A stretch of 42,963 bases of DNA from Specibacter cremeus (GTDB lineage Bacteria > Actinomycetota > Actinomycetes > Actinomycetales > Micrococcaceae). The translations under genes and the position numbers were made by a program. The stretch covers positions 11,449 to 54,411 of the forward strand of contig NZ_RWKQ01000016.1 of the NCBI RefSeq assembly GCF_003946885.1, read 5' to 3'. Position 1 is the first letter of the stretch; every line of letters begins with the position of its first letter. The notes beneath the pieces were generated by a model. The model was not told the origin of the DNA. It did not search any database and was given only the letters and a program-made list of their open reading frames with translations. Shown in pieces: positions 1-42,963 of this stretch.

Positions 1-912
1 GGTCAGGTTCCGGGCGAACGCGGCGCGTGCCGGATCGATGAGCAGGCGGCCCGCGCCGGACAGGCCCCCGCCGATGACGAACAGTGCCGGATCGAGTGCG
101 GCGGCCAGGTTCGCGATACCCAGCCCCAGCCACTCCCCGACCTCGTGGACCAGGTCCCGGCACATGGGGTCCCCGGCCATGGCCTGTTCCGTCACCAGCG
201 CCCCGGTGATGTCCTCGGCCCGGCCGCTCGCCGCCGCCAACAACGCCGCGGCGACCGGGGAGTCGGCCAGGGCGAGCTCCCGGGCCTCGCGCCCCAGCGC
301 GTTGCCCGACGCGTACTGCTCCCAGCACCCGCGGTTGCCGCATTCGCAGCGGTGCCCGCCGGGCATGATGACCTGGTGCCCGAATTCCCCGGCCAGCCCG
401 AAGCTGCCGCGTTCCACCCGGCCGTTGGTGACCATGGCCCCGCCGATGCCCGTGCCGAGGGTCAGGCACACCAGGTGTTCCTGGCCCCGGCCGGCCCCGA
501 AGCGCCATTCGGCCCAGCCGGCCGCGTCGGCGTCATTCGTGAGCATGACCGGCCGGCCCAGCAGGGCCTCGAGGTTCGCCCGCAGCGGCTCGTTGCGCCA
601 CGCCAGGTGGGGGCTGAACATGACGGTGCTGTCGGCCAGGTCCATCCAGCCCGCCGCGCCGATGCCGACCGAGCGGATGTCGTGGCGGCCGCCGAGCTCG
701 CGGACAAGCTCGACGATGGTGGCCTCGACGGCGCGCGCGTCACGTCCGGGGGTGGGCCGCCGTCGTTCCTCGATGACCGTGCCGGCGCCGTCGACGACGC
801 CGGCGGCCACCTTCGTGCCGCCGATGTCGATGCCGATGGCCAGCGCGCGTTCGGCCGGGCGGGCGTTGGCGAAGCGGAAACGCGGACGGAAGGCGGTGGG
901 GCGGGCGGGCAT
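1..912 (-). CDS. glk: ROK-family glucokinase, C-terminus cut by window edge
   Basis: Cytoplasmic sugar kinase that would phosphorylate glucose, or a related sugar, with ATP. The visible 304 codons start MPARPTAFRPRF. Residues 27-32 read DIGGTK, the ROK phosphate-binding motif. NDADAAGW in the middle holds the expected catalytic Asp. GEFGHQ is followed by CECGNRGCWE, which matches the ROK zinc motif (His plus CxCGxxGCxE). The last residues run off position 1, so only the tail is missing. The gene is divergent from the acyl-CoA ligase across 412 bp. Sugar specificity is inferred: bacterial ROK kinases of this length with this zinc motif are usually glucokinases, but an N-acetylglucosamine or mannose kinase cannot be excluded. 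Confidence 0.85.
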   Translation of the reverse strand, partial: MPARPTAFRPRFRFANARPAERALAIGIDIGGTKVAAGVVDGAGTVIEERRRPTPGRDARAVEATIVELVRELGGRHDIRSVGIGAAGWMDLADSTVMFSPHLAWRNEPLRANLEALLGRPVMLTNDADAAGWAEWRFGAGRGQEHLVCLTLGTGIGGAMVTNGRVERGSFGLAGEFGHQVIMPGGHRCECGNRGCWEQYASGNALGREARELALADSPVAAALLAAASGRAEDITGALVTEQAMAGDPMCRDLVHEVGEWLGLGIANLAAALDPALFVIGGGLSGAGRLLIDPARAAFARNLT

Positions 913-1324
913 GCGTCGAGTCTAGCGACGGACACCGGAAAGGCCGGGGGTGTTTGTTCAGGCGGCCGTCGCCGCGTCGGGGGCCTCGCCGTCGGGGGCG
1001 TCGCCCGGGCCCCGGACGCAACTGCCGGGCACCAGATGTCGATAACGCAACTGATGGGCAGCAGATGTCGAAAATCCCGGCAAATCGGCACGAAACGAGC
1101 ATTTACCGCCCACTGGTTCGCACGACGCCACGGCCTGTCCTGCAGGGACAGCCGGCCCGGCGCCGCCCGCGGCGGGCCGGTGCGAATTGAAAGCGTGACA
1201 CAAACAACATATTGTTACTGACGAGTAACTTATCTACGGCGCGGCATCCCCGGGGGCCGGATAGAGTATTGCCAAGCCCGCAGGACTCACAGGCACGGCA
1301 CTCACTGACACGAAGGAGCTCACA
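913..1324. other. Divergent intergenic region, glucokinase / acyl-CoA ligase
   Basis: 412 bp without a convincing gene. It holds a pair of direct repeats (CAGATGTCGA followed by TAA or AAA, near 1034 and 1061), a GC-rich dyad around 1152-1180 and, close to the acyl-CoA ligase, the palindrome listed separately at 1214-1229. Promoters for both neighbours must lie here. The A/T-rich stretch 1195-1240 is the best candidate for the ligase promoter. Confidence 0.5.
1214..1229. promoter_or_regulatory. Perfect palindrome upstream of acyl-CoA ligase
   Basis: GTTACTGACGAGTAAC has arms GTTACT/AGTAAC around GACG, in an A/T-rich island about 95 bp before the ligase start. Its size and symmetry fit a TetR-type operator. 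A fatty-acid-responsive TetR regulator is a plausible ligand, by inference from the target gene only. Confidence 0.5.
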
Positions 1325-3142
1325 GTGCGAGAAATCAAGGTCCCGGCCGAGGTCACCACCCCCGGGAACGCGAATGCCACCGACTTCGTCCTGCGCCAGG
1401 CCGCAATCCCCACGAACCCGGCCCTGTTTTCCCGCCGCAACGCCGACAACGTGTGGGTGGACATCTCCGCCCGCGAGTTCCACCAGGACGTGTGCGCCAT
1501 CGCCAAGGGCCTGATCGCCGCCGGCATCCGGCCCGGCGACCGGATCGGGATCATGTCCCGCACCCGGTACGAATGGACCCTGGTCGACTTCGCCGTCTGG
1601 TTCGCCGGGGCCGTGTCCGTGCCGATCTACGAGACGTCGTCGCCGTCACAGGTGGCGTGGAACCTGGGCGACTCGGGGGCCATCGCCGCGTTCGCCGAGA
1701 CCGCCGCCCATGAGAACATCATCCGCCAGGCGGCCCACAACGAGGGCCTGTCCGCCGTGGTGGACGTGTGGCAACTCGACGGTCCCGGCCTGGACGCGCT
1801 GCGGGCGGGCGGCCGGGAGGTGTCCGACGAGACGCTGGAGGCGGCCCGCAGCGCCAACGGGCTCGACGACCTCGCCACCATCATCTACACGTCCGGCACC
1901 ACCGGCCGGCCCAAGGGCTGCATGATCACGCACGGCAACTTCGTCGAGCTCAGCGACAACGCCCTCGCCGTGCTCGGCCAGGATGTGGTGCCGCCCGGGT
2001 CCCAGACCATCATGTTCCTGCCGCTGGCCCACGTGTTCGCCCGCTTCATCTCCGTGCTGGCCGTCGCCGCCGGCGCGAAGGTGGGCCACACCCCGGACAT
2101 CAAGAACCTGCTGGGCGACCTGCAGAGCTTCCGGCCGACGTTCATCCTGGCCGTGCCGCGCGTGTTCGAGAAGGTGTACAACTCGGCGTCCATGCGGGCC
2201 GAGAGCGAGGGGAAGGGCAAGATCTTCGCGGCCGCGGCCCGCACCGCGATCGCCCACTCCAAGGCGCGGCAGGGCGGCCGGGTCCCGTTGCTGCTCTCGG
2301 CCCGGCACTTCGTGTTCGACAAGCTCGTCTACGCCAAGTTGCGCGCCGCCATGGGCGGGCAGGTCCGGCACGCCGTCTCCGGCGGCGGCCCGCTGGGCGT
2401 TCGGCTGGGCCACTTCTTCCAGGGCATCGGCCTGCAGATCCTCGAGGGCTACGGCCTGACCGAGACGACCGCCCCCGTGACGGTGAACCGCCCGGCCCGC
2501 ATCAAGATCGGCACGGTCGGTGCGCCGTTGCCCGGCAACGCCGTACGGATCGCCGACGACGGCGAGATCCTCACCCAGGGCGTGTGCGTCATGAAGGGCT
2601 ACTTCGGCCGCGACGACCTGACGGCCGACGCGTTCACCGACGGGTGGTTCCACACCGGCGACGTGGGCGAACTCGACGCGGACGGGTTCCTGAGGATCAC
2701 CGACCGGAAGAAGGAGATCATCGTCACGGCCGGCGGCAAGAACGTGGCCCCGGCCATGCTCGAGGACCCGATCCGGGCCGACGCGCTGGTCTCCCAGTGC
2801 ATGGTCATCGGCGACCAGCGCCCGTTCATCGCCGCGCTCGTCACCCTTGATGAGGAGGCGCTGCCCCAGTGGGCCGCCCACCACGGCCTGCCGTCGACCA
2901 TCACGGTCGCCGAGGCCGCCGTGAACCAGACCGTGATCGCGTCCGTGCAGAAGGCCATCGACCGGGCCAACGCGACCGTGTCGCAGGCGGAGGCCATCAA
3001 GGCGTTCCGCATCGTGGCCACCGATTTCACGGAGGCCTCGGGCCACCTGACCCCGTCCATGAAGGTCAAGCGGGCCGAGGTCCTCAAGGACTTCACCGAC
3101 GTCGTCGAGGACATCTACGCCGCGCCGAAGCCGGCCGTCTAG
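1325..3142 (+). CDS. fadD: Long-chain fatty-acid-CoA ligase (FadD15-like)
   Basis: Activates fatty acids to acyl-CoA by way of an acyl-adenylate, using ATP and CoA; cytoplasmic or membrane-peripheral. 605 aa, normal for the FadD15/FACL group of the ANL superfamily. IIYTSGTTGRPKG near residue 185 is the AMP-binding P-loop. YGLTETTA near 380 is the adenylate-binding motif. GWFHTGDVGELD followed by TDRKKEIIVTAGGKNVAP marks the hinge and C-terminal domain. The start is GTG at 1325, preceded by GAAGGAG at 1312-1318. The next gene is convergent, with its stop 9 bp past this stop. Chain-length preference cannot be read from the sequence. Confidence 0.92.
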   Translation: MREIKVPAEVTTPGNANATDFVLRQAAIPTNPALFSRRNADNVWVDISAREFHQDVCAIAKGLIAAGIRPGDRIGIMSRTRYEWTLVDFAVWFAGAVSVPIYETSSPSQVAWNLGDSGAIAAFAETAAHENIIRQAAHNEGLSAVVDVWQLDGPGLDALRAGGREVSDETLEAARSANGLDDLATIIYTSGTTGRPKGCMITHGNFVELSDNALAVLGQDVVPPGSQTIMFLPLAHVFARFISVLAVAAGAKVGHTPDIKNLLGDLQSFRPTFILAVPRVFEKVYNSASMRAESEGKGKIFAAAARTAIAHSKARQGGRVPLLLSARHFVFDKLVYAKLRAAMGGQVRHAVSGGGPLGVRLGHFFQGIGLQILEGYGLTETTAPVTVNRPARIKIGTVGAPLPGNAVRIADDGEILTQGVCVMKGYFGRDDLTADAFTDGWFHTGDVGELDADGFLRITDRKKEIIVTAGGKNVAPAMLEDPIRADALVSQCMVIGDQRPFIAALVTLDEEALPQWAAHHGLPSTITVAEAAVNQTVIASVQKAIDRANATVSQAEAIKAFRIVATDFTEASGHLTPSMKVKRAEVLKDFTDVVEDIYAAPKPAV

Positions 3143-3151
3143 TCCGGTCGC

Positions 3152-4573
3152 CTACCCCGCCTTGGGCGGCAGCGCCACGAGCTCCCCCACCACGAGCGCC
3201 GCGAGTTCCACGACGGCCGCCTGCGTGGCCGGGCGCAACCGGGCCAGCTGGATGCGGGACCCCTCGGCCAGGTGCTTGTCGTAGGGCAACCGCAGGACGT
3301 GGTCCACGCGGGAGCGGAAGTGCCCCTCGATCTCGTCGATGTCGACCTGTGTCTCGCCGCCGGAGAGATTGATGACGACGATCGCCCGCGCGACCAGGTC
3401 GTGCCGGCCGTGCGCCTCCAGCCAGGACAGCGTCTCGGACGCCAAGCGGGCCTCATCCACGCTGCCGCCCGAGACCAGCACCACTGTGTCGGCCTTCTCC
3501 AGCGTGCCCTTCATGACGGAGTGCACCATGCCGGTGCCCGAATCGGTGAGCACTATCGAGTAGTACTTGCCCAGGATGTCCGTCACGGCCCGGTAGTCGG
3601 CGTCGTCGAACGCCTGCGCCACGGCCGGATCGGTGTCCGAGGCCAGCACGTCCAGCCGGGACCCGTCGCGCGCCACGTAGTTGGACAGCTGCGGGAACGT
3701 GCTGACCTCGAACCTGTCCTTGACCAGGTTGCGCGCCGTGAAGTCGGCCCGTCCCGGCGACCTGTCCGACAACGTGCCGCGGTCCGGGTTCGCGTCCATG
3801 GCGATCACCCGGTCCTCGCGCATGTCGGCCAGCGCCATGCCCAGCAGCGTCGTGACGGTGGTCTTGCCCACCCCGCCCTTGCGCGAGAGCACCGGCACGT
3901 AGCGGGTGCGGTCGCCCAGCCGGGTGGCGATCGTGTTCTCCATGGCCCGGCGCAGCCGGACCTTGTCGGAGTCCCCGAGGTTGATGGCACCGAACGACAC
4001 CCGGTACAGCAGCAGCCGCCAGCCGCCCACGGGCGGTGCGGCCGACTTGGCCAGCAGCCGGTCGGGCGTCAGCGCGGCCGCCGGTTCCGGGCCGTCGTCG
4101 CGCTGCCGGCGCGGGCTGTGCCCGGCCTCGCCGTTGGCCGGCACGGTGGCGGGCCCGTCCGCAGGCGCCGGCGGGACGGGGGCGCCGGTCGGCACCCAGT
4201 CCGGGGCGGCCGCCGTCGTCGTCGGCATGGGCGGCACCTCCGGTGGATCTGGGACGACGCTGGCCACCTGACCCACGCTGCCGGTGGACGCCGGGTCGCC
4301 GGCCGCCGCCGCCAGCCCCAGGGGGCCGGTGCCGGCGGGGTCCACGACCGTGCCGTCGGCAGCGTCGGCGGGTGTGACGACCTCGATGCGCGGGACGGTC
4401 GCGGGTTGGGCCGCCCCGACCGGCGGTGCGTCACCGGGCAGCCCGTCGCCGGACTGGTGGGGTTCCCCGGCCTGTTCACCGGCCTGTTCACTGGCCTGTT
4501 CGTCGGGTTCGGCGTTGCCGGCGGGGTCAACCGCCGACAACGACGGTGCGGGGTCGAACTTTTTCGTGACCAT
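3152..4573 (-). CDS. MinD/ParA-family ATPase with Pro/Ala-rich N-terminal extension
   Basis: About 473 aa. The first 200 residues or so are low-complexity Pro/Ala/Gly/Val, probably disordered. The SIMIBI ATPase domain follows: SRKGGVGKTT is the deviant Walker A with its signature Lys, MDANPDRGT fills the Walker A' region and VLTDSGTG the Walker B region. The extension recalls EspI-like or cell-pole ParA proteins of actinobacteria, so a role in positioning or secretion is possible but unproven. The ATG at 4573 has GGAAGG just upstream and is preferred over an in-frame GTG at 4588. It lies downstream of pyruvate carboxylase on the same strand, separated by a strong hairpin. Confidence 0.85.
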   Translation of the reverse strand: MVTKKFDPAPSLSAVDPAGNAEPDEQASEQAGEQAGEPHQSGDGLPGDAPPVGAAQPATVPRIEVVTPADAADGTVVDPAGTGPLGLAAAAGDPASTGSVGQVASVVPDPPEVPPMPTTTAAAPDWVPTGAPVPPAPADGPATVPANGEAGHSPRRQRDDGPEPAAALTPDRLLAKSAAPPVGGWRLLLYRVSFGAINLGDSDKVRLRRAMENTIATRLGDRTRYVPVLSRKGGVGKTTVTTLLGMALADMREDRVIAMDANPDRGTLSDRSPGRADFTARNLVKDRFEVSTFPQLSNYVARDGSRLDVLASDTDPAVAQAFDDADYRAVTDILGKYYSIVLTDSGTGMVHSVMKGTLEKADTVVLVSGGSVDEARLASETLSWLEAHGRHDLVARAIVVINLSGGETQVDIDEIEGHFRSRVDHVLRLPYDKHLAEGSRIQLARLRPATQAAVVELAALVVGELVALPPKAG

Positions 4574-4592
4574 GGCTCCGCCTTCCACATGT

Positions 4593-4633
4593 GCCGCCGC
4601 GGCCGGAACCGGGCTGGTTCCGACCGCGGCGGC
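4593..4633 (-). terminator. Long hairpin between pyc and the MinD/ParA gene
   Basis: Arms 4593-4610 and 4616-4633 are 18 bp each with one mismatch, around the loop GGGCT. It sits 28 bp after the pyc stop. No U-tract follows, so it would be an imperfect intrinsic terminator, an mRNA 3' stabiliser, or part of the leader of the next gene. Confidence 0.55.
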
Positions 4634-4660
4634 GGGTTGTGGCCTTAGTGTAATCGAAGG

Positions 4661-8059
<3,399 letters not shown>

Positions 8060-8072
8060 GACACTCCTGTGT

Positions 8073-8160
8073 GAACGATGGTTTGGATCGGTACTGCAGG
8101 CTTGGCGCAAACGCCTCATCGATGGTTAACCGATGTTTAATCGTTGGTTTAGTTTCCGTT
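8073..8160 (-). promoter_or_regulatory. Phased 11-bp repeats upstream of pyc
   Basis: On the plus strand, 8117-8127 CATCGATGGTT, 8128-8138 AACCGATGTTT and 8139-8149 AATCGTTGGTT are contiguous units. A weaker fourth follows (TAGTTTCCGTT, 8150-8160), and a separate GAACGATGGTT lies at 8073-8083. The consensus is roughly AATCGATGGTT. The spacing of about one helical turn places all units on one DNA face. The tract is A/T-rich, 14-101 bp upstream of the pyc start. This is likely a multi-site activator or repressor region; the protein is unknown. Confidence 0.55.
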
Positions 8161-8219
8161 ATGTTCTTGGAGACCAAAGTGGTGCAAGTCTCCCGGGTTG
8201 GGGCCGCCGCCGCAACAAC

Positions 8220-8248
8220 ACGTGGCCCGGGTCACAGCCGGGCCACGT
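8220..8248 (-). terminator. Terminator after gcvP
   Basis: Perfect 11-bp stem ACGTGGCCCGG / CCGGGCCACGT around the 7-nt loop GTCACAG, 9 bp beyond the gcvP stop. On the minus strand it is followed by TGTTGTTG. It separates gcvP from pyc. Confidence 0.75.
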
Positions 8249-8256
8249 AATATTGC

Positions 8257-11145
8257 TCAGAGATCCGCGGCGAGTTCCTCGATGGACGGGCAGGAGCAGA
8301 CCAAGTGGCGGTCGCCATAGGCCTGGTCGATGCGGCGCACCGGCGGCCAGTACTTGGCACGCGGGTCCACGCCGGCCGGGAACACGGCCTCCTCCCGGCT
8401 GTACGGGTGCGTCCAGTCCTTGACCAGGCTGCGGGCCGTGTGCGGGGCGTTGACCAGCGGGTTGTCCCCGGCCGGCCACAGCCCGTCCTGCACGGCGGCG
8501 ATCTCGCGCCGGATGGCGACCATGGCGTCCACGAAGCGGTCCACCTCGGCCAGGTCCTCGGACTCCGTCGGTTCGACCATGAGCGTGCCCGCCACGGGGA
8601 ACGACATCGTCGGGGCGTGGAAGCCGTAGTCGATCAGGCGCTTGGCCACGTCGTCGACGCTGACACCGGAATCGGCGGTGATGCCGCGCAGGTCCAGGAT
8701 GCACTCGTGCGCCACGAGGTCGTGTGCCCCCGTGTACAGGACCGGGTAGTGGCCGGCCAGCCGGCGGGCGATGTAGTTGGCGGACAGGATGGCCGTCTGG
8801 GTGGCCCGGCGCAGGCCGTCCGGGCCCATCATGCGGATGTACGCCCAGGAGATCGGCAGGATCGACGCCGAGCCGTACGGTGCGCTGGAGACGAGCCCCA
8901 CACTGGAGTGCTGGCCCAGCGACCGGGCCGGCAGGTGCGGGGCCAGGTGCGCGCGGACCCCGACGGGGCCGACGCCCGGGCCGCCGCCGCCGTGCGGGAT
9001 GCAGAACGTCTTGTGCAGGTTTAGGTGGCTGACGTCCGCGCCGAACTTGCCGGGCCTGGCCAGCCCGACCAGGGCGTTCAGGTTGGCGCCGTCGACGTAC
9101 ACTTGGCCGCCGGCGTCGTGCACCATGGCGCAGATCGTGGTGATCGACGTCTCGAACACGCCGTGCGTGGACGGGTAGGTGACCATGATGGCGGCCAGGT
9201 CGTCCTCGTGCAGCGTGATGAGGCGCTTGAGGTCATCGATGTCGACGTTGCCGAAGCCGTCCGTGGCGACCGGGACGACCTTGAGCCCGGCCATGACGGC
9301 GGAGGCGGCGTTCGTGCCGTGGGCGGAGGTGGGGATGAGCACGATGTCGCGGTCCGGGTTGCCGTTCTCGACATGGTAGGCGCGGATGGCCATGAGTCCG
9401 GCGAATTCGCCCTGGGACCCGGCGTTCGGCTGCACGGACACGGCGTCGTAGCCGGTGATCTCCGCCAGCCAGGCCTCCAGCTGGGTGGCCATCTCGACGA
9501 TGCCGACGGTGTCCTCGGCCGGCGCGTACGGGTGCAGGCCCGCGAACTCGGGCCAGGTGATGGCAGCCATCTCGGCGGTGGCGTTCAGCTTCATGGTGCA
9601 CGAGCCCAGCGGGATCATGCCACGGTCCAGCGCGTAGTCGGCGTCGGAGAGCTTGCGCAGGTAGCGCAGCATCTGGGTCTCGGAGTTGTGCGCGTGGAAC
9701 ACCCCGTTGTCCAGGTAGCCGGTGGTGCGGGCCGCGGCGATGGCGCCGGCTCCGGTGGGGACGGTCACGGTGGCCGCGCCGAGGAAGCCGGCCAGGGCGG
9801 CGAGGTCCGCCGCCGTCGTCGTCTCGTCGACGGCGATCTGGATGTGCGCGTCGTCGATCCGGCGCAGCAGATACCCGCCGGCGTGCGCGGCCGCGACGAT
9901 CTGATCGGCGTTCGCGCCGGCGAGGCGGATCCGCACGGTGTCGAAGAAGTCGGCGTGGACCACGGTGTGGCCGGCGGCCGCGGCCGTGGCGGCGACGGCC
10001 GCCGCGTCCGCGTGCACGCGTTCGGCGATGGCCAACAGGCCGGCCGGGCCATGGTAGACGGCATACATGCCGGCCATGACGGCCAGCAGCACCTGGGCGG
10101 TGCAGATGTTGGAGGTGGCCTTCTCGCGGCGGATGTGCTGTTCGCGCGTCTGCAGCGCCAGCCGGTAGGCGATGTGCCCGTCGGCGTCCTTCGAGACACC
10201 GACCAGGCGGCCGGGCAGGGCGCGTTCGAGGCCCTTGCGCACGGCCATGTAGCCGGCGTGCGGGCCGCCGAAGCCCATCGGGACGCCGAAGCGCTGCGAG
10301 GTGCCCACGGCCAGGTCGGCGCCGAGCGTGCCGGGGGCCTCGAGGAGGGTCAGCGCGAGCAGGTCCGCGGCGACACCGACCAGGGCCTTGGCCGCGTGGG
10401 CGGCGTCGATGAGCGGGGCCAGGTCGCGGATCCGGCCGGAGTCGCCCGGGTACTGCAGCAGGACGCCGAAGTACTCCTGCCCGGGGGCGCCGGCATCGAA
10501 GTCGTGGACCAGGACGGGGATGCCCATGGCGCGGGCGCGGGTGGTGACGACGGCCAGTGTCTGCGGGAACACGTCGGCGTCGACGAGGAACACGGCGTCG
10601 GCGCTTGCCGACCGGTTGGAGCGGCGCATCAGCGCCATGGCCTCGGCGGCCGCCGTGCCCTCGTCGAGCATGGACGCGTTGGCGGTGACCATGCCGGTCA
10701 GGTCGGCGACGGTGGTCTGGAAGTTCAGCAGCGCCTCCAGCCGGCCTTGGGAGATTTCCGGCTGGTAGGGCGTGTAGGCGGTGTACCAGGCCGGGCTCTC
10801 CAGCACGTTGCGCGCGATCACGCCGGGAGTGAACGTGCCGTAGTAGCCCTGCCCGAGGAAGGAGCGGTTGACGGTGTTCTTGGCCGCGAGTTCCCTCAAC
10901 TCGGCCAGCATGGCCTCCTCCGACACGCCCGCGGCCAGCGACAGCGGCTCGGTGGTGTAGATCGACTCGGGCAGCGCCGCGGTGGTCAATTCCTCCAAAG
11001 AACCGAATCCGAGGGTGCTCAACATATGATGAACATGGGGCTGGGTCGTCACCCCGATGTGTCGGTCGCTGAAGCCGGCCGCCGCGAAGCCGCTCGTGGG
11101 CAGGCTTTCGGCTGTCATGTCTGGGGTGTTTGAGGTGTTTGTCAC
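8257..11145 (-). CDS. gcvP: Glycine dehydrogenase (decarboxylating), P protein
   Basis: PLP-dependent P protein of the glycine cleavage system. It decarboxylates glycine and passes the aminomethyl group to lipoylated GcvH, which is encoded at 14903-15289. About 962 aa in one chain, the usual length for the fused form. SDRHIGVTT near the N-terminus is family-typical. [16 protein letters not shown] near residue 715 carries the PLP-binding Lys. The GTG at 11145 has GGAG 7 nt upstream and is preferred over a TTG at 11157. It is divergent from the ParA gene across about 120 bp. No glycine riboswitch is recognisable in that gap. gcvT is not in the window. Confidence 0.96.
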
Positions 11146-11267
11146 TGGGGTCTCCAAGTCGCGAACGTTCCTTAGATATTGTAAGTGTCAGACGGCAGCG
11201 GCCCCGGACGTCTCGGACGCCCGCAAAACGTGAGTGAAGATGGAATGCAAAGGTCGTGGTTCTACCC

Positions 11268-12104
11268 GTGCAAGTAGTGAGCATCAGCAGCCTCAAGGGC
11301 GGCGTCGGCAAGACGAGTGTGACACTCGGCCTGGCCTCTGCGGCACTGGCGGCCGGCATCCCCACCCTGGTCATCGACCTTGACCCGCACGCGGACGCCA
11401 GCACCGGGCTGGCCGTCCGCCCGGACGGGCAGCAGGACATCGGCCGGATGGTCAAGGCGCCCCGGCGTGCCGACCTGGCGGCGAATGTGGTGCCCAGCGG
11501 CTGGCTTGCCGCCTACCAGCACGACGCCGGGCCGTCGCCGGTGCTCGACGTCGCCATGGGCAGCGCGTACACGGGCATCTACGACCGCCCGGACCTGGGC
11601 CGGCGCGACCTGCGCCGCCTGTCGACCGTGCTGGCCAACGCCGACCGGGGCGGCGTGGCCCCGTACCAGCTGGTGCTCATCGACTGCCCGCCGTCGCTGA
11701 ACGGGCTGACGCGCATGGCGTGGACGGCCAGCAGCCGGGTGCTGCTCGTGGCCGAGCCCGGCCTGTTCTCCGTGGCCGGGACACAGCGGACGTTGCGGGC
11801 CATCGAGTTGTTCCGCAAGGAATTCGCCCCGGCGTTGACACCGGCCGGCATCATCGCCAACCGGGTGCGCAGCGGCTCGAACGAGCATGCGTACCGGTTG
11901 CAGGAGATGAAGACGATGTTCGGCGACCTGCTGCTCTCCCCCACGATCCCCGAGCAGGCGAACTGGCAGCAGATCCAGGGCGCCGCGCACCCGATCCACC
12001 AGTGGCCGGGCGAGTCCGCGAAGAACGCGTCGGCGCTGTTCGACAAGCTGCTCGACGAGGTCGTCACCCAGGGTGCCACGCGCAGCCGCATGTACCGCGG
12101 CTAG
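11268..12104 (+). CDS. ParA-family ATPase, orphan
   Basis: 278 aa, starting at the GTG of MQVVSISSLKGGVGKTS. This is the deviant Walker A of ParA/Soj proteins, and DLDPHADAST follows as Walker A'. LVLIDCPPSLNGL is Walker B. There is no ParB and no parS-like cluster nearby, so this is not a chromosome-partition pair. Its conserved place beside the garA/ftsR/resR cluster suggests a link to cell division or polarity (inference). An upstream GTG at 11256 would add four residues but has its ribosome site too close. It is convergent with the MerR gene, with only the palindromic repeat array between them. Confidence 0.88.
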   Translation: MQVVSISSLKGGVGKTSVTLGLASAALAAGIPTLVIDLDPHADASTGLAVRPDGQQDIGRMVKAPRRADLAANVVPSGWLAAYQHDAGPSPVLDVAMGSAYTGIYDRPDLGRRDLRRLSTVLANADRGGVAPYQLVLIDCPPSLNGLTRMAWTASSRVLLVAEPGLFSVAGTQRTLRAIELFRKEFAPALTPAGIIANRVRSGSNEHAYRLQEMKTMFGDLLLSPTIPEQANWQQIQGAAHPIHQWPGESAKNASALFDKLLDEVVTQGATRSRMYRG

Positions 12105-12105
12105 A

Positions 12106-12227
12106 GGTCTCGACGGGCTCGACCACCGGTGGTCGAGCCTGTCGAGACCCGGTGGTCGAGCCCGTCGAGACCCGGTGGTCGAGCCTGTCGAGACCCGGTG
12201 GTCGAGCCCGTCGAGACTTGTCGAGAC
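12106..12227. repeat. Palindromic repeat array 1 (23-bp units)
   Basis: One reverse unit (12106-12127) abuts four forward units starting at 12128, 12151, 12174 and 12197, with a partial unit to 12227. The core is GGTCGAGCCYGTCGAGACC. The first reverse/forward pair forms a near-perfect 44-bp dyad. The array fills the whole space between two convergent stop codons, so it may act as a bidirectional terminator. It belongs to the same family as the arrays at 18292, 19606 and 30272. Confidence 0.9.
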
Positions 12228-12818
12228 CTAGGAAATCTTGCGGGCGCGGCGCTTGCCGAGTTCGTCGTCGGGGAACTCCTCGACCGCGGCGTGCTCGCTG
12301 GGCAGCTGGGCCAGGGATCCCTCGACCTCGCGCCAGACACGGCCCACGGCGATGCCGAACACGCCCTGGCCGCCCTGGACCAGGTCGATGACCTCGTCCG
12401 CGGACGTGCACTCGTAGACCGACGCGCCGTCGCTCATCAGGGTGATCTGGGCCAGGTCCTCGACACCGCGCTCGCGCAGGTGCTCGACGGCCGCCCGGAT
12501 CTGCTGCAGGGACACGCCCGTGTCCAGCAGCCGCTTGACGACCTTCAGGACCAGGATGTCGCGGAAGCCGTACAGGCGCTGCGAGCCGGAGCCGGCCGCG
12601 CCGCGCACGGCGGGTTCCACCAGGCCGGTGCGGGCCCAGTAGTCAAGTTGGCGGTAGGTGATCCCCGCGGCCTTGCACGCGATGGGGCCACGGTAGCCGG
12701 CGTCCTCGTCCAGCACCGGCAGATCCTCGGTGAACAGCAAACCCTGGGCGCCGCCCGGTATGGCGGTGCTCGAAACAACGGCAGGCTGCAATTTGCCGGC
12801 GTCGCCCTTCGGACTCAC
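12228..12818 (-). CDS. resR: MerR-family regulator, ResR/McdR-like (Rv1830 type)
   Basis: 196 aa. An N-terminal MerR winged helix lies at about 40-110 (GYRGPIACKAAGITYRQLDYWARTG, with QRLYGFRDILVLKVVKRLLDTG as the wing and second helix). A helical effector or dimer domain follows. GTG at 12818 has AGGAGG 7 nt upstream; longer readings have no homology. Position in the cluster matches M. tuberculosis Rv1830 (ResR/McdR), which controls division and growth genes, so a similar role is inferred. The orthology call rests on order and domain, not on an alignment. The C-terminus is charged (DDELGKRRARK). Confidence 0.85.
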   Translation of the reverse strand: MSPKGDAGKLQPAVVSSTAIPGGAQGLLFTEDLPVLDEDAGYRGPIACKAAGITYRQLDYWARTGLVEPAVRGAAGSGSQRLYGFRDILVLKVVKRLLDTGVSLQQIRAAVEHLRERGVEDLAQITLMSDGASVYECTSADEVIDLVQGGQGVFGIAVGRVWREVEGSLAQLPSEHAAVEEFPDDELGKRRARKIS

Positions 12819-12999
12819 GTGGATCCTCCTTGTCGCAGTTCCCTCAAACGGGTGGGTGCCGGGACGCGTTGCCGGCACCGTGGACAGGACGCAAGGTCGC
12901 TGACTCCAAGTGTGACCGCAGCAGCACGCCGCTGGCAATGGGAACCATCTACCTGAACGCTATTCCCGCTGGGGGCCAAGGTCAAAGACGTTGATGCTT

Positions 13000-13023
13000 A
13001 AACTTTCGGCGTGTCGAAAGTTT
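13000..13023. promoter_or_regulatory. Dyad between the DUF151 nuclease and resR
   Basis: AAACTTTCG (13000-13008) and CGAAAGTTT (13015-13023) are perfect 9-bp arms around GCGTGT. It lies 18 bp past the nuclease stop and about 180 bp before the resR start. It could be a MerR-type operator or a terminator of the upstream operon. Its short flanking A and T runs favour a hairpin, its length a protein site. Confidence 0.5.
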
Positions 13024-13040
13024 CAGCCTCCGCCTGAGGG

Positions 13041-13544
13041 TTAGTTGTCGAAATCCTCCGGCTCGACGCCGTCCAGGAACTGCCGGAACCGGCGCAGCTC
13101 CTGCTCGTTCTCCTCCACCGGGGTCGGGGTGGCGGATTCGTCGTCGTCGGACTCCGTGATCCGCACGCCGGCGTCATCCACGACCTCCTCGTCGGCGAAG
13201 ATGCGGCAGCCGACGCGCTGGGCCAGCGCAATCGCATCGGAGGATCGCGACCCGACGGTCGTGCCGTCGTCGAACACCAGCTGCGCATAGAAGACGGAGT
13301 CGATGACGGAGGTGATGTTCACGCGCACGATGGCCCGGCCGAGTGCCATGACGACGTTGACCAGCAGGTCGTGCGTGAGCGGCCGGGGCGGCACGACGCC
13401 CTGCTGGGCCAGGGCGATGGCGGTGGCCTCCGCCGTGCCGATCCAAATCGGGATGTGCCGGTCGCCGTCGACCTCCTTGAGCAGCACCAGCGGCTGGTTG
13501 GACGGCATCTCGACGCGGACGCCGACGATTTCGACCTCGATCAT
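13041..13544 (-). CDS. DUF151 bifunctional nuclease-domain protein (Rv1829-like)
   Basis: 167 aa. The DUF151/BFN domain fills residues 1-130: it starts MIEVEIVGVRVEMPSNQPLV and includes IWIGTAEATAIALAQQG and RPLTHDLLVN, all family-typical. An acidic tail follows. The family is named for a plant protein reported to have DNase/RNase activity; the bacterial role is not settled. A GTG at 13556 overlaps the stop of the upstream MerR gene (GTGA) and is in frame with the ATG at 13544, so the true start may be four codons earlier. Either way translation is probably coupled. Order matches M. tuberculosis Rv1829. Confidence 0.88.
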   Translation of the reverse strand: MIEVEIVGVRVEMPSNQPLVLLKEVDGDRHIPIWIGTAEATAIALAQQGVVPPRPLTHDLLVNVVMALGRAIVRVNITSVIDSVFYAQLVFDDGTTVGSRSSDAIALAQRVGCRIFADEEVVDDAGVRITESDDDESATPTPVEENEQELRRFRQFLDGVEPEDFDN

Positions 13545-13552
13545 GGCGTGGC

Positions 13553-14317
13553 TCACGTTTCCATTCGCGCGATGCGGGTGTGTACCAGGGCGCTGTGCAG
13601 GCCCAGGCAGAGTTCGGCAATCTCCCGCGCCGCCTCCGCGGCCCGGGCCGAGGACGCCGCGTCCCGGCGGGAGGACAGCGGGGAGACGGCGCGTTCCACC
13701 AGCCCGAATTCGCGGTCGGCGGCGGCCTGGAACGGGCGCAGGTGGCGTGGTTCCAGCCCGTGTGCGGCCAGCTCGGTGCACGCCCGGGCCACGCGCAGCG
13801 CGTGATCGTCGTAGCAGCCGTTGTGTTCGGCGATCAGCCCGTAGCTGACCATGGCCTCGAGAAGTGCCGTGCTGGCCCCGGACTCGGCCCGCAACTGCTC
13901 GGTGGTCAGCCGGCGGGAACGGCGTTTGAACTCCTGCACCAGTTCGTCGGAGACCATGCGCGGGGCGATGGTCACCCCGGGCGGCAGGTTCGTGGGCGTC
14001 TCGCCGCGGTCGATCGCGTCCAGGTAGTCGCGGATGACCTTCAACGGCAGGTAGTGGTCGCGCTGCAGCGCCAACACGAAGCGCAGCCGTTCGACGTCGG
14101 CATCCATGAACTGGCGGTACCCGGCCGCGGTGCGCTTCGGGGCGATCAGGCCCTTTTCCTCGTAGAAGCGGATCTTGGACGCGGTGACGGTCGGGAAGTC
14201 GTCCGTCAGCTGCGCCAGGACCTCGCCGATGTTGAAGATGACGGGCGCGCCGGGGCGCTGGCCGGCGGCCCTGACGTCGGAGAGTCGCCGGCTCGCATCG
14301 TGGTTCAGGCTGGCCAC
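13553..14317 (-). CDS. ftsR: MerR-family cell-division regulator, FtsR-like (Rv1828 type)
   Basis: 254 aa. The MerR DNA-binding domain is at about 25-105 (FNIGEVLAQLTDDFPTVTASKIRFYEEKGL, then RTAAGYRQF). A long C-terminal helical domain at about 110-250 is typical of the Rv1828/FtsR group. C. glutamicum FtsR is known to act on ftsZ; the same target is inferred here. GTG start 8 bp after the garA stop, so it belongs to the gcvH-garA operon. It is a second MerR paralogue beside ResR, as in mycobacteria. Confidence 0.88.
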   Translation of the reverse strand: MASLNHDASRRLSDVRAAGQRPGAPVIFNIGEVLAQLTDDFPTVTASKIRFYEEKGLIAPKRTAAGYRQFMDADVERLRFVLALQRDHYLPLKVIRDYLDAIDRGETPTNLPPGVTIAPRMVSDELVQEFKRRSRRLTTEQLRAESGASTALLEAMVSYGLIAEHNGCYDDHALRVARACTELAAHGLEPRHLRPFQAAADREFGLVERAVSPLSSRRDAASSARAAEAAREIAELCLGLHSALVHTRIARMET

Positions 14318-14325
14318 GGCGCCCC

Positions 14326-14805
14326 TCAGGCACCCGGTGTCGCGGCGGCGCTGAAGTAGTAGGTCAGCCGGAACTTGCCGATCTGCACCTCGTTGCCGGT
14401 CCGCAGGCGCACGGCGTCCACCCGGTCGCCGTTGACGTAGGTGCCGTTGAGGCTGCCGGCGTCGACCACCTCGAAACCGCCCTCGACCCGGTTGAACCGG
14501 GCGTGGCGGCGCGAGACGGTGACGTCGTCGAGGAAGATGTCCGCATCCGGGTGGCGGCCGGCCGTCGTGACGTCGCCGTCGAGCAGGAACCGGGCCCCGG
14601 CGTTCGGCCCGGTGTGTGCGATGAGCAGCGCGGAGCCGGCCGGCAGCGAATCGACGGCCGAGCGCTCCTCCGGCCCCAGCGGCGGGGCCAGCCGGGGCTC
14701 GACGCTCGGCGACGGCAGCTGGATCGACGTGGTGTCCGAAGCGCTCGGCTGATCCTGGGACTCGGGCGCACCGTTCTTCCCGGCGTCGTTTCCCATGTCA
14801 ACCAT
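14326..14805 (-). CDS. garA: FHA-domain protein GarA/OdhI
   Basis: 159 aa. N-terminal disordered segment with DTTSIQ near residue 25, the conserved Thr-Thr site that PknB/PknG-type kinases phosphorylate in GarA/OdhI. FHA domain at about 65-150 with GRHPDADIFLDD, VSRRHARF and GSLNGTYVN. The known family role is to inhibit 2-oxoglutarate dehydrogenase and adjust glutamate dehydrogenase in the unphosphorylated form, linking nitrogen status to the TCA cycle. ATG at 14805 has AAGGAGGAG upstream. The start of an operon with the MerR and DUF151 genes is likely here. Confidence 0.94.
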   Translation of the reverse strand: MVDMGNDAGKNGAPESQDQPSASDTTSIQLPSPSVEPRLAPPLGPEERSAVDSLPAGSALLIAHTGPNAGARFLLDGDVTTAGRHPDADIFLDDVTVSRRHARFNRVEGGFEVVDAGSLNGTYVNGDRVDAVRLRTGNEVQIGKFRLTYYFSAAATPGA

Positions 14806-14902
14806 TGGCGCTCCTCCTTGCATAGCGGGACCGCGTGCCGCGGCCCATCGTGTACTAGTCGTTGGGGGCCCCGTCGAAATCGTGACCGCGGGGCCTGTTT
14901 CC

Positions 14903-15289
14903 CTAGCCTACCTTTTCCTGGTAGTCCGCGGCGCTGAGCAGCGAGGCGACCGAGGCGGCGTCGGCCAGCTTGATCTCCACAAGCCAGCCCGCCCCGTACG
15001 GATCCGAGTTGATCAGGGCCGGATCGGCGTCGAGCGCCTCGTTACGGGCGATGACCTGGCCGGTCAGCGGGGCATAGATGTCGCTGACGCTCTTGGTGGA
15101 CTCCACCTCGCCGACGACGGTGTCGGCCGTGACATCCGTGCCGGCGTCGGGCATCTGCACGTAGACGACGTCCCCGAGGGCGTCCTGGGCGAAGTCGGTG
15201 ATACCCACGCGGACCACACCGTCGGCGTCGGGCGCACCCACCCACTCGTGCTCGGCGGTGTAGGAAAATTCTGCTGGGATATTGCTCAT
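14903..15289 (-). CDS. gcvH: Glycine cleavage system H protein
   Basis: 128 aa lipoyl carrier that shuttles the aminomethyl group between the P, T and L proteins. It starts MSNIPAEFSYTAEHEWVG. The lipoylation site is the Lys in GEVESTKSVSDIYAP, with the usual hairpin turn. ATG at 15289 with GGCCGGTAGC upstream; an in-frame upstream ATG adds unrelated residues. It lies 97 bp before garA on the same strand, which keeps the mycobacterial order. gcvP is about 4 kb away on the same strand beyond the regulatory genes. Confidence 0.95.
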   Translation of the reverse strand: MSNIPAEFSYTAEHEWVGAPDADGVVRVGITDFAQDALGDVVYVQMPDAGTDVTADTVVGEVESTKSVSDIYAPLTGQVIARNEALDADPALINSDPYGAGWLVEIKLADAASVASLLSAADYQEKVG

Positions 15290-15400
15290 CGCTACCGGCC
15301 TTTCAAGGTGTGTCGCGTGTGACGAGTGATTGCTCATTAATTAGAACACGGACGGGCCGCGAGGCTACGTCCCGGCCCGCATGCATGCCATGATTCTTGC

Positions 15401-16009
15401 ATGAGCGAAAATCCCGCCGTGCCGGGCACGCCGGTGCCACGGAAGCCCCGGCCGGCCTGGCTGCAGCGCACGATCGTCGGGGTGGCGATCGCCGCCGCCG
15501 TCGTCGTCCTGTGGGTCATCGGCTCGGCGACGCTGCCGCTGGTCTGGGCCAACTCCATCGCCGGGCAGGTGGGCGGCAACCTGGGCCTGGGCATCCCGCT
15601 GGGCATGTTCTACGGGTTCGTGTTCAGCTTCGTGCCGGTGCTGGTCGGCTGGCAGGCGCACCACAGGCGCATGAAGCGGTGGCTGCGGGTGACGATCCTG
15701 GCCGTGGCGGTCGCGTTGACCATCCCGAACCTGCTCACCCTGGCCGTGCTGAACGGGCGCGGCAACACGGCGGCCAGCGCCCGGCTCGTGTGGGCCACGC
15801 AGGCGAACTGGTTCGGCGGGTGGAGCGTCGCCTTCATGCTGGTCGGCGTGGTCCTGGCCGTGGCGGCGATCGTGTTCACGCGCATCTGGCGGCGCAACCA
15901 CGCGCAGAAGCGGACGGCCCGGCTGGCCGCGAAGGCCGCGGCCAAGGCCGTCAGGGATGCCGAGAAGGCCGCGCGGAAATCGCCCCCTCCCCCGGACGCG
16001 GTGGCCTGA
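15401..16009 (+). CDS. Four-helix membrane protein of unknown function
   Basis: 202 aa, not recognised. Hydrophobic segments are at about 25-45 (IVGVAIAAAVVVLWVIGS), 65-87, 103-125 and 147-165. A short Pro-rich cytosolic start and a Lys/Ala-rich positively charged tail flank them. It is the first gene of a run on this strand; the universal stress protein begins 1 bp after its stop. The link with fluoride channels downstream is positional only. The ATG at 15401 has no strong ribosome site. Confidence 0.7.
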   Translation: MSENPAVPGTPVPRKPRPAWLQRTIVGVAIAAAVVVLWVIGSATLPLVWANSIAGQVGGNLGLGIPLGMFYGFVFSFVPVLVGWQAHHRRMKRWLRVTILAVAVALTIPNLLTLAVLNGRGNTAASARLVWATQANWFGGWSVAFMLVGVVLAVAAIVFTRIWRRNHAQKRTARLAAKAAAKAVRDAEKAARKSPPPPDAVA

Positions 16010-16010
16010 G

Positions 16011-16529
16011 ATGGCCGCCCCGATCATCGTCGGCGTGTGCCGCGGCCAGTCGCCTGCCGTTGCCGCGGAGGCGGCACGGTTGGCTGGAGCGTTGGGCGCG
16101 GAGCTGGTGTGCGCCTTCGTCAACGTGGCCCGGTACGTGGTGACCGAGGACGACGACGGCAACGTCACCACCGCGTCGCTGGACCCCGACTTCGACGACT
16201 CCGAGGAGGAATTCCCGCCGGAGGTGGCCGCGGCGCTGCAGTCCCTGTTGGCTCCGACGGGCGTGTCCTGGCGGCCCGTGCTGCTCGGCGGCACCGTGGC
16301 GGATGCGCTGGCCGGCCTGGCCGCGGCCGTTTCGGCGTCGATGATCGTGGTCGGCACGCACAATGACGCCCACGGCGGGAACATGCGCGAATTCTTCCGG
16401 CATTCGGTGGCCAATGCGCTGGCGCGCCGACAGCAGCTGCCGGTGCACGTGGTGCCGACGCACGGCCACGCGGCGCACGCCGGGCACGGCAGTGGCGGCG
16501 GCGATCTCCCCCCGGCGGATCGCGGGTGA
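16011..16529 (+). CDS. Universal stress protein (UspA family)
   Basis: 172 aa, single Usp domain. It starts MAAPIIVGVCRGQSPA. ASMIVVGTHNDAHGG near 118-132 resembles the Usp nucleotide-binding G-2x-G-9x-G(S/T) motif, and NALARRQQLPVHVVP is the typical final strand. The middle insert is acidic (EDDDGN). The C-terminal tail is His/Gly-rich and may bind metal. Its TGA overlaps the next GTG, so it is co-translated with the fluoride channel pair. Function in the stress response is inferred from family. Confidence 0.82.
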   Translation: MAAPIIVGVCRGQSPAVAAEAARLAGALGAELVCAFVNVARYVVTEDDDGNVTTASLDPDFDDSEEEFPPEVAAALQSLLAPTGVSWRPVLLGGTVADALAGLAAAVSASMIVVGTHNDAHGGNMREFFRHSVANALARRQQLPVHVVPTHGHAAHAGHGSGGGDLPPADRG

Positions 16530-16954
16530 GGCCGCACCACCTGCGGTGGCGGTCGATCGGGCTCGTGGCCCTGGGCGGCGCCGCGGGCGCGGCGGCGCGC
16601 GAACTGCTCGTGCTGCTCATCCCCGCGGCCGGCGGCGTGCCCGTGCCCATCCTCGTGGCCAATGTGCTCGGCGCGTTCATCCTCGGCTACCTGTATGAGT
16701 GGCTGACCCGCGGCCGCGCGCCCGAGCCGCTGAATCGCCGGCTGCGCATGCTGCTCGGCACCGGGTTCTGCGGCGGTTTCACCACGTACAGTTCGCTGGC
16801 CGTCGGGGGCGTGCTGCTGGCCCGGGATGCGCCGTGGCCGGCCGTCGCCTACCTGGCGGGCACCGTGCTGGTCGGCGCGCTGGCCACCTGGGCCGGCATC
16901 GCCGCCGGCGCCGCGCACGGGGCACGGTCCGGGGCTGCGGCGGCCGTCCGGTGA
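16526..16954 (+). CDS. crcB1: Fluoride channel Fluc/CrcB, subunit 1
   Basis: 142 aa, four transmembrane segments. GGAAGAAARE, NVLGAFILGY and TGFCGGFTTYSS are Fluc signatures: the Asn-Gly motif and the Phe/Thr-Tyr-Ser track lining the fluoride pathway. It exports fluoride passively across the membrane. Actinobacteria often encode two subunits that form a heterodimer, and the second follows with a 4-bp GTGA overlap. GTG start at 16526 overlaps the Usp stop. No fluoride riboswitch is visible upstream of the operon. Confidence 0.93.
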   Translation: MRPHHLRWRSIGLVALGGAAGAAARELLVLLIPAAGGVPVPILVANVLGAFILGYLYEWLTRGRAPEPLNRRLRMLLGTGFCGGFTTYSSLAVGGVLLARDAPWPAVAYLAGTVLVGALATWAGIAAGAAHGARSGAAAAVR

Positions 16955-17325
16955 GTTTGCCGGTCTTCCTGGCCCTGGCCGCGGCCGGCGGGGTGGGCGC
17001 GGCCGCACGGTTCATGGTCGACGGCGTCATCCGCGCCCGGTTCGTCACCGCCTACCCGTGGGCCACGACCGTCATCAACGTGACCGGGTCGTTCCTGCTC
17101 GGGCTGCTGACCGCACTTGTCACCCGCTCGCTCGTGTCCAGCGAGTGGAGCCTGGTGCTGGGCACCGGTTTCCTGGGCGGTTACACGACGTTCAGCACGG
17201 CCAGCTACGAGACGGTCCGGCTGGTGCGCGAGCGCCGGTACGCGGCAGCCCTGGGCAGCGGGCTGGGCATGCTGGCCGGCTGCGTGGCCGCCGCGGCCCT
17301 CGGTTACTGGGTGGGCGGTTCCTAG
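16951..17325 (+). CDS. crcB2: Fluoride channel Fluc/CrcB, subunit 2
   Basis: 124 aa, four transmembrane segments. GGVGAAARFMVDG, NVTGSFLLGLL and GTGFLGGYTTFSTASYE are the matching signatures of the partner subunit. GTG at 16951 overlaps the stop of subunit 1. It ends 6 bp before the stop of the convergent Nudix gene. Confidence 0.93.
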   Translation: MSLPVFLALAAAGGVGAAARFMVDGVIRARFVTAYPWATTVINVTGSFLLGLLTALVTRSLVSSEWSLVLGTGFLGGYTTFSTASYETVRLVRERRYAAALGSGLGMLAGCVAAAALGYWVGGS

Positions 17326-17331
17326 CCCCTC

Positions 17332-18213
17332 CTACAGCAGCGCCAGCAGGCGCGACGGCGGCACCACCCGCGCGCCCAGCCCGCCGACACGGCGGGCCAG
17401 GTCCCGGTCGGCCGTGACCACGGTGGCCGGCCCATCCCCGGCATGGACCAGTTCCACGATGGCGCCGTCGCCGTCGGCCGGCGCACGCACCACCCGGACG
17501 ACGCCGTCGTCCGCCACCGCCTTCGCCTGCCCCTCCACGACCAACGCGACCACCGGCCGCCACCGGTCATGCGCCAATCCGAGCAGGGCGGCGGGCACAC
17601 CGGTGGTGGCGAGGATCCGCAACCTCTCCAGCAGGCGGTTCGTGGCGCCCACACGGTCGCGCCACCAGCCGTCGGGGCGTGCGCCGACCACGTTCGCGGC
17701 GTCGACGATGAGCCGCGGCCGGATGTCCAGGGCGGCGCGCAGCGAGGGCCAGCGCGCGGCGAACCCGGGGTGCAGCGGGAGATGGTCGACGGCGGCGGCC
17801 GGCACCCAGCGCAACTCCAGGCTCTCCGCGTCCCCGATGACGGGGGTGAACGCCTCCGTCGCCGCGGCGACGACCGTCGTGTACGACCACCAGCCCAGGT
17901 CCATCACGGACTCGAAGCGCGGCTCGACGGCAGCGGCCGGGACGCCGGCCTCCTCGTTGGCCTCACGCAGCGCGCCGTCGGCGGCGGACTCCCCCTCGTG
18001 CCGGGCGCCGCCGGGCAGGCCCCACGTGCCGCCGAAATGGCTCCATTCGGCGCGGTGCTGCAGCAGGATGCCGGCAACCGGGTGGGCCACGAGCAGCCCG
18101 GCGGCGCCGAACATGCCCCAATAGCGGCGCCCGTCCGGGCCCTCGACCCAGGCGTCGCCGCTGCCGTGCGGCCGCCGGGCAAGGTGCATGGTCTGCTTCG
18201 GTGTATCGGTCAC
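17332..18213 (-). CDS. Nudix hydrolase fused to a NYN/PIN-like domain
   Basis: About 293 aa. The Nudix domain (residues 15-160) has a full Nudix box: Gly, then Glu after five residues, then REANEEAGV (RE-U-x-EE-x-G-U). WGLPGGA precedes it. From about residue 170 comes a second domain starting RLIVDAANVVGARPDGWW, with VVTADRDLARRV later. The acidic spacing DAANV ... TADRDLA resembles NYN/PIN ribonuclease domains. Substrate is unknown; RNA- or nucleotide-cleansing is a guess. The start is uncertain: GTG at 18213 is preferred, GTG at 18258 and a later ATG are possible. Convergent with crcB2. Confidence 0.8.
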   Translation of the reverse strand: MTDTPKQTMHLARRPHGSGDAWVEGPDGRRYWGMFGAAGLLVAHPVAGILLQHRAEWSHFGGTWGLPGGARHEGESAADGALREANEEAGVPAAAVEPRFESVMDLGWWSYTTVVAAATEAFTPVIGDAESLELRWVPAAAVDHLPLHPGFAARWPSLRAALDIRPRLIVDAANVVGARPDGWWRDRVGATNRLLERLRILATTGVPAALLGLAHDRWRPVVALVVEGQAKAVADDGVVRVVRAPADGDGAIVELVHAGDGPATVVTADRDLARRVGGLGARVVPPSRLLALL

Positions 18214-18291
18214 CGTTACAGCATGGCACGCTGTGGCCCGGGACCGGGCGTCCGTCACCGCGATCCTGGCCGCCTGCCTGCGGGAGTGAAC

Positions 18292-18371
18292 GCTGGTCGA
18301 GCTCGTCGAGACCCCGCTGGTCGAGCTCGTCGAGACCCCGTGATTTCGACAGGCTCAATCACCGGTGGTCG
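18292..18371. repeat. Palindromic repeat array 2
   Basis: Two forward units with the variant core GGTCGAGCTCGTCGAGACC, then a reverse unit (TTTCGACAGGCTCAATCACC) and a forward half. Same family as array 1. Confidence 0.85.
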
Positions 18372-18410
18372 CCCCATGCACACTGGCCGGCACTCGCATG
18401 GATGGCCCGT

Positions 18411-18460
18411 TTCCCCAGGTGATGCAGATTTCGACGCGAAAACCTGCATCACCTGGGGAA
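18411..18460. other. Long perfect stem-loop near the FUSC gene
   Basis: TTCCCCAGGTGATGCAG (18411-18427) and its exact reverse complement (18444-18460) are 17-bp arms. The 16-nt loop itself pairs, TTTCG with CGAAA around ACG. It lies 92 bp past the FUSC stop. No U-tract follows on either strand, so a simple terminator is not clear. It could be a dispersed element, a mobile-element end or a structured RNA. Confidence 0.75.
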
Positions 18461-18552
18461 TTAAACTCGGAGTTCGCGGTTCAGTGGCCACATGCCGGCG
18501 TGGATGCAATGGCGGCGACGCGCGGCACCGAGGCGAGCGCCGCCGTCGTTCG

Positions 18553-19551
18553 TCATGCCGGCCTCCGCGCCCGCGCGGCGAGCCGGTCGACCACCTCGAT
18601 GACGAGCACGGCGGCGAGGCCGGCGGCGACGGTCGCGCCAACGCGCTCGGCCGCGATCGCCAGGCCGGAGGCCCGATCCGAGAACGACGCCAGAACCAGG
18701 GCCCCGGTCAGGCTGGCCGCGTACAACCAATACGGCCTGGACAGGCTGGTGACGACGGTGAGGATCAGGAAGACGACACCGAAAACCCGCAGTACCAGGG
18801 GTACCGGCACCACCTCGATGAGTACGGCCGCCGCCACACCGCCTGCCATGGTCCCGCCGACGCGCTCCCAGATGCGCCGTCGCGACTCGCCATGTGTGGG
18901 CATGAGGACGACGAACAACGTGAGTACCAGCCAGTAGGCCCGCGTGCCGGGAATGTATGACACCGCCACCCACGTGCCCAGGCACACCAGGACCACCAGT
19001 TCGGTGCCGTAGACGACCGCCTCTCCGGTGCTCGCGCAGTCGAACCGCGCAGTCCCCGGAGCCCTGATCGTGGCCGCCGTGACCGCGGCGCCCCACAGTC
19101 CGCCGACCAGGAAAAACGCGGCCACGAGGAGTGCGACGGCCAGTGATCCGTGGGCGGCCACCGAGCCCTGCGCGCCGATGTATTCCGGCGACGAGATGAC
19201 GACGATCGACATGACGATGGCCACCAGGGTGGCCACCGGATTCCAGCCGTAGTGGGCGGACGCGGCCACCGCCGCCGCGGCGAGCCCCATCACGACGACG
19301 GCGCTGGCGGGGCCGCTGCCGGCAAGTAGTCCGACGACGACGGCAGCTGCGGTGATCAGGGCGACCGGGAATCCGGCACGCGGCCTCATCCGGCCGGCCG
19401 TCACGGCGGGCAGGAGGCCAAGGATCAGCCACCCGACGCCCTGCGACAACGGGGAAAGCAGGCACGCGACGACGGGGGCCAGCAACGCGACGAGGAGCAC
19501 GGCCATGCGCACCGGCGGGCGCGTCCACGTCCGGCGCAGCTTCGGCAGCAT
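18553..19551 (-). CDS. FUSC-like multi-pass membrane protein
   Basis: About 332 aa with some ten hydrophobic segments in two halves. The second half carries ARAYWLVLTLFVVLMPTHGE and RVGGTMAGG, typical of the FUSC_2 (fusaric-acid-resistance-like) repeat. The family includes aromatic-acid efflux components, but the substrate cannot be predicted. It starts MLPKLRRTW at 19551, with GGAGG very close upstream; GTG at 19560 is the alternative. Repeat arrays flank it on both sides (18292 and 19606). Confidence 0.78.
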   Translation of the reverse strand: MLPKLRRTWTRPPVRMAVLLVALLAPVVACLLSPLSQGVGWLILGLLPAVTAGRMRPRAGFPVALITAAAVVVGLLAGSGPASAVVVMGLAAAAVAASAHYGWNPVATLVAIVMSIVVISSPEYIGAQGSVAAHGSLAVALLVAAFFLVGGLWGAAVTAATIRAPGTARFDCASTGEAVVYGTELVVLVCLGTWVAVSYIPGTRAYWLVLTLFVVLMPTHGESRRRIWERVGGTMAGGVAAAVLIEVVPVPLVLRVFGVVFLILTVVTSLSRPYWLYAASLTGALVLASFSDRASGLAIAAERVGATVAAGLAAVLVIEVVDRLAARARRPA

Positions 19552-19605
19552 CCCCTCCACGTGCGCGAGTCTACCCACCCTAGGTTCGGATTCCGTAGTC
19601 GCTTT

Positions 19606-19743
19606 GGGTGGTCGAGTCTGTCGGACCTCTCGGTGGTCGAGCCTGTCGAAACCCCCGGTGGTCGAGCTCGTCGAAACCAGGGATTTCGGCAGGCTCAATC
19701 ACCGGTGGTCGAGCCCGTCGAGACCCCCCGGTGGTCGAAACGA
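19606..19743. repeat. Palindromic repeat array 3
   Basis: A degenerate forward unit, two forward units ending GTCGAAACC, a reverse unit (TTTCGGCAGGCTCAATCACC), a full forward unit and a final half unit. It lies between the FUSC gene and ogt, which are divergent, so here the array sits upstream of both genes. Confidence 0.85.
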
Positions 19744-19822
19744 GCCCCGGCGGCCGGGAATGACCTCACGTTTCCGGACGACGCAACGTCTACGGGGTGT
19801 TGCCCACGAAAGGAGCATCCCG

Positions 19823-20323
19823 ATGAATCCCCTCGACTACACGACGCTGGACACGCCGATCGGACCGCTGCTGCTGGCCGCGACGGCGAAGGGCCTGGTG
19901 CGGGTCGCCTTTGAATGCGAGGACTTCGACACCGTCCTGGACACGCTCGCCACCCGGCTGGGCGCGCCGGCCGTGCACACGCCGGACCGGTTGGATGCTG
20001 CCGCCCGGCAGGTTGCCGAGTACTTCGCCGGCACCCGGGCGGCGTTCGAGCTGCCGCTGGACTTCGCGTTGTCCACCGGCTTCAGGCAGGCCGTCCAACA
20101 GCACCTGACGCTGATCCCGTACGGGCGTACGAGGACGTACACGGACGTTGCCGCGGGCGTCGGCCATCCCCGTGCCATGCGCGCGGTAGGCTCGGCCTGC
20201 GCGACCAACCCGCTGCCCGTCGTCGTGCCTTGCCATCGCGTTTTGCGCACCGACGGCTCGCTGGGCGGCTACCTTGGCGGTCTCGACGCCAAGGCAGCGC
20301 TGCTGGCGTTGGAGGCGGCATGA
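19823..20323 (+). CDS. ogt: Methylated-DNA-protein-cysteine methyltransferase
   Basis: 166 aa suicide repair protein that takes methyl or alkyl groups from O6 of guanine. VVVPCHRVLRTDGSLGGYLGG holds the acceptor Cys137 in PCHRV. FRQAVQQHLTLIPYGRTRTYTDVA is the DNA-binding helix-turn-helix with the Arg finger region. ATG at 19823 has AAAGGAG upstream. alkB follows closely, making an alkylation-reversal pair. Confidence 0.95.
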   Translation: MNPLDYTTLDTPIGPLLLAATAKGLVRVAFECEDFDTVLDTLATRLGAPAVHTPDRLDAAARQVAEYFAGTRAAFELPLDFALSTGFRQAVQQHLTLIPYGRTRTYTDVAAGVGHPRAMRAVGSACATNPLPVVVPCHRVLRTDGSLGGYLGGLDAKAALLALEAA

Positions 20324-20418
20324 GCGCGGCGGCCGATCCGTGGCAGACGCGTGTCGAGGACAGCATGGCCACGCTGTTGCCGCAGGTTACCGGCCCCGTG
20401 CCGTCCGCCTGCCCGTGA
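20320..20418 (+). CDS. Small ORF overlapping ogt stop
   Basis: 32 aa, starts MSAAADPWQTRVEDSM. Its ATG overlaps the ogt TGA (ATGA), the pattern of coupled translation. No recognised domain and no homologue I can name. It could be a true small protein or the remnant of a longer gene, since alkB begins 96 bp later. Confidence 0.3.
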   Translation: MSAAADPWQTRVEDSMATLLPQVTGPVPSACP

Positions 20419-20514
20419 CGTATCGGGCAGGGACGTGTTCGCGGGAGAATGGATGACCGGCGCCCGCACGCCCCGGCCAATGCACCCACGCCCCGAACCA
20501 CCGGAGGAACCGCC

Positions 20515-21186
20515 ATGAACACCCTCTTTCCCGAGGAGCTCTTCGCCCGGCCGCGGCGTGAGCTGGCCCCCGGGGCCACGTGGGTTCCCGACTGGCTCAC
20601 GCTGGAGCAGCAGCGGTGGATCGCCGCGCGGTTCCACGAATGGGTGAACGGGCCGGTGCCGATCCGGGCGGCGTCGATGGGCGGGCACCAGATGAGCGTG
20701 CAGACGGTGTGCCTGGGCTGGCATTGGCGGCCCTACGAATACACCCGGGAGGCGGTCGACGTGAACGGCAACCGGGTGCTGGACTTCCCGGCCTGGATGG
20801 TCCGGCTCGGCCGTACGGCCCTGGTGGCGGCCACCGGGGACGCACACGCCGGCGACGATTACACGCCGGACACGGCGCTGGTGAACTACTACGACGATGC
20901 GGCCCGCATGGGCATGCACCAGGACCGGGACGAGCGCTCGCGTGCCCCGGTGGTGTCGTTGTCGATCGGCGACACGTGCCGGTTCAGGTTCGGCAACACT
21001 TCCAGCAGGAACAAGCCGTACCAGGACATCGACCTGGCCTCCGGGGACCTGTTCGTGTTCGGCGGCCCCAGCCGACTGGCGTTCCACGGCGTCCAGAAGG
21101 TTTACCCGGGCACGGCCCCAGAGGGCTGCGGCCTGTCCACCGGGCGGATCAACATCACCATGCGGGTCACCGGGCTCGGCGGGTAG
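20515..21186 (+). CDS. alkB: Alpha-ketoglutarate-dependent DNA dioxygenase AlkB
   Basis: 223 aa Fe(II)/2-oxoglutarate enzyme that oxidatively removes methyl groups such as 1-methyladenine and 3-methylcytosine. Iron ligands are visible as His135 and Asp137 in MHQDRDE and His191 in AFHGV. RINITMR (Arg211, Arg217) binds 2-oxoglutarate and completes the RxxxxxR signature. NYYDDAARMGMH is the typical lead-in. ATG at 20515 has GGAGG 8 nt upstream. Works alongside Ogt. Confidence 0.95.
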   Translation: MNTLFPEELFARPRRELAPGATWVPDWLTLEQQRWIAARFHEWVNGPVPIRAASMGGHQMSVQTVCLGWHWRPYEYTREAVDVNGNRVLDFPAWMVRLGRTALVAATGDAHAGDDYTPDTALVNYYDDAARMGMHQDRDERSRAPVVSLSIGDTCRFRFGNTSSRNKPYQDIDLASGDLFVFGGPSRLAFHGVQKVYPGTAPEGCGLSTGRINITMRVTGLGG

Positions 21187-21310
21187 TGCCGCTGAACGTT
21201 TGACCTACGGCGTGGCTGCTGGCCTGACGGCACCGCGATCGGCGACGTCAGGGACAACAGGACCATGGGGGATTTCGGAGAGAAAACGGGTATCGTAATA
21301 GACCCGAAGC

Positions 21311-21330
21311 AATTCCGAAGGAATTCCGAA
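21311..21330. promoter_or_regulatory. Operator candidate at the MbcA/RES operon start
   Basis: ATTCC-GAA-GGAAT (21312-21324) is a perfect palindrome inside a pair of AATTCCGAA direct repeats (21311 and 21322). The site overlaps the ribosome-binding sequence AAGGA and ends at the start codon, so binding of the antitoxin could block translation-start DNA and autoregulate. Confidence 0.6.
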
Positions 21331-21938
21331 TGATCCAGCCTGGCCCAGCCCTTATCGACCGCACGGAGGCAAGGGCGGCTTACCTGACCGTCCGACTCGT
21401 GTCCCTGGCCGAAGTCATGCAACTCGTCTCCAAGTCACCCACGCCCGGGGTCGGCCTGGCGGGAATCCAAGCGGCCCTGAACGCCTTCGCCGGAGTTGGC
21501 GTCGCCCGTCACGCGGCCGCCTTGGGGGATCAGGTCACGCCGGTGCGGCTTGCCGCAGTCCTCACCGACGTCTTGGAGGCCATCGAGGACTCGCCGCTCC
21601 CCGACTGCGAGTGGGGAGCCATGGCCGACGTGCTGGGGGAAGACATGCTGGCGAAGCTGGTTGGAGCATCCATCACGTCGATGCACCGTTACCGGTCCCG
21701 CGACCGTTTGACCCCCGACCATATCGCAGCCAGACTTCACGTCGTGACACTGATCGTGGCGGACCTGGCCGGAAGCTACAACGACTTCGGGATTCGCCGT
21801 TGGTTCGGCAGACAGCGATCCGTGCTTTCACACCGATCACCCGCCGAACTCCTGACCGGGGATTGGAAGCCGGATGACGAGGCCACCCGACAGGTCAGGG
21901 CCCTCGCTGCCGCCCTGCTGGCTCCACTCGCGGCATGA
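21330..21938 (+). CDS. MbcA/Xre-type antitoxin (DUF2384-like)
   Basis: 202 aa. A helical region near 100-130 (LAKLVGASITSMHRYRSRDRL) fits an Xre-type helix-turn-helix. The C-terminal part, VVTLIVADLAGSYNDFGIRRWFGRQRS, ends in SPAELLTGDW, the DUF2384/ParS toxin-binding signature (usually ...P...L..G). By family it binds and blocks the RES toxin and represses its own promoter. ATG at 21330; the stop overlaps the toxin start by ATGA. The N-terminal 90 residues are not recognised and exceed many relatives. Confidence 0.85.
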   Translation: MIQPGPALIDRTEARAAYLTVRLVSLAEVMQLVSKSPTPGVGLAGIQAALNAFAGVGVARHAAALGDQVTPVRLAAVLTDVLEAIEDSPLPDCEWGAMADVLGEDMLAKLVGASITSMHRYRSRDRLTPDHIAARLHVVTLIVADLAGSYNDFGIRRWFGRQRSVLSHRSPAELLTGDWKPDDEATRQVRALAAALLAPLAA

Positions 21939-22459
21939 TTGCCTTCCGCCACAACGACAGTCGTTTTCCATTCCTCTGGGAAGACGCGGATCAGCCCGCT
22001 GCGCGATGGCACCGTCATGGCGAGGGACCCGTTCAATACATGGCGGACACGCCGAGCGGCGCGTGGGCCGAATTCCTGCGCCATGAAGAGATCGTGGACG
22101 AAGTCGACCTCGCGGGCGTCAGCCGGGCGATCTGGGCGATCAGGATTGACGACGAGGACTTCGCGTCCCCGGCATTGCCGGACGAGGCGATCCGGGGCGG
22201 GACCGAATCGTATGCGGCCTGCCAGGAGGAGGCGGCACGCCTACGCGGCGAAGGCGCAGTGGCCCTCCGCACCCGCTCAGCGGCTCTTCGAGACGGCGCG
22301 GCCGGGGGGTGGCGCGTTGAACTCGGCATGCGGCCCGGCGAGGACGCCGACGGACAGGTGATCGTCTTGTTTGGCGCCAGACCGCACGCCATCGGGTGGA
22401 TGGTGGTTGATCGCGGGCGCCCGCCGGCGGAGCTGTTGCCGCTCGTGCGCCGGCCATAA
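21935..22459 (+). CDS. RES-domain toxin (MbcT-like)
   Basis: 174 aa, RES domain. ARWHRHGEGPVQYMADTPSGAWAEFLRH (residues 23-50) contains the Arg, Glu and Ser that name the family. RES toxins degrade or modify NAD+, which stops growth unless the antitoxin is bound. It is coupled to the antitoxin by a 4-bp overlap. The convergent TetR gene ends 18 bp past the stop. The partner type and gene order match known MbcTA/Xre-RES modules. Confidence 0.87.
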   Translation: MIAFRHNDSRFPFLWEDADQPAARWHRHGEGPVQYMADTPSGAWAEFLRHEEIVDEVDLAGVSRAIWAIRIDDEDFASPALPDEAIRGGTESYAACQEEAARLRGEGAVALRTRSAALRDGAAGGWRVELGMRPGEDADGQVIVLFGARPHAIGWMVVDRGRPPAELLPLVRRP

Positions 22460-22477
22460 AGCGAACGAATTTGCGCG

Positions 22478-23092
22478 TCAGTCCGCCGTCGCCCGCAGTG
22501 AGGGCAGGACGGCGGCCACGACCCCGCCGGCAAACGCATCGACGCGCGTCGGCGGCGGCCCGTCGTCGGCGGTGCCGCCATGGAAGCACCACAGGAACGC
22601 CTGGTGCATGCAGGCGCCGGTCAGCGCCATCGCGGCCCCCTCGATGGGTGCGGTCGCGTCAATGCGTCCTCGAACCTGCTCGGCGGCCAGGTAGCCTTTC
22701 ACTCCATCGCTGATGATCTCGGGGCCGGTGCCGTGGGCGCGGACGGCATCCCGGTGCCGGGAGAGCAGGTCGGTGTCGGAGAAGATCGACATGCCGATCG
22801 GCAGCACCGTCCGGTAGAAGCCCGTCACCTCGACCACGATCAGATGAAGATTGCCGGCCACCGCCCCTGAGCCGGCAAGGCTCTCGGCACCGTCAACGAC
22901 CACGCCGACCTTCGGCAGCCGTTCGGCCAGCACGGCGAGGAAAAGGTCGATCTTGTCGTTGAAATGCCTGTACAGCAGGGGCTCGGAGCATCCCGCCGCC
23001 CGGGCGATCTCCTTGGTGGTGGTGCGGGCCAGTCCCCTGGAACGCATCACGCTGAGCGCACCATCCAGGATGGCTTCACGCGTGGATTTCAT
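22478..23092 (-). CDS. TetR-family repressor of the NmrA-type oxidoreductase
   Basis: 204 aa. The N-terminal TetR helix-turn-helix at residues 5-50 reads TREAILDGALSVMRSRGLARTT, then ARAAGCSEPLLYRHFNDK. The C-terminal ligand domain is divergent. ATG at 23092 has AGGAGGAGG upstream. It is divergent from the oxidoreductase, with two matched palindromes between them, so it very likely represses both. The inducer is unknown. Confidence 0.9.
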   Translation of the reverse strand: MKSTREAILDGALSVMRSRGLARTTTKEIARAAGCSEPLLYRHFNDKIDLFLAVLAERLPKVGVVVDGAESLAGSGAVAGNLHLIVVEVTGFYRTVLPIGMSIFSDTDLLSRHRDAVRAHGTGPEIISDGVKGYLAAEQVRGRIDATAPIEGAAMALTGACMHQAFLWCFHGGTADDGPPPTRVDAFAGGVVAAVLPSLRATAD

Positions 23093-23108
23093 GGCCTCCT
23101 CCTTGTCT

Positions 23109-23144
23109 GTTAGTAAATACTAACCTAGGATTAGTGAACACTAA
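23109..23144. promoter_or_regulatory. Two TetR operator palindromes
   Basis: GTTAGTA-AA-TACTAAC (23109-23124) and TTAGTG-AA-CACTAA (23131-23144) share the core TTAGT..AA..ACTAA. Their centres are 21 bp apart, two helical turns, so two dimers would bind the same face between the TetR and oxidoreductase promoters. Confidence 0.8.
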
Positions 23145-23204
23145 CCACGCGGCCGGGCGCTCGCCCACGAGGCGCGCCGGACCGCCCGCCATGAAGGAGA
23201 TGTG

Positions 23205-23996
23205 ATGGCATCGAGCATTTTGGTGACCGGCGGCACGGGCCGGCTTGGCACGCTGGTTGTCGGGCGCCTGCGCGCCGCCAGTGAGTCGGTGCGCGTGCTG
23301 AGCCGGCACGCGCACGGGACGGACGACGGCGGCGCGCGGGTGATCGGCGACCTCGCCACGGGTGCCGGCGTCGAGGCCGCGGTGGCCGGGATCCGGACGG
23401 TGGTGCACTGCGCCGGGAACGCCAAGGGCGACGCGGCCATGACCCGGACCCTGGTGCGGGCGGCCCAGGACGCGGGCGTGCAGCATCTGGTCTTCATCTC
23501 GGTGGTCGGCGCCGAGCGCGTTCCCGTGGTCAGCGGCGTGGATCGCGCCGTGTTCGGCTACTTCGCGGCCAAGCGCGCCGCCGAGCAGGTGGTCGCCGAA
23601 TCGGGCATCCCCTACTCGACGCTTCGCGCCACGCAGTTCCAGGAGTCGATGCTGGCCGTCGTGCGGCAGATGGCGAAGTCACCCGTGATCCCGGCGCCGA
23701 CGGGGACCCGGTTCCAGCCTGTGGCCGTCGACGAGGTGGCCGCCGCGCTGGTGGAGCTCGCGCTGGGTGAGCCGGCGGGTGCGGTCCCGGACCTGGGCGG
23801 TCCGCGCGCCTACCTGATGGCCGACCTCATCCGCGGTTACCTGGCCGCCACCGGCCGGCGCCGCCTGTTCCTGCCGGTGCGGTTCCCGGGCGCCGCGGCG
23901 GCGGCGATCCGGGCCGGGGCGAACCTCGTCCCTGAGCGCGCGGTCGGCAAGCAGACGTGGGAGGAGCTGCTGGCCGAACAGACGGCCGCACCCTAG
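23205..23996 (+). CDS. NAD(P)-binding atypical SDR / NmrA-like oxidoreductase
   Basis: 263 aa. The N-terminal Rossmann motif LVTGGTGRLG is that of atypical SDR/NmrA proteins. YFAAKRAAEQVVAESGIPYSTLRATQF is the typical segment following the missing or displaced catalytic Tyr. ATG at 23205 with AAGGAG 5 nt upstream. Members range from quinone reductases to redox sensors; substrate is unknown. Likely released by the divergent TetR. Convergent with the next SDR gene. Confidence 0.85.
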   Translation: MASSILVTGGTGRLGTLVVGRLRAASESVRVLSRHAHGTDDGGARVIGDLATGAGVEAAVAGIRTVVHCAGNAKGDAAMTRTLVRAAQDAGVQHLVFISVVGAERVPVVSGVDRAVFGYFAAKRAAEQVVAESGIPYSTLRATQFQESMLAVVRQMAKSPVIPAPTGTRFQPVAVDEVAAALVELALGEPAGAVPDLGGPRAYLMADLIRGYLAATGRRRLFLPVRFPGAAAAAIRAGANLVPERAVGKQTWEELLAEQTAAP

Positions 23997-24006
23997 GCGA
24001 CGTCAC

Positions 24007-24792
24007 TCAGAAGTGCGTCCCGCCGTCGATGCGCACCTCGGTGCCGGTGATGAATGCCCCGTCCGCGCTGGCGAGCATGGCCACCACTCCGGCGACGGAT
24101 TCAGGGTCGGCGAAGCCCTGGCCCAGGGCCGGGGCGAGCTTCATGAACAGGCCCATGTCGGCGTCGTCCGGCAGGCCGGGGCCGCTGCTCTGCTTGCTCG
24201 CACCGCTGCCGTCGGTCATGCCGGAGGAGATCGACCCGGGCTGGACGGCAGTGAACCTGATGCCCTGCTTCGCGTATTCGGCCGCGAGTGCGTGCGTCAT
24301 CGACTGCACACCGCCCTTGCTGGCCGCGTAGGCCGCCATGTATGGGTGGGCGAACACGGCCGACGTCGAACTGAAATTGACGACGGCGGATCCGGTGCCT
24401 CCCAGCAGGGCCGGGATGGACTCCCGGATCATGAGGAACGCGCCGACCAGATTCACGCGGAGCACCTGCTCGAACGCGTCGACGCTCGTTTCGTGGGTGT
24501 GCGACGAGCGCAGGATGCCGGCGGCGTTCACCAGGACGTCCAAGCCGCCCAGCGTGGCCACCGCGGTGGCCACGCCGTCGCGTACCGACGCCTCATCGGC
24601 GACGTTCACCTGCACGGTCGTCAGCCTGCTGCCGACGTCCCCCGCCTTGTCGACAGTGTCGGCGAGTCCGGCCTCACTCACGTCCGCGGCGACCACCCGG
24701 CCACCCTCGGCAAGCATGCGCAGCACGGTCGCCTGGCCGATTCCCGACCCGCCACCGGTGACCAGTGCGCGGCGTCCCTCGTAACGATTCAT
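24007..24792 (-). CDS. Classical short-chain dehydrogenase/reductase
   Basis: 261 aa. TGGGSGIG is the NAD(P)-binding motif at about 12-19. NAAGIL gives the structural Asn motif, then Ser near 140 (VVNFSSTSAVF), then YAASKGG with catalytic Tyr and Lys. Asp in VAADVSE after the second strand favours NAD over NADP. Family reactions are alcohol/ketone interconversions; substrate unknown. ATG at 24792 has GGTGGAG upstream. Divergent from the TetR gene at 24901. Confidence 0.9.
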   Translation of the reverse strand: MNRYEGRRALVTGGGSGIGQATVLRMLAEGGRVVAADVSEAGLADTVDKAGDVGSRLTTVQVNVADEASVRDGVATAVATLGGLDVLVNAAGILRSSHTHETSVDAFEQVLRVNLVGAFLMIRESIPALLGGTGSAVVNFSSTSAVFAHPYMAAYAASKGGVQSMTHALAAEYAKQGIRFTAVQPGSISSGMTDGSGASKQSSGPGLPDDADMGLFMKLAPALGQGFADPESVAGVVAMLASADGAFITGTEVRIDGGTHF

Positions 24793-24835
24793 GATCTCCA
24801 CCTTTCGGTTGGTTCAACATCTACACAATACGCCT

Positions 24836-24856
24836 ATATGGCACACTCTGCCATAT
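24836..24856. promoter_or_regulatory. Operator candidate between SDR and TetR genes
   Basis: ATATGGCA (24836-24843) and TGCCATAT (24849-24856) are perfect 8-bp arms around CACTC. An outer CAATA / TATTG pair extends the symmetry. The site is midway between the two start codons, where a TetR dimer could silence both. Confidence 0.75.
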
Positions 24857-24900
24857 TGTCGATCGGTGTCATTTAAGACCGTCTCGCGTAGGCTTCCTAT

Positions 24901-25542
24901 GTGGATGCGAATGCCCCTTCCCTGACCGCGCGCCGCAAGGCGGCGACCCAGCTCGACATCGCCCGCGCCGCAGCCCGGCTCTTCACCGAGCACGGACCTG
25001 ACAGGACGACGGCCGATGACATCGCCGCCGCCGCCGGAATCGCGCTGCGGACGTTCTACCGTTATTTCCGCAGCAAGGAGGACGCCGTCGCTCCCCTGCT
25101 CAGTGTCGGCGCGGACCGCTGGCGGGCTGCGCTGGCCTCTGCCGGGCCGGCCGCCGACCCCATCGCGACCATCGAGAAGGCGATCATCAGCGCGCTCACC
25201 CCGGGGACCGCCGACGACGTCGAGGGGTTCGGTTGGACTCGCGGTCTCCTACGTGCCGGTGTGCGGGACCAGGCGCTGATGGTGGTCTGGTATCGGGTCA
25301 ATCGCGAGTCGGAGGCACAACTGCTGCGTGTCATCCGGGGCCTGGCGTCCCCCGCCGCCAGTCCGCTCGCCGTCCGGCTGGCGGCCGCCGCGGCAACCGA
25401 CGCCATCCGGGTTGCCCTCGAAGCATGGGCGGAGTCGGATGCCCCACTGCCCGACCCCGCGGCAACCGGTCCGGGGACGCCCGCCGACCTCGCGGTGCAC
25501 TGTTTCCGGCAGCTGTCCGGTTCGATCACGCTGGCCGGGTAG
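24901..25542 (+). CDS. TetR-family regulator of the SDR gene
   Basis: 213 aa. Helix-turn-helix at residues 18-62: IARAAARLFTEHGPDRTTADDIA, then IALRTFYRYFRSKEDAV. GTG start at 24901. The C-terminal domain resembles the MftR-like or AcrR group loosely. Divergent from the SDR, with a shared palindrome. The DksA-like gene begins 2 bp after its stop. Confidence 0.88.
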   Translation: MDANAPSLTARRKAATQLDIARAAARLFTEHGPDRTTADDIAAAAGIALRTFYRYFRSKEDAVAPLLSVGADRWRAALASAGPAADPIATIEKAIISALTPGTADDVEGFGWTRGLLRAGVRDQALMVVWYRVNRESEAQLLRVIRGLASPAASPLAVRLAAAAATDAIRVALEAWAESDAPLPDPAATGPGTPADLAVHCFRQLSGSITLAG

Positions 25543-25544
25543 GC

Positions 25545-25910
25545 GTGGACCCGGCCGCCACGGACCGCTTCCGCCGAGTCATTGACGCCCGGATCACGGT
25601 AACGCGCGCGCAGCTCGAGGCCGCCGCACGGCGCATCGGGGAGCTCACCGCGGCGCGGGACGGCACGGCGGAGGACGACGAGCACGATCCGGAAGGCTCG
25701 ACACTGTCGCAGGACCGGGCCCTGGAGGTCGAATTGCGGGAGGGCGCGCGGCGCAGCCTGGCAGACCTCCAGGAGGCCTTGAACCGGCTGGCGGCCGGGA
25801 CCTACGACGTGTGCGAGCACTGCGGCGGGCCGATCGCCTTGGCACGGCTGGAGGCCCGGCCGGAAGCCAGGCTGTGCATCGAGTGTGCCGCCCGGCGTGT
25901 CCGCCACTGA
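25545..25910 (+). CDS. DksA/TraR-family C4 zinc-finger protein
   Basis: 121 aa. A coiled-coil N-terminal half (residues 8-85, rich in Ala, Arg and Glu) is followed by a zinc finger, CEHCGGPI then CIEC, four Cys in DksA/TraR spacing. The loop between the two coils carries acidic residues (DGTAEDDEHD), as in RNA-polymerase secondary-channel factors. An RNA-polymerase-binding role is inferred; actinobacterial relatives are largely uncharacterised. GTG at 25545 with GGGTAGG upstream; likely co-transcribed with the TetR gene. Confidence 0.85.
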   Translation: MDPAATDRFRRVIDARITVTRAQLEAAARRIGELTAARDGTAEDDEHDPEGSTLSQDRALEVELREGARRSLADLQEALNRLAAGTYDVCEHCGGPIALARLEARPEARLCIECAARRVRH

Positions 25911-25965
25911 CGGATGGTGTCGCTGACGTATAAGGATGTTGACGGAACGGGATGATGCAAGCCCG

Positions 25966-26106
25966 TCATCCCCAGCCCAAGTCAGCCTTGACCTGTTCCC
26001 ACGGGATGTTTTCGCCTTCTTCGGCCATGGCCGCATCAAAGGCGGCAACGTCTTCAATTTCCTCTACCGCGGCCGGCAGGTTCTCCCTCGCAGAGCTGAC
26101 ACTCAT
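25966..26106 (-). pseudogene. Shrunken Phd/RelB-like antitoxin, orphan
   Basis: 46 aa: MSVSSARENLPAAVEEI followed at once by a tail ending NIPWEQVKADLGWG. The N-terminal piece looks like the start of a Phd-type antitoxin and the tail is the usual C-terminal toxin-binding end, but the central DNA-binding/dimer part is absent, so an in-frame internal deletion is likely. No toxin gene lies downstream. Still an open frame with AAGGGA upstream, so expression is possible. Confidence 0.5.
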
Positions 26107-26186
26107 TGTCGCCATTCCCTTATTGCACAATTCGGTCATCGGTTTGTACAAGACTATGGACTATGGAGAGGCGGCTATTGGGCCGG

Positions 26187-27197
26187 CTACGGCTCCTTGT
26201 GGGCCCGGCTGGGCTGGACCCGGGGCGGTTCACCGGGCATCTTCGGGTAGTCCGGCGGGAAGGGCAACTCCCCTAGCCCGTTCGCGACGTCCCGCTCCCA
26301 CCAGCCCAGCAGTTCCTCGATGCCGCCCGGGTCGGCGGCCATGCCGGCCCACGGGTCCCCGACCGTGCGCAGCCGCTCCGGGACGGTCAGGACGGTGAAG
26401 TCCGCCGGCTTGACGTGCTCCAGTTCGTCCCAGCCCAGCGGGCAGGAAACCGGCGCGTGGGCGAGCGGGCGCGGACTGTAGGCCCCGGCCATCGTGCGGT
26501 CCCGGTTGGCCTGGTTGAAGTCGACGAACACCCGCTCGCCGCGTTCCTCCTTCCACCAGGCCGTGGTGACCCGCTCCGGCATCCGCCGCTCCAGCTCGCG
26601 GGCCGCCGCGATCACGGCGTGCCGGACGTCCAGGAACTCGTGGTCCGGCTTGATGGGCGCAAACACGTGCAGCCCGCGGTTGCCGGACGTCTTCACGAAG
26701 GAGGTCAGGCCCGCCTCGGCTAGCACCGTCCGCAGTTCCTGCGCGGCCGGGACGGCGTCGCCGAAGTCCGTGCCGGGTTGCGGGTCCAGGTCGATACGTA
26801 GCTGGTCGGGGTTGTCCGAGTTCTCGGCGAGGGACGGCCACGGGTGGAAAACCACGGTGTTCATCTGCACGGCCCAAACGGCTGCCGCCGGCTCGTCGAG
26901 GACCAGCTGCGGGTGCTTCCGGCCGCTGGGATAGACCACGGGCACCGACCGAACGAAGTCCGGCGCGCCCTTGGGCGGGTTCTTGGAGAAGAACTGGTCA
27001 CCGTCGACGCCGTCGGGGAACCGTTGCAAGGTGATGGGCCGGCCGCCGTTCGCGGCCAGGAAGGCGTCGCCGACGTCCACCAGATACCTGGCCAGGTCGA
27101 GTTTCGTGATGCCGGGCTCCGGCCAGAGGACGCGATGGGGACTGGAGATCCGGATCTCGCGGTCGCCGACCGGGAGCATCACCGCTTCTGTTGCCAT
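26187..27197 (-). CDS. LigD-type polymerase domain protein (stand-alone PolDom)
   Basis: 336 aa archaeo-eukaryotic primase-type polymerase of bacterial non-homologous end joining. RIDLDPQPGTDF holds the metal-binding Asp136 and Asp138. KTSGNRGLHVF (169-179) is the nucleotide-binding motif, and DFNQANRDRTMAGAYSPR supplies the third Asp and the end-binding Arg. Residues near the N-terminus (PEPGITKLDLARY) match the LigD polymerase domain. No Ku or ligase gene is adjacent, so it acts with partners elsewhere or alone as a repair or primase polymerase. ATG at 27197 chosen by homology; its ribosome site is weak. Confidence 0.92.
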   Translation of the reverse strand: MATEAVMLPVGDREIRISSPHRVLWPEPGITKLDLARYLVDVGDAFLAANGGRPITLQRFPDGVDGDQFFSKNPPKGAPDFVRSVPVVYPSGRKHPQLVLDEPAAAVWAVQMNTVVFHPWPSLAENSDNPDQLRIDLDPQPGTDFGDAVPAAQELRTVLAEAGLTSFVKTSGNRGLHVFAPIKPDHEFLDVRHAVIAAARELERRMPERVTTAWWKEERGERVFVDFNQANRDRTMAGAYSPRPLAHAPVSCPLGWDELEHVKPADFTVLTVPERLRTVGDPWAGMAADPGGIEELLGWWERDVANGLGELPFPPDYPKMPGEPPRVQPSRAHKEP

Positions 27198-27360
27198 GGC
27201 ACCAACGTAGCCGGATCCCGTCGCCACGTCTCCGGTAGCCACAGTCAGGTCCCTGACAACCACGAAGCGAACTGTTGGTCCGCGCAGGAGGTCCGTCCCG
27301 CCGTCGTGGGTACTGGGGGGCGGCCGTTCGCATACCCGCTGGTCTGCGCCGTCACCCAGG

Positions 27361-27882
27361 TCAGTCGGGTGACGTTGCCCGCTGCATACTGGCTCGGACG
27401 GTTTTCATGGTCAGGAACATCGTCCGGTCATCGAAGGGCGATGGAATGAAACCGAAGTGCCGGTAGAACTCTGCGGCGTTCTCATCGATCGCATGGACCA
27501 GGAGGGCTCCCACGCCCACCGATTCGGCCACTCCAGTCACGCGCAGGATGGCGTCCTGCAGCAGTGATGCGCCCAGACCGGTCCTTTGGTGTTCCTGATC
27601 GACCGCCAGCCGTCCCAGCAAGATCACGGGGATGGGGTCCGGCATGTTGCGGCGCACGGCGCCGGGTGCCACGTCAAGCTCAACCGCCGATGCGACGAGC
27701 GCGTAGTAGCCAGCCACGATCGGTTCCCCGAGCGGACACGTGACGAAGGTCCGCGACGCACCCGAGGCTTCATTCTTGTGAGCACGGTCGCGCAGCCACG
27801 AATCCAGCGCGGCATTGCCGCTGTGGAAACCAGCCCGATCATGGTCCGCCGTCAGTGGAACGGGTCGGGCGTAGCGGCTCAC
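27361..27882 (-). CDS. GNAT acetyltransferase toxin (TacT-like)
   Basis: 173 aa from GTG at 27882. GNAT fold: LGRLAVDQEHQRTGLGASLLQDA contains the acetyl-CoA loop Q/R-x-x-G-x-G/A. FYRHFGFIPSP is the final strand and helix. In TacT-type systems the enzyme acetylates charged aminoacyl-tRNAs and halts translation. The start overlaps the DUF1778 stop (GTGA), which puts antitoxin first as usual. The exact tRNA target cannot be told. Confidence 0.88.
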   Translation of the reverse strand: MSRYARPVPLTADHDRAGFHSGNAALDSWLRDRAHKNEASGASRTFVTCPLGEPIVAGYYALVASAVELDVAPGAVRRNMPDPIPVILLGRLAVDQEHQRTGLGASLLQDAILRVTGVAESVGVGALLVHAIDENAAEFYRHFGFIPSPFDDRTMFLTMKTVRASMQRATSPD

Positions 27883-28154
27883 TTTTCGAAGACGGACGGA
27901 CGTTGCATCAACGCGACCAGTTCCGCCACCGGGCGGGCTGGTACTTCGAGGTGGCTCATGAAGTCGTTCCAAGCCTGTTGTGACGCTCCAAACACGCGCC
28001 GCTCGGACAGGATTTCTTCGGCCCGCTCAGTCAAGACCTGCACGGAAAACTCCGTGACGTTGCGGCCGAGCACAGCGGCAGCCCGCTCAATCGTCTGCTT
28101 CTGGCGGGCCGTGACACGCACAGCCAGGCGTTCATCTTTCGTCACCGCACCCAT
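27879..28154 (-). CDS. DUF1778 ribbon-helix-helix antitoxin (TacA-like)
   Basis: 91 aa. N-terminal ribbon-helix-helix strand RLAVRVTARQKQTIERAAAVLGRNVTEFSV, then a helical toxin-binding tail ending ALMQRPSVFEK. Family role: neutralise the GNAT toxin and repress the operon. ATG at 28154; a perfect palindrome starts 9 bp upstream of it. Confidence 0.9.
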   Translation of the reverse strand: MGAVTKDERLAVRVTARQKQTIERAAAVLGRNVTEFSVQVLTERAEEILSERRVFGASQQAWNDFMSHLEVPARPVAELVALMQRPSVFEK

Positions 28155-28162
28155 ACATCAAA

Positions 28163-28183
28163 TGTACGCCCGACCGGCGTACA
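28163..28183. promoter_or_regulatory. Operator palindrome of the TacAT operon
   Basis: TGTACGCC (28163-28170) and GGCGTACA (28176-28183) flank CGACC. Perfect 8-bp arms directly upstream of the DUF1778 start fit autoregulation by the ribbon-helix-helix dimer. Confidence 0.75.
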
Positions 28184-28239
28184 GCGCCATCAATCATCAT
28201 TACGGTCCGCCGCGTGCGACGCAAGGCGGCGGCGCCGCC

Positions 28240-30126
28240 CTACCGCTCGAGCAGGATCTGCCGGAAGAAGTCCGCCAGCTCGCCGGTGGCCGTGAGCGGC
28301 AGGACGTTCGCCACGTACTGGTCCGGGCGGACCACGACGACCACGCCGTCGCGGGACAGTCCGCGCACGTCGAAGATGTCCTCGCCCGGAACGGTCCCGT
28401 AGACCTTCTCCAGGTTGGTCAGCCTGAACGGACCGACTTCAGGCTTGAAGGCCTCGGGGACGGCGTTGATGTCGATGTCCTCGTGCGGCTGCTGGTAGAT
28501 GACCTTCACATCAAACCAGGCATCGGCGTCGAGCCCGCCCGGCATGGCGGCCAGTGGCGATTCCGGCGCGGCGGAGAGCCACTGCGCGAAGTCGGCGACG
28601 GGCGAGGCGGCACCGGCCGGGGACGGGTCGGCGAAGACGTAGATGCGCCACCGGCCGTCGGCCGCGGCCTGGTGGCCCAGGTGCAGCGGGTTGGTGTCGC
28701 AGACGCGGCACGCGATCGCCGACTTGAAGCGCTTGCCCAGCGGGAAGCCCGTGGCCAGCCCCTGGTGCGTGGCCTCGCCGGTGATTAGCGAGGGGGCGTA
28801 CTCGGTCATGAAGCCTGCAGGGAACTCGGCGGTGCGCACGTAGAAGTCCTCCAGGTCCGACGGGCTGTCGAACTCCTCGGGCTTCTTCGCCATCATCGTG
28901 GACCATTCCTTGTCGAAGTCGATGAGGTTCTTCGCCACGACCTGGCGTTCGGCCGAGTAGGTGGAGAGCAGTGCCTCAGGGCTGCGGCCCTCGAGCACGT
29001 GGGCGAGCTTCCAGCCGATGTTGAACCCGTCCTGCATGGACACGTTCATGCCCTGGCCGGCCTTGGCGCTGTGCGTGTGGCAGGCGTCGCCGGTAATGAA
29101 CACGCGCGGGGTGCGGTTGCCCAGCTGCTCCGGGAGGACGTCGTCGAACCGGTCGGTGAGGCGGTGGCCGACCTCGTACACGCTGTGCCAGGCGACGTTG
29201 CGGACGTCGAGCGTGTAGGGGTGGAGGATTTCGTTGGCCTTGGCGATGATCTGCTCGATGGTGGTGTTGCGCACGGCCCCCTTGTCGTCCTCCGCCACTT
29301 CGCCCAGATCGACGTACATGCGGAAGAGATGGCCGCCTTCGCGCGGGATCAGCAGGATGGAGCCGCCGTCGTGCGACTGGATTGCGCACTTGGTGCGGAT
29401 GTCGGGGAAGTCCGTCTTGGCCAGCACGTCCATGACGCCCCAGGCGTGGTTGGCCTGGTCGCCGGCCATGGTGCAGCCGATCGAGGCGCGGACCTTGCTG
29501 CGGGCGCCGTCGCAGCCGACGACGTACTTGGCGTGCACCGTCTTCTCGGTGCCCTCGTCCGGGCCGGCGCTGCGCACGAGCGTGACCCTTACCGGGTAGT
29601 CGCCCTCCTCAGTAACGTCGAGGCCCTGGAAGTCCCAGCCGTAATCTGGGGTCAAGCGCGCGGCGGAGTTCTTGGCGACCTCGGCAAAGTAGTCGAGCAC
29701 GCGGGCCTGGTTGACGATCAGGTGCTTGAACTCGCTGATGCCGGTCTCGTCGTCCTTGGCGCGGCCCCCACGGACAATGTGCGTGGGGTTCTCGGTGTCC
29801 GGGCGCCAGAACGCCATCTCGGTGATCCAGTAGGCCTCGGAGGTGATCGCCTCGGCGAAGCCGAAGGCCTGGAAGGTCTCGACACTGCGAGCCTGGATGC
29901 CGTCGGCCTGGCCGATCTCCAGGCGTCCGTCGCGGCGTTCCACGAGGCGAGTGGTGATGCCCGGGAACTGGGAGAGCTGGGCCGCCGTGAGCATGCCCGC
30001 CGGGCCCGAGCCGACGATGAGCACGTCCACCTCGTCGGGAAGCTCCTCGGGGCGGTCGATGCCCGTCCCCGCGGCCGGTTGGATGCGCGGGTCACCGGAT
30101 ACGTATCCGTGATGGTGGAACTGCAC
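28240..30126 (-). CDS. FAD monooxygenase, 3-hydroxybenzoate 4-monooxygenase / phenol hydroxylase type
   Basis: 628 aa class A flavin hydroxylase that would use NAD(P)H and O2 on an aromatic substrate. GSGPAG (39-44) binds FAD ADP. CDGARSKVR (205-213) is the DG motif. GDACHTHSAKAGQGMNVSMQD (346-366) is the GD motif in the form typical of MobA and phenol hydroxylases. A C-terminal thioredoxin-like domain (RDGVVVVVRPDQYVA near the end) completes the long form. It starts MQFHHHGYVSG, close to MobA proteins. Substrate is inferred; no ring-cleavage genes lie in the window. A large dyad lies about 55 bp upstream of the start. Confidence 0.85.
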   Translation of the reverse strand: MQFHHHGYVSGDPRIQPAAGTGIDRPEELPDEVDVLIVGSGPAGMLTAAQLSQFPGITTRLVERRDGRLEIGQADGIQARSVETFQAFGFAEAITSEAYWITEMAFWRPDTENPTHIVRGGRAKDDETGISEFKHLIVNQARVLDYFAEVAKNSAARLTPDYGWDFQGLDVTEEGDYPVRVTLVRSAGPDEGTEKTVHAKYVVGCDGARSKVRASIGCTMAGDQANHAWGVMDVLAKTDFPDIRTKCAIQSHDGGSILLIPREGGHLFRMYVDLGEVAEDDKGAVRNTTIEQIIAKANEILHPYTLDVRNVAWHSVYEVGHRLTDRFDDVLPEQLGNRTPRVFITGDACHTHSAKAGQGMNVSMQDGFNIGWKLAHVLEGRSPEALLSTYSAERQVVAKNLIDFDKEWSTMMAKKPEEFDSPSDLEDFYVRTAEFPAGFMTEYAPSLITGEATHQGLATGFPLGKRFKSAIACRVCDTNPLHLGHQAAADGRWRIYVFADPSPAGAASPVADFAQWLSAAPESPLAAMPGGLDADAWFDVKVIYQQPHEDIDINAVPEAFKPEVGPFRLTNLEKVYGTVPGEDIFDVRGLSRDGVVVVVRPDQYVANVLPLTATGELADFFRQILLER

Positions 30127-30180
30127 AGGGGTCTCCTCACTACGTTGTGGGCGGCTCGTTCACCACCGTCACTGCTTGTT

Positions 30181-30209
30181 CACTATTTGAACATGCAGTT
30201 CTAATAGTG
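30181..30209. promoter_or_regulatory. Operator dyad upstream of the flavin monooxygenase
   Basis: CACTATTTGAAC and GTTCTAATAGTG are 12-bp arms with one mismatch, around ATGCA. Located 55-83 bp before the start in an A/T-rich promoter zone. Size and symmetry suit an IclR, MarR or TetR dimer. No regulator gene is adjacent, so control is from elsewhere. Confidence 0.7.
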
Positions 30210-30271
30210 CACAACTAGCATAGGTGTGCGCGCAGTCACGTGCAAGCAGGGTGTTGCAAAGGACTACGACG

Positions 30272-30392
30272 GTGGTGGTCGAGCCCGTCGAGACCCGGCG
30301 GTCGAGCCCGTCGAGACCCGGCGGTCGAGCCCGTCGAGACCCCGTCGTCGAGACCCGGCGGTCGAGCCCGTCGAGACCCGCTGGTCGAAACC
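30272..30392. repeat. Palindromic repeat array 4
   Basis: Five or so forward units at about 22-23-bp steps, core GGTCGAGCCCGTCGAGACC, one of them shortened, then a half unit GGTCGAAACC. It sits directly next to the broken end of the NmrA-like pseudogene. Confidence 0.88.
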
Positions 30393-30423
30393 GCAGGTAC
30401 AGAGCCAGGGCGCCTGGGACGCT

Positions 30424-30713
30424 CAGGACGTTGCGCACCGCGCCGTAATCAACCAGCTCCGCATCATGCTCACCGCCGTGAGATCCGTGTGTGAATACGA
30501 TGCCCGTGACGCCCTCGACCGCCGCCGAGGGTGTAAGGCTCTCGTGAGGTCTCCGATGACGGTGAGGGTCCCGGCGGGAAACGAAGTCACCTGGGCATCT
30601 TTGCGCACCAACGCTCTAGTCTCAAACCCCGCACGGAGCGCCCCAGCAACGGCCAGTCTGCCGACGCTCCCGGTTGCCCCGACGACCAGCACGCTGGACA
30701 TGGTTGTAGGCAC
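30424..30713 (-). pseudogene. Frameshifted, truncated NmrA-like oxidoreductase
   Basis: GTG at 30713 with AGGAGA upstream opens MSSVLVVGATGSVGRLAV, an intact NAD(P)-binding start. After IGDLT the frame changes: the original frame gives Arg-rich nonsense, while the next frame reads ESLTPSAAVEGVTGIVF and HGGEHDAELVDYGAVRNV, a good continuation of an NmrA protein. That also stops after about 95 residues, where repeat array 4 begins, so the last two thirds are missing. One indel plus a truncation. Confidence 0.75.
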
Positions 30714-30777
30714 GAATCATCTCTCCTGACGGTTCCTGCGGAATACGGTTGCCTTCTGGGCCCCGTCGATCGGCGGG

Positions 30778-31650
30778 TCACGCCTCGGGGATGTCCCGGC
30801 CGAAGGCCTCTGGAGTCACGGTCTCCGGTTCCGGCCCGCCGCGCACGCCCGTGTCCAGTCCGTCGAGCGCCACGAGCTGGTCCTGGGTGAGCTCGAAGCC
30901 GAACACGTCGAAATTGGCGGCGATGCGTGCGGGGTTCACCGACTTCGGGATCGCCGAACGCCCCTCCTGCAGGTGCCAGCGCAGCATGACCTGGGCTGGC
31001 GTCTTGCCGTGCTCGGCGGCGATCTGGGCGATGACCGGGTCGTCGAAGGTGCTGCGCCCACCTCCGCGGTAGCTGGTGATGCCGCCCAGCGGCGACCACG
31101 CCTGGGTCAGGATCTGGTGCGCGGCGTTCGCCCGCTGCACGTCCGGCTGGGTGAAGTACGGGTGCAGCTCCACCTGGTTCACGGCCGGGATGACGCTCGA
31201 CCGGTCCAGGAGCGCCGCGAGCACCTCCGGCATGAAGTTGCTGACCCCGATCGCGCGGACGCGTCCCTCCGAAAGGAGGGTCTCCAAGGCGCGGTAAGCC
31301 TCGACGGTCTTGTCGAACTGGGTCGGGACGGGCTGGTGCAAAAGCAGCAGGTCGATCTGGTCGACGCCGAGCTTGCCCGCGCTCTTCTTGAAGGCGTGCA
31401 ACGTCTCGTCGTAGCCATAGTCGCTGATCCACACCTTGGTCTCGATGAACACCTCGGAGCGGTCCAGGCCGGAGTGCCGGATGCCGTCGCCGACCTCGCG
31501 TTCGTTGAAGTACGACGCGGCGGTGTCGATGAGGCGGTAGCCGGCGCGGAGTGCTTCTTCGACCGAGTTCGCGGTCACGTCGGGCGGGGTCTGGAAGACA
31601 CCGAAGCCCAGGGCCGGCATCTCCACACCGTTGTTCAAGGTCACGTTCAT
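30778..31650 (-). CDS. Aldo/keto reductase
   Basis: About 290 aa, cytoplasmic NADPH-dependent carbonyl reductase of the AKR5-like bacterial group. Catalytic tetrad visible: Asp and Tyr in IDTAASYFNE, Lys in ETKVW and His in LLLHQP. IPKSVNPARIAAN is the NADPH-binding motif. The ATG at 31650 has GGGAG 8 nt upstream and is preferred over the ATG at 31656. It lies just below a broken regulator gene on the same strand, likely its former controller. Substrate unknown. Confidence 0.93.
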   Translation of the reverse strand: MNVTLNNGVEMPALGFGVFQTPPDVTANSVEEALRAGYRLIDTAASYFNEREVGDGIRHSGLDRSEVFIETKVWISDYGYDETLHAFKKSAGKLGVDQIDLLLLHQPVPTQFDKTVEAYRALETLLSEGRVRAIGVSNFMPEVLAALLDRSSVIPAVNQVELHPYFTQPDVQRANAAHQILTQAWSPLGGITSYRGGGRSTFDDPVIAQIAAEHGKTPAQVMLRWHLQEGRSAIPKSVNPARIAANFDVFGFELTQDQLVALDGLDTGVRGGPEPETVTPEAFGRDIPEA

Positions 31651-31666
31651 GGTCATACTCCCGACT

Positions 31667-32318
31667 TTAGGTGTGCCGTTTGGATTGTGGGAGTGACTGG
31701 CAGTACACCCCTCGGGGCGCGGTCAGCAACCGACGTGCCGGATCGATTGTTCCGGCGAGGACATCGGGCACGAGCTCGAGGTCCCCGACGTCTGGGTGAT
31801 GGATGTGCTTGACGCCGGTGCGGTGGAAGCGAACGTTGTGGGCCACCCAGCGCAACCGGAAGGCGTCCCTTCGCGTGACGAGTTCGCCGATCAGATCGGT
31901 CAGGCCCTTGTCCCGCGGGTTCTGCCCGGCGTAGCCGCGCAGCGTGGCGACGATGTCGTCGGCGCCCTGTTCCCGGTCGGGGAAGAAGTTGCGGGCCGCC
32001 GGATTGAGGAACATGAAGCGGGCGGTGTTCGACCGGTTCGCAGGGTCGTCGAGGACCGGGGCGTAGAGCGCACGCCCGAGCGTGTTGGCCGCCACGAAGT
32101 TCATCCGGCGGTCGCGCACCCAGACCGGTGCGCCGGTGAGCGCGTCGAGGAAGCGCTGTAGGCCCGGCCGGACGCTTCCGACGGCGGACCGGCTGCGGTC
32201 CGGCCGCACGGGCGAGGTCGTGCAGGTGCTCGGCCTCGGCGTCGTCGAACCGGAGGGTGCGGGCCAGGCTGTCGAGGATCTCCGGTGACACCCCGGCGAG
32301 GTCGCCGCGCTCTGGCTG
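31667..32318 (-). pseudogene. Broken HTH regulator with MmyB-like ligand domain
   Basis: Two frames give the parts of one protein. ERGDLAGVSPEILDSLARTL (from 32318) is the end of an Xre helix-turn-helix. After about 35 residues the sense passes to another frame with VRPGLQRFLDALTGAPVWV, RFMFLNPAARNFFPD and RWVAHNVRFHRTGVKHIHHP, the MmyB-like ligand-binding domain. The DNA-binding start before ERGDL is gone: at that exact point the sequence turns into the tRNA-like site at 32316. A frameshift lies near 32180-32210, and the C-terminal end is altered too. Confidence 0.8.
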
Positions 32319-32345
32319 ACAAGATTTGAATCAGCGAACCCCTGG
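32316..32345 (-). other. tRNA-3'-end-like site 1 (degenerate attachment site)
   Basis: Thirty bases match the tRNA-Pro remnant at 33217-33246 at 24 of 30 positions without gaps, same orientation. It marks where homology of the HTH regulator stops. It is probably an old integration or recombination junction. Confidence 0.6.
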
Positions 32346-32439
32346 AAAACCCTGATCACAGCTGGTTCTTCCGAAAACTCGGATCGTCTCGATTTCCAGG
32401 CGTTGACAGAGAAGCGGGCGATTTGCTCGTTCCGAGTCC

Positions 32440-32679
32440 CTACGGAAGCAGTTCGAGCATCTGAGGTCGCGCCTTCATAGCGTGGATAACAAGTTCATTC
32501 CCGCTGTCAAAGACAAGAACGACGGTCTCCAGGAGACGTCCTTGCGTATCGAAACCGAGCCGCAGCTGCCTGGCGGGGCCCTGCTCGTCGAGGTCCTCAA
32601 TCCAGAGCGCCCAGCTCGCAGCCTGGACCGCACCGTCGGGAAGAATCCCGTGTTTGAGCGCCGAGTCGTGAACCTTCAC
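32440..32679 (-). CDS. Small BrnT-like toxin of a CopG-type module
   Basis: 79 aa. It starts MKVHDSALKHG, middle RQLRLGFDTQGRLLETVVLVF, end VIHAMKARPQML. The pattern of His near the start, two central strands and an Ala-Arg end recalls the BrnT/RelE-like toxin fold, but this is inference. GTG at 32679 overlaps the stop of the ribbon-helix-helix gene (GTGA). Such pairs are common in actinobacteria, and the toxic activity is probably ribonucleolytic. Confidence 0.72.
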   Translation of the reverse strand: MKVHDSALKHGILPDGAVQAASWALWIEDLDEQGPARQLRLGFDTQGRLLETVVLVFDSGNELVIHAMKARPQMLELLP

Positions 32680-32948
32680 GCGGCCGAGGCCGCCAGTGCT
32701 TCACGGATGACCTCGGAGCGTGTCTTCCCCTCACGCGCCGCTCGCGCATCGATAGCTGCGAGCTCCTCCAGCGTGAGGCGCAGCGCCACGACCTGCGACG
32801 GCTCCGCGCCGCGCCCAGGCCGGCCACGACCCCGCTTCTTCAACGCCCCGACGTCGTACCCAGCCTCAGCCTCGGCAGCCCAGGCAGCGATCTGCTCCTC
32901 CGTGACCGGCACGCCGTTGATCGTTTCGTCCGAAGCCATGTCATTCAT
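32676..32948 (-). CDS. Ribbon-helix-helix (CopG-type) antitoxin
   Basis: 90 aa. VTEEQIAAWAAEAEAGYDV is followed by a basic linker (KKRGRGRPGRG) and a C-terminal ribbon-helix-helix, VVALRLTLEELAAIDARAAREGKTRSEVIREAL. Starts at 32948 or at a second ATG at 32939. Neither has a ribosome site, and an A/T-rich promoter-like stretch sits just upstream, so the mRNA may be leaderless. Autoregulation is likely through the 9-bp repeats at the start. Confidence 0.82.
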   Translation of the reverse strand: MNDMASDETINGVPVTEEQIAAWAAEAEAGYDVGALKKRGRGRPGRGAEPSQVVALRLTLEELAAIDARAAREGKTRSEVIREALAASAA

Positions 32949-32963
32949 GTCATTAATGTAATA
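32937..32963. promoter_or_regulatory. 9-bp tandem repeats over the antitoxin start
   Basis: CATGTCATT (32937-32945), CATGTCATT (32946-32954) and AATGTAATA (32955-32963) are contiguous. They overlap both candidate start codons. Ribbon-helix-helix dimers bind repeated short boxes of this kind. Confidence 0.6.
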
Positions 32964-33169
32964 CGAAATCGAGGGAGTGTCGAGATCGGATGTTCTTCTC
33001 TGAGTGGCAACACCCCCTCGTCTGACCGCTCCGTACGACCCGCGCCTACGCGCACCTCCAGCACCCGCGAGAAGCTCGTGAGCGGCGGCGTCGACCGGTT
33101 CAATTCGCCCCGCCTGCTCGAATGGGTCGATGCGACAATACGGCCCGGCCGCACTCGGAGGATGTACAA
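32964..33169. other. Stretch without a recognised gene
   Basis: Between the CopG-type module and the tRNA-Pro remnant. Both strands have open frames but none gives a known domain or a good ribosome site. The side next to the antitoxin probably holds its promoter. Confidence 0.4.
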
Positions 33170-33198
33170 GAGGCAGTGCCCATAACGGACACTGCCTC
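33170..33198 (-). terminator. Terminator hairpin downstream of the tRNA-Pro remnant
   Basis: GAGGCAGTG (33170-33178) and CACTGCCTC (33190-33198) form a perfect 9-bp stem that extends inward with a wobble pair. On the minus strand it follows the tRNA-like 3' end by 10 bp, which is where a tRNA gene terminator is expected. Confidence 0.7.
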
Positions 33199-33208
33199 CT
33201 GCCAAATC

Positions 33209-33252
33209 TGGTCGGAGTGACAGGATTTGAACCTGCGACCCCTTGGCCCCAG
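33209..33252 (-). other. 3' fragment of tRNA-Pro gene (attachment-site remnant)
   Basis: On the minus strand this reads CCAAGGGGTCGCAGG, then TTCAAATCCTGT, then CACTCCGACCA: the anticodon-stem 3' side, T-arm and acceptor end of an actinobacterial tRNA-Pro with encoded CCA. The 5' half of a tRNA is not present in the bases that follow (33253 onward), so this is not a functional gene. Typical of a tRNA 3' end displaced when an element integrates in it; the native terminator follows. Confidence 0.75.
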
Positions 33253-33833
33253 ATACCCGCATCGGCCCATTTGGCCGATTCTCGGGGACTTCTGCGTGCC
33301 TCTGGGGCCGTTTGCCAGGCGTGCAACCCATGGGATGCATAGTTCTGGTCCCGGTTTGGTCCCGGCGCTTCCGGGCTCTCACTGCCAGACGGAACCCGCT
33401 ACTTCTCCTTCCGACGCAGATTGACCCGAAGTTTACTCCCCGCCTTCGCGTCTCTGTCATAGCTCGAAACAGTGACACCCTCAAGACGCGCAAGGAGCAT
33501 GCGGTGCTCTTGGTCGTCGGGGACTGGACAGGCTACCGTGAGCAAGCAACCTACTGCAAGTTGGTGCCAAGATCGGTGTCGGCGAGTCCAGGCGAGTACT
33601 GCTACACCATCGGGGCGGTCTGCGGCATCTTGCCACGCCTACTTCGTGGCACCCCACCGCGTTGCTCGCCGACCTTGCACCGGCCTTCCCCGACCCGGCC
33701 TACGCGCTACAGTGGTTTAGGTCTACACGTTCAATGACATCGCCGGCTGCCGGTGGTGGCGGCAGGTGTCGACCGGCGGCCAGCGGTCCCCGGAAACATC
33801 GGACAAGTGAAACGCCGACCGGAGGCGAGGACA
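33253..33833. other. 580-bp stretch without a recognised gene, upstream of fhs
   Basis: Next to the tRNA remnant is an inverted repeat (ATCGGCC 33261-33267, GGCCGAT 33273-33279) and a direct repeat TGGTCCCGG at 33346 and 33357, features often seen beside integrase sites. No intact integrase is visible. Open frames exist but none is recognisable. The part near 33700-33830 must carry the fhs promoter. Confidence 0.45.
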
Positions 33834-35558
33834 ATGACATCAACTCCGACATCGGGACGGGACCCGCGGTCCAGTCTGGACATCGGACGTGCGGCCACGC
33901 TGAAACCCATCGCGGACATCGCGGCAAAGATGGGCATCGGCGCGCATCTACTCGAGCCTTACGGTACAGGGGTGGCAAAGATCGACCTGGCAGCGATCCA
34001 GGAGCTCGCCGACCGGCCGCTGGCGAAGTACGTCGTGGTCTCCGGAATCACGCCCACACCCCTGGGGGCAGGCAAGACCACCACGACGGTTGGCCTTGGC
34101 CAGGGGCTGAATCACACCGGAAGGCAAGCCACCATCGCGATCCGCCAAGCCTCGATGGGGCCGACGCTCGGGATCAAGGGGGGTGCCGCCGGTGGCGGAC
34201 ACAGCCAGGTGATCCCGATGGAGCGGTTGAACCTGCACCTGACGGGGGACATACACGCCGTCACCGCCGCCCACAACCAGCTTGCCGCCATGCTGGACAA
34301 CCACCTATACCGAGGCAACCCCCTGGGAATCGACCCGGCCTCGATCACGTGGCGCCGAGTGCTGGACGTCGACGACCGCTCGCTGCGGGACATCGTGGTG
34401 GGGCTTGGCCCGCGGACGAACGGCGTGACCAGGCAGACCGGTTTCGATATCACCGCCGCATCGGAATTGATGGCCACACTGGCACTGGCCACCTCGCTAC
34501 GCGACTTACGCGAGCGCCTGGGGCGCGTGGTGGTTGGCTACACCTCCGGCGCCCAAGAGCCCGTAACCGCCGAGCAGCTGCGGGCAGCTGGGACGATGAC
34601 GGTCCTGCTGCGCGACGCGCTCAAGCCGAACCTGCTGCAAACCATTGAGAACACCCCGGCACTGGTGCACTGTGGCCCGTTCGGGAATATCGCCACCGGC
34701 AACTCCTCGATCGTCGCCGATCTGATTGGCATTCGTGCCGGAGACTACTTGGTCACGGAAGCCGGATTCGGCGCCGACATGGGCGCAGAGCGGTTCTTCA
34801 ACATTAAGTGCCGCGTCTCCGGCCTGGTGCCTGACGCCGCCGTGGTCGTCGCGACCGTACGGGCGCTGAAGTTGCACTCGGGTCGACACAAGGTCGTGGC
34901 CGGACGTCCCCTGCCGGAGGAAATGCTGGCGGAAAATCCCGACGACGTCTATGCGGGAGCGGACAATCTGCGCCGTCAAATCGCCAACATTCGGTTGCAC
35001 GGCGTCACGCCCGTGGTGGCGATCAACGCGTTCTCCAGCGACTATCCCTCCGAGCATGCCGCAATCCGCGAGATCGCGGCGCAGGTCGGCGTCAGGTGCG
35101 CCCGCTCAACGCACTTCGAGGACGGCGGTGCCGGGGCCGCCGAGCTGGCCGACGCCGTGGCCGAAGCCGCCGACGAGCCGGGCGATTTCACCTACCTCTA
35201 CCCTGCCGAGGCCAAGCTGCGCGAGAAGATCGAGGCGATCGCCACCCGCGTCTATGGCGCCGACGGGGTGGATTACACGCCGGCTGCCGCCTGGTCGCTG
35301 GAGCACTACGAACAGTGTGGCTGGGGAGACCTGCCGCTGTGCATGGCCAAGACGCACCTGTCGCTGTCCTCGGACCCGACGCTGCTCGGAGCCCCCACCG
35401 GATGGCGGTTGCCGATCCGGGAGGTGCGGGCCTCCGTGGGCGCAGGGTTCATCTACGCCATCTGCGGCCAGATGCAGACGATGCCCGGTCTCGGCTCCGA
35501 CCCGGCCGCAGCGCATATCGACATCGACGAGAACGGGCTGACCGTCGGACTGTTCTGA
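33834..35558 (+). CDS. fhs: Formate-tetrahydrofolate ligase
   Basis: 574 aa, ATP-dependent synthesis of 10-formyltetrahydrofolate from formate and tetrahydrofolate for purines and formyl-methionine. TPTPLGAGKTTTTVGL near residue 73 is the ATP-binding loop of the family. EAGFGADMGAERFFNIKC and the C-terminal GQMQTMPGLGSDPAA are signature segments. Length is normal. ATG at 33834 with GGAGG 8 nt upstream. It lies alone between two tRNA-like direct repeats (33209 and 35667) rather than with other folate genes, so it may have been gained by transfer. It would use one-carbon units also made by the glycine cleavage system. Confidence 0.96.
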   Translation: MTSTPTSGRDPRSSLDIGRAATLKPIADIAAKMGIGAHLLEPYGTGVAKIDLAAIQELADRPLAKYVVVSGITPTPLGAGKTTTTVGLGQGLNHTGRQATIAIRQASMGPTLGIKGGAAGGGHSQVIPMERLNLHLTGDIHAVTAAHNQLAAMLDNHLYRGNPLGIDPASITWRRVLDVDDRSLRDIVVGLGPRTNGVTRQTGFDITAASELMATLALATSLRDLRERLGRVVVGYTSGAQEPVTAEQLRAAGTMTVLLRDALKPNLLQTIENTPALVHCGPFGNIATGNSSIVADLIGIRAGDYLVTEAGFGADMGAERFFNIKCRVSGLVPDAAVVVATVRALKLHSGRHKVVAGRPLPEEMLAENPDDVYAGADNLRRQIANIRLHGVTPVVAINAFSSDYPSEHAAIREIAAQVGVRCARSTHFEDGGAGAAELADAVAEAADEPGDFTYLYPAEAKLREKIEAIATRVYGADGVDYTPAAAWSLEHYEQCGWGDLPLCMAKTHLSLSSDPTLLGAPTGWRLPIREVRASVGAGFIYAICGQMQTMPGLGSDPAAAHIDIDENGLTVGLF

Positions 35559-35661
35559 CACCTCACGTCGGTCAGCCTGCCCTGCGCGCCGGTGGGCAGC
35601 GTAGTCCGCGGGGATCTGGGCTGCTCACGGCGAGTGCGGGTGTCCACGTCGTCCTGAGACG

Positions 35662-35874
35662 TCACATGGTCGGGCGGACAGGATTTGAACCTGCTGTTTC
35701 CGCTTCCTCAGCCTCCGCTACGACTCGGTCCGCGGCGCGAAGGGTGAGCTGCTCCTCCAGTGCAACCCAGTCCGCACACAACTCCGGCGAAAGGTCTGTT
35801 CGCTTCAACAGAGTCTGCAGACGACGCGCAGATTGCAGCGCCAACGTAGGCCCGGCAGGAATCGTGCCGTCCAT
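35662..35874 (-). CDS. Short ORF ending inside a tRNA-like sequence
   Basis: 70 aa, starts MDGTIPAGPTLALQSARR, central LLKRTDLSPELCADWVALEEQL helical and charged. The last nine codons (GSNPVRPTM) are read from the tRNA-like site, so the original end has been replaced. It looks like a gene fragment joined to an attachment site. The main part is not recognised. Confidence 0.4.
   Translation of the reverse strand: MDGTIPAGPTLALQSARRLQTLLKRTDLSPELCADWVALEEQLTLRAADRVVAEAEEAETAGSNPVRPTM
35667..35694 (-). other. tRNA-3'-end-like site 3
   Basis: T-arm and acceptor end of a tRNA (GCAGGTTCAAATCCTGT, then CCGCCCGACCA). It agrees with 33209-33236 at 25 of 28 positions in the same orientation. No cognate 5' half is nearby. 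Forms the right direct repeat around fhs. Confidence 0.7.
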
Positions 35875-35901
35875 CAAGGCCTTGATCGTGACAGGGTTGT
35901 T

Positions 35902-35994
35902 TTAATCATCGCGATCACCGCGGAAGGTGTCTCCCAGTCGGCTGGTCTCGGTTTCGAGAACAGCCGCAGCTTCTGCCCGCCGATCGTACGCCAT
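35902..35994 (-). CDS. 30-residue ORF directly after res
   Basis: MAYDRRAEAAAVLETETSRL, then GDTFRGDRDD and stop. Begins 6 bp past the res stop, with GGGAAG upstream. Charged, helical, no known family. Could be a small accessory peptide of the restriction operon or the leftover start of a longer gene. Confidence 0.35.
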   Translation of the reverse strand: MAYDRRAEAAAVLETETSRLGDTFRGDRDD

Positions 35995-35999
35995 GGCGG

Positions 36000-38900
36000 T
36001 CACTTCCCGACGAGTTCCATGAGACGGTCGAAGCCGTCGACCTGCTTGTAGACGACCTCGCCCTGGTGCTTCTTCGTGAGGGTCTCGAAGAACCGGGTGG
36101 CGCACTCGATCTTGGCGTCCTCGATGCCCTTGAGTTCCAGACTCGACATGGTGCCCTTGGTCTCGGCAACAAAGTAGACGTGCTTGACCGACCCCTCGTT
36201 GAACGCGATCGCCCAGTCGGGGTTGTAATCACCGACCGGGGTCGGGATGAAGAACCCACGCGGGAGCTTCGCATACACGGCGACCTCCTTGCTGGTATCG
36301 AGCTTGGTAACGAACTCGCGCTCCACCTTCGAATCGGTCACGACGTAGTCATAGACATGCTTCGTGAGCTTCTCACCCGCCTTGCGAAAATCCTGCGTCG
36401 ACTGGTTCTCCGTGAAAATCTTCGTGTCGAATCGATCTTCCAGCGCGTCATATGTCAAGTGTTCGACGATGACAGTTGCCTTCTCCTCGTTGATCAGCCG
36501 GGCGGTCTCGCTGATGAACTGCTCCGGGTTCAGCCTGAACTTCGCGAAGGTATCCGGCCGCACGCCACGAAGGATCGCTGCCGCGGTACGCCTGGTCAGC
36601 TGCGTCTTCTCGGTGATCTCACCCAATAGGTCGTACTTCACCGACGAGTTCGCAGTAATCTGTTCGGTCTCGCGCTTGTGCCCGTCCAAGCGGAATGCCT
36701 GCCCACTCGCGAGCTGCGCGGCCTCCAACTCGCCGATCTGCTTGCCGTGCTCGATCACGTACGACAGGCCGGTGACGTTCAGCTGTTTATCGAGCGCCTT
36801 GAGCGCCTTGTCGATCAGCTCATTCGAGTCGAACTCGACCTGGTAGACGGCCTTGTGGTTGATCCGACCCCACAGTTCCTTGAACTCGGCCTTGGCGAAG
36901 TTTTTCTCGTTCAACGGGATTCTCTTCATGGCCCGGTCATCGCCCCCGATCATCGAGACGTCGAGGTACAGCGCGTCGACCAGCGGCCATATGTAGTCCA
37001 TGACTGGGCTCAGGATCTCTGAGGTGGAGGCTGCGAACGTGCCGTTCTCCTTGGCATCCTTGTAAACCTCGGAGACCGTCTGGTCCTCGTTGATGTAGTC
37101 GTTCTTGATCAAGTACATGTACAGGGCATTGGCGACATCCTTCTCCAACGTCGACTCGCCATCCGGGGTCTTGATTGTCTTGCCCACGAAGTAGTCGACG
37201 GAGGCCTTGCGCGGGCGCGAGGACAGCGATTCCGCGATCTCTTTCTGCAGGCCGCCGACGAAGTCGGTGTAGGACTCGTCTGTCACGACGGTCAGTTCGT
37301 TGATTTCGTGGACGGTGATGGGGTTGTCCATCCGCTCTCCATGCTGGTCGACGGCGAGCCGCAGGCCACGGCCGATCTCCTGACGGCGGGAGACCGTATT
37401 GTCACTCTTCTTCAACATCCCCATGACGAACACGTTGGGGTTGTCCCAGCCCTCGCGCAACGCAGAGTGGGAGAAGATGAACCGCACCGGCTCCGCAAAC
37501 GACAACAGGCGTTCCTTGTCCTTGAGGATCAGGTCGTAGGCGTCGATGTCCGTGGACTGTCCCTTGTCGTCACCCCGGCCCGAGACCTTGCCGTCGATCT
37601 GCCGCTTCGACTTCTTGTCAATTGAAAAGTAGCCCTCATGGACCGCGTTGACCTCGTCGCGCTGGAGATACCTCATGTATGCCGCTGTACCCTCGTCGAG
37701 TTCCAACTCACCAAGGACCTCTGCACAGATGGCCGCGTACTCCTCCTCAAACATGCGCGCATAGTCACCGAGCGTGTCCTCGCGGTCGTAGTCGCGGTAC
37801 TTCACCACCTCGTCGATGAAGAACAAGGACAGCACCTTGATGTCCTGCGCAAACAGTTCGCGTTCCTTCGCGATGTGGGCACGAACCACCTCACGGATCT
37901 GGATGCGTCGCTTCGATTCCTCGGTTGCGTCCCGATCGGCGAGCTGCCCGGCGGTGACGATATCGCCGCTGGACAATTCGATGATGTCCTGGTTGGCGTC
38001 GATGTTGGTGATGAACAGCGGCTGGCCCTCCGGTTTATATGCCTCAATGCCGTTGCTCAGGTCGTGGAGGTTGGAGCGCTTCGTCACGATTCGGGTCTGC
38101 CGCTTGATTGGGCCGCCCTTGGTCTGCACTTCCAGCTCGATCCGGGCGGTGGGCGCCGCGCCCTTCTTCAGCAGGATCTCGTCAAGGTACAGGTAGGCGG
38201 TGGAACCCGCCAGCCCCTTGACGGTGATGCCGCGCACTGCAATCTTCTTTACCAGCTTGGCGTTGTACGCATCCAGTGCGTCAAGGCGGTGGACCTTGGT
38301 GTGCGCGACCTTGTGGGTGGCCGAGTAGCGCAGCACCATGAGAGCGTTGAACTCCGCCAGAGCCTTCAAGGAGTTGTCTGCGCCGATCTTCTGGGGTTCG
38401 TCAATGACGACGATCGGCCGGTTGGCCTTGATCACGTCGATCGGGCGTCGTGACTGGAAGTCGTCGAGCACGTCGTAGATGCGGCGCTGGTCCTTGCCGG
38501 TGGCGTTGAATGCCTGGATGTTGATGATCATCACCTGCACCCCGCCGTCGGAACTGAACCGCTCCAGCTCATGCAATTGGGATGAGTTGTAGATGAACGA
38601 GCGAGGCTTGGTGCCGTAGATGGACTGGAAATGGTCCGCAGTCATGTCGAAGGTCTTCTTCACACCCTCACGGATCGCAACCGACGGCACGACGATGATG
38701 AACTTGGACCATCCGTACCGCCTCTGCAGTTCCATGAGCGTCTTGATGTAGACGTACGTCTTACCCGTACCGGTCTCCATTTCCACGTCAAGGTTCGGCG
38801 CCCCCAGTGCCGCCTTCGAGTCCGTCAAGGCACTCGACTTGGGCAGGTTACGCGAGGCCTGCACCCGGTGGACGTTCTCCAGCAACTGTGCGCGTTTGAG

Positions 38901-39083
38901 TTCGATGGGGGCGTTGGCCAGGCCCGAGTCCGTTTCGAACAACGCGGGCGCGGACGACGGCGTCACCGCACCGGGGTCGATCCGGTACGAGATGCCGTCG
39001 CGCTTGGGTTGGCCGGCGAAGACCTCGACGACGGCGTCAACGGCCTCGGTCTGGTACTGCTGAACCTTGAACTGAAGCTTCAT
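36000..39083 (-). CDS. res: Type III restriction enzyme Res subunit
   Basis: 1027 aa. Superfamily 2 helicase: METGTGKT (102-109) is Walker A, VVIDEPQKIG (226-235) is the DExx motif, SALREGWDNPNVF and EIGRGLRLAVD are motifs V and VI. The C-terminal PD-(D/E)xK nuclease is seen as DYNPDWAIAF and FVAETKG near 950-985. With Mod it cuts DNA that carries two inversely oriented unmodified sites, moving by ATP. ATG at 39083; weak ribosome site. It lies 146 bp below the AlbA_2 gene in the same direction. A/T-ending codons are more frequent than in the core genes to the left. Confidence 0.93.
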   Translation of the reverse strand: MKLQFKVQQYQTEAVDAVVEVFAGQPKRDGISYRIDPGAVTPSSAPALFETDSGLANAPIELKRAQLLENVHRVQASRNLPKSSALTDSKAALGAPNLDVEMETGTGKTYVYIKTLMELQRRYGWSKFIIVVPSVAIREGVKKTFDMTADHFQSIYGTKPRSFIYNSSQLHELERFSSDGGVQVMIINIQAFNATGKDQRRIYDVLDDFQSRRPIDVIKANRPIVVIDEPQKIGADNSLKALAEFNALMVLRYSATHKVAHTKVHRLDALDAYNAKLVKKIAVRGITVKGLAGSTAYLYLDEILLKKGAAPTARIELEVQTKGGPIKRQTRIVTKRSNLHDLSNGIEAYKPEGQPLFITNIDANQDIIELSSGDIVTAGQLADRDATEESKRRIQIREVVRAHIAKERELFAQDIKVLSLFFIDEVVKYRDYDREDTLGDYARMFEEEYAAICAEVLGELELDEGTAAYMRYLQRDEVNAVHEGYFSIDKKSKRQIDGKVSGRGDDKGQSTDIDAYDLILKDKERLLSFAEPVRFIFSHSALREGWDNPNVFVMGMLKKSDNTVSRRQEIGRGLRLAVDQHGERMDNPITVHEINELTVVTDESYTDFVGGLQKEIAESLSSRPRKASVDYFVGKTIKTPDGESTLEKDVANALYMYLIKNDYINEDQTVSEVYKDAKENGTFAASTSEILSPVMDYIWPLVDALYLDVSMIGGDDRAMKRIPLNEKNFAKAEFKELWGRINHKAVYQVEFDSNELIDKALKALDKQLNVTGLSYVIEHGKQIGELEAAQLASGQAFRLDGHKRETEQITANSSVKYDLLGEITEKTQLTRRTAAAILRGVRPDTFAKFRLNPEQFISETARLINEEKATVIVEHLTYDALEDRFDTKIFTENQSTQDFRKAGEKLTKHVYDYVVTDSKVEREFVTKLDTSKEVAVYAKLPRGFFIPTPVGDYNPDWAIAFNEGSVKHVYFVAETKGTMSSLELKGIEDAKIECATRFFETLTKKHQGEVVYKQVDGFDRLMELVGK

Positions 39084-39229
39084 CCGACGCTGTGCTTTCT
39101 TTCGTAGTAGTCGCTGGATCCATTGTGCGCACGAAGACCGTGGAGACCGTGCTGACAGGCGGGGACGCGCCTGGCGAATTGGGATGTCTTTCGTAGATCC
39201 TTGGATAGCTGCGGGGTTTGGGTGGGCAT

Positions 39230-40879
39230 TTACGAGAGCACCCATCTCGGCCGGGCGCGGGTGCCATCGTTGTGGATCGTTCCCGCATCGCGCATCTTGC
39301 CCAGCAGGTTTCCGACCTTGTTGCGCTTCTGCCCGTCATCCAGGGCCGCGCTCAGCTGGGACAGCAACAGACCGTCAATGTCGGCACGGCTCGCTGATCC
39401 GAACTTCTCTAGATAGTCGCGGACCTGCTTGATGTAGAACGCGTCATCTTGGCCACGGGTGCGGATGTACTCCGCGCGGGTCCCAGCGGCGTCTGCGACA
39501 GCGGCGGCAACTCGCAAGTGCGGCTTGCGGCCTTCAATGAGCTTCGCCTTCCGCAAGCGGGCCGCGGCCTCGGTACTGATGGGCAGGTGCTTCTGCACGC
39601 GGTCCAGCACGAGCACGTCTTCCAAGGGCAGGTCTTCACGAGCCATGAGAAGTTTGGAGTACGCCTCGTCAATCGCGGCGCCGAAGACCGTCAGCTTGAC
39701 CTCACCGGGTGCGCCCAGGTCGTAGTCAGGTAGTGGGAGGAAGCGCTTGCGCTGCTGGTCGACGATGCGATGGATGCCGTTGCCCATGTGGTCAATGAGG
39801 TTCAGCTCGGTCATGGCGGCGACGAGGAACGGGTTGCGGTATCGGCGTGGCACCCTCTCGCTGAGCATGTAGGCGTCCGGGGTTTGGTCGTAGAACTCTC
39901 CGACGCTGATGAACTCGACCCGGTCGACGCGTTCGGTGACGATGACCCTGGAGTTCTGCCGGTAGTCTTGGTGCGCGATGCAGTTGTAGAGCGCCTCGTG
40001 CAGACTGGATTCGTTGTACTTCTCGATCTCGCGGTAAATCAGCTCATTGGGCGGGTTGAAGCGGATCTGCACGTTCCGAATCCGCTGAACCAGTTTGGTT
40101 GCGGTCAGCAGGAACGGCGTTGTGAAGTGTTCGTACGCCGATTCTTCACCGATGAGTTTCCACGTCAGTTCCGCCATGTGGGGGCTGAGCAGGTGTGCCG
40201 AGATGTCACGTCCGAGGAGCAGCAGCGCGGCGCGGGTGATGTGCCCGTCGAGGGTGAGCCGGGCCTTGGCCAGTAACGTGGCATCGTCCCAGCCGACGAT
40301 CTGTTCTGCCAGCCTCGGGTTCCGTTCCGCAAACCCTTGCCGGGCCCGCGCCAGGGCCGCAGGGTCCAAGTGTTCCAGCGTGGCGCCGGGGACTGGTTCG
40401 GCGGTCCAGTCGGTGGCGATGGCCTGGTTGCGGATTTCGTCTTGCTTGGCAAGCCCCAGGGGTGTCAGGCTCTCCCCCGCCCGGGCCCGGTAGTCGCCCT
40501 TCCATGCAATGGGGAAGCCGCGCGGGGCGGGCGGAATCTCAAAGAGAACCACGCGCCCGCCGGCATGGCTGAGCACGTGGATCTGGCGGAAGGAGACGCT
40601 CGGGTCGGTGTTCTGGCTGATCTGAAGCTTCAGGCTGTCAAGGCGTGCGGGGTCCTCCCGGTAGGCGGTGCCGACGACCTTGCGGGTCTTGTCGTCGACG
40701 CCGAACACCAACCACGCTGCGTCGACGCCGCGCAGATTCGCCTCGTTCGCGAGGGCGGAGAAATACTCACCGATCTTGTCGGTGTCATAGTTGCCGCCCG
40801 CACGCTTGAACTCGACCACCTCGCTCTCGCCGGCGGCGAGGAGAGAGTCGAGCAGTTCCAACAGATCCGCGTCACTCAT
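39230..40879 (-). CDS. AlbA_2 (Schlafen-type) ATP-binding protein in the RM operon
   Basis: 549 aa. N-terminal Slfn AlbA_2 domain (residues 10-140): ESEVVEFKRAGG, then ANEANLRGVDAAWLVFGVDD. The middle region, ESSLHEALYNCIAHQDYRQNS and MGNGIHRIVDQQRKRFLP, is the HATPase_c_4 domain found with it. A C-terminal winged-helix-like region follows. Such proteins recur between mod and res genes of type III systems, but their function there is not settled. It could be regulation, or a defence role since eukaryotic Schlafens cleave tRNA. ATG shares its first base with the mod stop (TGATG). Confidence 0.88.
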   Translation of the reverse strand: MSDADLLELLDSLLAAGESEVVEFKRAGGNYDTDKIGEYFSALANEANLRGVDAAWLVFGVDDKTRKVVGTAYREDPARLDSLKLQISQNTDPSVSFRQIHVLSHAGGRVVLFEIPPAPRGFPIAWKGDYRARAGESLTPLGLAKQDEIRNQAIATDWTAEPVPGATLEHLDPAALARARQGFAERNPRLAEQIVGWDDATLLAKARLTLDGHITRAALLLLGRDISAHLLSPHMAELTWKLIGEESAYEHFTTPFLLTATKLVQRIRNVQIRFNPPNELIYREIEKYNESSLHEALYNCIAHQDYRQNSRVIVTERVDRVEFISVGEFYDQTPDAYMLSERVPRRYRNPFLVAAMTELNLIDHMGNGIHRIVDQQRKRFLPLPDYDLGAPGEVKLTVFGAAIDEAYSKLLMAREDLPLEDVLVLDRVQKHLPISTEAAARLRKAKLIEGRKPHLRVAAAVADAAGTRAEYIRTRGQDDAFYIKQVRDYLEKFGSASRADIDGLLLSQLSAALDDGQKRNKVGNLLGKMRDAGTIHNDGTRARPRWVLS

Positions 40880-42738
40880 CAGATCGTGCGTACCTCCGTG
40901 CCTGTGGGTGAAAGTTCCTTGAAAATCTGCTCCGCGTTGATACGTGCGGCGTCCGAGGCAAAGGCGTCGTCACGGAACACCGCACGCAACGGACGCCGGG
41001 CTGCGATGGCACGCACGACGTCGGAACTCACCGACTCGGCGAAGCATGCGATCAGCGCGTCATCATCGACCGCGAACACCTCACAGCCATCAATATCTTC
41101 ACGCACCATCGGCAGTGTCAGTTCCAGGCCCCAGTCGAGCAGCAACTGGAACAGCAAGTCCTCGCCAGATCGGTCTGATTTTATACTGGCTTCAAGCGCA
41201 CCCAGCAGGTCTTGGTCGACGCCATCAGTAGGTCGCAGAACATCAGTCATACTGGTGCTGTCCACTTGAAATGCCCTGAAGCCGAGATCTCCCGACACAG
41301 TCCCTGACTCCAGGACTTCGTTACAGACCTTCTGGATTCTCTTCCGTGCAAGGTCGGCCACAGTCGAGTACTGCCCTCCATCGGGCATGTCTTCAGCGAC
41401 CTGCACTTCGATGAACGAACGAGTACCACGGTCAGCAGCATTCGCACGAAGGACGGCGTCCGCCGTAGTTCCCGAACCGGCGAAGAAATCGAGCACGACT
41501 GAGTCGGAGTCCGTGGCAATTTGCAGTAGACGTGAGATCAAGCGTACGGGTTTCGGAGTGACAAACAGGTTCTCGCCGCTGGAGGCACCCATTAGTTTAT
41601 GAAGCTCCTGCTTCGAGTTTCGAGTGCTTCCGACTTCTTTCCAGTGCCAATAGGTCTGGGGGATGACCCCATCCCGAACCTCAGACAGAAATCGTTTAAT
41701 TCCTGGACGCACAGAACCGTCACCCCACCAAATACGGTCATCCGCATCGAGCTGATCGAACCTAGACTTACTGATCCGCCAATAGCTTCCCGGTGGCGGC
41801 CCCTCGATAACACGGCCGGAAGGCGTCGTGATGGAGTATTGCCCCTGATCGTACGGATTCCGTGCCGCCATGTCTCCAAGTAGCCAAGGCCCGCGTGGGT
41901 CATCATCAAGGTTCTTGTAGCGCGCGACCATGTCGCCCGTGCGTGGCAAAAGATTAGGCCGCCAAATATCCGCATTCCTTGCAAAAAGGAGGAGATATTC
42001 GTGATCCTCACTCAAGTGTCGGGCCGAGTTCTTTGGACTGTCCATCTTGTGCCAAATCACAGTGGCGATGAAGTTGGACGTTCCAAAGACCTGATCTGCC
42101 AACTGCCTGAGCGCTCCGATCTCATGGTCGTCAATCGAAATAGCGATCAGACCGTCGTCAGATAGAAGATTCCGCGCCAGTCTCAACCTCGGATACATCA
42201 TGCTTAGCCAGTCGGAGTGGTAGCGGCCGTTGCTGTCGCTGTTGGCCACAAGGCGAGTGCCGGTCTCATCACTCTGGCAGGAGCGGGCGAGAAAGTCATC
42301 AACGGACTCTGCAAAGTCGTCGTCGTAAATAAAGTCCCCACCGGTATTGTAGGGCGGGTCAATATAGATCAGCTTGACCTTGCCCAAGTACGACTCCTGC
42401 AGCAGCTTCAGCGCATCTAGGTTGTCACCCTCAATGAACAAGTTCTTGGTCGTGTCGAAGTCGACCGACTCCGCCCGCACGGGTCGGAGAGTCTTGGCGA
42501 TCGGCGCATTTGCAGCAAACGCGGCGGCACGCTTGCCTGGCCAGTCGAGCTGGTACCGTTCCTGCGGGCCCTCAACGATGTGGTCGCTCAGCTCCTGACG
42601 GAGCAGGTCAAAGTCAACTGCAGTAGTCACGTTGCCCTTCGAGTCGCGGGACTCGGTGATCACGCTCGGGAAGAGCTCGGCGATCTTCTCGATGTTGCGG
42701 GCCGTGAGGTCGGGTGAGTGCAGGGTACGCTTCTCCAT
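40879..42738 (-). CDS. mod: Type III modification methyltransferase Mod
   Basis: 619 aa beta-class N6-adenine methyltransferase. IYIDPPYNTG (DPPY at 127-130) comes before DFFAGSGTTADAV (FxGxG at 419-423), the beta-class order. The variable target-recognition region lies between them, about 145-400, and differs from family averages as expected. A C-terminal segment ends ARINAEQIFKELSPTGTEV. ATG at 42738 or GTG at 42741. It modifies the Res recognition site and gives specificity to the complex. Directly upstream is the end of a paralogous mod gene. Confidence 0.94.
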   Translation of the reverse strand: MEKRTLHSPDLTARNIEKIAELFPSVITESRDSKGNVTTAVDFDLLRQELSDHIVEGPQERYQLDWPGKRAAAFAANAPIAKTLRPVRAESVDFDTTKNLFIEGDNLDALKLLQESYLGKVKLIYIDPPYNTGGDFIYDDDFAESVDDFLARSCQSDETGTRLVANSDSNGRYHSDWLSMMYPRLRLARNLLSDDGLIAISIDDHEIGALRQLADQVFGTSNFIATVIWHKMDSPKNSARHLSEDHEYLLLFARNADIWRPNLLPRTGDMVARYKNLDDDPRGPWLLGDMAARNPYDQGQYSITTPSGRVIEGPPPGSYWRISKSRFDQLDADDRIWWGDGSVRPGIKRFLSEVRDGVIPQTYWHWKEVGSTRNSKQELHKLMGASSGENLFVTPKPVRLISRLLQIATDSDSVVLDFFAGSGTTADAVLRANAADRGTRSFIEVQVAEDMPDGGQYSTVADLARKRIQKVCNEVLESGTVSGDLGFRAFQVDSTSMTDVLRPTDGVDQDLLGALEASIKSDRSGEDLLFQLLLDWGLELTLPMVREDIDGCEVFAVDDDALIACFAESVSSDVVRAIAARRPLRAVFRDDAFASDAARINAEQIFKELSPTGTEVRTI

Positions 42739-42783
42739 CACGCACCAGCCCCGACCAGTGCGCGAGCGACAGCCCGCGTGCCA

Positions 42784-42963
42784 TCACAGCGACTTGACCT
42801 CCGTATGCGGGGAGAGTTCACGGAAGATCTGCTCCGTATTGATGCGCGCCGCATCATCAGAGAACTCCTCGTCGAGGAAGACCATGCGCAGCGGCTGCCG
42901 GCCGGCAAGCTCGGTGACGAGACCGCGCGGCAGCTCTCTCTCTACTCTCTCTCTCTCTCTCTC
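42784..42963 (-). CDS. C-terminal end of a second Mod-type methyltransferase, cut by window edge
   Basis: Last 59 residues: ELPRGLVTELAGRQPLRMVF, then DEEFSDDAARINTEQIFREL and SPHTEVKSL. Over the last 45 residues most positions match the end of the neighbouring Mod, so this is a paralogue, same strand, 45 bp upstream. The visible start is an Arg/Glu repeat coded by the CT tract (GAGAGA on this strand). Frame stays open to the window edge. One res gene thus has two mod genes beside it. Confidence 0.8.
   Translation of the reverse strand, partial: ERERERVERELPRGLVTELAGRQPLRMVFLDEEFSDDAARINTEQIFRELSPHTEVKSL
42934..42963. repeat. CT dinucleotide tract in the second mod gene
   Basis: Five CT steps, then an interrupting A after the next T, then nine or more CT steps running off the window. 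Lies in coding sequence. Changes in repeat number would shift the frame, since the unit is 2 bp. It may instead be an assembly artefact at the contig end. Confidence 0.7.

Follow-up and report, generated by a model that had tools for sequence, protein, structure and literature searches.

Integrative elements and cis-mobilizable elements (CIMEs) that share an attachment target stack in tandem, and the older elements of such stacks lose their integration genes and retain their attachment sequences, as passages of PMC5704250 describe; these passages, together with parts of PMC3146451, provide a published model of the same stacking process as that considered here. With respect to the Dehalococcoides islands at ssrA, the relevant part of PMC3146451 reports many direct repeats of the ssrA 3' end arranged serially on one side of the gene and bounding different cargo, with 15 islands being without an integration module and the island adjoining the gene being taken to be among the newest. 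An additive flexible island in the Methylophilaceae, in which 20-bp repeats of the tRNA-Lys 3' end recur, is described in a section of PMC10872708, and Giles arm-type pairs are mentioned in a passage of PMC3203893. Our analysis concerns a 42,963-nucleotide stretch of Specibacter cremeus DNA, the whole of which is termed the window and which forms part of an 84,291-base contig (C8); positions prefixed C8 refer to the contig and all others to the window (Table 1).

Table 1. Positions of the tRNA gene, its partial copies and the neighbouring features
Feature	Position	Strand	Description
MmyB-type regulator pseudogene	31667-32310	-	PF17765, E 5.9e-44; 5' end lost at site 1; frameshifted
Site 1	32311-32344	-	Decayed T-arm and acceptor copy (tRNA positions 41-74); 28/34 ungapped, 82%, E 1e-4
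Toxin-antitoxin-like pair	32440-32945	-	Small partner and ribbon-helix-helix (CopG-type) protein
Hairpin	33170-33198	-	Inverted repeat of 9 bases, recognised by eye, immediately 3' of the tRNA end at site 2
Site 2	33209-33250	-	42 bases of the tRNA-Pro(GGG) 3' end; 39/42, 93%, E 7e-13
Direct repeat pair	33346-33363	+	TGGTCCC-N4-TGGTCCC, at +137 from the site 2 core start
fhs, formate--tetrahydrofolate ligase	33834-35558	+	PF01268, E 5.9e-240 (33837-35558)
Site 3	35667-35694	-	28 bases of the tRNA-Pro(GGG) 3' end; 27/28, 96%, E 6e-8
Remnant of gene cut at site 3	35695-35994	-	Two pieces matching a Rhodococcoides kyotonense gene
res, type III restriction subunit	36000-39245	-	PADLOC REase_III, E 0; PF19778, PF04851
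Schlafen/AlbA_2 protein within restriction operon	39230-40879	-	PF04326, E 2.6e-16
mod, type III methyltransferase	40879-42741	-	MTase_III, E 6.8e-207
Intact tRNA-Pro(GGG)	C8:60165-60241	-	77-base gene on the same contig as the window

The intact tRNA-Pro(GGG) gene and copies of its 3' end

A first-pass annotation of the window had reported three tRNA-Pro 3'-end-like sites in one orientation and advised a search of the genome for the intact gene. This gene is present, in the right orientation, 5.75 kb to the right of the window, and its 3' end faces the three sites. The contig joins the window to the tRNA at C8:54412 through a single N inside a CT repeat, a join backed by the colinear restriction operon in other genomes (L161 and L164). 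Synteny between der and the tRNA, with a full-length tRNA-Pro(GGG), is found in all 25 relatives compared, 22 of which belong to the genus; the 3' side of the tRNA is variable, the collinear core ending near position 17,311. As in tRNA-targeted integrative elements and genomic islands, one end of the region is an intact tRNA gene, and direct repeats of the tRNA 3' end (sites 2 and 3) lie at the far end.

Using the 77-base gene as the blastn query against the whole of C8 and counting matches below E 0.1, we observed, besides the tRNA itself, three matches, all in its orientation. The positions proposed at first pass were correct to a few bases, and the identity of 24/30 given for site 1 was reproduced; aligned to the tRNA with a single gap, site 1 is identical in 30 of 36 columns. 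Not one of 200 dinucleotide shuffles of C8 scored as high as the weakest site (site 1, 35.6 bits), the best shuffle scoring 31.9. The 14-mer TGACARGATTTGAA, with one mismatch allowed, occurs three times in the window, each time on the + strand, against 0.00 expected. Among the 49 tRNA places found in the genome, 32 distinct tRNA genes were searched against C8; all matches with E<0.05 are one of the three sites or the intact tRNA, and Pro-GGG is the best match of each site. The three sites are copies of the tRNA-Pro(GGG) 3' end in its orientation, with an identity to the tRNA that declines with distance from it, from 96% (site 3) through 93% (site 2) to 82% (site 1).

Attachment anatomy and truncated genes

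The core of site 2 is 91% identical over 45 bases to a stretch of Giles-type phages that is presumed to be attP, their integrase gene lying 100 bp away. Together with its hairpin, site 2 matches the tRNA 3' end and hairpin of three relatives (G021, G010 and G003), as well as orphan copies in G004 and G018, with 78-84% identity over ~80 bases. The same type of hairpin follows tRNA-Pro(GGG) in some relatives; however, its value as proof of an ancestral flank is weakened because the same family also stands 3' of tRNA-Pro(CGG) in several relatives. An origin of site 2 from tRNA-Pro(CGG) was considered because the acceptor end of the site is nearer to CGG by one base, whereas the T-arm and anticodon side fit GGG; CGG was rejected as the main source (31 bases, E 2e-8, versus 42 bases, E 7e-13, for GGG), a mixed GGG/CGG origin being possible. 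With respect to neighbouring genes, a 598-aa gene (an acyl-CoA dehydrogenase by eye) flanks the tRNA or the orphan in G010, G004 and G018; it is absent from the open reading frames called to the left of site 2.

The TGGTCCC pair beside site 2 has an expectation of 0.02 per window with one mismatch allowed and, in the 256 loci searched, recurs only at the two ends of the integrase-bearing G030 element, where its distance from the core start is 138 bases compared with 137 here. It is likely, judging from sequence and spacing, to be an arm-type integrase-binding pair; such repeats beside a core, a further island feature, were recognised at site 2 only. The layout resembles that of the Giles-type mycobacteriophage HH92, the core of which is identical to this tRNA over 46 bases, lies 100 bp from the integrase gene and is followed by a direct repeat pair ~150 bases from the core start with a 12-base spacing; the HH92 attP was placed by position, its record carrying no attP annotation. 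The arm sequences differ, that of HH92 being TTGGGGTCAAA (12-base spacing) and that here TGGTCCC (11-base spacing). Site 2 is complete on one side only, with arm-like repeats absent from its other side, and a second TGGTCCC pair was sought beside site 3 and the intact tRNA and not found. In terms of hairpin, core and arm-like repeats, site 2 looks like an attR-type attachment half-site.

What directly adjoins sites 1 and 3 is in each case a truncated gene and not a former tRNA flank; both sites may, for that reason, be deletion junctions. The HTH gene that the first-pass annotation described as losing its start at site 1 proved to be an MmyB-type regulator cut there: DNA matches of many homologues end at position 32312, and the reading frame shifts inside the pseudogene. 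Its N-terminal part was sought on C8 and not found, and a pattern-based search at site 1 for homologues of the regulator, probably too strict, returned none. At site 3, the two remnant pieces match, in order, residues ~14-123 of a 260-aa R. kyotonense gene (L210:8684-9466; E 0.007 and 1.9e-7), the rest of which is missing. The site 3 core spans 28 bases, the orphans of five relatives spanning 36-46 bases; a phage search with site 3 gave no match.

Cargo, integrases and relatives

The cargo is as described at first pass, i.e. a toxin-antitoxin-like pair between sites 1 and 2, fhs between sites 2 and 3, and a type III restriction operon to the right of site 3. The CopG-type protein (32676-32945) belongs to PF01402 and has a sub-cut-off likeness to NikA/MobA mobilization proteins; its small partner has no family in Pfam, NCBIfam or PADLOC. 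Of 396 genomes of the order, 37 contain DNA matches to the toxin-antitoxin segment, reaching 77%, and 27 contain matches to fhs at E<=1e-100, the genome itself being included in both counts. The restriction operon, in which mod and res occur together as is characteristic of type III restriction-modification, extends past the edge of the window, where a second mod, DUF4391 and an SNF2 helicase follow (PF14335, PF00176), its far end lying 108 bp from the intact tRNA. For all three segments, matches in other genomes stop at the genes or close to them, not at the sites, and thus no cassette was seen to move as a unit; homology as a means of defining cassette boundaries was set aside as uninformative on the sites, other copies being matched only across the genes and their immediate surroundings. 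Among plasmid and phage records, coverage of positions 30500-42900 did not exceed 7% for any one place, and no phage genes were recognised here.

In Pseudomonas guariconensis the restriction operon is likewise found downstream of tRNA-Pro(GGG), at a distance of 226 bp, and in an Actinobaculum at one of 2.7 kb. It is conceivable, though quite doubtful, that operons of the order SNF2 helicase-DUF4391-mod-(AlbA)-res have arrived 3' of this tRNA repeatedly in distant bacteria, as a cassette with no integrase of its own that the tRNA-Pro integrases resident there insert in trans. Among 80 operon loci, 11 of which hold <3 kb upstream, 77 are without a same-strand tRNA within 3 kb upstream; of the three tRNAs found, two are those in P. 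guariconensis and the Actinobaculum, and a flanking repeat was sought at both loci and not found. In the literature searched, we found no paper joining DUF4391 with restriction-modification.

PF00589 integrase domains are found at six places in the genome and at none on C8, in line with the first-pass observation that no integrase is left; a relic of the integrases of two relatives was likewise sought on C8 and not found. Five relatives each carry a single element at tRNA-Pro(GGG) with an orphaned tRNA 3' end, together with an integrase adjoining the tRNA in G004, G378, G189 and G030 and a piece of one in G018. These elements carry PF00589 tyrosine integrases, and different elements occupy the tRNA in different relatives; among the five, intact, partly decayed and decayed stages can be seen at tRNA-Pro(GGG). 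At the DNA level, fhs, the res segment and the toxin-antitoxin segment are each absent from the tRNA in all 22 genus relatives, none of which has the three segments colinear; these relatives are without the element at this place. Among relatives, the region 3' of tRNA-Pro(GGG) is a hotspot for integration.

Origin of the region and described systems

We consider it highly probable that the region arose by repeated tyrosine-integrase insertion at tRNA-Pro(GGG), followed by deletions that removed the integrases and left the cargo. The tRNA 3' end would serve as the attachment site for tyrosine-integrase phages and islands, each insertion restoring the gene from the copy in the element and orphaning the old 3' end at the far edge, so that each newcomer would settle beside the tRNA and displace earlier elements outwards. 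At least one element with a Giles/G030-type attachment site would have come in at site 2, with site 3 (a second partial copy) and site 1 (a third, more decayed) representing further insertions or junctions formed as the stack decayed. Deletions would have taken the integrases together with the arms on the integrase side, and would have truncated the regulator (site 1) and the small gene (site 3), leaving the toxin-antitoxin-like pair, fhs and the type III restriction operon. Several observations count against this reading: the restriction of arm-like repeats to one side of site 2, the truncated genes beside sites 1 and 3, the short core of site 3, homology that stops at the cargo genes, and the absence of the 598-aa gene from the reading frames called to the left of site 2. 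We infer the deletions and the number and order of events, the order being read solely from site position and the decay of the copies. Of the first-pass proposal, the tRNA-Pro origin is upheld and integration at this tRNA is borne out by relatives, whereas a separate whole cassette for each site is not shown, attachment anatomy being seen at site 2 only.

The presence of a full attachment half-site only at site 2 and of truncated genes at sites 1 and 3 would also fit a single composite island that entered once at site 2, already with fhs and the restriction operon, the other two sites being later deletion or duplication scars at tRNA-like repeats. This we regard as rather unlikely, since a second and a third correctly oriented tRNA end need a source, of which repeated insertion is the commonest, and different elements use the tRNA in relatives. 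Alternatively, foreign DNA might have brought the tRNA fragments in by ordinary recombination, either as cores of attP or as pieces of phage tRNA, with no integrase action at this tRNA; phages do carry such cores (46/46 identical in HH92), and tRNA-Pro genes of several enterobacterial phages match site 2, but all three copies share the orientation of, and sit 3' of, the tRNA they match, and integrase elements occupy the same tRNA in relatives, which makes this very unlikely. Chance resemblance, or a role as functional parts of unrelated genes, is negligibly probable: the protein-level regulator match continues in register through site 1 to its distal edge, and part of the site could thus be decayed coding sequence, but the 14-mer count opposes chance, as do the shuffles (0/200 at the level of site 1), which bear on each of the three sites and weigh most at sites 2 and 3.

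Read in this way, the locus is a clear example, in a soil-type and probably Arthrobacter-like actinobacterium, of a tRNA gene gathering defence and metabolic cargo and then losing the delivery machinery. The literature matches listed contain nothing on this tRNA-Pro site in Arthrobacter. In contrast with tandem accretion and CIMEs as passages of PMC5704250 present them, only one attachment half-site is complete here and two segment ends cut genes, such that mobilisation of the region in cis appears unlikely. The likeness to the Dehalococcoides islands, as far as the consulted parts of PMC3146451 describe them, lies in serial RNA-gene 3'-end repeats that bound different cargo beside an intact gene; their target is ssrA and their enzyme a Ccr-like serine recombinase, whereas here the target is tRNA-Pro(GGG) and relatives carry tyrosine integrases, which places the locus outside that class. 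In the Methylophilaceae island, on the evidence of the cited section of PMC10872708, short tRNA 3' ends likewise recur within one variable region, at another tRNA and in another phylum. The overall picture looks like a decayed but ordinary integration hotspot, with at least one site resembling a scar left by an inserted phage-like element; the accretion of islands at the ends of tRNA genes is a kind already known, of which this locus is a new example.

Partial copies of tRNA-Pro(GGG)

The three like-oriented pieces resembling the 3′ end of tRNA-Pro, placed by the first-pass annotation at window 32316-32345, 33209-33252 and 35667-35694, are real as judged by blastn, shuffling and 14-mer counts. 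A search for the intact gene, as that annotation proposed, found tRNA-Pro(GGG) on the same contig, 5.75 kb beyond the right edge of the window and with its 3′ end towards the sites; all three copies share its orientation. This contig, C8, is 84,291 bases long, the window being its bases 11,449-54,411, and is one of 98 that make up the 4.31-Mb genome. The score of site 1 was reached in none of 200 shuffles of C8, and the T-arm 14-mer, with one mismatch permitted, occurs three times in the window versus 0.00 expected. When 32 distinct tRNA genes from this genome were searched against C8, all matches at E<0.05 fell on the three sites or the intact gene, and Pro-GGG was the best query for each site.

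Features of the tRNA-Pro(GGG) locus (window coordinates unless C8 or L005, which holds the operon's continuation beyond the window, is named)
Feature	Coordinates	Blastn of tRNA-Pro(GGG) vs C8	Content
Site 1	32311-32344	28/34, E 1e-4	
Left segment (sites 1-2)			ribbon-helix-helix protein, small partner
Site 2	33209-33250	39/42, E 7e-13	
Site-2 acceptor end	33209-33222		
Repeat pair right of site 2	33346-33363		TGGTCCC-N4-TGGTCCC
Middle segment (sites 2-3)			fhs
Site 3	35667-35694	27/28, E 6e-8	
Right segment (site 3-tRNA)	operon 36000 to L005:5757		SNF2 helicase, DUF4391, two mod genes, AlbA_2 protein, res
CT repeat at assembly gap	42930-42963; L005:91-125		single N
mod ORF at gap	L005:91-1782		
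Intact tRNA-Pro(GGG)	C8 60,165-60,241, minus strand		
Two further toxin-antitoxin-like pairs	within 21330-22459; within 27361-28154		
GTCTCGACAGGCTCGACCACC-type stretches	about 12,060-12,190; 18,260-18,360; 19,550-19,750; 30,230-30,440; L005:6010-6095		

The sites do bound different cargo, i.e. the ribbon-helix-helix gene with its partner, fhs and the restriction operon, and the G+C contents of the three segments (62.6% between sites 1 and 2, 66.1% between sites 2 and 3, 60.8% from site 3 to the tRNA) are lower than those of the flanking core (70.8 and 71.4%), as expected for acquired DNA. Because the window stops one base short of an N, its link to the tRNA crosses an assembly gap, which falls where the two mod genes meet and into which a mod ORF runs; the colinear operon in two other loci, L161 and L164, supports the presumed join. 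The GTCTCGACAGGCTCGACCACC-type stretches, which recur by eye, are probably REP-like repeats between genes.

Integrase-bearing elements at the same tRNA

A full-length tRNA-Pro(GGG) lies next to der in all 25 relatives compared (22 of the same genus and three from other genera of the family; the left flank of one, G009, spans only 1.4 kb), and the far side of the tRNA varies among them. In several relatives, collinearity with C8 breaks off near window 17,311, with one more sizeable common piece, within window 22,477-23,975, in G010, G006 and G004. The suggested comparison with empty sites found none of the cargo (fhs, the res segment or the toxin-antitoxin segment) at the tRNA locus in the 22 genus relatives at the DNA level; fhs occurs at other places in G019 and G008 (68-69%), as does res in G011 (73%).

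tRNA-Pro(GGG) serves as an integrase target. G004 carries a 15-kb island with an orphaned tRNA end (46/46) at one edge and the tRNA at the other, where a tyrosine integrase gene adjoins the tRNA (PF00589, E 1.5e-23); in G018 the island is 4.1 kb long, the orphaned end measures 36 bases, and the integrase adjoining the tRNA is broken into two reading frames, with a PF00589 match (E 8.5e-15) in one of the pieces. The wider family offers like layouts in G378 (8.7 kb), in G189 (16 kb), whose element looks phage-like by eye and has an integrase sharing 64% identity with the G004 enzyme, and in G030 (about 63 kb, a size taken from coordinates, the sequence examined being its ends). A 32-base pattern with two mismatches, which is blind to sites 1 and 3, has a second copy in three of 23 genus genomes (G000, G004 and G018) and a single copy in 20.

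As the first-pass annotation had remarked for the window, no integrase is in evidence: PF00589, present at six places elsewhere in the genome, was not found on C8, nor were relics of the G004 and G018 integrases. The helicase gene is separated by only 108 bases from the tRNA, which in relatives is adjoined by the integrase, and fhs likewise lies only 108 bases from site 3. Searching the genome with the G030 integrase gave, at E<=1e-6, a single relative, on contig C28, with 34% identity along part of its length.

Site 2 as a putative half-site, and the poorer sites 1 and 3

Judged by its sequence, site 2 is a putative attachment half-site. Its core matches, at 91% over 45 bases, sequence lying 100 bp away from the integrase gene in HH92 and related Giles-type mycobacteriophages. 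The HH92 record leaves this stretch unannotated; from its position, and because it agrees with S. cremeus tRNA-Pro(GGG) at 46/46 bases, we presume that it is the attP; a passage of PMC9262239 describes common cores of tyrosine-integrase phages as containing the tRNA 3′ end. The TGGTCCC pair to the right of site 2 (0.02 expected per window) lies 137 bases from the core start. Among 256 loci, five that also match are copies of the site-2 place itself; beyond these, the pattern was seen just in the G030 element, which has it at each end and, on the matching side, at 138 bases from where the core starts. HH92 carries a pair of direct repeats with a different sequence, some 150 bases from the start of its core; direct arm-type repeat pairs are described for Giles and L5 within PMC3203893. 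We infer that the pair beside site 2 may bind integrase. A hairpin directly 3′ of the site-2 tRNA end, of the type present after the tRNA in G021, G010 and G003 and after the G004 and G018 orphans, is weaker evidence than it appears because hairpins of this family are found after tRNA-Pro(CGG) as well, in other relatives.

Depending on the relative, the GGCAGTGTCC...GGACACTGCC hairpin stands after either tRNA-Pro(GGG) or tRNA-Pro(CGG) (L133-L152, L069-L093), as if it had moved between the two genes. The site-2 acceptor end is one base off tRNA-Pro(CGG) and two off GGG, the remainder fitting GGG; either mixed origin or mutation after orphaning would account for the differences.

Sites 1 and 3 are poorer than site 2, with no arm-like repeat pair beside either, and could be junctions left by deletions. 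The regulator (HTH) gene reported as cut at site 1 is indeed so: it is an MmyB-type regulator with a broken frame, homologues match no further than window 32312, and its N-terminal part was not found on C8. A protein-level match to the regulator keeps its register right across site 1; we take this as chance extension because the DNA agrees well with the tRNA (30 of 36 columns identical), but it counts against tRNA origin nonetheless. Site 3 abuts two gene pieces corresponding, in order, to residues about 14-123 of a 260-aa Rhodococcoides kyotonense gene (E 0.007 and 1.9e-7), which adjoins a restriction operon of the same type as that right of site 3; the rest of the cut gene is missing.

Probable origin of the stack and its cargo

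The restriction operon (SNF2 helicase-DUF4391-mod-(mod-AlbA)-res) recurs in this order in 80 loci from many phyla (L153-L232; a sample, 80 of 583 confirmed), with helicases 56-92% identical. DUF4391 had no PADLOC match, and the best PADLOC model for the helicase is a candidate named HKD+Snf2. A same-strand tRNA lies <=3 kb upstream of the helicase in three of the 80 loci, two being tRNA-Pro(GGG), at 226 bp in Pseudomonas guariconensis and 2.7 kb in Actinobaculum; neither of these two loci yielded a repeat of the tRNA end. With so few cases, and with <3 kb of upstream sequence in 11 of the 80, the association is a lead. The left segment has DNA matches in 37, and fhs in 27, of 396 genomes of the order, that of S. 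cremeus counted. Of the two toxin-antitoxin-like pairs left of site 1, one pairs a RES-domain protein with an Xre-like partner that is recognised weakly, below the cut-off, and the other a GNAT protein with a TacA1-type antitoxin.

The earlier proposal of repeated integration at the tRNA stands as the best-supported account, its repetition being the part that is less secure: a single composite island may have entered at site 2, sites 1 and 3 being later scars, a course that we regard as improbable though far from negligible. Under repeated insertion, elements would have entered one after another at the tRNA-Pro(GGG) 3′ end via tyrosine integrases, each newcomer settling beside the tRNA, and the stack would then have decayed. 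Since newcomers would lie beside the tRNA, age would increase from the restriction segment, the youngest, to the oldest segment, beyond site 2, and the copies become less like the tRNA in that proposed order (site 3 96% identical, site 2 93%, site 1 82%). We infer the order tentatively, as a single inherited difference in such short copies would shift the percentages. By the tests applied the region falls short of a complete island: it lacks the integrase and has just one complete half-site.

The process is already known. Decay to cis-mobilizable elements (CIMEs) and accretion, as treated in sections of the review PMC5704250, is the same process as that proposed for the S. cremeus locus. A similar picture is presented by the ssrA islands in Dehalococcoides, where according to PMC3146451 15 islands are without an integration module, and by the recurring tRNA-Lys ends of Methylophilaceae (PMC10872708); the S. 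cremeus locus is a further example.
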